A stretch of 46,350 nucleotides of DNA from Acidobacteriota bacterium (GTDB lineage: Bacteria; Acidobacteriota; Terriglobia; Acidiferrales; UBA7541): contig QHYS01000265.1 in NCBI GenBank assembly GCA_003223325.1, forward strand, positions 1 through 46,350, given 5' to 3'. How positions within the stretch are numbered: position 1 is the stretch's first letter; the number at the start of each line of letters is the position of its first letter. The position numbers and the translations under genes were made by a program. This document shows positions 1 to 46,350 of this stretch, in pieces. Below the pieces are notes generated by a model, which did not search any database, had not been told where the DNA came from, and worked only from the letters and a program-made list of their open reading frames with translations.

Positions 1-397
1 AAACGATCCCGCGGATGAATCGGAGGACCGAGGACCGTAGGCAGACAAAAATCCCCGAGATTCCCCAGACGAACAAAAAGACCCAGCACCAAAACCCGAT
101 TGCACTATGTAGATCCCAATTGAACCGCGGGAAACGTGCGTCCCACTTGATTTTGGTGCTGCATCGCCAATGCTTAATCCCCGGCCACCAGAGAATGGCT
201 CCGGTTAAGGAAAGCAGCGTGAGGAGACAGGAAGCAATGCCGTTCACCAGACGCCCGGTATTCCCACCTAAAAGATTATTATGTAAGTCGGTAAGCCATG
301 CGAAGATGTGCTCGATCACCGTATAACGATCGCCCAGATCCGCGCCCGTGTAGGGATTGAATAGGCGTTCGATTCGCTTGTGGTCGCGCTCCTGTCC
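1..397 (-). pseudogene. PepSY-associated transmembrane protein, C-terminal fragment
   Basis: The minus strand is open from about 397 to the window edge and reads as the C-terminal half of a PepSY-TM (PiuB-like) inner-membrane protein. Visible features are an FNPYTGADLGDR segment, then LTDLHNNLLGG, a hydrophobic helix ending in ILWWPGIKHW, and FNWDLHSAIGFWCWVF leading into a second helix. These are the family's usual landmarks in the usual order. No start codon belongs to it: above about 400 the homology stops abruptly and an unrelated fragment on the other strand begins, so the N-terminal PepSY part is missing. The last 15-20 residues before the edge look unlike the family, which may mean a frameshift. 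I read it as a truncated relic, although the part left of the window cannot be seen. Confidence 0.6.
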
Positions 398-405
398 GAT
401 TAAAT

Positions 406-754
406 CATGGCGACCGCAATGCCATCGACCAATACTGGGATGAGAACGCCGATTATGTAGGCATTGACGGCCAATTTATCCACGGGCGACAACAAATGCG
501 TGATTTCTTCGCTAAGCTTCTCAAGTCGGGCGCCGGAACAGAAGTCGGTGTCATTGAGCAAGTTCGTTTCCTCCGTTCCGACATGGCTATCGTGGACGGC
601 TCCTGGACAATCACTGGCATGAAAGATGCGAATGGAAAACCTCGGAAAACCGCTGCCGGTGCTTCGAGGTCGCGGCTGTGAAGTCGTGCAGAGAAAGCGT
701 GGTCGATGGCGCTTTGTCGCGACACGAGAAATGGTGGTCTGGACGCCTCAGTAA
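406..754 (+). pseudogene. SgcJ/EcaC-like (DUF4440/SnoaL fold) fragment, frameshifted
   Basis: In frame from about 406 the translation is GDRNAIDQYWDENADYVG followed by IHGRQQMRDFF and VRFLRSDMAIVDGSWTITG, the pattern of small NTF2-like proteins of the SgcJ/EcaC/DUF4440 group. The frame is lost around 655-670. The normal C-terminal end, EVVQRKRGRWRFVATRE with stop at 752-754, continues in another frame. The first 20-30 residues of the family and a start codon are missing. One frameshift plus a missing N-terminus make this a decayed gene. These proteins are usually small cystatin-like enzymes or binding proteins, and no function can be assigned to the relic. Confidence 0.6.
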
Positions 755-823
755 CGCGCCATCTACCGTTCACCCGACCGCACCAGAGGAACAGCATCGA
801 ATGGGACAAATCCCGCGTGCGAC

Positions 824-1671
824 CTAGTTTGTGGAAGGCTCCTCGATATGGTCAATCACCAAAACATTCACAAGCCCGGTTTCCGCGTCCAGTCTAAGCC
901 CGAGTTGCTGGTGTAGTGCTTCCGGGAACCGGGAACTTCGGCAGTGAGGGATCGGGTTGGAAATTACGCACTCGATAAAGGTTGGGCTCGGGTACGAACA
1001 CGATACTGAAATCGAAACTCCCGTTGAGGCCGGTGTTATCCAAGACTTCGCGGTCAAGGTGCCCGACTACAGCCACGTGGCTTGCTATCTGCGGCATCGT
1101 AAGATTTCGCGCCTCAATCTGAAAAGGGTCGGTGCGTCATGCGGCAAATCGAACCCAAGGAGCGCACCGCAAGTAGTTGCGAATCCGCCGACCTTTGTTC
1201 GAGGCATCGGTTCGGAACCTGGCGCAAGCGGAATGGGCGTATTAGAGCAGGGCGGATCATCAGAATGCGGCCGGAGCCGAGATCCTGTCTTTCCGGGCTC
1301 GATTAGGTTAAGCGCGAATATTGGGAGTTCTCGCATCTCAAAATGGACCGCCAGTCGGAAACGATCCACAAGCAAAGATCGCATCATCAGACGCATTTGA
1401 TCTGTGGTTGGACTACCTTGCGCTTGCCCTCAATATCAAAAGGCGTTTTGGCCCAAGTCGGCAATTGCGATTCCAGAAAGTGGGTCTGGTAGGGTGTGAG
1501 TTTGTATGCAAACTCGATGTATGCGCTTAGCGGAAACTTAACTGCCGAAAGAAGATTTCCGTTGGGGGTGCTCTCATCCAAATCACTAAGATTGATGCTG
1601 GTCTGTGTGCGGCTGCCCTTTACGCTAGGCTTGACTGAGACAAACTCGAACTTCCGCTGGCCGCCTGCCAC
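824..1671 (-). pseudogene. TIGR03435 family protein, decayed
   Basis: Successive minus-strand frames give the ordered landmarks of TIGR03435, a family of unknown function expanded in soil Acidobacteria. They are FEFVSVKPS, then QLPTWAKTPFDIEGK (1387-1671), MMRSLLVDRFRLAVHFEMRE with FALNLIEPGKTGSRLRPH (from about 1396), MPQIASHVAVVGHLDREV with TGLNGSFDFSIVF (to about 950), and LHQQLGLRLDAETG with VLVIDHIEEPS (ending 824). At least three frame changes, near 1390, 1090 and 950, are needed to join them. The secretion signal expected before FEFVSVKPS is not seen. The gene is therefore inactive. It is the best taxonomic marker in the window. Confidence 0.8.
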
Positions 1672-2347
1672 CGCCTCCCATGTTACTCGCGGTGACGAAC
1701 CCAGCCAGGGTTCGCGAGCCTCCTACCAACAAGAATGGCTCCCTCAGACCTACCTCATGGTTCCAAGACAACCGAACGACGCAGCCTTCAACGCTGGGCA
1801 GTGGCGGTGCTGACGAGTAAACGGCGCTACAGCTCGACAGGAGGAACGGCGGTCCAACCCGGGACAAGTGCGAGGATCCTATGCCGATAAACTTGGTACC
1901 CGTGTGAGAGCCCTGGCGCGAAGACCATGGTGCGACCACCAGAGGGCCCCCTCTGAGTAGCCGCGCATTCGCTTCAGGAGATTTCTATCTTGTGCGAATT
2001 GTGCGTGATCGGCTTACCACGATTGGATGGCAGGATGTTTGCCAGACGACAACTGCAAGACCGCGCTTGTTGTGACGGCCACGATCATTGTCCGTAATTT
2101 AGGAGCCCAATTTCTTTCGGGGAGTTGACGAATAGGTCGGCGACCAAGGGGGCTAACGCGGAAAGTGAGTGTGCTTCGCTCAAGCCCTCGAATCAGAGGC
2201 GCAAAGCGTGTACGGAGCGAGTGGATGGATTCATTGTCAGGTGGAACCATTTTCGACTAGAGAGTGAATTGTAATCAGGGAGCTCAAATTGGCCTCTTGG
2301 TGTAGAAGTTGTGCTGACTGAAAGACTAAGAACGAACAGGAGGGAAT
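1672..2347. other. Gene-poor stretch left of the first secreted protein
   Basis: No convincing coding region on either strand. It holds a 7-bp stem hairpin at 1940-1955 (CAGAGGG, 2-nt spacer, CCCTCTG) that is not followed by a T run, and one copy of a 30-bp sequence (1987-2016) that recurs at 3178-3207. A good ribosome-binding site (AGGAGGG, about 2338-2344) at the right end belongs to the gene starting at 2348. Confidence 0.5.
1987..2016 (+). repeat. 30-bp direct repeat, copy 1
   Basis: Shares 27 of 30 positions with 3178-3207, including an exact run GCGTGATCGGCTTA. Each copy lies upstream of a gene for a secreted protein (2348 and 3357). It may be a shared upstream element or a leftover of duplication; the function is unknown. 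Confidence 0.5.
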
Positions 2348-2947
2348 ATGAAACCTGGATTTAAGTACGTCCCGGCAGCGCTCACTGTTCTTTTCGGGTT
2401 GGCGCTGCTTACAGCTAGTCCGAAGTTCCACCTTCTTCCGGGACTTCGGGCTAGTGTCCATGCTCAATCGAATTCGATCAACAACAACCCCATCCCCAAT
2501 TCTGTAAGCGCCTTCTCCCTTGCAACTGGCGGCATCTCAAACTTTGTCGCAGTTCCGTTTCCGGGCAAGGAGGGGACGTGTCCTGAAGATGCTGAAGAAG
2601 TAGGTGACGCGGAAAGTCCTCTGAATGTTAAGCAACACGTGGCTGTGAAGGTCGTTAAGGATTGCAACGGCAACACTAACGGCACCACGGACTTTGATGA
2701 CGAGAAGGGTGATAAATGTGTTGGGACCGCGGCCAGGCTTATTGAAAGCATTAACAAGGCGGCGGCGGAGGTGGATGGCGACTGCGACGCGAGCGTCGCT
2801 AGGGGCATTGCCACAAGAGCTAAATACGTCTTTTTCATCATCAAGAAGGCTCCTTATGGGGCATTCACGCTCAGCTGGATTACTCCTACAGGTTTGACGT
2901 TCAATACGTCGGGGTCACTGACAAGCGGTTATGCTCTGATCCGATAG
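2348..2947 (+). CDS. Secreted protein of unknown function
   Basis: A 199-residue protein with a classic signal peptide: MKPGFKY, a hydrophobic stretch at about 9-25, and a likely cleavage after VHA at about 38-40 (ASVHAQ). The start at 2348 is supported by an AGGAGGG ribosome-binding site ending about 4 nt upstream. The mature part is rich in Asn, Asp and Gly and has four Cys (about 77, 106, 123 and 148) that could form disulfides, consistent with export. I do not recognise a family. It sits alone, followed by about 400 bp without genes, and points the same way as the cell-wall genes from 3357 onward, which share a 30-bp upstream repeat with it. That is the only hint of a common context. Confidence 0.6.
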   Translation: MKPGFKYVPAALTVLFGLALLTASPKFHLLPGLRASVHAQSNSINNNPIPNSVSAFSLATGGISNFVAVPFPGKEGTCPEDAEEVGDAESPLNVKQHVAVKVVKDCNGNTNGTTDFDDEKGDKCVGTAARLIESINKAAAEVDGDCDASVARGIATRAKYVFFIIKKAPYGAFTLSWITPTGLTFNTSGSLTSGYALIR

Positions 2948-3356
2948 AGCATCCCTCGCAGTAGGGACTATTGTCGACAAAAGGAGCATTTACTGTTAGG
3001 GATTATCACCTTCGGTGACAGGGTTCCGGAGTCGTACAAACAACGTGCGGGACCCCTGTACTACGTCGGCTGCTGCAGTTAGGGGCGGCGAGAAAGGGAG
3101 CCGTTTTCGGCGGAGCTGGGCAGAGCCCAGAGCGCCAAGCTCGGAGCCCCTGGATCCCTGCGCTCCATAAGATCCCCATCTTGAGCAAATTGCGCGTGAT
3201 CGGCTTAACGCGACTAGATAAAGAGCAAGAAGAACGGAGGCGAACAAACCAACTTGGCGCAGCCGGTCGCCGCGTGGGCCGATCGCGGGCTCCGAAGCAA
3301 TCACAAAGTGCGGTTAGCCGCTCTCGAACGGTACAATTCACCCAGGGGCATCTTCA
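2948..3356. other. Intergenic stretch with second copy of the 30-bp repeat
   Basis: No gene recognised on either strand. The reverse-strand open frames here are low-complexity Arg/Ser/Pro shadows. The second copy of the 30-bp repeat is at 3178-3207, about 150 bp before the next start codon. Confidence 0.45.
3178..3207 (+). repeat. 30-bp direct repeat, copy 2
   Basis: Matches 1987-2016 with three mismatches (positions 7, 10 and 16 of the repeat). Lies about 150 bp upstream of the Tlde1-like gene. Confidence 0.5.
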
Positions 3357-3386
3357 ATGAAGCATAAATTAATGAAGCATAAATTG
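3357..3386 (+). repeat. 15-bp tandem duplication of a start region
   Basis: ATGAAGCATAAATT(A/G) occurs twice in succession and encodes MKHKL-MKHKL. It offers two in-frame start codons, at 3357 and 3372, and lengthens the basic n-region of the signal peptide by five residues. Confidence 0.85.
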
Positions 3387-4109
3387 CTGCTGTTTTTGCC
3401 TTGCGCCGTGGTTGTCTTCGGGTTCGGCGCTCGTCTGGCACCGTTCGGGCAGGATCCGTCACCAAACCAATCGAAGCGGTCGGCCGTGAATGTGTCCGCC
3501 GTTGCCAAAACAACGCCGCAGGCAAGCAGGCTGCCGCCCTTTAGCTTCCCTGTCCAATCCACTGGAGACGGTAATGACTATCCCGGTGGCCTGGTGAAGT
3601 TGCGGGGGCTGCTCACCCGCTCGCTGGCAAGCGACTCGGTCGCTGCTCACGATACCGCTCGAGGGGCTGAGTGTTTGTACAGTATTTCGGCTCACACCCT
3701 GGAGTGCAGCTCAAGTGTGAACCATCAGATGCCGCCGATCATTGTGGGGCCCGAGAATATCGCTTCCGGTTACGGTACATGCCAGGATAACCCGCAGTGC
3801 ACGGGCAGGAAATATATGCGGAGAGGTCCTGTCGAGCCCGGCGAGTACAAGATGAAGCGTGATGCGCGTCCGGGACACCCAGGGCGTTTCGTACTGGAGC
3901 CGATCCCGGCCAAGCCGGGATGGAGGCTTCGACTTCCCAGTTGGATGCCTGGATCGTTGCGAGGTGGTTTTCTGTTGGGCTTAGGTAGCTTTACGCACGG
4001 GTGTATCACGGTTCTGAAAGAGGATCCAACCGCGAGCGCGCAGTACGGAAAAATGCTGCAGTTGTTAGAAGCGGAGCATGGCAGCAACTACTTGCGAGTA
4101 ATACGTTAG
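3357..4109 (+). CDS. Secreted Tlde1/DUF2778-like protein (putative L,D-transpeptidase fold)
   Basis: A 250-residue protein with an N-terminal signal or anchor (hydrophobic at about 10-26), a Pro/Ser-rich linker, and a C-terminal domain from about 135. That domain resembles DUF2778/Tlde1, the L,D-carboxypeptidase/transpeptidase-like fold known from type VI secretion effectors. Visible landmarks are SGYG with C142 and C148, RRGPVEPGEYKMK (the family's RGPIPxGxY), and THGCITV with H214 and C216, the expected catalytic His-Gly-Cys. The other family His, usually in an F-x-I-H-G segment before this motif, is not seen: the sequence there is GGFLLGLGS. Activity is therefore uncertain. The next gene (gap 58 bp) is a peptidoglycan glycosyltransferase-amidase, so a wall-remodelling role is plausible. 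A decayed second copy of the C-terminus lies at 6799-6983. No T6SS genes are nearby. Confidence 0.6.
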   Translation: MKHKLMKHKLLLFLPCAVVVFGFGARLAPFGQDPSPNQSKRSAVNVSAVAKTTPQASRLPPFSFPVQSTGDGNDYPGGLVKLRGLLTRSLASDSVAAHDTARGAECLYSISAHTLECSSSVNHQMPPIIVGPENIASGYGTCQDNPQCTGRKYMRRGPVEPGEYKMKRDARPGHPGRFVLEPIPAKPGWRLRLPSWMPGSLRGGFLLGLGSFTHGCITVLKEDPTASAQYGKMLQLLEAEHGSNYLRVIR

Positions 4110-4167
4110 TGCTAGTGTAGCGTCCAACAAATATACGAGCTGGAGTGGCTCCCGAAGGATCCACCAA

Positions 4168-6798
4168 GTGTTAGGCAATTTTAGAGTGCCTTCCACCACT
4201 GTTCCATCAGATGATCGCCTGTTGCACGCGACCTTGATGCTTCTAAGTGTCGTCTATCTCCTATGGTTGGAGGGCGTCTCAAAAGATTGGTTTCTCTCCT
4301 ATATGGATCCATATCCTTTCACGGCCTCGCTCGCCACAACAATCGCGGTCGTTGGAGGGTTCATTAGCTTGCTTGCGGTGCGAACACCTATGCGCTGGCG
4401 TGATCTTCTTTTGTGGGCCACGCTCACGCTTACGATAATAGATCTTTTGGGAATCGCCCCCAAAGAGATTGGTATTTTCCCCGCGGTCCCAGTGCTTAGC
4501 TTTGCCCTCGGCACCGCTTCCCTTTTCAGTGCCACAGAGCAAGCCCACGATGGGAACAGGAAATTTTATGCAGCTGCCACCGCGTCGGGGGGGATGAGCT
4601 TGTGCGTGTGGGCTGCTCAATCCAAGAAGCTTCTTTGGGCTTTCTCTTTGAGCCTGGTTGTGGCAACGGTTTCAGGCCTAGCGGTTTGGCTGGCGAAGGG
4701 GGGAGGCGCAAGTTTGTTTCAGCCCAGAGGACGTTCAGCGCTGATGCGGTCTTGCGCCTTCCTAATTGTGGGCGGATTCGCAATTCTACTCGGTGTGACA
4801 TTCGGCCCTTCTCTCTTCCTCGGTATCTCCGATGCCGCAATGCTCGGACTGGGGTTAGGGTGGGGGGACCGCGCCAGACTGAGTCGCAGCGGTCTGACAT
4901 TAGCGCAAGGATGGTCTTTGCAAGCGTTTGGGCGGACCCTTGCCACCGAGCACGGCCTACTTACATGCCTAGTCGTTGGGCTTTTAGTGTGGATTGCGGT
5001 CGTAACTGGGGTAGTGAAGCTCCTTTATACCAAGCCAGACACCGACAGTGAAGCACAGGCGGCGCGCATTGCCTTGTGCGCTGGTTCCATTAGCTCAATG
5101 TATGGATTGTTACTTAGCATTCGCCTCAGACCCCCGTTTATGACCAGCGATTCGGTCATGGGAACAGCGACTTTAGCGGTTGTAGTAGCCTCAGCGGGTA
5201 TCGGGTCGTCCATGGTCGGGGCATCGCATGGTCCTGGATTTTTTGGAAAGATGGCGGTAGCACTTAGGCACAAGGTCAGTCTGGCTCTGCTGACTGGCTG
5301 CTTGGCTGAAATTGCGCTTCTCTCCTGTCTGGGGTTCATCTATTACCGGCGCAACTTGGACAAGATGATCGAGCCATATCTGGGCAGCGGCACGCCACCT
5401 GGTTTTCTCTCGGGTTATGCGCTTGTACCCGAAATTTCGACTGCAATGCAGGAGGCAATCGTAGCCTGTGAGGATCGTGGGTTCTACGAACACGACGGTC
5501 TGGAATGGAGATCCCTGCATAGTGCACTTCGGCTGAACCTGCGAGAAGCCCGCGTGATTGCGGGAGGCAGTACAATAACTCAGCAGCTGGCCAAGAATTT
5601 ATTTTTGACCAAAGAGCGTACGCTGAGCCGCAAGCTTAAGGAAGCTGCGCTCACCTTTGAGCTTGAGCGACTTCTACCCAAACAACGAATCTTGGAGTTG
5701 TACCTGAACAGTATTGAGTATGGGATGAATCAGCGGGGAGTTGGTGCCGCAGCTAGGTATTATTTTGGCAAAACACCTAGCGAGCTATCCCTACCGGAGA
5801 GTGCCCTGCTAGCTGGCCTTGTGTCGCGACCTCCCCACAGCCTCTCGTTATACGAGCTCGCCGTGTCAGAACGCACGGCGCTTAATCTGATAAAAATAAG
5901 ATGGATAGACCGCTACTGGGAGGCGGATTTTGAAAGAGCGGCAGCAATTCCTTTGAATCGTCTTCTTCGTCTCCCTAGCGATGCGACAAGGGCTACAGAG
6001 AACGGGCTGGACCAGCAAACCCAAGCATCCTCGCTGAGCCCAATCCTCCCTCCGTGGTACTGGCGCAATATCGGTGTGTTGATAGGCCTCAGCATTTTCC
6101 TGGCGTGTGTAGTGACTGCCGGATTCGGAGTGAAAACACTTCGAAGCAGCAACCGAGGCGCAGCAGGTGCCGTACCCCAAAGTGTGAATATCAAAGTGCT
6201 GCTATCCGCGGCTGTGTGCAGCTTATTCGCTGGTTCCGTTTTGCACTGCTATCAGGTCAACCGTGAACGTGCTTCAACGACGATAATCTACCCTTATAGG
6301 CATTCACCAAACTATGATTTTAGACCCTCAGACAGCAGAATTACCTGCGTGGTTCTGCATGCTAGTGGCCTAGGAACACTGGGAACAACCATCAACTTTT
6401 TTCAAGATCCCAATTCGATGGTTTCGACGCATTTTATCGTGGGCAAGGACGGGCGGGTCTTTCAGACTGTTCCTGTGGAGCGGCGGGCTTGGCATGCGGG
6501 AATTTCGCAACTGGATGGTATGTCCGATGTGAATAATTTCAGTGTGGGAATTGAACTCGTGAATCGAAACGACGGCACGGATCCTTACTCTGATTTGCAG
6601 TACGAAGCTGTCGCTCTAATTATCCATCAGCTTCGTCAGAGTCATGAGATTCCCGACGGACGAATTGTCTCTCACGCCGAGATAGCCCTGCCCGCTGGTA
6701 GGAAATCAGATCCCGAAGGTTTTGATTTTGATAAGCTTCGCGAGCTACTGAATCCCTTCCCTGGAACGCAATCCGCCCTGGCGCGCGAGAGTCCGTAG
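4168..6798 (+). CDS. Membrane-bound GT51 peptidoglycan glycosyltransferase fused to N-acetylmuramoyl-L-alanine amidase
   Basis: An 876-residue multidomain protein. Residues 1-390 hold about eight or nine hydrophobic helices. Residues about 420-570 are a GT51 domain with all the usual motifs: CEDRGFYEHDG (catalytic E435), GGSTITQQLAKNLFL (466-480), RKLKE (488-492), KQRILELYLN (505-514) and LSLPESALLAGL. Two more helices follow (about 633-655 and 675-695). Residues about 725-860 are an amidase_2 domain with the expected zinc ligands H731, H836 and D848 and the catalytic-type E796 in GIELVN. There is no penicillin-binding transpeptidase domain. The protein would therefore polymerise glycan strands and could cut stem peptides on the same outer face of the membrane. 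It starts at GTG (4168) with an AAGGA site about 8 nt upstream. It follows the Tlde1-like gene closely. Confidence 0.85.
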   Translation: MLGNFRVPSTTVPSDDRLLHATLMLLSVVYLLWLEGVSKDWFLSYMDPYPFTASLATTIAVVGGFISLLAVRTPMRWRDLLLWATLTLTIIDLLGIAPKEIGIFPAVPVLSFALGTASLFSATEQAHDGNRKFYAAATASGGMSLCVWAAQSKKLLWAFSLSLVVATVSGLAVWLAKGGGASLFQPRGRSALMRSCAFLIVGGFAILLGVTFGPSLFLGISDAAMLGLGLGWGDRARLSRSGLTLAQGWSLQAFGRTLATEHGLLTCLVVGLLVWIAVVTGVVKLLYTKPDTDSEAQAARIALCAGSISSMYGLLLSIRLRPPFMTSDSVMGTATLAVVVASAGIGSSMVGASHGPGFFGKMAVALRHKVSLALLTGCLAEIALLSCLGFIYYRRNLDKMIEPYLGSGTPPGFLSGYALVPEISTAMQEAIVACEDRGFYEHDGLEWRSLHSALRLNLREARVIAGGSTITQQLAKNLFLTKERTLSRKLKEAALTFELERLLPKQRILELYLNSIEYGMNQRGVGAAARYYFGKTPSELSLPESALLAGLVSRPPHSLSLYELAVSERTALNLIKIRWIDRYWEADFERAAAIPLNRLLRLPSDATRATENGLDQQTQASSLSPILPPWYWRNIGVLIGLSIFLACVVTAGFGVKTLRSSNRGAAGAVPQSVNIKVLLSAAVCSLFAGSVLHCYQVNRERASTTIIYPYRHSPNYDFRPSDSRITCVVLHASGLGTLGTTINFFQDPNSMVSTHFIVGKDGRVFQTVPVERRAWHAGISQLDGMSDVNNFSVGIELVNRNDGTDPYSDLQYEAVALIIHQLRQSHEIPDGRIVSHAEIALPAGRKSDPEGFDFDKLRELLNPFPGTQSALARESP

Positions 6799-6983
6799 CG
6801 CGAGCTTCCCAGTTGCGTGCCAGGAGCTTTGGCGATTTTCTATTGGGGAAAGGTAATTTAATCACGCACGGCTGCATCATGGTCCTAAGTACAGACTGCA
6901 AGGCCAGCGCGCAGTACAAGAAACTGGAAGAGGTATTGGAAGCGCAGCCCACCGCCAATAATAAATTGGTGTTCGTACCCTAA
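6799..6983 (+). pseudogene. Relic of a second Tlde1-like C-terminus
   Basis: Directly after the stop of the preceding gene, the plus strand reads ELPSCVPGA, then after a frame change near 6840 LGKGNLITHGCIMVL, then SAQYKKLEEVLEAQ, ending at TAA 6981-6983. This follows the C-terminus of the protein at 3357-4109 (LPSWMPGS, GLGSFTHGCITVL, SAQYGKMLQLLEAE) almost residue for residue. There is no start codon and no N-terminal domain, and one frameshift is needed. The GT51-amidase gene is thus flanked by a complete and a broken copy of the same domain. Confidence 0.8.
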
Positions 6984-7061
6984 TTGTTCGCGCGGTGCGC
7001 GATTTCGGGCGCGCTTTGAATCAGCATGATTGTGAGTGGTCCGTACCTGGAGCACTAGCTT

Positions 7062-7766
7062 ATGGTGAATATCCGTGGACGCAAGCTAATTAACTTTGGT
7101 CTGGTAGCTGTGGACATCGTCGTTGCCGGTGCGTTCGCGGCGAATATCGTGATTACCCACGCCGCCAAAGGTAAAACTTACTCGGATGTCACGCTGATTC
7201 CTCACCAGCGCGTTGGACTGGTTCTCGGCTCTCCCAAACGTGTTGCAGATGGCCGGCTCAATCTGTTTTTTCTGGGGCGGGTCAAGGCAGCCGCGGAGCT
7301 ATACCGGCAGGGCAAGGTGGATTATCTGCTGGCAAGCGGCGACAACGGTCCAGGTGATGACGAGCCCGCGGACCTTAAGAGCGGGCTGATCAGTCAGGGA
7401 GTGCCAGCCGAGAAGGTCTATCTGGATTATGCCGGTTTCAGGACTCTCGATTCGGTTGTCCGCGCAAAAGAAGTGTTTGGCCAGACCCAGATCACTATCA
7501 TCTCACAGGAATTTCAGAACCAGCGAGCCATCTTTATCGCCAACCATTCGAGGCTGGACGCGATCGGCTTCAATGCCCCCGATGTCTTCAGTGGCAGAAC
7601 CGTGATCCGTGAGTCTCTGGCTAGAGTAAAAGCAGTGCTCGACGTTTACTTGTTTCACACGCAACCGCGTTTTAGAGAACGAACGGTGGCAATTGGGAAT
7701 ACTGCTCAAGGTCTTACAGCTGCGGGGAAAGCTCTTCCGAAGCGAGCGTCGGACGACAGCCAATGA
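7062..7766 (+). CDS. sanA: SanA-like DUF218 inner-membrane protein
   Basis: A 234-residue protein with one N-terminal membrane helix (about 10-32) and a DUF218/YdcF-like domain outside it. It closely follows the SanA (vancomycin exclusion protein) pattern: VLGSPKRVADGRLN (54-67), VKAAAELYRQGKVDYLLASGDN (to 95), DEPADLK, YLDYAGFRTLDSVVRA (about 120-135) and TIISQEFQNQRAIF. SanA proteins affect envelope permeability and antibiotic exclusion in Escherichia coli; the biochemical activity is not established. The C-terminal 25 residues are a basic tail beyond the usual fold. The gene lies beside peptidoglycan genes, consistent with an envelope role. Start at the first ATG before the membrane helix; the upstream TGGAG is rather distant. 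Confidence 0.85.
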   Translation: MVNIRGRKLINFGLVAVDIVVAGAFAANIVITHAAKGKTYSDVTLIPHQRVGLVLGSPKRVADGRLNLFFLGRVKAAAELYRQGKVDYLLASGDNGPGDDEPADLKSGLISQGVPAEKVYLDYAGFRTLDSVVRAKEVFGQTQITIISQEFQNQRAIFIANHSRLDAIGFNAPDVFSGRTVIRESLARVKAVLDVYLFHTQPRFRERTVAIGNTAQGLTAAGKALPKRASDDSQ

Positions 7767-7770
7767 GATC

Positions 7771-8358
7771 ATGTTCCTATTCGGCACATTCTGGCAGATG
7801 AAGCGGCGAACAGATCCGCTAGTCAGAACAGCAATTGCTGCCGTTCTCGTGCTGCTGCTAACGGCAGCGACAGGGTTCGAATACGACCAACGAAGACATG
7901 GAGGCCCGAGAAAGATTTATTTGACATTTGACGCAGACATCACGCCCGAGATGAGGCACCGCCTGCAGGCAGGAGAAGTGCCTGCGTGGTACAGTCCAGG
8001 CTTAGTAGCGTATCTCGCGAAGCAACAAGCTCCGGTGACTCTGTTTGTAACCGGGTTGTTCGCGGAGGCCTATCCCGAACTTGTGAAAGAGCTTGGCAGC
8101 AATTCGCATTTTTCAATTCAAAACCACACCTATGACCATTTAGCCTTTCAAAGCGACTGTTACGGCCTGCCCTGGACGAGCAATTTCAGGCTAAAAAAGT
8201 ATGAGATACAAAAAACACAGCAAATGATTTACGCCCTAACGGGCACAAGCCCCAGAAATTTGCGCCACCCCGGCCCAGCCCAACAGAGATACGACAATTC
8301 TGTCCCTCTCCATATCGTTGGTATCGTACCCTCAGACATGATCGCCTCGATCCTCTGA
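7771..8358 (+). CDS. NodB-type polysaccharide deacetylase, C-terminally shortened
   Basis: About 195 residues with a signal anchor (KRRTDP, then a hydrophobic run at about 18-33) and a NodB-homology domain. Motif 1 is LTFDADITP (52-59), where the usual second Asp of TFDDG is displaced. Motif 2 is NHTYDHLAF with metal-type His at 119 and 123. Motif 3 is LRHPGPAQQRYDN (R165). After motif 3 the family normally continues with the W-D and final H motifs, but here the frame ends within about 25 residues in unrelated sequence. The barrel is therefore incomplete and activity is doubtful. The start could be 7771 or, just as well, the ATG at 7798 immediately before the basic residues. It follows the SanA-like gene at once (stop 7766). 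Confidence 0.6.
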   Translation: MFLFGTFWQMKRRTDPLVRTAIAAVLVLLLTAATGFEYDQRRHGGPRKIYLTFDADITPEMRHRLQAGEVPAWYSPGLVAYLAKQQAPVTLFVTGLFAEAYPELVKELGSNSHFSIQNHTYDHLAFQSDCYGLPWTSNFRLKKYEIQKTQQMIYALTGTSPRNLRHPGPAQQRYDNSVPLHIVGIVPSDMIASIL

Positions 8359-8472
8359 ATCAGGCCAATAGAGCCCAGCTCCGACTAGATGGGAGTGTTG
8401 GCATGTGCGAAAGCGAATTGAGTCTACGTTGGGCCGTCGTTTTTGCCCGGGACGAATGGGACACTTCGGTAT

Positions 8473-10530
8473 TCAAGGGCTCGTTGGTAGTGCGATCTCC
8501 TCTGGCGGGCTAAAGCCGATCTGCCGAGATCGAGCGTCGTGCGACGAGAGCTCGCGGTAGGCCTTTTCGAAGTCCTCCTGGGTGACAGCCGGCACAGCCT
8601 CGATGACCTCCGGCGCGACGCCGCAGGCGTCGAGCTCACGTATAAGTGCATTGCGGCCTGCGAGCGTGCACAATCCCTTGAGCAGAGCTCCACTGGCGCC
8701 CTCCGTCTGAGCCGCGAGGAGTTCCAGGTTCACTGACGGCGCCAGCCGCATCTTCTTCGAGAAGAGTTCTAACATCGCCTTACGTCCCATGAAGTCCGGC
8801 AGGGGGAGTTCGATACGCTCCCCAAGTCGTCCCGGCCGCAGGAAGGCTTCGTCGAGCAGCTCGGGCCGGTTGGTCGCGCCGATCACGAAGACGCGCGTCG
8901 ACGAATCTAGACCATCCATCTCCGCGAGAAACATGTTGACCACGGCATCCTGGGCGCGGAGGGCCCCCGAGTCACCTTCACCACGGCGCTCCGCTACGGC
9001 GTCGATTTCGTCGATGAAGATGATCGCGGGCACCCTCGTGCGGGCCCGCGCGAACAGTTCCTTCACCCGTTGCTCTGACTCGCCTAGCCACTTGGAGAAG
9101 ATGTCGGCGGCGCTGACTGCGAAGAACGACGCATCCGTCTCCGACGCCAAGACGCGGGCGATAGTCGTCTTGCCGGTACCCGGAGGACCGGACAAAAGGA
9201 TCCCAGACGGAGGCGCAATGCCGAGTTCACGGACGACCTGAGGATTTTCAATAACCTTCTTGATGATTTGGAGCTTCCGTTTGGCGTCGGCGGGCAGGAT
9301 GAGATCGTCCCAGCCAAGCTTTACACCGCCGTATCGGCTCGCGGTGACGTTCGTCCGATACGCCGCACGGAGGTGTTCGCTGCGAATCGGGTGACCGGCT
9401 TCTAGCGCCGCCAAGGCAGCCTCGTCTATAACACTCCGAATCCGCGCGGAGGAGAACCCCTCCAAGTCCTTGGCCAACTCGGCGAGGCGAAGCTGGCGGA
9501 CATGTGGCCGTCCTCGGATCACGGTTCGCAGAATTGCAAGCCGCGCATCGAAGTCAGGATTATCGATCCTGACCTTATAATCGAAGCGTCCGTCGCGAAC
9601 GACTGCGGGATCCAGGTCTTCGAACCGATTGGTCGCCGCAACGATCAAAAGCCCCGGCCTCTCTCGATGGGCGTCCAATTGCTGAAGCAATGCATCAACC
9701 ATCTGCTGGGTGTCCAGGGTCGGGGCGTCATCTCGCTTGCGGGCAATCGCATCGAACTCGTCGAAGAAGAGCAGGCAAGGTGTTCTGGAACGGGCTTCGT
9801 GAAAGAGGCGCTCAATCGCATCGGGGGCGCCACCCGCGTATTTGCTAATGGCCCTCTCGAGCGGAACGCGAAGCAAGTGCAAGCCGAACTCCTCGGCCAT
9901 CGCCTGTACAAAGAATGTCTTGCCGCAGCCAGGGGGACCGTGGAGGAGAATCCCATTTCGGACGACACCATAACGACGCGCCTCCTCCTGCCGGACGTGC
10001 ACGATCTCGACGATGCGTCGAATCTGACTCTTGAGATCGTCCATCCCACCCACACGCGCAAACCCAGTAAGCGGCGGCCCGTTGACCTGCCGCCTGCGCC
10101 GCTGCTGCGGCTCCGCTACACGTTTCCGTACGAGGTGACGTTCACGAGCAGGCTTACGGACCGACTTCGGCAGCAGGGCTGCGGGGCGGCTTGGCGTCTC
10201 ACGTGCGAGAGGGGACAATGGACGGTCTTCGACGAGACGCCAGTGGAGCGCGCGACCAAGTGCACCTTCCAGATACACGGGTGTTATCCCCCTCGCCCAC
10301 CGTAGTGTATTGGCTCTGTCAGGCTGCGTCGTTTCGCGCGGAGTACGGATTACTGGTCCACCTTGCACCGGCGCGAACTCCATCCAGCCATGCCAGTGCT
10401 GGGTGCCATCACCCGCGCTGCCACCACATACCCGGGCGCTATAGGCCGTCCGGTCGAGGGCCAAAACGGGTTCCTCGAATTTCACGAGTACTTCCCTATG
10501 CGGTGCGAATCGCTCGCGCCAGTCGCGCAC
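8473..10530 (-). CDS. CDC48-like AAA+ ATPase with two AAA domains and a novel N-terminal domain
   Basis: A protein of about 685 residues if read from the GTG at 10530, which has a GGTGAGGAG ribosome-binding site 6 nt upstream. The open frame extends to 10602, but that part translates a short tandem repeat. N-terminal region (about 10-100): a compact domain with TAYSARVCGG, HWHGWMEF and RTPRETTQPDRANTLRWA, not an ordinary CDC48 N-domain. AAA 1: Walker A GPPGCGKT (about 198-205), Walker B LLFFDEFD, sensor VAATNR, arginine region RDGRFD. AAA 2: GPPGTGKT (about 448-455), IIFIDEID, IGATNRPE, LRPGRLGER. Both ATP sites look complete. Such proteins unfold or remodel other proteins as hexamers. A small gene (10639-10845) lies upstream in the same direction and gvpA diverges from it, suggesting a role with gas vesicles, which is an inference from position. 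Confidence 0.85.
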   Translation of the reverse strand: MRDWRERFAPHREVLVKFEEPVLALDRTAYSARVCGGSAGDGTQHWHGWMEFAPVQGGPVIRTPRETTQPDRANTLRWARGITPVYLEGALGRALHWRLVEDRPLSPLARETPSRPAALLPKSVRKPARERHLVRKRVAEPQQRRRRQVNGPPLTGFARVGGMDDLKSQIRRIVEIVHVRQEEARRYGVVRNGILLHGPPGCGKTFFVQAMAEEFGLHLLRVPLERAISKYAGGAPDAIERLFHEARSRTPCLLFFDEFDAIARKRDDAPTLDTQQMVDALLQQLDAHRERPGLLIVAATNRFEDLDPAVVRDGRFDYKVRIDNPDFDARLAILRTVIRGRPHVRQLRLAELAKDLEGFSSARIRSVIDEAALAALEAGHPIRSEHLRAAYRTNVTASRYGGVKLGWDDLILPADAKRKLQIIKKVIENPQVVRELGIAPPSGILLSGPPGTGKTTIARVLASETDASFFAVSAADIFSKWLGESEQRVKELFARARTRVPAIIFIDEIDAVAERRGEGDSGALRAQDAVVNMFLAEMDGLDSSTRVFVIGATNRPELLDEAFLRPGRLGERIELPLPDFMGRKAMLELFSKKMRLAPSVNLELLAAQTEGASGALLKGLCTLAGRNALIRELDACGVAPEVIEAVPAVTQEDFEKAYRELSSHDARSRQIGFSPPEEIALPTSP

Positions 10531-10551
10531 GTTCAACTCCTCACCTTTAAC

Positions 10552-10584
10552 GATAATAGCGACCCTAAAGATAATAACGACCCT
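10552..10584 (-). repeat. Two tandem 15-bp units in the leader of the AAA+ gene
   Basis: On the plus strand GATAATAGCGACCCT (10552-10566) and GATAATAACGACCCT (10570-10584) differ at one base and are spaced 18 bp apart. They lie between the small gene and the GTG start of the AAA+ gene, so they are probably untranslated leader or a binding site and not coding sequence. Confidence 0.6.
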
Positions 10585-10638
10585 CCTCCTCATCGTCAAC
10601 AATTCGAGCCGCTACGACAGATGGACCTATTTTCCCAC

Positions 10639-10845
10639 CTAGGCAGTGCCGTGGACGGGCGTGTCCTCTTCGATGGCCAAAACCCGAGACTTGGAGATGT
10701 CCACATCCAACCTATCGGCGGTGCGCAAGCGCAGCAATTCTGCCTCTTCACCAACCAGTGTACCTCGCAAGAGCACTCGCATCTGACCATATGCTAAGCG
10801 CAGAACGATCGGGCGGCCTATCCGCTCACTGTATACCTTTTCCAT
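10639..10845 (-). CDS. Small protein of unknown function upstream of the AAA+ ATPase
   Basis: A 68-residue protein, MEKVYSERIGRPIVLRLAYG onward, with an alternating hydrophobic/polar pattern suggestive of a small beta-barrel: MRVLLRGTLVGEEAELLRLR, then RLDVDISKSRVLAIEED. A clear AGAGGA ribosome-binding site lies 6-7 nt before the ATG, which is why I treat it as real despite its length. It is transcribed with the AAA+ gene (gap about 108 bp). No family recognised. Confidence 0.6.
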   Translation of the reverse strand: MEKVYSERIGRPIVLRLAYGQMRVLLRGTLVGEEAELLRLRTADRLDVDISKSRVLAIEEDTPVHGTA

Positions 10846-11525
10846 CTCGATTCCTCTCTAAGGACTGACCGTTTTCCACTCCGGATTCTTGCGGGGCGAC
10901 GTCACGCGCAACTAGCAAACCTTTGCAAGCGAACCTGCAGGGCGGCATGTCTCTTCGTCAGCATACGAGGATATGAGGCTTTCGTCGACCTGCACAATCC
11001 GGTGCCTCCCTGAATTGGCCGGGGTAGAAACACTGGGACCGGCACGGCCAGAAGGCTTAGAGGACCGCATCAGCACGGTCAGCACGGTAGTGTTCCTTGC
11101 TGAAATCGGTTGAAATGGTTATCAGTACGGATCTGAATCGGCAAATGGGAATTGACGACGCCTGTACCCTGTGTCAAAATGTGCGATTGACGGAACCCGC
11201 GCTACCATTAGCATCCACGCCCCCGGGGACAGGATGTCGCTTACCCGCCCAACAGAGATAGGGAGATCCTAGGGTAAGAGTGTCGGCGGTTTCTGGAACG
11301 GCGAACCTTGTCGACATTTTGGCTCGCGTATGCGCCTCTGGCACACCTGCGTGAAAATGGGTATTCGCTTGCTGATTTGTTCTGTTGATAACGGCGGAAA
11401 TACGACCCGCGTTTGACACTACAAGGCCCGCTACCCGCCGTGCTCCCACAAACCCGGCGAGTTACTCGTCGGCCAAGAGTTTCGAGAAGCCTAGACGGAG
11501 GGTTTAGTTAGAGGAGGACGGTGCT
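10846..11525. other. Divergent intergenic region between the small gene and gvpA
   Basis: About 680 bp with no coding region that I can support. It must hold the promoters of two divergent units. I found no convincing sigma-54 site or long inverted repeat by eye. The gvpA ribosome-binding site AGGAGG is at 11512-11517. Confidence 0.5.
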
Positions 11526-11828
11526 ATGGCAGTTGAACGTGTATCGGGTGGATCCAGCCTGATCGATGTTCTTGATCGAGTTCTTGACAAGGGCATCGTT
11601 ATTGACGCCTGGGTGCGCATCTCCCTGGTCGGTATTGACCTGATCACGGTGGAAGCACGCGTGGTGGTCGCATCCATCGATACCTATTTGAAGTATGCAG
11701 ATGCCGTAGGTCTCACCGGCCTGGTTGCTAGGCCGCAGCTTGGTGCAAGCACAGAGACGGAGCTGGCCATTGAACCAGCTCGGCGTGTGCCTCGACATGC
11801 CCCAACGCGTCGGAGCACCCGTGCGTAG
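11526..11828 (+). CDS. gvpA: Gas vesicle structural protein GvpA
   Basis: A 100-residue protein whose first 70 residues match the highly conserved GvpA wall protein: [20 protein letters not shown] (10-29), [20 protein letters not shown] and [15 protein letters not shown]. GvpA polymerises into the ribbed shell of gas vesicles. The alpha-beta-beta-alpha core is intact. The C-terminal 30 residues form a basic, low-complexity tail that is not part of the conserved core. AGGAGG lies 8 nt before the ATG. No gvpF/L, gvpN, gvpG, gvpK, gvpJ or gvpS was recognised in the window, so this is either an orphan or the edge of a disrupted cluster. The neighbouring divergent AAA+ ATPase may be functionally linked. 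Confidence 0.93.
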
Positions 11829-11921
11829 TTATCTATAATAATCACAGCGAGCACGTATCCGGGACGGTGTGATCGAGGGGACATCAATAACGAAGATTGG
11901 GAGGGCGTCAAGTCGCGCAGC

Positions 11922-12080
11922 TCAGACAGCCGCACAACTACTCGCAGGCCGTGTGAACAAGAAGGTACAGGATCGGTTCTCGAGACCGGGATGGTGCTCA
12001 ATCCTCTGATTGTGCTGGTGTATAGCCGCGATGGCTTTCGTGAAACTAGGTCGAGCGCCAACGACAATAAGGGCATTCAT
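11922..12080 (-). pseudogene. UDP-N-acetylglucosamine 2-epimerase (WecB) N-terminal relic
   Basis: The minus strand reads MNALIVVGARPSFTKAIAAI and HQHNQRIEHHPGLENR, matching the start of WecB-type epimerases (xxIVVGTRPNFMKxAPxI, then HN and the region before VHTGQHYD). It diverges afterwards and stops at 11922; other frames down to about 11840 may hold further degraded pieces. Only about 50 of roughly 370 codons survive. The rest of the intergenic region around it (11829-11921 and 12081-12329) shows nothing I recognise apart from a CACCAGTGGTG palindrome near 12288. Confidence 0.5.
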
Positions 12081-12329
12081 TTTGTGTGAACACCGGAGCG
12101 CCGAATTCCACAACGTCATTCTTATAAAAAGTGGCGAAGCGAACCGGTTTAGGCCGATGCACTTGTTGATCCTAGGTACTTCTCATACCTCGATGTGTAA
12201 TTTTCCTTAGTACAGTTTGAGACAGAATGTTCGAGCGTTCCTGGGGCAATACCTGTTCCCCCGATAGCTGTCCGTGGACTGTACACCTCACCAGTGGTGA
12301 CCTAAGTTGGCGGCTGGTAGCCTGTCGGC

Positions 12330-15300
12330 ATGTGGCTGCAGGCCTTATATCGGAATCAGCAAGGTCCAATTCAACGCCAATCCAGCGCACTTCTGCGTAA
12401 GTCATTTGTTTTCTTTATTGTTTTATTATTCTTGTCAGCAATGCTCGTACAGTTGGGATGCTCTGGAGCGGCAAGTCTTGCCGCCGATCCAGCACCATTG
12501 ATCAAAAATCAGCCGGCCGGCCAAGTGGTGACGGCTGGACAGACTGCCAACTTCACCGTTACGGCAGACGGAACCCTTCCCCTTCTTTACCAATGGCGGA
12601 AGAACGGGACAGCGATTTCCGGCGCAATATCGTCGAGCTATACGACCCCGCCCACAACGGCTGCCGATAACGGTGCACAATTCGTGGTAACTGTCAGTGA
12701 CAAAGCTGGGTCTGTAACCAGCAACCCCGCTACCCTTATCGTTACAGCTGCTAACATGGGACCCTCGTTCACCTCTCAACCAGTCGGCCAGACCATCACC
12801 GCGGGCCAGACTGCCACTTTCTCGGTGACCGCTTCCGGAACGGCACCGTTGAGTTATCAGTGGAACAAAAATGGAACCGCCATCAGCGGCGCGACCTCGT
12901 CGAGCTACACCACTCCGGCGGAGACCGTTTCCGACAATGGCGCCGAGTTCACTGTTGTGGTCAGCAACAGTGTCGGTAACGCGACCAGCAATGCAGCTAT
13001 CCTCACTGTGACGGCCGCTCCAGTAGCTCCTTCCATTACCACACAGCCGGTCAGCCGAACAGTCACCGCCGGCCAGACGGCCACGTTTTCCGTCATCGCC
13101 AGCGGAACCTCGCCGTTGAGCTACCAGTGGAACAAGAACAGCTCGGCCATCAGTGGCGCGACTTCCTCAACCTACACGACTCCGGCCACCACCAGCTCCG
13201 ATAATGGCGCCCAGTTCATGGTCACCATCACGAATTCGGCCGGCGCGATCACCAGCAACCCGGCCACGCTAACAGTGAATACCCCACCGTCGATCACCGC
13301 TCAGCCGGCCAGCCAGATTGTAATTGTGGGACAATCGGCGACGTTCTCGGTGACAGCCACAAGTATCGCCCCGCTGAGCTACCAGTGGCAAAAGAACAGG
13401 GCCGCTATCAGCGGTGCAACCTCATCGAGCTACACCACTCCGGGAACTACTACAGCAGACAACGGCGCGCAGTTCACCGTTGTGGTCAGCAATAGTTTTG
13501 GTAACGCGACCAGCAATGCAGCTATCCTCACCGTGACGGCCGCTCCAGTAGCTCCTTCCATTACCACACAGCCGGTCAGCCGAACAGTCACCGCCGGCCA
13601 GACGGCCACGTTTTCCGTCATCGCCAACGGAACCTCGCCGTTGAGCTACCAGTGGAATAAGAACGGCGCGGCCATCAGTGGCGCGACTTCCTCAACCTAC
13701 ACGACTCCGGCCACCACTAGCTCCGATAATGGCGCCCAGTTCACGGTCCTGGTCAGCAACACAGCAGGCAGCGTCACCAGTAGTGCCGCCACGCTTACGG
13801 TGAATGTAGCTACCTACTTGCTCAGCGCCAGTCCAGCGAGTTTGAGCTTTGGAAACGTAAACACCGGTACCAGTAGCACTCTCCCCGTCACGCTCACGAG
13901 CTCCGGCAATTCCAATGTCACGATTTCGAATGTCGGCATTTCCGGCGGCTTCAATGCCACTGGCGTATCCGCTGGAACGATTCTGACTCCCGGAAAAACC
14001 ACAACTCTGAACGTGACCTTTGCTCCGGCAGCCATTGGGAGTGTCACGGGCAGCGTTACAATCACCAGCAGTGCCACGAATTCGCCGACTTCTATCCCAC
14101 TGAATGGTGTTGGCACCCCGCCTGCGGTTACACTTGCGTTTCCTGGTGCTCAAGGAGGAGGTGCACTCTCTGTGGGTGGGCGTGGTGGCGCAGTCTATCT
14201 GGTCAGCAACATGGCCGACTCTGGAGCAGGATCGCTGCGGGCGTGCATTGACGCAAGCGGACCACGCACTTGCGTTTTCCGCACAGGTGGCACTATCGCG
14301 CTGCTGAGCTCGCTCACGGTTTCCAACCCCTTCATTACGATCGCGGGGCAGACGGCCCCCGGCGGCGGCATCCAGATCAGTGGACCTAGCGGAGCAAACG
14401 CTGCCGGCAACCCTGCCCTCTTAGTCAGGACGCACGACGTAGTAGTCCAATATCTGCGCGTAAGGCGCGGCCACAATGCTGGCGAGATTTGTAACGGCGC
14501 GCCTTGGAGCTGCGGTATGAGCGTGGAAGTACTTGCGAACCAGGCATCGGATAATCCCTATAACATCATGTTCGACCATGTTGATGCAGAGTGGTCCAAT
14601 TATGATGCCTTTGGCTTAGCAGGTCACCCCAATGCCGGGACCAATCAACCACGCTCAATCACAATATCGGATTCGATTATCGGAGAGGAATTTGCTGGAG
14701 CGGGACAAACAACAGGAGCTGCTGTCGGCGGCTACTCTGGCCTGGGTTCAACGGCAGAAGATCTTGAGGTTGATATCGATTTTCACCACAACCTATTTGC
14801 GGGCACGAGCCATCGCATGCCGCTCACGACAATAAAGTCCGGAAGATTGGTGAATAACTTTATTTATGGTTGGACCTACTACCCCATGCGCGGCAAGGGG
14901 TTCCGCGATATCATTGGCAACTACTTCAAATACCGATCGGCGCAAGGATTTGTTTCACACGAAATACAAGCTTGGACTACCAACGACGGTAACGACACAT
15001 CGTTTGCCCCTTCCTTTTATCTGATCGGCAACGCTGGTCCAAGCGATCCAACCGGAACAAACAACTGGGCAATGACTGGGTTGGCGATAAATGAAAGCGC
15101 GGGCGAAGGTTCTAGTCCTCTTTCCGCGGTTTACCAGAGCACGTCGCCCATTCCGACTCCGCTGGGCTACATTTCCATCACCGCAGATCCGGTATCAAAA
15201 ATATCCTCACCTTCTGGAATATTCCTCAATGCGGGAAGAGCCGCCCCGTACGACGGAGTCGGAGCCTCACGTGAGTTGGACTGTTCGGGTAAGTGGGTCG

Positions 15301-15608
15301 ATGCGCGAGACCCCATAGACAACCGCATCGTAAGCGCCGTGGTCAACGGAACCACTCTTTACGGCTCTTACGATTATTCGTCCCTCTCGGCGTCGCCGCA
15401 GAGCCAAGCCGATCTAGGCAGCTGGCCGACTTTGGCGGCGGGGGCCGCCTGCGTTGACAGCAATAACAATGGATTACCAGACGTCTGGGAGTCCTACTGG
15501 GGTGGCGTCCTGGGTCTGGGCAGCACCCTCAACCCCAATGGTTTTGACTTTGGCGACGGATACACCAACCTTGAACACTACTTTGACGGGATGAGTCCCT
15601 CGCCGTAA
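12330..15608 (+). CDS. Secreted Ig-repeat / choice-of-anchor D / pectate-lyase-like beta-helix protein
   Basis: A 1092-residue exported protein. A signal segment (about 25-45) ends in QLGCSGAAS, which could be a weak lipobox. Five Ig-like domains of about 88 residues follow (starting near 53, 144, 233, 319 and 409), each with QPxxxxVTAGQTATFSV, PLSYQWxKNG and DNGAQF. A choice-of-anchor D/ASH-like domain lies at about 497-595 (LSFGNVNTG onward). From about 600 a right-handed beta-helix of pectate-lyase type begins with AFPGAQGGG, GGRGGAVYLV and ITIAGQTAPGGG, then FDHVDAEWSNYD. The C-terminus DSNNNGLPDVWE and GDGYTNLEHYFDG resembles the calcium-binding-like tail of such lyases. It probably binds or cuts an acidic polysaccharide outside the cell. 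It faces the exopolysaccharide genes. The start codon has no strong ribosome-binding site. Confidence 0.75.
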   Translation: MWLQALYRNQQGPIQRQSSALLRKSFVFFIVLLFLSAMLVQLGCSGAASLAADPAPLIKNQPAGQVVTAGQTANFTVTADGTLPLLYQWRKNGTAISGAISSSYTTPPTTAADNGAQFVVTVSDKAGSVTSNPATLIVTAANMGPSFTSQPVGQTITAGQTATFSVTASGTAPLSYQWNKNGTAISGATSSSYTTPAETVSDNGAEFTVVVSNSVGNATSNAAILTVTAAPVAPSITTQPVSRTVTAGQTATFSVIASGTSPLSYQWNKNSSAISGATSSTYTTPATTSSDNGAQFMVTITNSAGAITSNPATLTVNTPPSITAQPASQIVIVGQSATFSVTATSIAPLSYQWQKNRAAISGATSSSYTTPGTTTADNGAQFTVVVSNSFGNATSNAAILTVTAAPVAPSITTQPVSRTVTAGQTATFSVIANGTSPLSYQWNKNGAAISGATSSTYTTPATTSSDNGAQFTVLVSNTAGSVTSSAATLTVNVATYLLSASPASLSFGNVNTGTSSTLPVTLTSSGNSNVTISNVGISGGFNATGVSAGTILTPGKTTTLNVTFAPAAIGSVTGSVTITSSATNSPTSIPLNGVGTPPAVTLAFPGAQGGGALSVGGRGGAVYLVSNMADSGAGSLRACIDASGPRTCVFRTGGTIALLSSLTVSNPFITIAGQTAPGGGIQISGPSGANAAGNPALLVRTHDVVVQYLRVRRGHNAGEICNGAPWSCGMSVEVLANQASDNPYNIMFDHVDAEWSNYDAFGLAGHPNAGTNQPRSITISDSIIGEEFAGAGQTTGAAVGGYSGLGSTAEDLEVDIDFHHNLFAGTSHRMPLTTIKSGRLVNNFIYGWTYYPMRGKGFRDIIGNYFKYRSAQGFVSHEIQAWTTNDGNDTSFAPSFYLIGNAGPSDPTGTNNWAMTGLAINESAGEGSSPLSAVYQSTSPIPTPLGYISITADPVSKISSPSGIFLNAGRAAPYDGVGASRELDCSGKWVDARDPIDNRIVSAVVNGTTLYGSYDYSSLSASPQSQADLGSWPTLAAGAACVDSNNNGLPDVWESYWGGVLGLGSTLNPNGFDFGDGYTNLEHYFDGMSPSP
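12975..13218 (+). repeat. Nearly identical 244-bp repeat within Ig domains, copy 1
   Basis: Spans the end of Ig domain 2 and most of domain 3. It matches 13500-13743 with only about seven substitutions over 244 bp, offset 525 bp (175 codons), so recombination between the copies would delete or add exactly two Ig domains in frame. Confidence 0.85.
13500..13743 (+). repeat. Nearly identical 244-bp repeat within Ig domains, copy 2
   Basis: Second copy, spanning the end of Ig domain 4 and most of domain 5. The other Ig domains in the gene are much less alike at the DNA level, so this pair is a recent duplication or has been homogenised. Confidence 0.85.
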
Positions 15609-15701
15609 CACCAGTCTGCATCTTAGTCTTCCGGCCCGCGAATTCTATTTACCTGCGACCTTAAATTCGAACTGACTTACCTACCCTTTGTCTTTAGTTA
15701 G

Positions 15702-17786
15702 CTACAGGAGGGGAATCAAAGAGTGAACTGTCAAATCGGCACTTTGAGAGGTGGCGTTATACGTTGCCGAGATCGTGACGGTAGTTGAGAAGATCACCAG
15801 ATTCGTCGGCACGGTGAATGTTGTACTGGTGGCTCCGGCCGGAACGAGCACGCTGGGCGGGACGCTGGCTACAGACGGGTCGCTGCTGGAAAGCGTGACC
15901 TGTACACCGCCCGCAGGAGCTGGTCCGTTCAGCGTCACAGTAGCAAAAGAGGGATTGCCCCCGGTAACACTCGTTGGGTTCAGCGTCAGCGAAGAGATAA
16001 TTAGGGGTATCACGGTGAGCGAGGCCGTTTGTGTTTGGCCAGCATAAGAGGCGAAGATGGTGACGGTGTTCGATGCGGCCACCCCGCTGGTATTCACGGT
16101 GAAAGTTGCAGTCGTGGCTCCACCCGGAATCGTCACGCTGGGTGGGACGTTAGCTACAGACGGGTCGCTGCTGGAAAGAATGACCTGCGCACCACCCGCA
16201 GGAGCTGGCCCGCTCAGTGTCACCGTACCGGTGGAAGGATTCCCGCCGATAACGGTCGTCGGGTTCAGCGACAATGGGGAGAGACTTGGCAGCAACGCTA
16301 GAGCTAAGAAGTTCGCAGTTATTTGTTGGACACCAGAAACAACGCCTTTGCTCGGCCCGTAACTGTCGAGACCGAGACTCCACCACACCGAACCGGTTGC
16401 AAAGACGTTGGCGCCGCTGGCTGCGGTGTAGATGCTCATGTCAGCGTAGACCTGTGGAGCGCCGGTGGGAAAGGGGGAGTGTGCAAGGTCGATCGTTCCA
16501 GGCGGCGAGTTGCTGTCAATCGAGTCGGTTTCGTATCCGAGAACGTTTGGAAGAACGTCGCCGTTGCTTAGGCCGGTGCCCCCGAAAAGCCAATGCGCAG
16601 TGTTTGTAACGACTATGTTGCCCGGGGTGGGATCAGAAATGCCGTTGTATTCAACACCGATCATCGCTCCTTCAGGCCGTATATTCCTCCAGAGCGTAGT
16701 AGTGTACCGAGGGTCCGAAGGGTGATCCATGGCAGCGAGCTCTTTGTATCCGACCATGGTCCGGTCCAGATCGCCGGTCGAGGACGGCTCGAAGCGAACC
16801 TGCCAGTAGGATGCGTTCGCGCCAAGGAATGCAAGGTGGATCCCGGCATCACGGGCTCCTTCCACATTGTCCCGCATGTTCCACGACCAATATTCGTCGT
16901 GTGCGGCGACTAGAAAAACCTTGTGCGAGAGCAGTAAGGTCGGATTTTCGTGAGTGTCGAGGTCGGTCGCATAGGTCACGTCGTAGCCCTGGCTCTCCAA
17001 CCATCGAACCATATTAATTTCATAGCCCACTCCTCCGTATAGACTCAGGAAATTCCCTGCGCCGAAGTTCGGCCAAAATGGCCGATTGAACGAGACCTTA
17101 TAGCCGGTCTTCTGACCAGCATACGTAGTGTAGAGAGAGCTGCCTCCCCATTCGTTGTATGCTAGGTAGGTTGCGAAGCTCGCCTGAGCTAGGATCGGCG
17201 CATTACGAGCATCGTCCCGCACCACGAAAACGATGTAGCTCTCCCCCCGAGGTGCCGACGTGGAAAGTTTGACGAGATAATATCCGCTGACCCAGTCTGT
17301 CGGGATCGTCAGGCTGTAGGAGACATTCCAGTTGCACTCCACCAGCCCGGTTCCTGCCGGCTGGAATATTGGCGGCTGTGGCATTGGTTGGACAACACCA
17401 GGTAGCGTGACGGGACCCAACATCAGGCGCCCCCCAAGTCCGTTGTACCAGCCAATCCGAAAAATCGATAGGTTGTAGGGGTTGGTATTAATCGTCCGGA
17501 TATAAAAGTTAATAGAATCTCCTTGGTTTACACTCGTACGAGAAGCATAACCCTGAATTTCAACGTTGGCGTAAACGTTGGGGTCGCTGCTACCTGAACC
17601 CCACATATTTGCTGGGTACGTTAACTGCCAAAGCGATGTTCCAGGTTTTGCATTTTCAACCGCAATTGAATCAGCAGCATGGAGTTGGACGACAATGTTG
17701 AAGCATAGACAAAAAGCTACCGCTTTGATTACGCGCTGGAAACATGATCTAGCCACTTTCGTCTCCGATCTGCCTGCTGCCGGCAT
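15702..17786 (-). CDS. Secreted protein with DMFA (N,N-dimethylformamidase beta)-like domain and two beta-sandwich repeats
   Basis: About 694 residues from the ATG at 17786 (MPAAGRSETK, then a signal peptide ending LHAADS); the frame is open to 17861. The main part carries an all-beta N-terminal module (YASRTSVNQGDSINFYI, FRIGWYNGLGGR) and the large domain typical of N,N-dimethylformamidase beta-like proteins: YLAYNEWGGSSLY, GYDVTYATDLDTHEN, VAAHDEYWSWNMRDNVE and LAFLGANASYWQVR. The C-terminus holds two copies of an 85-90 residue repeat (SLNPTTVIGGNPSTGTVTL, then LTLNPTSVTGGNPSFATVTL), a Big-like sandwich. The substrate is unlikely to be dimethylformamide; family members near polysaccharide genes are of unknown function. 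It converges with the beta-helix protein at 12330-15608. Confidence 0.7.
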   Translation of the reverse strand: MPAAGRSETKVARSCFQRVIKAVAFCLCFNIVVQLHAADSIAVENAKPGTSLWQLTYPANMWGSGSSDPNVYANVEIQGYASRTSVNQGDSINFYIRTINTNPYNLSIFRIGWYNGLGGRLMLGPVTLPGVVQPMPQPPIFQPAGTGLVECNWNVSYSLTIPTDWVSGYYLVKLSTSAPRGESYIVFVVRDDARNAPILAQASFATYLAYNEWGGSSLYTTYAGQKTGYKVSFNRPFWPNFGAGNFLSLYGGVGYEINMVRWLESQGYDVTYATDLDTHENPTLLLSHKVFLVAAHDEYWSWNMRDNVEGARDAGIHLAFLGANASYWQVRFEPSSTGDLDRTMVGYKELAAMDHPSDPRYTTTLWRNIRPEGAMIGVEYNGISDPTPGNIVVTNTAHWLFGGTGLSNGDVLPNVLGYETDSIDSNSPPGTIDLAHSPFPTGAPQVYADMSIYTAASGANVFATGSVWWSLGLDSYGPSKGVVSGVQQITANFLALALLPSLSPLSLNPTTVIGGNPSTGTVTLSGPAPAGGAQVILSSSDPSVANVPPSVTIPGGATTATFTVNTSGVAASNTVTIFASYAGQTQTASLTVIPLIISSLTLNPTSVTGGNPSFATVTLNGPAPAGGVQVTLSSSDPSVASVPPSVLVPAGATSTTFTVPTNLVIFSTTVTISATYNATSQSADLTVHSLIPLL

Positions 17787-18100
17787 CAATGACACCGCAG
17801 AGACAGGATGGCGGTTTGGGTCACCCCACTGCTTTGCCGAGATCCGGCAAAGACGTTGCACTGACCGATAGTGCTTGAACGTGTGTACCTTATTAATAGA
17901 GGGACGGGCCTGCCTTGTGCTTTGAGGAACAAGGCGAATCTGAACCCGAGATATCCATCACAAACTGGGAAAGCGTCAGAGCTACCCCCGTTAAGAGTCC
18001 CATGCGAATGGTAGGGTTCGCGCTCCTACCGGCCGGCGCAAAGCCCGGTTCGCACGGACTTCGTGGGTGTCCTTCAATCAATTCAATGCGTTGACTAATC
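17787..18100. other. Gap between the DMFA-like gene and the broken asparagine synthetase
   Basis: Nothing recognised. A reverse-strand open frame running from within the synthetase (18303 to 17893) has no ribosome-binding site or familiar sequence and is taken as chance. Confidence 0.4.
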
Positions 18101-20094
18101 TCAAGCTCCGCCGCAACGGCGAGCAATAGGGCGGAAGAGACAATTATCGTCCACCGAATCGGCAGGGCCTCGTTGCCAACCAGATGCAGAGTTACAGACC
18201 GAACTGGGACGTGTGTCAGGCCGCTGGAATCGCCGCTCGAAGTGCCGCAGCCAGATTTCAAGGATGAGACATTTCCACAGCAGACCAGAATAGTCGCGCG
18301 CACCGCGCAAATGGTCTCGGAAGTAGGCTTCCAAGTTAGGCATCTGGAGATATCGATTTACAGATGCCCTAGACGAAAGGACATGATCCAAGTAGTACTC
18401 TCGCAATTCGTTGCGCAACCAGCGGCTAACGGGGACTCCAAAACCCCGTTTGAACCGGTGAAATACTTCAGCCGGAAGCAAATCCCTGAACGCCCTCTTC
18501 AGCAGCCACTTCTGGTTCCGGCCGCGAATCCGCTGATTGTCGGGGAGGGTGTTGGCGAACTCGATCACTTCATTGTCAAGAAACGGGACACGAATTTCGA
18601 GCCCGTGTGCCATGCCCCCCTTATCCGACTTCTCCAAATAGGTGCCTGGGAGCCAGAATTGCTGGTCCGCTAGACAAAGGTGACTGACGGTGCCCGTGTC
18701 CAGTTCATCGGGATAGCACTCCTGAATACAGGTTTCGACAGCTACTCTTCTTAGCCATTCCGGCTTCAAAACAGTTTCGATCGGGATCTCGCTCTCGAGG
18801 TAAGAGGAGTATCGAGCCGGGGCACCTCTCCTCTCCATGGCTCGCAGAACGACCTGGAAGCGACGGGGCCCCCAAGCGACACGACTAAGGTGCAGAGCGC
18901 GAACTAACATGCACAGCCCCGAACCAAATCGACCGAGTGACCGGATCACCTTCTCGAACTGGTAGCGACGGTAGCCCCCAAAGAGCTCATCCGAGCCCTC
19001 ACCCGCAAGTGCGACAGTGACTTGGGATCGAACCATCCGGCTGAGCAGGAACATGTTCAGGGCCGCGGCGTCGGCGAACGGCTCGTCGTAATGCCAGACC
19101 AACGCTGGGCATGGTCGATTTCGTCGTAATCCGGCCCCATGCCGGGATACCCAAGCGTGAAGGCCATCGTTTTCTCCGGGCCCAACAGCTGTGCCGTCAG
19201 AGCCGTCAGGATCGAGGAGTCAACTCCCCCACTGAGCAGCACGCCCACTGGCACGTCCGCAACTAGTTGACGGGCCACTGCTGCCGACAGCACTCTCCTC
19301 AATTCGCCTGCTGCGCTCTTGTCTTTGCGCGAGACGGGATGCCATCGGGGTCGCGGCCAGAACCGGCCGACGCTGATGACCAAGGAAGGATTGCCCAGCG
19401 TAGGTTCGTGGACTGTCATAACCTCGCCTGGCTCCAGTTGGCGCACACCTTCAAGCACGTGGTTCTCGCCATAGCAGTGCCCATAAGTGAAGAAGGCAGC
19501 CAGTCCGTCCGCACTGATCCTGGAACCGAAGCGCTGCATCCGAAAGAAAAACTTGGCTTCCGAGGCGAAGAGGAAAACATCCTTGTGCGCCCAGACATAC
19601 AGTGGCTTGATACCCGTGCGGTCACGCGCTAAGTACAGTCGTCGGCTTTCACGGTCGTAGAGGGCGAGGGCAAACATCCCGTTCAGGCGAGTCAGGAAGT
19701 CAGGTCCCCACAAGGCAAATCCTTCTACGATGACCTCGGTGTCGGAATAGCCCCGCCAGCTGCGCACACCGGTTCTCTTAGCCAACGGAGTGAATGAATG
19801 ACACCGCACAGCGGTGCGCTGCCACTCTTGCTCTATTTCCGCCCGCAGTTGTTGGAAGTTGTAAACCTCACCGTTATAGCAGAGCACGATGCGTTCGTCG
19901 GCCGAAAGCATTGGTTGATTGCCAGTGGGGCTCAGATCAATGACGGCTAGGCGCCAATGTAGAAGGCATACGCCAGTTTCCTGCCACGAGCCGAAGTTGT
20001 CGGGACCTCGGTGAGCCAAGACCGCTCTGTTTTCGCCGCTGGCATCGGGCCAGACCCGAGCTGTCCGCCCAAACGCGCCTGCAATTCCACACAT
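18101..20094 (-). pseudogene. asnB: Glutamine-hydrolysing asparagine synthetase (AsnB-type), broken by deletion and frameshift
   Basis: The N-terminal half begins MCGIAGAFG with the required nucleophile Cys2 (start 20094), then AHRGPDNFGSW, RLAVIDLSPTGNQPM and LCYNGEVYNF, the class II glutaminase. The synthetase domain opens with VGVLLSGGVDSSILTAL, the ATP pyrophosphatase loop. Near 19100 the text jumps from DYDEIDHAQ directly to LVWHYDEPFADAAALNMF in another frame. The family has about 30-35 more residues between these, so roughly 100 bp are missing and the frame is shifted. The rest, including VALAGEGSDELFGGYRRY, stays open to 18101. AsnB homologues in exopolysaccharide loci amidate or modify sugar or peptide substrates; this copy should be inactive unless the deletion is an assembly error. 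Confidence 0.85.
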
Positions 20095-20105
20095 AGATCG
20101 ATCCA

Positions 20106-20387
20106 TTAACTCATGAGGGTTTGGCAGCAGACAGTCCGAGGGCAGAGCACCGAGCGATCCGCTGCGAGCCTGGGAAGACTGAAACGCGCTTCGAAGCGTT
20201 GCCGGTCGAGCCGGCTATCCGTATACCGCGGAAGTTTGACGGGGTAATATTCCCTAGTGCAGTTCCAATCGTTCAGTCGTGCGAACGGCCAGGGAGAGTA
20301 CTGCTCCACCTGATACTGAAGCGTACACCGCGGACCCACGAAGGTCATATCCCCGCGAAGCACGTTCCCTAGTTGAGGCAAGATCAT
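20106..20387 (-). pseudogene. Bacterial sugar transferase (phosphoglycosyl transferase) C-terminal relic
   Basis: The minus strand reads ILPQLGNVLRGDMTFVGPR, the hallmark [21 protein letters not shown] of phosphoglycosyl transferases, followed by QVEQYSPWPFARLNDWN. The expected PGITG-WQVNGR segment is already scrambled. The N-terminal membrane part is absent. The frame ends in TAATG overlapping the open frame of the synthetase relic. A complete member of the family is at 26901-27533. Confidence 0.7.
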
Positions 20388-20718
20388 GATTGGGCCCCTC
20401 GCCTTTCACATTTCTCCTCCGATGGGGCGCATCGGCCCATGAGACGGCGATACTGCACGGGCATGAAAAGACGAGCCAGCCAGCGAGCCGGCGGGCGGAG
20501 GCGAATAAACGCGGGATAGTGCATGTGGCGATAACCAAGTTCAGCTTTGTAGCGCTCCCGCGAGTCTTTCAGGGAACGCATTCCATTGACGGCCCCTATG
20601 GATTCCAGGCGAGTGGCCCGAGCTGATGCAGGCGTAGTTCAGCACTTCAGGTGCAGGGCCGAGCGAGCTTAATGTTTTAGACGGCGGTTCCCATTCGTTC
20701 ATGCTGGTCCAGAATTGC
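20388..20718 (-). other. Probable decayed coding sequence, family unknown
   Basis: A minus-strand frame ending near 20387 gives ERYKAELGYRHMHYPAFIRL with RPPARWLARLF, which looks like genuine protein sequence, perhaps the C-terminus of a lost glycosyltransferase-like gene. It has no clear beginning, and the sequence between it and 20718 has frame changes. I cannot name the family. Confidence 0.25.
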
Positions 20719-21834
20719 TTATGCTCGATATTGAGGAAAGAACCCCGGGCGGACTTGCCAATCCGGCTCGAACTTGAAGCGTCTTTCAACTAGCTCGCAA
20801 TAGCGCAAGGCGTCCGTGATCACTTCCAGCGTGTGGTACCGGTATACGTTGCCGCCGAAGCTTCTTTTGAATTCGAACAAACTGTCCGAATTGCTTACTC
20901 CGCCTCCTAAATGGAGGAGTTTGCAACCACGTCCTCGAGCCCACTGCGCACCTGCGTTCATCAATAACGTTCCTGCACCGAGTTCACGGCCTTGCTCGTT
21001 AGAACCACCAAGGTGGTAATGGGTGAATTGTCGGTCTGCCAGAAAGAGGTAGCCCCCAACGACTTTGCGATCCAGCCACGCCAATGCAACTGCTACGTTG
21101 TCCGGCAGCCTACTTCCAAGAGACAGATAGTACGCAGTAGGGAAAAGATAGAACGAAGTAGCCTTGAGGCAGACCATTCGCTCTTCGTAAATTTTTTGGA
21201 AGAGTTCTAGCGCCTCCTGTAAAGGAAGATCGGTTCCGCTCCAAGAAACGCGCAAGGTATGCTGCGCATGATTCAAAGCGCGACGACGGCGTTCGTGCAA
21301 TCCCAGGGGTCGCTGGCGCGCGCCATCCCATTTGGTTAAATCGACAGCTACTGTGGACATGCGAAACTGAAGCACGCTAGCGTGCCGCGACAACTGATCG
21401 TGGTCAAGCCAGCTTTCTTGGGCCAACAAAGGGTGCAGGCGAATGAAACAGCTAACGATGCCTGCCTCCCGACACCACCGCTGCAGCTCTTCCAGCAATG
21501 TAGCCACATCGAGTTTCGTCAAAGGTTCGGTTTGAGAAAGCGGTAACAGCCCTCCATATCCATAAGGAGTGATGGCATCGACACCGGGCTCACGGCGAGC
21601 GAAAGGAAGGTCGGAGAGTGGTCTTAACAGCAGGGGCAAGAGTAAAGGCGCTTGATTCGCGTTGAGAATTAGTCCAATCGCTTTGCCGTGACCTGCTGCT
21701 TCTGACGCCAAGGCATACCCGGCCCGGTAATACACATCCGGAATTGGCGCGTGGTCGACAAGTTCGTCCCAGCGTGAGGCATCCTGCGGGTCGCTTGCGA
21801 CTAAGACCTGGGCTCCACAAACGGAAGTAGTCAT
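20719..21834 (-). CDS. FemAB-like GNAT acyltransferase of exopolysaccharide loci
   Basis: A 371-residue protein of the FemAB/GNAT-6 type: an N-terminal half with DVYYRAGYALASEAAGHG and PYGYGGLLP, and a C-terminal GNAT-like half with LFQKIYEERM, VGGYLFLADRQFTHYHLGGS, LLMNAGAQWARGRGCKLLHL and FEFKRSFGG. Relatives accompany XrtA/PEP-CTERM-type exopolysaccharide clusters and probably transfer an acyl or aminoacyl group to a sugar or lipid-linked intermediate; the exact substrate is unknown. It is the last intact gene of the leftward operon, about 180 bp after the PglA-like gene, and is followed by relics of a sugar transferase and an asparagine synthetase, genes often found with it. No exosortase is present in the window. 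Confidence 0.75.
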   Translation of the reverse strand: MTTSVCGAQVLVASDPQDASRWDELVDHAPIPDVYYRAGYALASEAAGHGKAIGLILNANQAPLLLPLLLRPLSDLPFARREPGVDAITPYGYGGLLPLSQTEPLTKLDVATLLEELQRWCREAGIVSCFIRLHPLLAQESWLDHDQLSRHASVLQFRMSTVAVDLTKWDGARQRPLGLHERRRRALNHAQHTLRVSWSGTDLPLQEALELFQKIYEERMVCLKATSFYLFPTAYYLSLGSRLPDNVAVALAWLDRKVVGGYLFLADRQFTHYHLGGSNEQGRELGAGTLLMNAGAQWARGRGCKLLHLGGGVSNSDSLFEFKRSFGGNVYRYHTLEVITDALRYCELVERRFKFEPDWQVRPGFFPQYRA

Positions 21835-22012
21835 CGTGACTCAATGTCTTCTTTGGCTCTGAGGACTCTCGTCACATACATATCAGTCTCTTGGAGTGCG
21901 AAGCGAGCAGTCCCGCAGATTTAGCTCTGGGATTCGCCGCAGATCTCAAAGCTTTAGCGGAGCTATGATTTTGGTCCTGGTTCGCGTCGCTCTGAATACC
22001 AGGCGGTGAAGA

Positions 22013-23317
22013 TTAGTATGTCTCAGAGGTGATATTCCCAAACGGCCTTTCTACCGCTCCTTTTTGGCGATGCGTCATTGGTAACGGTAGACCTCTCGTC
22101 CGCAAGAACCTCAGGTATTCCTGAGAGAGTGCTTCCCACACCTGTTCTTGTCGAAACTCGCGGAGGACACGGTCGCGGGCCCCCTGGGCTAGTTTGGCGG
22201 CCAGCACCTTATCCGTAAGAAGCATTCTCACCGCTTCGGCAAGCCCTGCCCCGTCGCCAACCGGAAAGAGCAAGCCGGTTTCACCGTGTATCACGACGTC
22301 AACGGTCCCAGTCGCTCGCGCCGCTGCTACCGGTATGCCAGCAGCGTTTGCTTCCAAAACGACATTGGGAAGCCCTTCCCTATGGCTCGGTAGAACCAGA
22401 ACATCCATCGCCGCATAGTAAGGGGCCGGGTCGTCGATCAACCCAGCAAGAATCACGTGCCGATGTTCCTGTAGACATTTGCGAATCTCGCCGGGGAGGG
22501 GGTCTTCGTCCTCGAAAAGTCCCAGCAGCAACAAGCGAAGATCCGGGAATTGGTGGCTCAGTTGCAAGAAAGCTTTAACAAGTTCCGGAATGCCTTTGTC
22601 GCGGGTCAAACGCCCAACAAAGCCGACGACAGGTGCCAGGGAAGGAATTCCCAATTTGCTCCGTAACTCTGGAGCTCGTCCGGTCATTAGTGGTGTTGTT
22701 TCAAAATGCGAGACATCTACTCCATTACTGCTCCCGGAGCCCAAAACTACTGCTTTTTCAGGACTCGTGAGCCCAGAGGCAAGGGCCTTGTCGCGCAGGC
22801 TTTTGCTAACACATACGACCCTATGGGCAAGACGGCAAGACAAATGATCCGCACCAACCAAAATCCACCTCATTAGGCCTTTCGTGGTTTCGAAGCGCAA
22901 ACCGCGAAGCGTGAAGAAGCGGCAAGGGACCCCGCTCAACCAGGCTGCAATCCCCCCCAGCAGACCGGCCTTTGGTGTGCCCACATTAGTGATTGTCGGG
23001 CGAAGCGCGCGCATTACTCGGTACAGACACCACAGTGTCACCAGGTCTGATAAGACAGCAATGTCCCGCGCCATCGGCATTTCGATTGTAGTTACGCCTT
23101 CCACGCTGGCCGCTTCAAGATTCTTTCCTGCCGAGGAGATGACCACCACATCGAACCCTCTATCTCGAAGGTACGGCAGTTGGCCTTGCAGGGCTCGGAC
23201 CGTGCAAGAGGCTGTGACAACATTCAGCACCATGGGTCGGCTCGAGCTCATGACGATTTTGGAACCATGCTGCAGGATGTCATGCACGTGCCAATGGCCT
23301 GTTTTGGGCGCTGACAT
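22013..23317 (-). CDS. GT4 glycosyltransferase, PglA/WbpU-like
   Basis: About 434 residues in the GT-B fold. Landmarks: MVLNVVTASCTVRALQGQL at the N-terminus, VGTPKAGLLGGIAAWLSGVP, FFTLRGLRFETTKGL, VVCVSKSLRDKA, VLGSGSSNGVDVSHF, FVGRLTRDKGIPELV and the EX7E motif in HREGLPNVVLEANAAG. These are typical of transferases that add the second sugar, often GalNAc-like, to an undecaprenyl-diphosphate sugar. The start is uncertain. The ATG at 23317 descends from the start of a different gene (duplication with 27499-27533), giving an 11-residue chimeric beginning; the next sensible ATG is 23251, just before the conserved N-terminus. The open frame to 23380 is not a real start. Confidence 0.85.
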   Translation of the reverse strand: MSAPKTGHWHVHDILQHGSKIVMSSSRPMVLNVVTASCTVRALQGQLPYLRDRGFDVVVISSAGKNLEAASVEGVTTIEMPMARDIAVLSDLVTLWCLYRVMRALRPTITNVGTPKAGLLGGIAAWLSGVPCRFFTLRGLRFETTKGLMRWILVGADHLSCRLAHRVVCVSKSLRDKALASGLTSPEKAVVLGSGSSNGVDVSHFETTPLMTGRAPELRSKLGIPSLAPVVGFVGRLTRDKGIPELVKAFLQLSHQFPDLRLLLLGLFEDEDPLPGEIRKCLQEHRHVILAGLIDDPAPYYAAMDVLVLPSHREGLPNVVLEANAAGIPVAAARATGTVDVVIHGETGLLFPVGDGAGLAEAVRMLLTDKVLAAKLAQGARDRVLREFRQEQVWEALSQEYLRFLRTRGLPLPMTHRQKGAVERPFGNITSETY

Positions 23318-23476
23318 AATCAAAGAAGTCTCTCCCTTTCCGGGTTTGTCACTCCCGACGGTGGGGAACCACCTATCCACTTACTTGGAGTTCCGAGAAG
23401 CGAGCGGCGGCGCGGAAAGGCTCGCGAGCTGTTGCCCCGATTGCAGACGTGCAGCCTAAAGGACGCTCTGACTCGT
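23284..23476 (-). repeat. Internal duplication, copy 1 (193 bp)
   Basis: Homologous to 27499-27645: the end of the DUF4091 gene, the intergenic gap and the first codons of the phosphoglycosyl transferase. This copy has about 46 bp extra between the gene tail and the start codon and has lost one G shortly after the ATG. Homology stops abruptly at 23284, where the PglA-like gene begins. Confidence 0.85.
23381..23476 (-). pseudogene. DUF4091 gene tail, relic
   Basis: The minus strand reads QSVL, stop, AARLQSGQQLASLSA and ends at TAA 23381-23383. The intact gene at 27568 ends QSVLEAARLRSGRQLDSLSRAR. An in-frame TAG and the absence of anything upstream show it is a dead fragment. It lies between the methyltransferase (stop 23630) and the PglA-like gene. 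Confidence 0.8.
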
Positions 23477-23629
23477 AGTCGTGAATTTTCATCTCGTGCA
23501 GTTAAGTCGCATCGATGTCCCTCGCGAGGGGTCCTTCCACATTGCCCTGCTGGGCATTGCTGCCGTGCCCTGAAATCGGATGGAGAAGACTCGGCGCAGT
23601 ACACGCCGCCGCACGGAGCTTAAACCTAC

Positions 23630-24433
23630 TCACCGGGCTAAGACCAGAAGTCCAGACCCCCCGAGGACTCGGACAGCAAGGTCTGGACGAATGCTGAAAC
23701 AAATCTTCCTGACCGGCGAGAAAAGAATTTTATGCAGAGTTGCGGTGGCAAGTTCGATCCCTCGCGGGGTATAGAAGTAGTCCAGGATCTCGTAGCCTAC
23801 GTCTTTCAACGTTTCCAGTGCTGTGTCCTTAGTGAAATAATGGATGTGTCCATATTGTTCGCGGTTCTCCATGATGGCTCGTTTGCGAAACACAGTCTGC
23901 ACGCTCAAATCAAGCGGGATGTGGAAAATTTTCAAATCACTTTTCGGCCTGATTCCGGGCAGAAAGCCGAAGTAGTCCTCAACGTGCTCAAAGACATCGA
24001 GTACCAGAATCAGATCGAAAAACGCGTCCTCCTCCCGACTGATGTCGGCCAATTTGAACTGAAGCTTTTCGTTTGTCCGGCTCTCACACATCTTTATCGC
24101 TTGCGGCGAGATCTCGTAGCCGCAAAAACGGCACGATTTGTCCAGTTTGCCCTGCAACAGTCTGAGCACTTCGCCCGCACCGCATCCCACCTCGCATATG
24201 GTAGTCGGCTGCAGACGGTTTCTCTCTAACATTCGCAGGATTTGCTTGACCTTAAACGGCGATTCGTCAGTGTGCCAAAGAGGATTCTTCTCTAGGTATT
24301 CACCGTTCGTGTAGATATTCCGATCGAGCCCTTTGCGGATGGTCTTGGGCACAGTGTCCGGCGGGAGGCACTGCTGAAGAGATAGCGCGACGTCCAGCGG
24401 CTCTAACCGAGAGCGTTCCTGCGGGTGATTCAT
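23630..24433 (-). CDS. Class I SAM-dependent methyltransferase
   Basis: A 267-residue protein with YLEKNPLWHTDESPFKVKQI near the N-terminus and the SAM-binding motif TICEVGCGAGEVLRLL (about 78-93), GYEISPQAIKMCE, FFDLILVLDVFEHVEDYFGF (about 138-157) and KIFHIPLDLSVQTVFRKRAI. Probably methylates a sugar hydroxyl or carboxyl in the exopolysaccharide. It is a clear paralogue of the protein at 35440-36195 along its whole length. Its ATG overlaps the stop of the upstream FAD oxidoreductase (ATGA, 24430-24433), so the two are translationally coupled. Confidence 0.85.
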   Translation of the reverse strand: MNHPQERSRLEPLDVALSLQQCLPPDTVPKTIRKGLDRNIYTNGEYLEKNPLWHTDESPFKVKQILRMLERNRLQPTTICEVGCGAGEVLRLLQGKLDKSCRFCGYEISPQAIKMCESRTNEKLQFKLADISREEDAFFDLILVLDVFEHVEDYFGFLPGIRPKSDLKIFHIPLDLSVQTVFRKRAIMENREQYGHIHYFTKDTALETLKDVGYEILDYFYTPRGIELATATLHKILFSPVRKICFSIRPDLAVRVLGGSGLLVLAR

Positions 24434-25695
24434 GACACGTGTTCCCCTATCGAGGGTTTTTGCAATCTTTCTCGCTCATACGATGCAACCTTGGGTGTGA
24501 CTGGATCGGTCGCCTGTCCGAGGATGCCACGAGTGAGTGCCCTCGCCGCGTATTTGGTGCCCGCGACAAAGCGCATGAGCGGCCCGAAAGTTCCGGCAGC
24601 GGATGCCCCAAGAAAGTGCAGCCCGGGCAGTGACGCTTCGAAGCCCGCGCTAAGCTCGGGGTAGCCGTCGACAATACGCAGCGAACGCAACAAATCCGGT
24701 GCAAGAAAAGCAGAGCGGGAAATGTCCACACGATAACCGGTGGCCAGCAGAGCATGATCGACATACCGCTCGCTCCCATCGTCGAGTTTGAGCCGTAATT
24801 GTTGGCCAACGGCGTTAGCGGAGATAATGACACGGCCGGTCGTGATCCTTACCCCCGCCATCCGGGGAGGCAGCCACCCTGCGCCAGCCGGCCGGAGTGC
24901 ACGCCGTTCGATACGAGAGCGAAGCGCGGAGGGAAAGCTCCTCAGTACGGGCGGTGTATCGACGATCCAGTTCAATCCGAACGGGCCTATTTCCGAAGGC
25001 GGGTAGAGGATACGTCCGAGTATATTATTTGGACGATGCAGCCATGTGTGCAGCGGGGTGCCATACCGGAGCCAGTGGATTCTTCGCGATCGCACAACGA
25101 CCTCGACAGCGGCTTCCGATTCGTGCAACAAGGCCGCAGACTCAAGCGCGCTTTGACCTCCACCGACCACGACCACGCTTTGGCCCTTGAACCGAGCGAA
25201 ATCACAATGCTGAGAGGAGTGCGATGCTAGCGCAGGCGGCAGGGTGTCAAACTGGCGCAGCCGATTAGCGAAGGAGCCGATTCCGGTGGCAATGACCACG
25301 CGCTGCGCCCAGACCGGATCGCCATCCTGGAACGTGATTCGAAACTTTTCTGAGGCGGCTTCGAGTCGCGTGACCTGGCGGGCGTCCAAGTGAGGTACCG
25401 CTTGACGCTGAAACCATCGCCCGTAGTCGATGAAATCCTCGAGTCTTATGGGCCTCGGTAACTGTATGCCCCGTGTCTGTTGATAGCGATCAAGAGTTAA
25501 CTCACCGAGCGGATCAGCAATATGAGAACCCTCCCAAGTGGAGCGGAGAAGCATGCCCGCCGGCATCTGGCGCCAGAACTCCATGGGCTTGCCGAACACA
25601 CATACGTCCACCTTCGCCGCCCGAAGGTGCGCGGCGGCCGCCAATGCATACGGACCGGCACCTATGATCGCTACTGGGCATGCCAAAGCTGTCAT
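24430..25695 (-). CDS. FAD-dependent oxidoreductase (flavin monooxygenase / N-hydroxylase-like)
   Basis: About 421 residues from the ATG at 25695 (MTALACPVAIIGAGPYALAA); the open frame reaches 25755 but without family sequence. Two dinucleotide-binding loops are visible: IIGAGPYALAAAAHL for FAD near the N-terminus and VVVVGGGQSALESAA for NAD(P)H at about 165-180. An FMO-like FWRQMPAGMLLRSTWEGSHI and the late ATGYRVD motif are also present. The pattern fits lysine/ornithine N-hydroxylase or flavin monooxygenase relatives. It sits between an ATP-grasp enzyme and a methyltransferase, suggesting a joint modification of an amino-acid or amino-sugar group on the polysaccharide; the substrate is unknown. 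Confidence 0.8.
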   Translation of the reverse strand: MTALACPVAIIGAGPYALAAAAHLRAAKVDVCVFGKPMEFWRQMPAGMLLRSTWEGSHIADPLGELTLDRYQQTRGIQLPRPIRLEDFIDYGRWFQRQAVPHLDARQVTRLEAASEKFRITFQDGDPVWAQRVVIATGIGSFANRLRQFDTLPPALASHSSQHCDFARFKGQSVVVVGGGQSALESAALLHESEAAVEVVVRSRRIHWLRYGTPLHTWLHRPNNILGRILYPPSEIGPFGLNWIVDTPPVLRSFPSALRSRIERRALRPAGAGWLPPRMAGVRITTGRVIISANAVGQQLRLKLDDGSERYVDHALLATGYRVDISRSAFLAPDLLRSLRIVDGYPELSAGFEASLPGLHFLGASAAGTFGPLMRFVAGTKYAARALTRGILGQATDPVTPKVASYERERLQKPSIGEHVS

Positions 25696-25742
25696 CGAAA
25701 ACCTCCTGGAGATACGCCATGCACGAACGCGTGCGCCATGGC

Positions 25743-26828
25743 CTAGAGTGTGCACTTCGCCAATGCAACCGGTTGCTGAACCGCCGTCTTGAGCCGCGGG
25801 TTGATGGTTGGTTGCGGGTCGTTGACGATGGCGAGCATGTCGTACTTGGATGTCACGATATTAGGTTCGACCTGGAGCCAACGAGTGTCAGGCTGCTCAC
25901 AATTCGCCCACGCCATCAGTGCTGCCGGCAAATTAGCACCGGCCATGTGCGAGAAGGGATAACCGCCGCCAATGCGGGGATTCAGATCGAGGACATAACA
26001 ACCTTCTTCGGTGACCATTACGTCGCAGTCAAGAACGCCGACATGGCCAAGCTCGCGACCGATTACCTCGCCGATCTTTTCGAGCCGGTCACTCTTGACA
26101 GTAATCGCGCGGTCCGTTTGGCCGGCCCGCATCGCCAGCTTGCGTTTGACCAAGGTGCAAACGTGACGGCCGTCGAGGTCATTCACCACGTCTAGTCCGT
26201 ATTCTTGGCCGCACAACCGCTTCTGAATCAGAATGCAGCGCTCTGGGTCAGTCGCACTCATCTCCCACAAGCACGTGCGCTGAATACGTTTCCTGGCCAA
26301 CAAATAGTCCAATTCCAGTTCCTCACGGTCCTCCGGATACTCAATCCCAATAGCCGTTGTGCCCCAGCGAGGTTTAATCACGAGAGGAAAGGTAATATCT
26401 CCACGAGCGAGCGCTTCACGCACATCGGTCAACGACAGGTAGGTGGCAGGCGCGTCGAGATTACATGCCTTCAAGAATTTCAGGGACTCCCATTTATCAA
26501 AGCACTTATCGGTGACTTCCAGTGATGAGACCACTGCAATAGTGCCCCCCTCGAGAAAGCGGTCGCGATTCCTCGCCAGAGCTTGCAGTTCGAGGTCATT
26601 GGGAGAGATCAGCAGGCGAACGCAACGCTGTCGGCAGATGGTGAGCAGAGCATCGATGTATGCCGGGTCGCTTAGCATCGGCACTACGAAGGATTCATCC
26701 GCGTCCCGAAAGGCAGGAGCCTCAGCAGAGGCGTCAGCTGCAAGAACTTGCCCACGGCCTTTGAGCGCATGCTGAAAGAATTTGACCAGATAGTTGCGCC
26801 GGCCAGCGCATGTAAGCAGGACATTCAT
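25743..26828 (-). CDS. ATP-grasp ligase (carbamoyl-phosphate synthase-like)
   Basis: About 361 residues from the ATG at 26828 (MNVLLTCAGRRNYLVKFFQ). The N-terminal pre-ATP-grasp domain (about 1-105) includes ISPNDLELQALARNRD. The ATP-grasp core includes FPLVIKPRWGTTAIGI, QKRLCGQEYGLDVVNDLDG and the metal-binding CYVLDLNPRIGGGYPFSHMAG. Such free-standing enzymes activate a carboxylate as acyl phosphate and join it to an amine, for example an amino acid to an amino sugar. It is followed by the oxidoreductase (gap about 47 bp) and preceded by the phosphoglycosyl transferase (gap about 72 bp). An amide-bond-forming role in glycan decoration is inferred from this context. Confidence 0.8.
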   Translation of the reverse strand: MNVLLTCAGRRNYLVKFFQHALKGRGQVLAADASAEAPAFRDADESFVVPMLSDPAYIDALLTICRQRCVRLLISPNDLELQALARNRDRFLEGGTIAVVSSLEVTDKCFDKWESLKFLKACNLDAPATYLSLTDVREALARGDITFPLVIKPRWGTTAIGIEYPEDREELELDYLLARKRIQRTCLWEMSATDPERCILIQKRLCGQEYGLDVVNDLDGRHVCTLVKRKLAMRAGQTDRAITVKSDRLEKIGEVIGRELGHVGVLDCDVMVTEEGCYVLDLNPRIGGGYPFSHMAGANLPAALMAWANCEQPDTRWLQVEPNIVTSKYDMLAIVNDPQPTINPRLKTAVQQPVALAKCTL

Positions 26829-26900
26829 GACTCGATCTCTAATGAGTCGCGCCCTCAAGAAGGATCATGGCACCCGCTACGGGGATCACGTTGCGCACGA

Positions 26901-27533
26901 TTACGACAGACTTCCACCGAATGACGGCACGTCCAGATCGCCGTCCGGGCTGATGTTGTCGTGTTTGAGCACATTGAGAATCGTCTGCAGCAGAATTCGC
27001 AGATCCAGAACCAGGCTAGCCTGGTTGATGTACCGAACATCCAAAGCAAATCTCTCCTCCCACCTCAACCTATTACGACCGTTGATCTGGGCGAGACCGG
27101 TGATCCCAGGCTTTACCTCATGACGACGAGCCTGTTGCGGCGTGTAGAGCTTGAGGTACTCGATCTTCAAGGGCCGCGGTCCCACAAGGCTCATGTCTCC
27201 CTTCAGAACGTTGACTAGCTGTGGCAACTCGTCAAGACTGGTCCTGCGCAGGACACGTCCGAGCGGTGTGATCCGAACTTTGTCAGGCATCGGCCTTCCC
27301 GCGGCATCTACCAGGTCACTCATCGTTCTGAATTTGTACAAAACAAATAGTTCACCGTGCAGCCCGGGACGCATGTCTCGATAGAGCACGGGCGGCCCCA
27401 TGCGGAGGCGAATCAGCCCGGCGATGATCGTCATCGGGAGGGCGAAGACCGCTAAACCGAGAATGGCGCCTGCTAGATCCAGAATTCTCTTCATGGACGC
27501 ACGTGCCAATTGCCCTGTTTTGGACGCTAACAT
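26901..27533 (-). CDS. Phosphoglycosyl transferase (PglC/WcaJ-type sugar transferase)
   Basis: A 210-residue monotopic sugar transferase. It has a basic MKRILDL, a re-entrant hydrophobic segment (about 18-40), then [55 protein letters not shown] and [13 protein letters not shown], all motifs of the family. It transfers a phospho-sugar from UDP-sugar to undecaprenyl phosphate, the first committed step of glycan assembly at the inner membrane. The small size fits the PglC class without the extra N-terminal membrane domain of WcaJ. The start is 27533, or less likely the internal ATG at 27494. The sequence around its start codon is duplicated at 23284-23317. Confidence 0.9.
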
Positions 27534-27645
27534 GTAAACCTATCGACCTGGACTTCCGGGAAGTGCGTTATCTGGCGCGGGAAAGGCTATCGAGTTGTCG
27601 CCCCGATCGCAAACGTGCAGCTTCAAGAACGCTCTGATCTTGCGT
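27499..27645 (-). repeat. Internal duplication, copy 2 (147 bp)
   Basis: The intact version of the duplicated segment: last 26 codons of the DUF4091 gene, the 34-bp gap and the first 11-12 codons of the phosphoglycosyl transferase. Partner of 23284-23476. Confidence 0.85.
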
Positions 27646-29265
27646 CCAGTTGTGCCAATCTGCGGCAATAGGTCTGATCACCGAGTTGATAAAGGAAACT
27701 TGATTTTTGCTCTTGAGTAACTCAACGTACTCGTAGTCCTGAATTCCATCTCGTAGGTACTTGAGTCGCATCGAGGGGGCTGTGGCTGTGGTCCCCACTC
27801 TTGCTCCCGGATAGAGCAGAATTCCTTCCCCTGGCCAGTACGCACCCGAAACAGGGCCTACAAGCACGTCATCCCAGGCAGTAGCCTCATTCGGCCAGTA
27901 ATCGACAGCCCAATAGAGTAAGCCAGTTGCACCCTGCATCTGGTTCAAGAAACCAGCTTGGATGCGGTAGTTGATCGGCAGGAAGTCAATCAGCCACTTG
28001 GGAGAATAATTATCACCTTCGAGGTCGTTATAAGACCAGACCTTCCCCGGTATTCCCGCCAGGCTCAGGGGCCACATTCTAGGAAGCATCACCCAGTAGT
28101 CAACTGCCGGCTTACCTATACCACTCCCATCGTCGTAAAGCGCAGGATCTGGCGCCATGGTGATGATGATGTTGACCCCGGCGGCGTGGGCATTCTGCGC
28201 CCACTGCTTGATGGTCGGGTAGATGGCGGTGCAGCCGCCAATCTCATCGGCCGGGAAGATGTCCAGAAAAACTCCGGGCGGATACTGTGCTACTTGAGAC
28301 TGAATGTCGGAAACGCTCGGAGCTCGCGCCATCGAGCTACAGGTTGCGGCGCCGTAATAGGGAAGACCGGTGCGATTTAGCCCGAAGTTGGTAATCTCAG
28401 AAGCGGCGAACGAAGGCATCCAAATTCGCGCAGGCATTATTTTGTGACGCATGAGCACTTCCTGATTGGCCTTGACCGCTCCCCGCTGATTGTTGAAGAT
28501 AAAGAATAACGTCTTTTCCGATGGCACGAGCGGAAGCTCGAAATTCCACACCGTTAGGCGGATCGGCACCATCACGTTGTCCTGACTGCTCGTAATGACG
28601 ATCGTGCCCGTATACACTCCCGGCGGGCTCGTTTTGATTCCGCGCGGAATGAATAGATCCACCCAAACGGGTTGGTTGTGGCCAACGGGAATACTGAATG
28701 GGACAGCCTGCAGACTTGCTCCGTTACCTGACAATGGCACCCCCGTTTGAGGATCGTTGAATGGTATCAGCGGGTCGGGATATGTACCGGGCGGTAGTGG
28801 GCGGTTTGTGGCATGTGGCCCGTAATCGAGACTGCCAGTAGCGAAGCTAACGTAATACTCGCGGTATAGGTTGTAGTTGGATTGGGCGATCACAGCGCCA
28901 TCAGGGCCTACCAGGTCGGACAACATTACGTTGACGCCAGTGAGATTTGTATTCGAAGCAGCTGTGATAATGATTTGCGTATCCACATACTCGCCGCGAG
29001 CACCCGAAAGGTTGATCGAGGAGATGTTTCCAGGGGCATCGCTCGGTCCGACCCTCACGAGACTAGGAACGATCCAAGCAATCATAGGTGTGTCACCGCG
29101 CAGCTCGTCGGGAGTGAGAAGGGATGCGATTATGACAGTTATAACGACAATTACTAAACTAGTTCCGACACCTCTTGGCAAGAGTGAAGTTCGTATATCG
29201 CGTGCCCTTCCTAGAGACGCGTCTCGACTGGACCCAAAATCCAACCTGTGTGGATTAGCCCGCAC
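27568..29265 (-). CDS. DUF4091 (glycoside-hydrolase-like) membrane-anchored protein
   Basis: A 565-residue protein with an N-terminal membrane anchor (hydrophobic at about 33-50), a beta-sandwich region (about 65-220) and a TIM-barrel-like DUF4091 region. Landmarks include VFLDIFPADEIGG, VNIIITMAPDPALYDDGSG, KVWSYNDLEGDNYSPKWLID, GATGLLYWAVDYWP and MRLKYLRDGIQDYEYVELL, the last being the DUF4091 signature. Such proteins are thought to act on glycans outside the cytoplasm, but no activity is established. Its start overlaps the end of the upstream glycosyltransferase by 11 bp, so it is part of the operon. A relic of its last 30 codons lies at 23381-23476. Confidence 0.75.
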   Translation of the reverse strand: MRANPHRLDFGSSRDASLGRARDIRTSLLPRGVGTSLVIVVITVIIASLLTPDELRGDTPMIAWIVPSLVRVGPSDAPGNISSINLSGARGEYVDTQIIITAASNTNLTGVNVMLSDLVGPDGAVIAQSNYNLYREYYVSFATGSLDYGPHATNRPLPPGTYPDPLIPFNDPQTGVPLSGNGASLQAVPFSIPVGHNQPVWVDLFIPRGIKTSPPGVYTGTIVITSSQDNVMVPIRLTVWNFELPLVPSEKTLFFIFNNQRGAVKANQEVLMRHKIMPARIWMPSFAASEITNFGLNRTGLPYYGAATCSSMARAPSVSDIQSQVAQYPPGVFLDIFPADEIGGCTAIYPTIKQWAQNAHAAGVNIIITMAPDPALYDDGSGIGKPAVDYWVMLPRMWPLSLAGIPGKVWSYNDLEGDNYSPKWLIDFLPINYRIQAGFLNQMQGATGLLYWAVDYWPNEATAWDDVLVGPVSGAYWPGEGILLYPGARVGTTATAPSMRLKYLRDGIQDYEYVELLKSKNQVSFINSVIRPIAADWHNWTQDQSVLEAARLRSGRQLDSLSRAR

Positions 29266-30433
29266 GTTGTACGAGACCCGACCACCGCACGCTTGGAGGT
29301 GTTTCGCCAGCCAGCTTTTGATAAATCGCCTGATACCGTTGCACGACCGTGTTCAATGAAAAGTGCTGTTGCACGCGCGATCTTGCAGTCATTCCCAGGT
29401 GGCCCCGCATTTCGGGTCCGGCTTCAATTAGTTCACGCCATGCCGATGCCAGCGCGCACGGGTCTTTTGGCGGCACTACTTTTCCGGTGCTGCCGACGAT
29501 CCGTGCCGAATCGCCCACGTCGGTGACGACACACGACGTGCCACATGCCATTGCCTCGCCGACGCATAGAGGAAACGCCTCACTCATAGAGGACGAGGTG
29601 GCAATATCTAGGGCCGCAAAGAAGGAACCGATGTCACTGCGCTCCCCGAGGAGATGGCAGCGCTGCTGGATGCGTGCCAACGCTATCCGCTGCATTAGCT
29701 CGGGGTTGTCACTACTTACGCCACGGCCACACAAAACGAAGTGAACCTCCGGCATGACGGCGTGAAGGTGTGCGGCTGCTTGAATAAAATTGTAATGATC
29801 CTTCTGCGGGTGGAAGCGGGCAGCCATTCCTATCAGCAGGGTATTGTCCCGGACGTGCAGTTCCTTACGGAGTGAGAGCCGTGCCGCTGTGTCGGGTTTG
29901 AACTCCTGCAGATCGAAGCCGTTGGGTATGACCTCCATACTTTTCGCTGCGTAGCCGAACCGAACGTGCAAAAGCAAAGCTGCCTGCGAGACGAAGACAA
30001 TAGATCTTGGGAGCCAACGAGACATATGGGCACAGCACTTCGCTGTCCATAACGTGAGCGGTTTATTCACTTGGGGGTCTAGGTCAGCTTGGTGAATGCC
30101 CCAAACAACCGGTATGTCGCCAGCGAGGCGAGCAGCCAGCGCTCCGATTAGGTTGGCATGATACATCCAGGTCTGCACGATTTGGGCTCCCGACTGGCGA
30201 ATCCATCGACCCAGACGAGTAACTGCGAGAGGATTAGGAACGCCTCTCTTCATGCCAAGCGCGGCGACCGGCACTCGCGCTCGCCGAATCTTGTCGGCCA
30301 CCTCCCCAAGGTCGGTTAGGGAAATCACCTGATTTTCAAATTTTCCCCTGTCCATTGTGCAGAGAAGCCGATACAGCATCACTTCGGCTCCGCCCAGAGA
30401 GAGATCCGTGATGACGTGAGTAACCTTGATCAT
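29255..30433 (-). CDS. GT4 glycosyltransferase
   Basis: A 392-residue GT-B enzyme. It begins KVTHVITDLSLGGAEVMLYR, the usual GGAE motif of GT4, and continues with VQTWMYHANLIGALAARL, VSQAALLLHVRFGY, VIPNGFDLQEFKPD, GMAARFHPQKDHYNFIQAA and the EX7E site SEAFPLCVGEAMACGTSCVV. It probably adds one sugar of the repeat unit at the cytoplasmic face of the membrane; donor and acceptor cannot be told from sequence. It shares an 11-bp overlap with the DUF4091 gene downstream. Confidence 0.9.
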   Translation of the reverse strand: MIKVTHVITDLSLGGAEVMLYRLLCTMDRGKFENQVISLTDLGEVADKIRRARVPVAALGMKRGVPNPLAVTRLGRWIRQSGAQIVQTWMYHANLIGALAARLAGDIPVVWGIHQADLDPQVNKPLTLWTAKCCAHMSRWLPRSIVFVSQAALLLHVRFGYAAKSMEVIPNGFDLQEFKPDTAARLSLRKELHVRDNTLLIGMAARFHPQKDHYNFIQAAAHLHAVMPEVHFVLCGRGVSSDNPELMQRIALARIQQRCHLLGERSDIGSFFAALDIATSSSMSEAFPLCVGEAMACGTSCVVTDVGDSARIVGSTGKVVPPKDPCALASAWRELIEAGPEMRGHLGMTARSRVQQHFSLNTVVQRYQAIYQKLAGETPPSVRWSGLVQRAG

Positions 30434-30575
30434 GCAATTTGCCGACGACTACGCCGCAGCAAAATCCCCATGTAATGTTGAGATACAAAGCTAGCGAGAT
30501 CGGTTTATTTACTGAGATCCTCGCTGATTCGGGACCGCGAAACCGGTCGAAGTTCCACAGTATTTGTCGTCACCC

Positions 30576-31658
30576 TCACGCCCGATGGGGTCGGGGCTCC
30601 CGGTGCGATAGGAACTCAAGCCAGGGTGCAAATAACAAGCTAGCGGGATGACCCAGCCGAATCATTCCGCCCACTGTCTTCAGCGCCATCGCGAGAATAG
30701 GATTTACGGTTGTGATGTCTCGGAAGTTTGGTTTCAGAACAGAGGTCCTAAATCCCTGTGCGTCCATGATTGCAGCCGTCTCATAGGGGTCTAGCAGCCT
30801 TTCCATGTACTGAGCGGTACATGGGTCGCGCGGCGCACAAGCAGGCTTTGGGGGTGGGATCGTTCCGTTGCGGCTGTACTCTTCAGCTACTCTCATGACC
30901 TCGTCAATCAATTCCCCGCGTGTCCGGTTGACCAGTAGTCTCAGATCCGCTTCGGGCAGTTGCGGAACCACGCTTGTTATAGCCTCTTCTCTGATGCCAA
31001 CGTAATGCTCATTATCGATCATGTCCCATTGCTTCCTAAACACCCAGTGGTAGATCAGATTCCGCCCGTTGGCCCCAGTGCGTCCAAATACTCTGCCTCC
31101 CTCCTTGAGCCATAAGGCAAGCTTCCCATACAGGCTACCAATGTCCCTGATATGCTCGAGTAGTTCGAAAGAAAACGCGGCATCGACGGTGCCCGGGCGC
31201 AAGTCCAGGTTCAAGACGTCCTGACCATGGAGTCGCACTCTGTCTTCGAGACCCAAAAAATCTATAATGAGCTGGGCAGAGCGAAGCCGATCGTAAGTCA
31301 TTTCGACCGAATGAACTTCTTGAACCCCGCAGAACAGCGAGAGAACAGAGTTTAAGCCGATTCCAGACCCAACGTCCAGGAGAACCGCGCCCGGTTTGAT
31401 GTCAAGCATGCGGCAGGCATACTTGATGCGACCGAGCCGAGCTTTCATGATTTCGGGATTTTTCTCGAGTTTGCTGGCGAACTGTAGCTCCGCAACATGC
31501 GAGTTTTGATTCTCTCTGGCTGCAAAGAGGACCGCCTCGACAATCCTGCTTAGAGAGAGTTCCTGCAACGCCAGACCGTGCTTTAGTAGCTTTGGCCATC
31601 TATTAGAGAGGCCACGATTACCTCCGCGGGATGGAGTCTGTCGAGGTTCGCAACTCAT
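30576..31658 (-). CDS. Class I SAM-dependent methyltransferase
   Basis: A 360-residue protein. SAM-binding motif I is GAVLLDVGSGIGLNSVLSLF (about 95-114), followed by VHSVEMTYDRLRSAQ, then DAAFSFELLEHIRDIGSLYG and WLKEGGRVFGRTGANGRNL. The C-terminal 150 residues are longer than a bare methyltransferase and carry CAPRDPCTAQYMERLLDPYE. The substrate is unknown, probably a sugar precursor or the growing glycan. It lies in the operon between two genes of the same direction, with gaps of 142 and 165 bp, wider than for most members. Confidence 0.8.
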   Translation of the reverse strand: MSCEPRQTPSRGGNRGLSNRWPKLLKHGLALQELSLSRIVEAVLFAARENQNSHVAELQFASKLEKNPEIMKARLGRIKYACRMLDIKPGAVLLDVGSGIGLNSVLSLFCGVQEVHSVEMTYDRLRSAQLIIDFLGLEDRVRLHGQDVLNLDLRPGTVDAAFSFELLEHIRDIGSLYGKLALWLKEGGRVFGRTGANGRNLIYHWVFRKQWDMIDNEHYVGIREEAITSVVPQLPEADLRLLVNRTRGELIDEVMRVAEEYSRNGTIPPPKPACAPRDPCTAQYMERLLDPYETAAIMDAQGFRTSVLKPNFRDITTVNPILAMALKTVGGMIRLGHPASLLFAPWLEFLSHREPRPHRA

Positions 31659-31823
31659 CTATCACTCTCCGGTCGCGATGGTTGGAGACGTACCGTTTTC
31701 ACAACCCATATGACTTGGTTCTGACCCGGATTCTCCATCAGAACGGCTTATCTCAGGTTCGGTCGACGGTAAGCCCCTGGTTCGATCAACTCTGGTTGCC
31801 AGTTCTTAGTCAAACCTAGCGGC

Positions 31824-32729
31824 CTAACTTTGCGACAGTTCGCTCCGAGTGAACGCTTCGCTTCGGCTGGTTACGTGTACCTTTTTGTATAATTTTGAGC
31901 GGAATGGACGAACCGCGCGGTACACCCGAGTCATCCAGTAGGGGGCGTAGCGCGTCAACAGGGAAGGGTAAGGACCCGGCGGAGAGCCGAGGTCAGCGAT
32001 GCCAACTGCTGCAGAGCGCTGCCAGATTGCCTTGTAATCGCTCTGCTGGGGTGACTGTTGGAAAATCGGCATAGACGCAATCTTTTTCGCCCACACGATC
32101 AAATAAGCGGGGCGGTGGTTCGTCAATTCCACCCGCCTTTGGGCGCGTTCAGGATCCAAAACCTCATACCATACCGATCTCCACGGATATTCATAAATGA
32201 GTATTTTTACGAGCTGGAAGCCGTTGGTTGGGGTGAATACGCGGAAAAATAATTCCGGGCTAAACTGATAGAAACCATGGCCCATGAGATTGTTCGAGGG
32301 GGTGATCCCGATGAAGTGGCCCCCCGGGACCACTGCTTCCATGCAATTCTTGAGAGCTGTGGGGAAATGGAACACGTGCTCGAGAGTTCCGCCATCGATT
32401 ACGAGGCTGAATTGATCGCGATACGAATGTGGGAGCAATTGGTTCATGTCGTGCAAGATCGAAGCGCCTTCGTAGTTGGAAGCGTCCATGGAATCAACCC
32501 TCTGAGCTCCCAGCAGCTTCAGCAACGGCTCGCAATAACCTTTCTGCTCAGTCAAAACCTCTTTTGCTTGTTTGGCGCTGAGAGCAATCCCGTGGCTCGA
32601 CAACACAGAACGCATCTGAGCCGGCGAAAGACGCAGTGACTGCCTACCTAGCGTGAGGACTCTGTCAAAACAGACACCCGCCTCGCGTGCGGTCAACAGG
32701 ATTTCAATCGTTGCGACGTCCAAACCCAT
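31824..32729 (-). CDS. Methyltransferase-like protein of polysaccharide clusters
   Basis: A 301-residue protein with VDSMDASNYEGASILHDMN, FSLVIDGGTLEHVFHFPTAL, CMEAVVPGGHFIGITPSNN and MGHGFYQFSPELFFRVF. This is the pattern of a Rossmann-fold family found in many O-antigen and capsule clusters and classed with SAM methyltransferases, but the glycine-rich motif I is not typical. It may be a divergent methyltransferase or a non-catalytic relative. It follows the upstream GT4 by 12 bp, so it is co-transcribed. The last 60 residues are basic and aromatic (YWMTRVYRAVRPFRSKLYKK), perhaps membrane-associating. Confidence 0.7.
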   Translation of the reverse strand: MGLDVATIEILLTAREAGVCFDRVLTLGRQSLRLSPAQMRSVLSSHGIALSAKQAKEVLTEQKGYCEPLLKLLGAQRVDSMDASNYEGASILHDMNQLLPHSYRDQFSLVIDGGTLEHVFHFPTALKNCMEAVVPGGHFIGITPSNNLMGHGFYQFSPELFFRVFTPTNGFQLVKILIYEYPWRSVWYEVLDPERAQRRVELTNHRPAYLIVWAKKIASMPIFQQSPQQSDYKAIWQRSAAVGIADLGSPPGPYPSLLTRYAPYWMTRVYRAVRPFRSKLYKKVHVTSRSEAFTRSELSQS

Positions 32730-32741
32730 ATACGCAGTCCT

Positions 32742-33923
32742 TCAGGCTGGCGCAGTGGATTCGCTAACCACATTCTCGGTTTGATTACGCAAATGACCGT
32801 AGAGACTCTCATACAGTTCCTCGTATTCCCCGATCATCACCGAGATGTCGAAATTTTCTCTCGCTCGCCGTGCAGCGGCGGTCCCCAACGATCGCCTGGC
32901 TTCAGGGTTTTTGGCAAGAAAAGTCATAGAATCGGACAAACCTTTGACATCACCCACCTGCACGAGGAAACCCTCTTTGCCATTCTGAATCAGCTCTGGC
33001 ACGCCACCGGCAATCGTACTCACGATAGGCAAGCCCGCGGCCATGGCCTCAACTAACGAGAGTGGGCTGCCCTCGTAATCTGAACTCAAGACGAAGACAT
33101 CCATGGCGGCTAGAACATCCGGAATATCCGCACGAACCCCCAGGAAGTGAACTTGACTGGCGAGGCCTAGTTTCTGGGCCTGTTCCTCGAGTGGTCTCTG
33201 CAAAACTCCCGCTCCCACTAAGACCAAATGGGCCTTCGGGTTGCAAGCAGGACCTTGAGCGAACGCCTGCAGGAGGGTTGCGTGATTTTTTTGCAAGTCA
33301 AAGCGCGCCACGCAAACGAACAAAATATGGTCGCTAGAGAATCCCTCCCTTGCCCGCCACTCTTGTCGTGGAGTCCGAGGGCACGCATAGAGATTCGTTG
33401 GAACACAGTTCCAGATCACCTTACATCGTTCAATGCCGTATAAACGCCGCATGCTGACAGCGACTTCTTTTGACACCGCGACGGGCAAGACTTCGCCGTA
33501 CTTGAACGCAGAACGCTGAATCCAGCGCGCTCTAGGCTCGACCTCGCGTTCGGCAACATTGTTCACAGTATGTAACCACATCGAGGTACGCTTCAACAGA
33601 AGCAATGACGGTAAAGCGTAGCGCAGGACGGCGAGATGCGTGTGCACAATGTCCGGCCGATAGTCGCCTAATACGTGGTGCAGTCTGTGGTAGGTCCGGC
33701 AATCAAATCCCCTCCCTTTTCCGAGGTAAGCGACTTTCACGGCAGACTCATCTAGTAACCGGTCGAGATCGGATCCGAGTCGGCGCCAAATAGAGATGAC
33801 GGCAACTTCGAACCGCTCGCGGTCTAATCCCCTTGCGATATGGACCACCATACGTTCGGCGCCGCCCGCCCCGAGCGAAGGCACAATATGCACCACTTTG
33901 ATCTTCTTCATCATGTCGGTCAC
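32742..33923 (-). CDS. GT4 glycosyltransferase
   Basis: A 393-residue GT-B enzyme: KVVHIVPSLGAGGAERMVVH near the N-terminus, DIVHTHLAVLRYALPSLLLL, VAVSKEVAVSMRRLYGIER, FVCVARFDLQKNHATLLQAF and the EX7E site YEGSPLSLVEAMAAGLPIVS. It would add a sugar to the lipid-linked repeat unit. The start may be the first ATG or one of the next two Met codons a few residues on (MTDMMKK). Gap to the O-antigen ligase upstream is 25 bp. Confidence 0.9.
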   Translation of the reverse strand: MTDMMKKIKVVHIVPSLGAGGAERMVVHIARGLDRERFEVAVISIWRRLGSDLDRLLDESAVKVAYLGKGRGFDCRTYHRLHHVLGDYRPDIVHTHLAVLRYALPSLLLLKRTSMWLHTVNNVAEREVEPRARWIQRSAFKYGEVLPVAVSKEVAVSMRRLYGIERCKVIWNCVPTNLYACPRTPRQEWRAREGFSSDHILFVCVARFDLQKNHATLLQAFAQGPACNPKAHLVLVGAGVLQRPLEEQAQKLGLASQVHFLGVRADIPDVLAAMDVFVLSSDYEGSPLSLVEAMAAGLPIVSTIAGGVPELIQNGKEGFLVQVGDVKGLSDSMTFLAKNPEARRSLGTAAARRARENFDISVMIGEYEELYESLYGHLRNQTENVVSESTAPA

Positions 33924-33948
33924 TCCGAAATCCGGAGCGGAGTTCGTC

Positions 33949-35358
33949 TTAGAGATTTTCGTTTGAACGGGACAAGATCCACTCTTTAGCGTCGAAAACG
34001 CTCACCGAAAAGCGAGTGATGTGACTTGCGAATGAGCTCCTGATAGGCAACCAATTGCGGAGATGCGAAGGAAGATTAGTCAGCATTGCAAGGAGCGTAC
34101 AAAGAGGTGCTGCCGGAGCATGATTCTGCCGACGCACCTTCTGGCTCAAACAGGCGTTTTGTGACAGTAACAACCCAAACAACAACCACGTTGGTTTACG
34201 CGCTTCCCAACTTAGACTGGAAACCCCCACTATCCAAACCGCGAGACATACAAGCCACAGTCTCTTGGGAAGCCAGGGTAATTCCCTAGTAGAATGCAGG
34301 AGGACCCCCAGCAAAACACAAAAAATGCCAAGGCCAATCACGCCTAGCTCAACGAGCACTGACAGAAAGGTGTTATGTGCAACATTCGGCACGACTAGAA
34401 TGTGTCTCACGCTAGGCAGGTAAGCACCTGCTCCGACACCAAGGAAAGGATGCTCCCGAAAAACCTCAAGGCCAGCCGCCCAAATGGACTTACGTCCACT
34501 CAGATCACCCGCTAGAAGCTCTTTGGGAATTGTGGATAATCGATCCCAGGAACTGGCAGGTACCAAGATAGGTGCGGCGGAAATGAACAGCGCTGCTGTC
34601 AGTAAGATGGCCGTCTTTTGGCGCCATTTCAAGCGTCTGGCAGTTAATGGTACGATAGATAAAGCCACCGCAACTGCCAAGACGCTACCCCTGGCAGCGC
34701 TCAGTAATATGGCCGTCCCTGCGAGCACAAGTTGTGCTCTGTAAAGCCAAGCCATTCGCCTCCCGGTCCGGATGAGCAAACAATATGAGATCGGGATGCT
34801 TAGAGCCATGATTAGTCCAAGGTCATCGGGATTTAAACCAGCACCAGCATAGCGTTGGTACGCAGCTTCGTTGTGGTGAATAAACTGGTAAATCGTATCT
34901 ATGCCCGGGACGAGCGTACCGAGGACATAAGCCTGCAACAGTCGGATCTGATGCCCCGCATCAGGTAGGAGCTGCCATATCAGCCAAACCATAATCAACA
35001 AGCGCAGATAGACAGGAACTTCTATTACAGTTAACTCGGGGTCGAGGGTCCACAGGTAACTCATTGCGGCCCACATCACGAATAGACCCATTAGCACATG
35101 GCCCGTGCTTAGGCGCCTAAGTCTTCCTTTTTCGATTATTGCTAGGATAGCGACTCCCGAAGCGAGTGTTCCAACCGCGAGCCCTACGGTACCAACAGCG
35201 GGGATCATCACGTTTTCCCAAGGAATGACGAACACCAGGAACCAAAGTGAAATGAATGCCAGCTTACCGAGACACGAAAACTGCTCTTCCCCGACCGCGG
35301 AATAGGCGTTGGGCTTGTGAGACTGCGGCACTCGTTGTCTAATCGCCTGAAGAAACAT
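33949..35358 (-). CDS. O-antigen ligase / Wzy-type polymerase family membrane protein
   Basis: A 469-residue protein with about ten to twelve hydrophobic helices. The C-terminal third holds the Wzy_C-type landmarks: AAGLEVFREHPFLGVGAGAY, VPNVAHNTFLSVLVELGVIG and GLGIFCVLLGVLLHS. The His in AHNTFLSVLVELG and the upstream periplasmic loop with SWDRLSTIPKELLAGDLSGR match WaaL/Wzy families. It either polymerises repeat units or ligates the chain to an acceptor. With one flippase, one chain-length regulator and no second candidate in the window, the polymerase role is more likely. The C-terminal 70 residues after the last helix are an unusual soluble tail. Confidence 0.85.
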   Translation of the reverse strand: MFLQAIRQRVPQSHKPNAYSAVGEEQFSCLGKLAFISLWFLVFVIPWENVMIPAVGTVGLAVGTLASGVAILAIIEKGRLRRLSTGHVLMGLFVMWAAMSYLWTLDPELTVIEVPVYLRLLIMVWLIWQLLPDAGHQIRLLQAYVLGTLVPGIDTIYQFIHHNEAAYQRYAGAGLNPDDLGLIMALSIPISYCLLIRTGRRMAWLYRAQLVLAGTAILLSAARGSVLAVAVALSIVPLTARRLKWRQKTAILLTAALFISAAPILVPASSWDRLSTIPKELLAGDLSGRKSIWAAGLEVFREHPFLGVGAGAYLPSVRHILVVPNVAHNTFLSVLVELGVIGLGIFCVLLGVLLHSTRELPWLPKRLWLVCLAVWIVGVSSLSWEARKPTWLLFGLLLSQNACLSQKVRRQNHAPAAPLCTLLAMLTNLPSHLRNWLPIRSSFASHITRFSVSVFDAKEWILSRSNENL

Positions 35359-35439
35359 ACCTTAACGACACTGTCTCAAATGAGAGTGTGTGATCGGGTG
35401 AGTCTGGGTGGTGTTTGGGTGAATGTGGGTTGAGCGAAT

Positions 35440-36195
35440 CTATCGCGTAAGAACCATAAGCGACCAGCCACCAAATACTCTGACGGTCATGTCAGCGTCA
35501 AAGGCGTAAGACACGCTTCGTGCGGATTGCAGCAACAAACGCGTGAACGATCGAGCCGGGCCGTTAAATGAATACGGAGTATAGAAATAATCTACGATCT
35601 CATGCGTCGTGTCTGTCAACGCCGCCAGTGCCGTGTCCTTTGTAAAGTGATGTATATGCCCGACGGTCTTCCGCTGTTTGAGTATCGGAGAAGATCGAAA
35701 AACTGACTGGACGGAGAGATCTAGTGGAATATGGAATATCTTGTATTGCCCCTTTCTCCGCAGCTGTCTCAAGAAGCCAAGGTAATCTTCCACGTGCTCA
35801 AATACGTCGATCGCCAGGACTAGGTCAAAGTAAGCTTCATCATTGTGGAGGGGGTTCGCGAGTCGAAAGCGCAACCTGTCCTTTTCTCTCGTTTGGCAAA
35901 GCCGAAACGCTTGCGGAGAGATTTCGTATCCAGTGAATGAACAATCATTTGGCATGAGAAGGTGGAGTTGATGGAGTACTTCTCCGGTGCCGCACCCTAC
36001 CTCACAGACCGACTTCGGGCGAAGCTGATTTCTTTGAATACATTTGAAGATCTGCCCCGCTTTCCAAGGGGAGTCTTCAACGTGCCACGTTGGATTTAGC
36101 TCAAGATACGCGCCGTCTCTATATAGATCCTGGCTGGAGTTAGAGCTTATCGGCGCCGGTGTAGAATCTCTGGACATCGCAGTCATCGGAAACAT
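35440..36195 (-). CDS. Class I SAM-dependent methyltransferase (paralogue of 23630-24433)
   Basis: A 251-residue protein: LELNPTWHVEDSPWKAGQIF, SVCEVGCGTGEVLHQL, GYEISPQAFRLCQ, YFDLVLAIDVFEHVEDYLGF, YKIFHIPLDLSVQSVFR and VGHIHHFTKDTALAALTD. Each of these has a near match in the protein at 23630-24433, so the two arose by duplication and probably methylate related positions. It lies between the flippase and polymerase genes, with gaps of 111 and 81 bp. Confidence 0.85.
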   Translation of the reverse strand: MFPMTAMSRDSTPAPISSNSSQDLYRDGAYLELNPTWHVEDSPWKAGQIFKCIQRNQLRPKSVCEVGCGTGEVLHQLHLLMPNDCSFTGYEISPQAFRLCQTREKDRLRFRLANPLHNDEAYFDLVLAIDVFEHVEDYLGFLRQLRRKGQYKIFHIPLDLSVQSVFRSSPILKQRKTVGHIHHFTKDTALAALTDTTHEIVDYFYTPYSFNGPARSFTRLLLQSARSVSYAFDADMTVRVFGGWSLMVLTR

Positions 36196-36306
36196 TGGCT
36201 GCTAGAGACTCACTTCAGAGGACTATTGGTCTGAAAACAGGCCACAGACAACTCCTTTCCCGACTTCACCGTGGCTCAGTTTCCGGTCTTCTGTCACCTT
36301 CCGTGG

Positions 36307-37719
36307 CTATTCATCTCCTTTGGATTGGAGTGTGCGGGTCGCATAAGCCCAGGAGGGTTTTGACCAATACTCAAGAGAACCTTGGTCCGGAATTCCATAA
36401 TGCTCAGGAGCTTGTTGCGAGATACGGGCGTGTTGGCGCATTCCCATAACTAGAATCACGACGCTCCCAGTTACTTGCAAGATTGTACCGACGAGCATTG
36501 CGATAACCGCTCCCATGAGGCCCCGCCACGGAACCAAGATATAGCTAAGTGCTGCGACGCCGACATTCGTCAGAGTGAACAGTACGATCTGCGAATCGTA
36601 ATACTTGGCAGCAGTCATCGCGGTTCCCAAGGACATGGCCATGTATCCGAAACCTGCAACCACCATGAGCCAAGGAAGCAGTTCTGCGCGGTTGGCGTAT
36701 TCGGGTCGCAGGAGTAAAGTAAGGATCTCTCGTCCAGCGACGCAGGCGACAGCAACTCCGCACGTTCCCAATGCCACCCCCACTATAAGGAGCTTGCTCA
36801 GCAATGAGCGAAACTTTGTAAGGTTTTCTGTGGCGTACGCTCTCGCTAATCTGCTGAAGACGGCCAGCCCAAGCGAGGACGCCACCAAGTCTCCAGCTGC
36901 ACGCATGGACGCGATCGCCGAGAAGATGCCCAAGGATCGCTCCCCGAGAGCATGCTCGATGAAATAACGGGGAAGGGCGGTATTGAGCGACACCAATGCC
37001 CAAAGGATTCCCAGACGGAAGTTGCAAGACAGCAATTCGCCTTGGGTCCTTGGATTCCAGCGCGGCATCAGGGCTTCGTGTCGAAAAAACCATTTCGACT
37101 GTGCGACTAGGCCATGGGTACGCTCGCGAATGTCATAGCACAAAAGCATGATCGCCCGCGCAAATACAATACCCGCAATTCCCCATCGAAGGTCGCTGGT
37201 GAGATAAACTCCGACCGTCAGTCCAAGCGCGGAGAGCCCCGATCTTGCCATCAACGACTTTGAGATCCAATCCAGTCGGTCGTGCTGCTGTAAGCGCCCA
37301 TGAAACATATCGCTGATGGCTTCGATGGCTTGCGCCACGCCTACCAACAGAATCACAGTGCTCAATTGTCGACTGTATCCTACAACCCGTGTGATCGCGA
37401 AAATAATGAGCAGTGCGAGCCCCGTAGTCAGCAGACGGATGCTCAAGTAATGGCCAAAATGAGTCTGCTCTTGGACGTCCGAAACCAGAGCCAACCGCAA
37501 TTGCAAGTTCGCCATCCAAAAAACGGGAACAGCAATAGCGACGCCGAGCGCATACTGCCCGACAAGCTCCGGGTGTGTTAGTTTAGCCAGTAGCATCAAT
37601 ATCGCCAGCTGGCTACCGGCATAAACAGCATTTCCCAACAGGCTCCAGCTGAAGTCCGCTCGCAAGGAGGAGCGCTCGGGCGGCTGCATAGCCAGGGGCG
37701 TTGGAGCTTTAGCCTTCAT
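36307..37719 (-). CDS. Wzx-like polysaccharide flippase (MOP superfamily)
   Basis: A 470-residue membrane protein with about twelve to fourteen helices and the usual N-terminal LGNAVYAGSQLAILMLLAKL with THPELVGQYALGVAIAVPVF, followed by a cytoplasmic-style RTHGLVAQSKWFFRHEALMP and further helix pairs such as LLIVGVALGTCGVAVACVAG. It would move undecaprenyl-diphosphate-linked repeat units across the inner membrane. Its start overlaps the 3' end of the BY-kinase gene by 11 bp, indicating translational coupling of export genes. Confidence 0.88.
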   Translation of the reverse strand: MKAKAPTPLAMQPPERSSLRADFSWSLLGNAVYAGSQLAILMLLAKLTHPELVGQYALGVAIAVPVFWMANLQLRLALVSDVQEQTHFGHYLSIRLLTTGLALLIIFAITRVVGYSRQLSTVILLVGVAQAIEAISDMFHGRLQQHDRLDWISKSLMARSGLSALGLTVGVYLTSDLRWGIAGIVFARAIMLLCYDIRERTHGLVAQSKWFFRHEALMPRWNPRTQGELLSCNFRLGILWALVSLNTALPRYFIEHALGERSLGIFSAIASMRAAGDLVASSLGLAVFSRLARAYATENLTKFRSLLSKLLIVGVALGTCGVAVACVAGREILTLLLRPEYANRAELLPWLMVVAGFGYMAMSLGTAMTAAKYYDSQIVLFTLTNVGVAALSYILVPWRGLMGAVIAMLVGTILQVTGSVVILVMGMRQHARISQQAPEHYGIPDQGSLEYWSKPSWAYATRTLQSKGDE

Positions 37720-40045
37720 CTCCAGCGATCCCTCCTCTCTGACTCACCCCGCCATAACCTGCGTAATAACCTCCGTAACCGTAACGCCCGCCGGTCTTCG
37801 GATCCCAGCCGTTCAGGATAGTACCGAGCACGCGCGTTCGATCTTTGGCGAAACACTCGGTAGCGAATAATGCGCTTTCGAGGGTGGTTTGCCCGGCGCG
37901 GACCACTAGAATGACGCCATCAGCAAGGTGGCCCAGGACACGAGCGTCTGCCAGTTGGGTTACCGGGGGCGCATCAACGATGACCATGTCAAACTCCCTC
38001 CGCAGAAGCGCCAACAGCTCGGACATGCGGCGAGAATGAAGGAGGCGTGTGGTGTTTGTGGTGCTGCTTCCGGCGGGCAGCACGTAGAGACCGGAGATTG
38101 CGGTCTCACAAAGAAGCTGCTTGATGTGAACGATGTCATTCACAGATAGAATGCTACTCAGTCCCCGGTTGTTACACAGGCCAAAGACTTTGTGCAATCT
38201 TGGGCGGCGCAGATCACCGTCAATCAACAACACTCTTCTACCAAGCTCAACTATGGCAATGCTCAGATTGCTTGCCACAGTCGTCTTCCCCTCACCTTGG
38301 CAAGGGCTAGTAACGACTATAACTTGAGGAAGGTCTCCGTTTTGGTTGGCTAAGAGAATGGAGGTCACAGTGGCACGGTAGCAGTCAGCCGAGAGCGATG
38401 ATTTGCGGTTCCAAGCGGCCAGTTCGGGACGATCATCCAAATGGCTTTCTAGGACGAGTTCAGAGGAACCGGCCTCCATCGCCAACGCCGGATTTGCCTG
38501 CTTATGGTTAGCGATTTGCCGCGAGTGCTTGATTTCGGCGGAGGTTATCACACCCAGTTCCGATATGTTTAAATAAACGTGCGCGTCGCCCGGAGACTGT
38601 ATCCGGCGGTCAAGACGTTCCCGGAAGAGCACCAATCCAAGAGCCAGGAAAAACCCGCCGAACATCCCAAGAGCCGCGTTCATCGGCAGATTTGGTTTGT
38701 AGGGCAGTCTTGGGACCTCGGCGTGGTCAATGACGAGCACATTACTGGCTCGCATCGCAGTGGCCAATTCCGCCTGTTTCACGCGCTCTAACATCGCTTC
38801 GTAGAGCTGCCGGCTAGAATCCACCTCCCCCTTTAGCGTCCTGTAGCGAATGGCTTTGCTGGACTGATCCGCCGCGATCATCTCTTGATCTGCATAGGCT
38901 TTCGCCAGGAATTCCTCGCGCTGACGTGCGGCCGAGTATTCGCTGCCGATGCGGCGCAGGATCAGCGTGCGTTGGTTCTTCACGGCGGACTGTAACTCGG
39001 CAATCTGCGCTTGCACACGCTGCACCTTGTAGTGTGCCGGGGTAAGGGTTGCGGTCAGCTCAACGAACTGCCGCTGCAAATCGGTCAGCCTCAGGCGGTA
39101 TTCGCGTAACGTCGGGTCATCCAGCATTTCCGGGAGCGATTCTACCGGCGTGCTCTTTACCTGTTCGAATTTTGCCTGCTTTGCGATGCGTTCGGCCTGG
39201 GCCTTCGTGAGCTCGCTCTGCAGCTCCACGAGACGGGCATCCGAGACGTTGTCCTTCTCTGAAGTGAACGTCAAACCGGATGTGCGCGCATAATCCTGGA
39301 GCTGCGCTTCAGACTGTTCCAGCTTGGCCTTCATCTCGTCTAGTTTGACAGTCAGATGTTCAGCCGTACGCTGGAAGGCCTTCAAGCGCATCCCCTGGGT
39401 TTCTTCGATGAATTCGCTCGCCAGCGTATTCGCAAAGTCCGCTGCTAACTTGGGATCCGGCGATTCGTAAAGTACCTCCAGCACGCGCGTGTTGCCGGCG
39501 GCGCGCACGGTCAGGTTGCGTTCTGCTTGGTGGACTAATTCGTCCTCCGGGACGTGCTGGGAGTTCGACAATCTGAGCATCCGACGTACAATCGAGTGGC
39601 TCTTCCTAGCTTCGCGTAGGTTCAACTTCTCGATTACGCGCTCGAGCAGTGATTCGCTCTGGAGCAGTTTGACCTGTGTTTCGAAATACGAAGCGCCTGT
39701 GGTGTAGTCGTCTGCAGTGACAGTGGGATCCACGCTCTTTAGATCCAGGAAGTTCTCGTTGAAATCCTGTATCTCGAGTGAAGTTCTGGCGCGGTAAACC
39801 GGCGTCTGCACCAGGCCGATCAGAATCGCAGCGATCAGCCCCGCCAGTGTAACGAGCAATAGCATCTTCTTGTGGCGGATCAGTATGCGCCAATAGTCCA
39901 GGAAGCTGTCGTAACCTCCCGCCGTGGCGACCTCTCTATTAGGCGGCGACTCCACCCACCCGCACAACGGGGCACTTCGCTCTATTTCCCGCTGGGGCGG
40001 GTGTCCGTTCGTCTTCTCTAGAGGAAATTTAGAGGATTCCGACAA
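37709..40045 (-). CDS. Polysaccharide co-polymerase with tyrosine autokinase domain (Wzz/BY-kinase)
   Basis: A 778-residue protein. A Wzz domain begins after about residue 45 (SFLDYWRILIRHKKMLLLVT with the first membrane helix, then the VYRARTSLEIQDFN motif). A long coiled-coil periplasmic region follows (about 200-430). The second helix has the proline-rich PRLPYKPNLPMNAALG just before it. The cytoplasmic BY-kinase domain has Walker A SPCQGEGKTTVASN (about 578-591), Walker A' VLLIDGDLRRP, Walker B VIVDAPPVTQ and a C-terminal Tyr/Gly tail GGRYGYGGYYAGYGG for autophosphorylation. It controls chain length and export with the Wza-like protein upstream (gap 18 bp). The start is TTG with a GAGAG site 6 nt before it. 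Confidence 0.93.
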   Translation of the reverse strand: MSESSKFPLEKTNGHPPQREIERSAPLCGWVESPPNREVATAGGYDSFLDYWRILIRHKKMLLLVTLAGLIAAILIGLVQTPVYRARTSLEIQDFNENFLDLKSVDPTVTADDYTTGASYFETQVKLLQSESLLERVIEKLNLREARKSHSIVRRMLRLSNSQHVPEDELVHQAERNLTVRAAGNTRVLEVLYESPDPKLAADFANTLASEFIEETQGMRLKAFQRTAEHLTVKLDEMKAKLEQSEAQLQDYARTSGLTFTSEKDNVSDARLVELQSELTKAQAERIAKQAKFEQVKSTPVESLPEMLDDPTLREYRLRLTDLQRQFVELTATLTPAHYKVQRVQAQIAELQSAVKNQRTLILRRIGSEYSAARQREEFLAKAYADQEMIAADQSSKAIRYRTLKGEVDSSRQLYEAMLERVKQAELATAMRASNVLVIDHAEVPRLPYKPNLPMNAALGMFGGFFLALGLVLFRERLDRRIQSPGDAHVYLNISELGVITSAEIKHSRQIANHKQANPALAMEAGSSELVLESHLDDRPELAAWNRKSSLSADCYRATVTSILLANQNGDLPQVIVVTSPCQGEGKTTVASNLSIAIVELGRRVLLIDGDLRRPRLHKVFGLCNNRGLSSILSVNDIVHIKQLLCETAISGLYVLPAGSSTTNTTRLLHSRRMSELLALLRREFDMVIVDAPPVTQLADARVLGHLADGVILVVRAGQTTLESALFATECFAKDRTRVLGTILNGWDPKTGGRYGYGGYYAGYGGVSQRGGIAGDEG

Positions 40046-40063
40046 CGGTTGCTCTCGTTAAGT

Positions 40064-41086
40064 TCAAGGCACGCGCCAGATTAGCAAACCCGATCCGGTC
40101 TGCACTGCCGCTTCGATCGCGCGCAGTGCGGTTTTTCTACCGATGCTACTAGGAATAAACAGAATGTCATCTCCGAGGAGCGGAACGTCTCCCGACTTTC
40201 CGCTGAGAATCTTCTTGACATCCACGGCAGTCTCGACGCGCTGATGGGTCTGGGCATCCAGCCGAAGGATCCTGGAGCGTCGCGTGTCCGCAGTCCCGTT
40301 CAACCCCTCGGCCAGTGAGAGCGCTTGCAGGACCGATATGGACTGGTCCTGCCCCAGGACGAAACCTCCGGAGCGCTTCACATCGCCAATCACGTACACC
40401 ATTTCCGCCTTGGGAACCGAGATGACGTCATGCGGAAAGATCGGAATGTTCCCTTGCGGGTTTTCGGCGTCCATGATCTGTTTCAGGTTGACTTCGCCCA
40501 CGCTGAATTGCCCCGAGGGGTCCAGCTTTGCGTTCGGCAACGGAATGCAACCCCACTCGATCTGCCGCGTGATGCGGATGCTATAGCCCGCATCGATTCG
40601 GATGCCCCCGGCTAGTGAAAGCATCTCGAGCAGCGTCTTGTGTCCCTGCACCTGATGAACGCCCGGCGTGTTTACAGCCCCTAGGAGGGAGACAGGCTGG
40701 CTGTGCAGCTCCTTGATGCTGATGGCAACTTGCGGGTGACGAATATATGTGCTGAGCCGTTTGTTAAGCTCTTGCTCGGCCTGCTCGACGGTCAGGCCCG
40801 CCACGGGCACGCGGCCTACCAGCGGTACCTGGATATTGCCGTTGCCGTCGATGCGTGCCGTCTTGTTTGCAGGTTCCTCAAATTCCGGCTCCCCAATTTC
40901 GACCTCGTCATCGGGTCCAAGGAGGTAAGTCGAACGTATCTGGCTATCACAGTTCACCTGCGCCTGGCCCATCCTAGGAGCTGAAGTGTTTTGCCCGGAG
41001 GCAACCACAGCCAAGAAGAGTGCCAGGCTGAGCCAGGCCACTCTCCAGATCCGTATCCGTTCCGCCTTTCCCTCATCGTTTCGCAT
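40064..41086 (-). CDS. Polysaccharide export outer-membrane protein (Wza-like, SLBB domains)
   Basis: About 340 residues from the ATG at 41086 (MRNDEGKAERIRIW, then a signal peptide ending VVASGQ); the frame is open to 41185 and an ATG at 41104 is an alternative. The polysaccharide-export motif is YLLGPDDEVEIGEPEFEEPA and IDGNGNIQVPLVGRVPVAGL with TVEQAEQELNKRL. Two SLBB domains follow: VSLLGAVNTPGVHQVQGHKT and VYVIGDVKRSGGFVLGQDQS. The C-terminus has GDDILFIPSS and ends without the long membrane-spanning helix of E. coli Wza. No lipobox Cys is visible. It forms the outer-membrane exit together with the BY-kinase encoded next. Confidence 0.85.
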   Translation of the reverse strand: MRNDEGKAERIRIWRVAWLSLALFLAVVASGQNTSAPRMGQAQVNCDSQIRSTYLLGPDDEVEIGEPEFEEPANKTARIDGNGNIQVPLVGRVPVAGLTVEQAEQELNKRLSTYIRHPQVAISIKELHSQPVSLLGAVNTPGVHQVQGHKTLLEMLSLAGGIRIDAGYSIRITRQIEWGCIPLPNAKLDPSGQFSVGEVNLKQIMDAENPQGNIPIFPHDVISVPKAEMVYVIGDVKRSGGFVLGQDQSISVLQALSLAEGLNGTADTRRSRILRLDAQTHQRVETAVDVKKILSGKSGDVPLLGDDILFIPSSIGRKTALRAIEAAVQTGSGLLIWRVP

Positions 41087-41181
41087 AACTCCATCCAGCA
41101 CCATGGCCCAGGTCACCACCTGTGGAGAATGAGTGCCTCTTGGGAAGACCTGAGTCCACCAAAATCTCCAGGCCATAGCGC

Positions 41182-42429
41182 TCAAACTGCCGCGGTTTCC
41201 TGTCCGCGGAAGCGATCGGTCCAGTCACAATGCGCGGCCAGACCACGAGACTCCCCTTCCAATATTTCGAGCAGCGTCTTCGATACATAGCCGATTTGCT
41301 CCTCGGTTGCCGAGGAGAACATCGGGAGGACCAGGCAGGTGTTCGAGGCTGCCTCGGTGTGCGGGAGGGGCCCCTGTTGCGCAAGGTGCCCCTCCTGGAA
41401 GCAGGGTTGGAGATGGATCGCGGGAAAATAGGATTGGCAGCCGACTCCTCTTGCCCGCAACTCACTGAGCACCCGGTCGCGGACCGAACCGTCCGGAACA
41501 GCTGCAGGGGGAAGCAATTGGACGGGGTAGACAAACCAACTGCGCTGGCAATCCGGGACCGATGGCGGGAGCTTAAGTAAAGGATGGCCGCCAAGGGCCT
41601 GTTCATAGAGCTGGGCCACCCTCATCCTGCCGCCGAGCAGTTCTTCTATACGTTCGAGTTGTGCCAAGCCAAGTGCGCTGTGGATGTCACTGAGGCGGTA
41701 GTTATACCCAAGGCGTACGTGCCGCAGCCAATAGCCTTCCGGGCCCCGGCCCTGGTTGCGCATGCTGCGACAAAGCATCGCAGTCGGTTCGTCGTCGGTC
41801 ACAATCATCCCGCCTTCACCGGTGGTCATCTGTTTATTCGGATAAAAGGCGAAAACTCCAATGTCCCCAAGCGTCCCGACTGGGCGACCTTTATACTGTG
41901 CTCCCAACGCTTCACAGGCGTCTTCAATGACGCGCAGGTTGTATTTGCTGGCGAGGTCCAGGATGGAGTCCATGTCACAAGGGAGGCCGAACACGTGCAC
42001 TGGGAGAATGGCCCTCACCTTGAGTCCGGTAAGCACATCCCTGAGCGTGCCGGTTGTCGGATCAACGATGCAGCGCTCCTCAATGAACCGATGAACTTCG
42101 CGCGAGTCGAGGTTGAGAGTATGCGGATCAATATCGACAAAAACCGGTAGTGCGTGTTCGTACATAAGACAATAGGAAGAAGCGACAAAGCTGAATGCGG
42201 TCGTGAGAACCTCGTCTCCAGCTCCGATCCCGAGAGCACGCACGGCTAGGTGCAGCGCGGAAGTTCCGCTGTTCACGGCAATCGCATATCGTGCACCCGC
42301 GTAAGCGGCGAACTTCTCCTCGAATTCCGCCACCCGCGGCCCCAGACTGAGCTGGCCGGACCACAACACCCGGGTCACGAGGTCCACTTCGCGTTCAGTA
42401 ATATCAGGACAGGAGAGTGGCACGTTCAT
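41182..42429 (-). CDS. DegT/DnrJ/EryC1/StrS aminotransferase (nucleotide-sugar aminotransferase)
   Basis: About 415 residues from the ATG at 42429, which has a GGAGAG site 5 nt upstream. PLP-dependent fold type I: SGTSALHLAVRALGIGAGDE, DEVLTTAFSFVAS, VIEDACEALGAQYKGRPVGT with the PLP-contacting Asp, and FAFYPNKQMTTGEGGMI with the Schiff-base Lys (about residue 199). It would aminate a 4-keto-6-deoxy nucleotide sugar, as PglE does. The gene starts inside the end of the upstream dehydratase gene (26-bp overlap), so the two enzymes are made together and probably act consecutively. Confidence 0.9.
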   Translation of the reverse strand: MNVPLSCPDITEREVDLVTRVLWSGQLSLGPRVAEFEEKFAAYAGARYAIAVNSGTSALHLAVRALGIGAGDEVLTTAFSFVASSYCLMYEHALPVFVDIDPHTLNLDSREVHRFIEERCIVDPTTGTLRDVLTGLKVRAILPVHVFGLPCDMDSILDLASKYNLRVIEDACEALGAQYKGRPVGTLGDIGVFAFYPNKQMTTGEGGMIVTDDEPTAMLCRSMRNQGRGPEGYWLRHVRLGYNYRLSDIHSALGLAQLERIEELLGGRMRVAQLYEQALGGHPLLKLPPSVPDCQRSWFVYPVQLLPPAAVPDGSVRDRVLSELRARGVGCQSYFPAIHLQPCFQEGHLAQQGPLPHTEAASNTCLVLPMFSSATEEQIGYVSKTLLEILEGESRGLAAHCDWTDRFRGQETAAV

Positions 42430-44431
42430 CGGGCTCTCCTTTGTCGAGTTTTGGCCCACTGAACTGATTCTTTAGTCGGCCATCAGGGTTACGCTGTTTC
42501 GCTCGGAACAATGGGAAGCGGCTGTGTAAGCGGGCGAGCAGCCCTTGGTAGTCTTCCGGGCCCAGCAATCTTTCGAACTCTTCGATCTGTTCCAGAATTG
42601 GGGCGACAGGCATCTCCGGGTTGGAAAGCGCAAGGATCCGCCTGTGTGCGGTGGGCTTAGGCTTCTCCCATTGCTCCCACAGCTCCTCTGTGATCTTCTC
42701 CCCCTCTTTCAAACCAACAAACTCGATGGGTAAGTCCTTTCCCGGCGCTAATCCCGAGAACAGACTAAAGGCACATGCCATTTCGTAGATATTGAGAGGC
42801 TCGCCCATATCGAACACAAACGTTTCCCCACCCCGACCCTGGGCCGCGGCATGCAAGATCAGGCATACGGCTTCGGGAATGGTCATGAAGTACCGGCTGG
42901 CGCGCGGGTCGGTGACCTTGATGGCCCCACCCTTCTCAATTTGATCCTGGAAAAGACGGAGAACGCTTCCGGTACTGCCAGCCACATTTCCGAACCGGAC
43001 GATCATAAACCGAGTCTGGGAAGATTGCGCAGCCAACTCCCTCATCAATAGCTCGGTAATCTTCTTTGAAAGACCCATATAGTTGCTGGGCTTGACCGCC
43101 TTGTCGGTCGAAATGTTGACGAATCGGGCCGTTCCGAACTCGCGGGCAGCCAGTGCCACATTGCGGGTCCCCAACACGTTGTTGCGAATAGCCTCGTGAG
43201 GGTGAAGCTCCATCAGCTGGACATGCTTATGTGCAGCCGCGTGGAAAACTACCTCTGGACGTTCTCGCTCGAAGACTTCACGAACTCGGTCACGGCAGGT
43301 GACGTCGAGGAGCAGGGGTTCGACGCAGACTGCTGGAAAACGTTCGCGAAGCTCGAGGTTGATATAGAAGAGACTGTTCTCCGATTTGTCGACGATGAGA
43401 AGTTTGCGAGGGCCTGCTGCAGCAATATGTCTGCACAGCTCGGATCCGATAGACCCTCCCCCACCGGTCACAAGCACGACGCGACCCCCTACTACCTCTT
43501 GTACAACTACGGGATCGGAACTTGCTTCCTCTCGTTGGAGTAGTTCCTCAATCGGCACTGAGCGAAAGTCCAGCTGGCTAGCTCGCCCATCTAGCAGCTC
43601 AGCGACCGAGGGCAGACTGCGAAGGGGAATTCCGCATTCTCGGCACCGCGCGAGAATAGTCCTCATCTGTGAGCGTGTCGCACTAGGGACACAGATCAAT
43701 ACTTCTTCCGCACGCTGCTCGTGCACGCAACGCGCAAGATCCTCTAAGCCGCCCAGCACAGGTACGCCGTGGATTCTGATTCCGTGCTTTTGCGGATCGT
43801 CGTCTATAACACCCACGGGGAGAACGGCCGACGAGGAATCTAAGACAAGCTCTCTGACTACGCTCGTGCCCGCGTCACCAGCTCCAATGATCAGCGCGCG
43901 CTTCCCTCGTGTTCGCCCAACCGCACGCTGCGCTTTGTAGACTCGGAGGCCAAAGTGGAGCCCTGCAAGCAAGAAGATCGAAAGTGTCCAATCGAGGACG
44001 AAGAGGGCCGACGGCAGGCGCACATTCAACGCTGCGAATCGGGTGATTGTGCAGAACGCTAGGCTGCCGAGGGAAACCGTCTTGGTAATGCAGATGAGCT
44101 CCGGCACGCTAGCCGAAATTAGCGAAAGGTTACACGATCCAAGAAGCACAAAGCTGAGGAGTCTCAAACTAACTAGCCACGACAAAGTGTAAGACAGAAT
44201 GCGCCACGTCCAGTCCATTCCATAGATCTCAGAGAGAAGAGCGGCAGAAAAGACATAAGCGAATGTTGCCAGGACTCCTTGTATACATAGGATTGTTGCG
44301 GGGCGCCTAAAATGCCAAAGACGCGTGCGTAGTCGATGCGACGCTGGCATCCGCTCGTCGAGAGCTGCTTTATCTATCCGCTTGCGCGAACGATGACCGA
44401 CTGTCTGGATGGCTGTGGCGCTAGATGTCAT
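42404..44431 (-). CDS. Membrane-bound nucleotide-sugar 4,6-dehydratase (PglF/CapD/FlaA1 long type)
   Basis: About 675 residues from the ATG at 44431 (GGTGGAG site 8 nt upstream); the open frame begins at 44515. Four N-terminal membrane helices (about 45-160) precede a CoA-binding-like domain with RALIIGAGDAGTSVVREL. The SDR catalytic domain has VVLVTGGGGSIGSELC (NAD site, about 323-329), FHAAAHKHVQLME, NISTDKAVKPSNYMGLSKK with the Thr-Asp-Lys trio of PglF-type dehydratases and Met in place of the usual catalytic Tyr, and FVFDMGEPLNI. It probably converts UDP-GlcNAc to the 4-keto-6-deoxy sugar used by the aminotransferase encoded next. It is the first gene of the long leftward operon. Confidence 0.9.
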   Translation of the reverse strand: MTSSATAIQTVGHRSRKRIDKAALDERMPASHRLRTRLWHFRRPATILCIQGVLATFAYVFSAALLSEIYGMDWTWRILSYTLSWLVSLRLLSFVLLGSCNLSLISASVPELICITKTVSLGSLAFCTITRFAALNVRLPSALFVLDWTLSIFLLAGLHFGLRVYKAQRAVGRTRGKRALIIGAGDAGTSVVRELVLDSSSAVLPVGVIDDDPQKHGIRIHGVPVLGGLEDLARCVHEQRAEEVLICVPSATRSQMRTILARCRECGIPLRSLPSVAELLDGRASQLDFRSVPIEELLQREEASSDPVVVQEVVGGRVVLVTGGGGSIGSELCRHIAAAGPRKLLIVDKSENSLFYINLELRERFPAVCVEPLLLDVTCRDRVREVFERERPEVVFHAAAHKHVQLMELHPHEAIRNNVLGTRNVALAAREFGTARFVNISTDKAVKPSNYMGLSKKITELLMRELAAQSSQTRFMIVRFGNVAGSTGSVLRLFQDQIEKGGAIKVTDPRASRYFMTIPEAVCLILHAAAQGRGGETFVFDMGEPLNIYEMACAFSLFSGLAPGKDLPIEFVGLKEGEKITEELWEQWEKPKPTAHRRILALSNPEMPVAPILEQIEEFERLLGPEDYQGLLARLHSRFPLFRAKQRNPDGRLKNQFSGPKLDKGEPDERATLLS

Positions 44432-44847
44432 GTATTTAGCTCCACCCTCTGAGCCCTTTGATCCTTTCGCTGCTGGGGCTCCTGGCTCTTTTCGAGGGCA
44501 GTACAAGGTTGCCATTCGGTCTTACCCGGAAGGTTTGGTGCTCAGAATCCGTTGTGCACTTTCCGCAGAGTACTGCAGCATGGCGCACGCGGTTCGAATC
44601 GAGACGAAGCTTCAGATGGCGGGCACTAGGTCAATCCCGAGGGTCACTTCGCTCACTTCTCCGGGTTCTGGTGAAAACACACACGCGCTACCGCCCTCAG
44701 AGTCCCAGTTCTAGAACCCAAACTGCTAGACGCGCTAGCGAACCGTATAGGGACAACCCGGTAGGTTTGTAGTGAAACTCCTCAGCGTGCCCACTGCCCT
44801 CACGGCAGTTTGGAGACATTTGCTTGTACCTCTTTCCTCACCGGTCG
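44432..44847. other. Upstream region of the exopolysaccharide operon
   Basis: No gene recognised. The open frame of the dehydratase extends into it (to 44515) but the sequence there is not family-like. The operon promoter is expected here; no clear -35/-10 pair or operator could be assigned by eye. Confidence 0.4.
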
Positions 44848-45300
44848 TCATAGCTCACATAAGTACTTCAGGTGGGGGGAGCCAACAAGAGGGTAAAGGT
44901 GCCAATCCGGGAACGGGTGAATTACGGAGCTATCTGTCCGGTGTCTCCCGTCATCGTTAGGGCGGACTTCCTTGCCAAGCCGTAAACGCTTTCGATAGGT
45001 TCCACGGCTGTGCTTGGCCACGATGCCTTCGAGGTCTCGGCTGCAGATGGTTTCGAAAAAGTCGATGCCGCGGCTCTCGACGTGGTCTGCGAATACCAAG
45101 CTGTCATCGCCTCGAATCAGGTGCTGGAGTCTACGCTTGCGATCGGGCCAGGTCAGGGTCCGAAGGTCTTCGCCATCAAGCCATAAGAGGTCAAAGCAAT
45201 ATAGAATCGCGGCCTCTCGTTTTCGGCGCATCAGGTCCAGGAACACGCTCTTACCCTCAGCGTCTAAGCACACGACTTCGGAATCGTGTGTGAGAGTCAT
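44848..45300 (-). pseudogene. ATP-dependent DNA ligase (LigD ligase-domain type), fragment
   Basis: The minus strand reads DSEVVCLDAEGKSVFLDLMR, REAAILYCFDLLWLDGEDLR, DRKRRLQHLIRGDDSLVFAD and SRGIDFFETICSRDLEGIVA, which match the middle of the adenylation domain of LigD/LigC-type ATP-dependent ligases. The N-terminal part with the nucleotidylated Lys (K-x-DGxR) is absent. After IVAKHSRGTYRKR the sequence departs from the family, probably by frameshift, and the OB-fold is missing. What remains is about 110 of some 300 residues, so the gene is dead. Relatives act in bacterial non-homologous end joining with Ku; no ku gene is nearby. Confidence 0.75.
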
Positions 45301-45822
45301 GATCCGGCAAATATCAGTCGTACGGGCGGCTTTACAGGTGCGGCGCCCTTTGTGTCAGTGCCTACGGGGCGCGTTCACTGGCGCCGTGACGTTGGACATG
45401 CTTTACCGGCGCGACATCGCCGCCAACACCATTGCCTCAATCGTCGCCGCGGCAACCGCAGTCGCAAACGCAGGTTTGCGGTGTGAGTCCGCGCTCCTTC
45501 AACAGTTATTCGGGGAAGTCACCCTTTGCCGGCCAAGGGCAAGCGCCTTTTGAGGCGGGACTGCGATATGACGTAGACACCCGTGACCGGGTGGAGTTTT
45601 GTACCAAGACGAGTGAGCGCGTTTACATATTTACATCGGCTTTAGCCATTGGTGGCTTAGCCCCAAGTACTTGCCTTCGGTTTAGCACAAGGGTCGTCGT
45701 CGAAGGCCCGGTGGCGGGTGTATTAAAAAGAGCTCTCACGAAATCATCGAATAAGCCGATTTCAGGCAAAGCCGTACTGTTGTTTTGGTCTTCGACATTG
45801 TGGTAATCAGTCAATTCCGCGT
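45301..45822. other. Gene-poor stretch with a hairpin
   Basis: No coding region I can support; the open frames on both strands lack familiar sequence. A 7-bp perfect stem with a 4-nt loop lies at 45463-45480 (CGCAAAC, GCAG, GTTTGCG) without a T run, so it is not an obvious terminator. Confidence 0.4.
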
Positions 45823-46035
45823 TTATCGCGACTTGGATACTTGCGGAGCTGGGTCCAGGCACTCGGAGTTCAAATAGATAGTTAGTTCCTTCTGGTTGTC
45901 GAACGTAATCCCGTATCGGGACCCGAGTGCAATCTCTAGAACCGTCCCACGACGCGCGAGGTATCCGCCGGGTGCTTTTTCGTTGACGACAACACGCTCA
46001 ACGCCAAATTCTCGATTCGTCTCTCTCTTTTTCAC
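45823..46035 (-). CDS. Small protein of unknown function, probable SH3-like barrel
   Basis: About 70 residues if started at the GTG at 46035, which has a GGGAGAG site 4-5 nt upstream; the longer open frame to 46125 has no such site. The sequence has VVVNEKAPGGYLARRGTVLE, then RYGITFDNQKELTIYLNSE, a compact alternating beta pattern that looks like a real folded domain. I do not recognise a named family. It is divergent from the XRE-type regulator gene at 46215, with 179 bp between them, so the regulator may control it. Confidence 0.55.
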   Translation of the reverse strand: MKKRETNREFGVERVVVNEKAPGGYLARRGTVLEIALGSRYGITFDNQKELTIYLNSECLDPAPQVSKSR

Positions 46036-46214
46036 GACACTCTCCCTGGTTCTTATGCCCAAGGAGGATTCAGATAACCGGTTGCGGTCAGGATGACCTG
46101 AAGGCTCCCTAGGTACATTAACCACACTAGGTTAATTAACTGGACATGTCAATCCAGATATGGGATCATTTTTCTTTAGTTAACTAGCTATAGTTAGGCA
46201 ACCGGAGGCCACAC
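46036..46214. promoter_or_regulatory. Divergent AT-rich promoter region with palindromes
   Basis: Between the small leftward gene and the rightward XRE-type gene lie two perfect 10-bp palindromes, GTTAATTAAC at 46131-46140 and TAGTTAACTA at 46177-46186. The second overlaps an inverted pair AACTA/TAGTT (46182-46195). They share GTTAA and are 46 bp apart. They are placed where an autoregulatory helix-turn-helix protein would bind. GGAGG before the regulator start is at about 46204-46208. Confidence 0.45.
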
Positions 46215-46350
46215 GTGGAAGTTTCTCTGGTGATCAAGCAGCGGCTGGAAGAGTTGCATCTCGAGCAGCGAGATCTGGCAGCAGCCGCCCATGTTACGGA
46301 ATCTTACATTTCCCAGTTGCTGACGCGGAAGAAGCTACCCCCCTCGTCTA
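46215..46350 (+). CDS. XRE-family helix-turn-helix regulator, N-terminal part
   Basis: Starts at GTG 46215 with a GGAGG site about 6 nt upstream and runs off the window after 45 codons. The visible part is VEVSLVIKQRLEELHLEQRD, then LAAAAHVTESYISQLLTRKK, a textbook XRE/Cro-type helix-turn-helix with the recognition helix at ESYISQLLTRKK. The rest of the protein is outside the window, so the ligand or partner domain cannot be judged. Palindromes directly upstream suggest autoregulation. Confidence 0.75.
   Translation, partial: MEVSLVIKQRLEELHLEQRDLAAAAHVTESYISQLLTRKKLPPSS

Follow-up and report, generated by a model that had tools for sequence, protein, structure and literature searches.

We analyzed a stretch of 46,350 nucleotides (below, the window means this whole stretch) from the genome of a soil acidobacterium (assembly GCA_003223325.1, contig QHYS01000265.1), in which one gene joins a predicted peptidoglycan glycosyltransferase of the GT51 family to a predicted AmpD-like zinc amidase. 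Copies of the gene were also found in two other contigs, QHYQ01000196 (L033), which belongs to the same genus, and QHPX01000163 (L034). The features at the locus are as follows:

2348-2947, plus strand: small protein of unknown family, 199 aa, with a hydrophobic N-terminus; on the same shared block as the fusion gene
3357-4109, plus strand: L,D-transpeptidase-like protein, 250 aa, with a Tlde1 domain below the Pfam cut-off and a THGCI motif
4168-6798, plus strand: GT51-amidase fusion gene, 876 aa, GTG start; intact in L033 and L034
4219-5346, plus strand: polytopic membrane domain at the N-terminus (residues 18-393; about ten helices predicted), without a convincing relative
5428-5841, plus strand: GT51 peptidoglycan glycosyltransferase domain (residues 421-558; E435, E492)
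6067-6252, plus strand: two predicted membrane helices between the enzymes (634-655 and 675-695) with a positively charged loop
6334-6717, plus strand: Amidase_2, AmpD-like zinc amidase domain (residues 723-850; H731, E796, H836, K846, D848)
6804-6988, plus strand: 3' end of another L,D-transpeptidase-like gene, left as a remnant immediately downstream of the fusion gene
7062-7766, plus strand: SanA-like DUF218 membrane protein, 234 aa
7693-8358, plus strand: PdaB/NodB-like polysaccharide deacetylase, truncated at about 8275; complete (278 aa) in L033

Elsewhere in the window, a large polysaccharide cluster occupies positions 20719-44515 of the minus strand, with genes of the Wzy_C, Wzz/tyrosine kinase, flippase-like, glycosyltransferase, FemAB/GNAT-like and PylC-like ATP-grasp types. 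The gene at 12330-15608 (plus strand) encodes a protein of 1092 aa that carries several immunoglobulin-like domains and, after them, an ASH/HYDIN-like domain. The glutamine-hydrolysing asparagine synthase at 18101-20106 (minus strand) is divided between two overlapping open reading frames in different frames (profile positions 1-66 and 91-354), which is likely to be the result of a frameshift. For a DUF3738 gene that is intact in both L033 and L034 (280 aa), the corresponding position of the window (about 819-1660, minus strand) lacks a long open reading frame, and the gene is probably disrupted there.

The open reading frame of the fusion gene has no internal stop codons and lies in an open frame of 898 aa. 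Two Pfam domains, and only two, were found in its product: Transgly (PF00912; residues 421-558, 170.5 bits against a cut-off of 27, E = 3e-50) and Amidase_2 (PF01510; residues 723-850, 100.4 bits against a cut-off of 26, E = 1e-28), and whole-genome family searches reproduced the positions of both (5428-5841 and 6334-6717). In the comparison to solved structures, the best match of the GT51 part was Aquifex PBP1A, whereas the amidase part matched AmpD and AmpDh2. Residue E435 aligns with the first motif glutamate of Aquifex PBP1A, GGSTITQQLAKN is located at 466, and RKLKE at 488-492 supplies the second glutamate, E492; the motifs EDxxFxxHxG, RKxxE and GGSTITQQ are all present (E435, E492 and G466-Q473), and E435, G466, S468-Q473 and K505 are conserved across 13 viral GT51 sequences. 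In the amidase part, the zinc ligands H731, H836 and D848, the catalytic E796 and K846 are all present and align to AmpD. Judged by its catalytic residues, the single chain is thus predicted to hold two complete enzymes.

Membrane helices were predicted by scanning hydropathy on a biological scale, and their exact number is uncertain: the scan returned ten candidate segments in residues 18-393, two or three of them weak. Both segments between the enzymes (634-655 and 675-695) score as insertable. The loop that separates them (656-674) contains three K/R and no D/E residues, and the same composition (three K/R, no D/E) was found for the loop preceding the helix 370-393; thus, by the positive-inside rule, both GT51 and the amidase would lie on the outer side of the membrane, i.e., in the periplasm. 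The sequence-only reading of this DNA had reported the GT51 residues E435 and RKLKE, the amidase residues H731, E796, H836 and D848, about ten helices, and a pair of helices separating the enzymes; all of this was borne out, with E492 to be added as the second glutamate of GT51 and K846, absent from the earlier list, to the amidase. Relatives of the N-terminal membrane domain were searched for in 396 acidobacterial genomes, yielding two weak, stop-interrupted matches only, and in viral contigs, yielding none, so that in the samples searched this predicted domain is an orphan with no convincing relative. The DAD family was considered for it and rejected, the Pfam match being at chance level.

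The two enzyme domains have relatives of different kinds. In the domain tree, GT51 clusters (support 0.98) with short GT51 proteins of the monofunctional type, i.e., the MtgA/SgtB type (TIGR02070), which likewise carry GT51 without a transpeptidase. Monofunctional GT51 proteins are short and have one anchor helix, whereas the fusion protein has about ten helices upstream of GT51 and an amidase downstream of it; its score with the TIGR02070 equivalog profile (156.9 bits) is under the cut-off of 182.65. Class A penicillin-binding proteins (PBP1A family) offer another likeness, in that a single chain carries a polymerase (TIGR02074, 161.8 bits) and, C-terminal to it, a second wall enzyme. The fusion protein has no C-terminal transpeptidase domain, and its second enzyme is predicted to remove peptides and not to cross-link them. 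The amidase domain groups with acidobacterial amidases that are not attached to GT51 (support 0.67). It has the zinc ligands, the catalytic glutamate, the lysine and the RAWHAG segment in common with AmpD, AmpDh2 and AmiD; however, those are separate cytoplasmic or envelope proteins, whereas the fusion amidase is tethered behind a polymerase, and the AmpD equivalog NF008758 gives 97.5 bits, under the cut-off of 143. Descent of the amidase from a phage endolysin was considered and rejected: PHROGs endolysin profiles do match, but the nearest domains are the acidobacterial unfused amidases, with weak support. It should be noted that the genome of the window carries two GT51 genes besides the fusion gene, both with long frames and both also present in its relatives, whereas the Amidase_2 domain of the fusion gene is the only one in this genome, and two of the compared genomes (G001 and G029) have none.

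The sequence-only reading proposed a domain-architecture search across Acidobacteriota. No other GT51-amidase fusion was found in the 396 acidobacterial genomes queried with the amidase, nor, beyond the same-genus copy, among 151 relatives. Searches of 289 genomes of the phylum of L034, of 50,697 phage records and 72,556 plasmid records, and of 95 viral loci retrieved by profiles of GT51 and of the amidase were equally negative, and a strict scan of genome contigs for the fusion gene returned L033 and L034 only. In the papers searched, no description of a combination of GT51 and amidase was found. Other phyla were sampled to a limited extent, and "new" here means not found in these samples. 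Within the samples searched, the fusion gene is confined to one genus, and by its domains it is a lineage-specific, new combination of known enzymes.

In L033 the fusion gene is intact (876 aa) and differs from that of the window at two residues. In L034 it is in frame with a 93-bp in-frame deletion (L034 position 6381; window 5065-5157), by which 31 residues are gone from near residue 300. This deletion is clean and takes out one weak predicted helix; the rest of the gene has silent substitutions only. The three assemblies share an open frame of 870-900 residues within a shared block of about 8.3 kb, beyond which the contig flanks differ. Identity between the window and L033 is about 99% as far as window position 8275 (L033 position 13494), where they diverge within the deacetylase gene. 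L034 (positions 1-9020), which was binned with Verrucomicrobia, matches the acidobacterial block at about 99% identity and has a different left flank; its label is probably due to mis-binning, or else to transfer. There are seven distinct base substitutions among the three copies, five of which are silent; if one quarter of random changes are silent, the probability of at least five silent changes is approximately 0.013, a value based on few events in sequences that are not independent. The copies are closely related DNA from fragmented drafts with similar sample-style titles, so that independence of site is limited, and all of them may come from similar soil samples. Taken as sequence, the fusion gene is probably a maintained gene.

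The insertion site could be examined by comparison with G029, a genome from another genus of the same family, where an L,D-transpeptidase-like gene is directly followed by a SanA-like DUF218 gene. The corresponding products are 59% identical over 150 aa (transpeptidase-like) and 71% identical (SanA-like) to those of the window, in which the fusion gene lies between these two genes. Because the two are adjacent in G029 without the fusion gene, the latter has been inserted there. The remnant at 6804-6988 is closer to the G029 gene (65% at the amino acid level and 72% at the DNA level) than to the intact copy upstream (56% and 68%, respectively). In the simplest reading of these sequences, the resident transpeptidase-like gene lost its front part to a unit made up of the fusion gene together with the intact transpeptidase-like gene, which took its place, an order of events that we infer from the comparison. 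A genomic island at a tRNA gene was also considered; there are no tRNA genes in the window, L033 or L034, and this option was rejected. Of the neighbors, the intact L,D-transpeptidase-like protein scores 23 bits with Tlde1 (PF10908), under the cut-off of 30.1, its THGCI motif being present, and its hydrophobic N-terminus suggests export. The best NCBIfam match of the deacetylase is PdaB, at 69.7 bits far under the equivalog cut-off of 237.4. In L033 the deacetylase gene is followed by an SLT lytic transglycosylase gene and a gene for a 480-aa membrane protein; this continuation is missing from the assembly of the window, save for 195 bases before the break. Since the deacetylase is broken and the lytic transglycosylase region is absent in the genome of the window, the set of neighbors is variable between close strains.

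We suggest, with a probability of roughly 0.5, that the fusion protein is a bifunctional inner-membrane wall enzyme that builds and cuts at one spot, as part of an add-on wall-remodelling module. In this model, polymerase and amidase would be kept together at the outer face of the inner membrane, where GT51 would polymerize lipid II into a longer glycan, and the tethered amidase would strip stem peptides within its reach, either to release old cross-links or to trim the newly made strand. Cross-linking and further modification would be carried out by the L,D-transpeptidase-like and deacetylase products and, in L033, by the lytic transglycosylase, as the neighboring genes suggest, and the module would be an addition to the two other GT51 enzymes common to the relatives. 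In E. coli, under some conditions, wall synthesis is possible with only GT51, a carboxypeptidase and an L,D-transpeptidase (PMC5089857); thus, such a toolkit would be chemically sufficient. Coupled synthesis and cutting by the fusion protein is plausible given that the neighbors are predicted to act on the wall, that the catalytic residues are kept, and that most of the changes between copies are silent. Conversely, the loss from L034 of a stretch that includes a predicted helix is not what one would expect of a precisely built membrane domain, the neighbors do not form a fixed unit, and the transpeptidase-like call consists of a sub-threshold Pfam match and a motif. An envelope-passage site, which the sequence-only reading had offered as a possible place of action, finds no backing at the locus, where the neighbors are wall-modifying genes and not secretion or conjugation genes.

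A young chance fusion is possible but unlikely: the gene would have been recently assembled or captured, its domains perhaps active while functionally uncoupled, and the gene itself perhaps dispensable. The restriction to one genus, the insertion beside a broken transpeptidase-like gene, the different flanks in each assembly and the 31 residues lost from one allele are all consistent with such an origin; however, both catalytic sites are complete, the changes are mostly silent, wall genes are the neighbors, and a random join would not be expected to contain a hairpin bringing the second enzyme back to the outside.

A rather improbable alternative, drawn by analogy, is a machine for peptide-stripped glycan, in which GT51 would extend the chain, the amidase would strip it, and the PdaB/NodB-like deacetylase would modify the exposed muramic residues, giving a cortex-like product outside spore formers. 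In the spore cortex, a glycan polymer is processed by the amidase CwlD and then by the CE4 enzymes PdaA and SwsB (PMC12444981). The order of the chemistry (polymerization, peptide stripping, CE4-type enzyme) is similar, and a CE4-type gene lies near the fusion gene, whereas no sporulation context was seen at the locus, and the broken deacetylase in the genome of the window is the reason for the low standing of this alternative. CwlD, moreover, belongs to another amidase family.

It is improbable that the amidase is cytoplasmic, which would require that the helix pair contain one true helix or none, and that the domain work in recycling, as AmpD does. A near relative that is free-standing (L009) has no signal peptide at its start, and among PDB structures the best match is to AmpD, which is cytoplasmic and acts on 1,6-anhydro muropeptides, but both helices are insertable by score, the loop between them is positive, and AmpDh2 matches too. 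Still less probable is a non-catalytic amidase domain that binds or regulates the polymerase, as CwlM does for MurA; amidase homologs can be regulators whose enzymatic function is non-essential (PMC4946905), whereas here the zinc ligands, the catalytic glutamate and the lysine are all in place. Finally, a sequencing or assembly error joining two genes, named beforehand as grounds for giving up the fusion, would accord with nearly identical copies that all come from fragmented draft genomes, but it is contradicted by a frame kept in L033 and L034 with different flanks, which makes such an error very unlikely, and the fusion is real DNA.

Bacteria balance wall synthesis against cutting, and the two are usually joined via protein complexes that are hard to dissect. 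If the bifunctional wall-enzyme reading is true, both activities would occur naturally on one polypeptide, which would make this coupling directly testable, with one site inactivated at a time. It would also mean that GT51 can pair with a hydrolase and not a transpeptidase, cross-linking being left to other enzymes.

Follow-up and report, generated by a model that had tools for sequence, protein, structure and literature searches.

An operon of an Acidobacteriota bacterium contains two genes that each stand directly behind what appears to be the same short stretch of DNA, and the locus raises the question of what that stretch is and how it came to lie at both ends of a run of intact genes. The window, i.e. 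the whole 46,350 nt stretch of DNA that was analysed, includes Wzx-, Wzy-, Wzz-, Wza- and CapD-like genes upstream of this region and in the same direction, and the operon is therefore of the Wzx/Wzy type for polysaccharide. In the direction of transcription, the order is GT4b, D, PGT (phosphoglycosyl transferase), ATP-grasp, oxidoreductase, methyltransferase, the scar described below (23515 down to 23284) and GT4, all on the minus strand. The features concerned are as follows.

29255–30433, minus strand: GT4b, first in the described gene order, before D.
27568–29265, minus strand: D, an intact DUF4091/GH123-like gene and the source of the duplicated tail (PF22680, 37.3 bits against a cut-off of 27).
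27499–27774, minus strand: copy B of the joint, the reference copy, made up of the last approximately 69 codons of D, a 34 nt gap and a 35 nt leader with ATG 27533 (blastn, local alignment and shuffles).
26901–27533, minus strand: PGT (P), Bac_transf family (PF02397, 201 bits against a curated cut-off of 27), with a probable native start at 27494.
25743–26858, minus strand: ATP-grasp protein with a PylC-like N-terminal domain (PF21360, 90 bits), 67% identical to its counterpart in G058:C112.
24430–25755, minus strand: FAD/NAD(P)-binding oxidoreductase (PF07992, PF13738).
23630–24433, minus strand: SAM methyltransferase (PF13489), the last gene before the scar.
23284–23515, minus strand: copy A of the joint, the scar, made up of fragments of the D tail, the gap and a leader with ATG 23317 (blastn blocks, alignment and codon comparison).
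22013–23380, minus strand: ORF of the GT4 glycosyltransferase (G; PF00534, 111 bits), with a probable native start at approximately 23251.

D is named GH123-like only, because its catalytic domain PF13320 scores 22.8 bits, just below the curated cut-off of 23.1, while the N-terminal PF22680 passes. We take the Bac_transf-type PGT to be what is called PglC in Campylobacter naming, in which PglA is a GT4. Elsewhere in the window, an asparagine-synthase-like gene on the minus strand (18101–20106) is split into two overlapping ORFs, a GATase part (19057–20106) and a synthase part (18101–19102), which suggests a frameshift or a sequencing error. Between that gene and a FemAB/GNAT-like gene, the minus strand holds the relic of a Bac_transf-type PGT (20142–20384), which has a LPQLGNVLRGDMTFVGPR-like motif and no start. 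Across 69 aligned residues its amino acid identity to the intact PGT is just 36%, too low for a recent copy. Imperfect internal direct repeats were seen at 12510–13805 and 15810–16273, within the large ORFs 12330–15608 (plus strand) and 15702–17861 (minus strand), respectively.

A preliminary description of this DNA had interpreted the two places as copies of one gene joint and as a scar of duplication or recombination. Pairwise alignment located both segments where it had placed them, approximately 4 kb apart, with copy A as the decayed counterpart of copy B. Three collinear blocks were returned by blastn: 23284–23317 against 27499–27533 (31/35 identical, 89%), 23409–23471 against 27574–27637 (54/64, 84%) and 23471–23515 against 27729–27774 (39/47, 83%). 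The third had been missed and makes the match slightly longer than had been claimed. Pooled, 124 of 146 positions (85%) are identical. The local alignment of A and B has a score of 123.5, whereas the best of 284 other places in the window reaches 43.5, and for each of the three blocks the block score was reached by none of 1000 dinucleotide shuffles. Similarity is at chance level past the third block (23518–23700; 177/1000 shuffles reach the score) and on the GT4 side (23200–23283; 984/1000). Three collinear blocks, each above all 1000 shuffles, rule out a short common motif; the similarity is real, the joint is duplicated and the interpretation as a scar is supported. A DNA search of the window's own genome found the joint sequence in these two places and no third, which rules out a dispersed repeat.

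The D part of copy A has a 92 nt deletion, frameshifts and an in-frame stop, and its gap is approximately 50 nt longer than that of copy B. Among the tail codons compared, 7/18 differ between A and B (three synonymous, three non-synonymous and one stop), and two, three and four changes fall at codon positions 1, 2 and 3, respectively. A motif conserved in the tails of 12 relative DUF4091 genes is kept in copy B. Because copy A has the stop, the frameshifts, the deletion and changes spread over the codon positions while copy B retains the conserved motif, A is the decayed copy, and its changes have the appearance of pseudogene decay.

This pattern bears on two alternatives. A functional element, whether a promoter, leader or RNA signal, could have been kept in front of two genes that share it, and in both copies the leader has an ATG in frame with the gene that follows. 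However, most of the match is coding sequence of D, frameshifted in copy A, and in the segment 23200–27800 no terminator-like site was found and promoter-like sites were at chance level (three, with 1.9 expected), making such an element extremely improbable. The second alternative is a chimera of the operons of two strains, created on assembly. The DNA comes from a draft assembly in 377 contigs, but copies that differ at approximately 15% of positions and by indels are not one sequence placed twice, and GC3 is alike on both sides. We regard a chimera as very unlikely.

What was copied can be stated more exactly from the starts of the two downstream genes. The closest relative of the PGT (G058:C112, 78% identical) aligns to it from residue 13 onward only, and ATG 27533 is therefore probably not the native start. 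The probable native start, 27494, is 13 codons inside the ORF that ATG 27533 opens, and some 4 nt separate it from the end of the duplicated leader. Relatives of GT4 begin to align near 23251, which is 22 codons inside the in-frame extension, inclusive of the duplicated leader, that is opened by ATG 23317. The conserved coding sequences of the PGT and of GT4 are both outside the repeat, and the copied stretch comprises the end of D and the leader that precedes the downstream gene; no PGT start is included. Upstream of the relatives' genes, no clear counterpart of the leader was seen by eye, and the leader has no homology-based assignment to GT4 or PGT. Annotators should note that either gene may have been given the wrong start codon.

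The suggestion that the upstream ATG of the PGT is borrowed agrees with its position in the duplicated leader. A companion claim, of a former second PGT at the scar, is not supported. It takes D-PGT-…-methyltransferase-GT4 as the ancestral order and would have the block duplicated together with the D tail, the second PGT deleted and its leader fused to GT4. This needs fewer steps, as one duplication and one deletion suffice, and the ATG of the leader shares the reading frame of the PGT. But the repeat stops those 4 nt short of the native start, the sequence beyond is unlike PGT coding sequence, and in five relatives that have the two genes adjacent GT4 is upstream of the PGT, not downstream. 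A deleted second PGT is, in our judgement, distinctly unlikely.

The relatives compared were 17 stretches from 15 genomes (the window's own included), chosen by match to D, PGT or GT4, and counts among them are not frequencies; eight further relative stretches were added later, for 25 in all. GT4 lies immediately upstream of the PGT in five of the 17 (G058:C112, G062, G034, G048 and G000:C136) and immediately upstream of the DUF4091 gene in four (G058:C115, G040, G080 and G081). In G058:C112, the order is GT4-PGT-ATPgrasp-oxidoreductase, with identities to the window of 61%, 78%, 67% and 69%, respectively. The GT4 and PGT frames overlap there. In G000:C136, a second cluster of the window's own genome (L147, about 5975–7800), GT4 and PGT share a single reading frame of approximately 600 codons. 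The gene order of the window is unusual: neither it nor D followed by the PGT occurs in any of the 25 fetched relative stretches, and it was noted in none of the 80 loci, the best of them 59% identical, that were kept when genome contigs were scanned with the PGT; these loci also served as subjects in the comparison of the PGT relic.

When the DNA of the joint was used as the query, matches were found in 3/150 relatives besides the window's own genome, all of them inside DUF4091-like genes. The DUF4091 protein matched 10/298 other genomes of the class (E ≤ 1e-60) and the ATP-grasp protein 1/398 (G058; E ≤ 1e-40). The PGT matched 0/296 other genomes of the phylum (E ≤ 1e-70), a sample that evidently does not include G058, which would pass. 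None of three genus members searched has a match to D, and hence there is no empty site for comparison. In RpoB, the window's genome is 63% identical to the one Acidobacteria genome compared and at most 54% identical to the others that gave long alignments (three of the nine genomes gave no usable one), which makes an acidobacterial source probable. Two further features were seen in the fetched stretches. L147, the other polysaccharide cluster of the window's own genome, has a 122 nt direct repeat (518–637 and 2053–2173, 82% identical), of which one copy falls within a short ORF and the second between genes. In the four relatives L140, L141, L142 and L148, another DUF4091-like gene lies in inverted orientation a few kb past the first, and an oxidoreductase gene separates the two.

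With somewhat better than even confidence, we interpret the scar as what remains of an ancient segmental duplication within the Wzx/Wzy-type operon, after which alternate copies were lost. The ancestral order would have been D-GT4-PGT-ATPgrasp-oxidoreductase-methyltransferase, and a unit that began within the D gene and ended shortly past the methyltransferase gene would have been duplicated in tandem. When the first copy lost GT4, the D-GT4 leader would have come to abut the PGT, and the second copy would have lost everything after GT4, keeping only the tail of D in front of it. The outcome would be D-PGT-ATPgrasp-oxidoreductase-methyltransferase-(d)-GT4, in which GT4 has changed sides and the PGT and GT4 each follow a copy of a single leader. 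One duplication with two deletions would be enough to produce the gene order seen here and a leader at each place. The data show two copies, the decay of one of them and an unusual gene order; that the duplication was in tandem, that two losses followed and that the leader ATG is used is what we infer.

A significant match limited to two genomic places, the pseudogene-like state of copy A, the adjacency of GT4 and PGT in five of the 17 stretches and the absence of the window order from all 25 argue for duplication and loss. The identity of GT4 to its counterpart in G058:C112 (61%), which is below that of the other genes of the module, counts against it. Neither the presumed ancestor (D-GT4-PGT…) nor an intermediate was seen in any genome, and downstream of GT4 (17861–22013) no sequence was identified with certainty as left over from the genes that the second copy lost. 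The gap behind GT4 (21790–22012) weakly resembles the D tail of the scar and is at most a possible third copy of it; in the most favourable of several comparisons made post hoc, 6/1000 shuffles reached the score.

The main rival, and the one nearest to the cassette proposed in the preliminary description, is that the block PGT-ATPgrasp-oxidoreductase-methyltransferase was acquired through homologous recombination. A relative's DNA, bringing its own D tail and leader, would have undergone a single crossover at the joint and left diverged flanking direct repeats. Such an event gives exactly the repeat-block-repeat layout, with repeats that could have differed from the start, and G040, G058:C115, G080 and G081 have the order GT4c-GT4b-GT4-DUF4091 with no match to PGT or ATP-grasp in the stretches fetched. 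However, the differences in copy A look neutral, which is not what a functional gene of another strain would bring. GC3 is similar in the PGT-to-methyltransferase block and its neighbours (0.55–0.66), and a foreign composition of the block is rejected. Neither a donor nor an empty site was found, the ATP-grasp protein having matches in G058 and the window's own genome only among 399 genomes of the class. We consider block entry unlikely, while giving it more weight than the other alternatives.

A tree of GT4 proteins (14 rows, and a second without G048, G076 and G102) was also used. The four D-linked GT4s form one clade (100/100) with the window GT4 outside it; all four rows are from one genus (g6), and their clade could simply be species history. 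The best tree joins the window GT4 to these four with weak support (67/40), and in AU tests neither grouping of the window GT4 with that of G058:C112 (p 0.24) nor grouping of the G058:C112 GT4 with the D-linked four (p 0.37) was rejected. As far as these sequences go, the tree cannot decide whether the window GT4 is of the PGT-linked or the DUF4091-linked kind, nor between tandem duplication and block entry.

The further claim that the block between the copies could be lost or gained as a cassette is doubtful, there being no exact run over 12 nt and, among the relatives compared, no pair with the same order that differs in having the block. RecA-type exchange needs a minimum of approximately 25 nt, about twice the 12 nt of the longest exact run between A and B. 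Because that run is so short, a cassette that is still active is unlikely. The repeats are not long or similar enough to recombine now, so that a currently active cassette is rejected, and loss or gain of the block through these repeats at the present day is not to be expected.

Whether the duplication also rewired translation is a more tentative matter. In relatives such as G058:C112, where the PGT frame overlaps the end of GT4, the two enzymes would probably be translationally coupled. In the window, the PGT would have captured the D-GT4 leader and its ATG, and its N terminus would have been extended by 13 residues, with GT4 now placed away from it behind another copy of that leader. We think this improbable.

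How ordinary such a scar is was gauged from 106 stretches (1.84 Mb), comprising the window, the 80 PGT loci of other bacteria and the 25 relative stretches, in which direct repeats of at least 40 nt and at least 78% identity were counted if they were no more than 10 kb apart and not contained in a single ORF. At least one is present in 17/106 stretches, the window included, a crude figure that pools all causes, as CRISPR-like, IS-like and paralogue repeats count alike and the ORF caller puts the scar in a shadow ORF. The scar is a fresh example of an ordinary, already known kind of genome scar, and its wider consequence is little. Its value is as a readable footprint of the reshuffling of gene order by duplication and loss in a surface-polysaccharide operon.

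The pglA-pglC genes of Campylobacter are an example of a GT4-PGT gene pair. Such a pair is encoded together in several of the window's relatives, adjacent or, once, in one reading frame, whereas in the window it is separated, with its members on two sides of a three-gene block and the scar. The Salmonella O-antigen clusters, in the account cited, contain gene remnants and a partial duplication of wzy (PMC3715488). They resemble the window in having decayed or partly duplicated fragments between intact genes, there explained by serial deletion and recombination; they differ in that many strains allow a stepwise reconstruction and IS and H-repeat remnants are present, whereas the window comes from one genome (PMC3715488). 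Duplication followed by gene loss has itself been described as a way in which new gene orders arise in bacteria, the SNAP hypothesis (PMC7055797). As presented there, it concerns large, selected duplications, whereas that in the window would have been approximately 5–6 kb, with no evidence of selection. The two have in common a duplicated segment, copies that lose different genes, remnants left behind and a changed gene order (PMC7055797).
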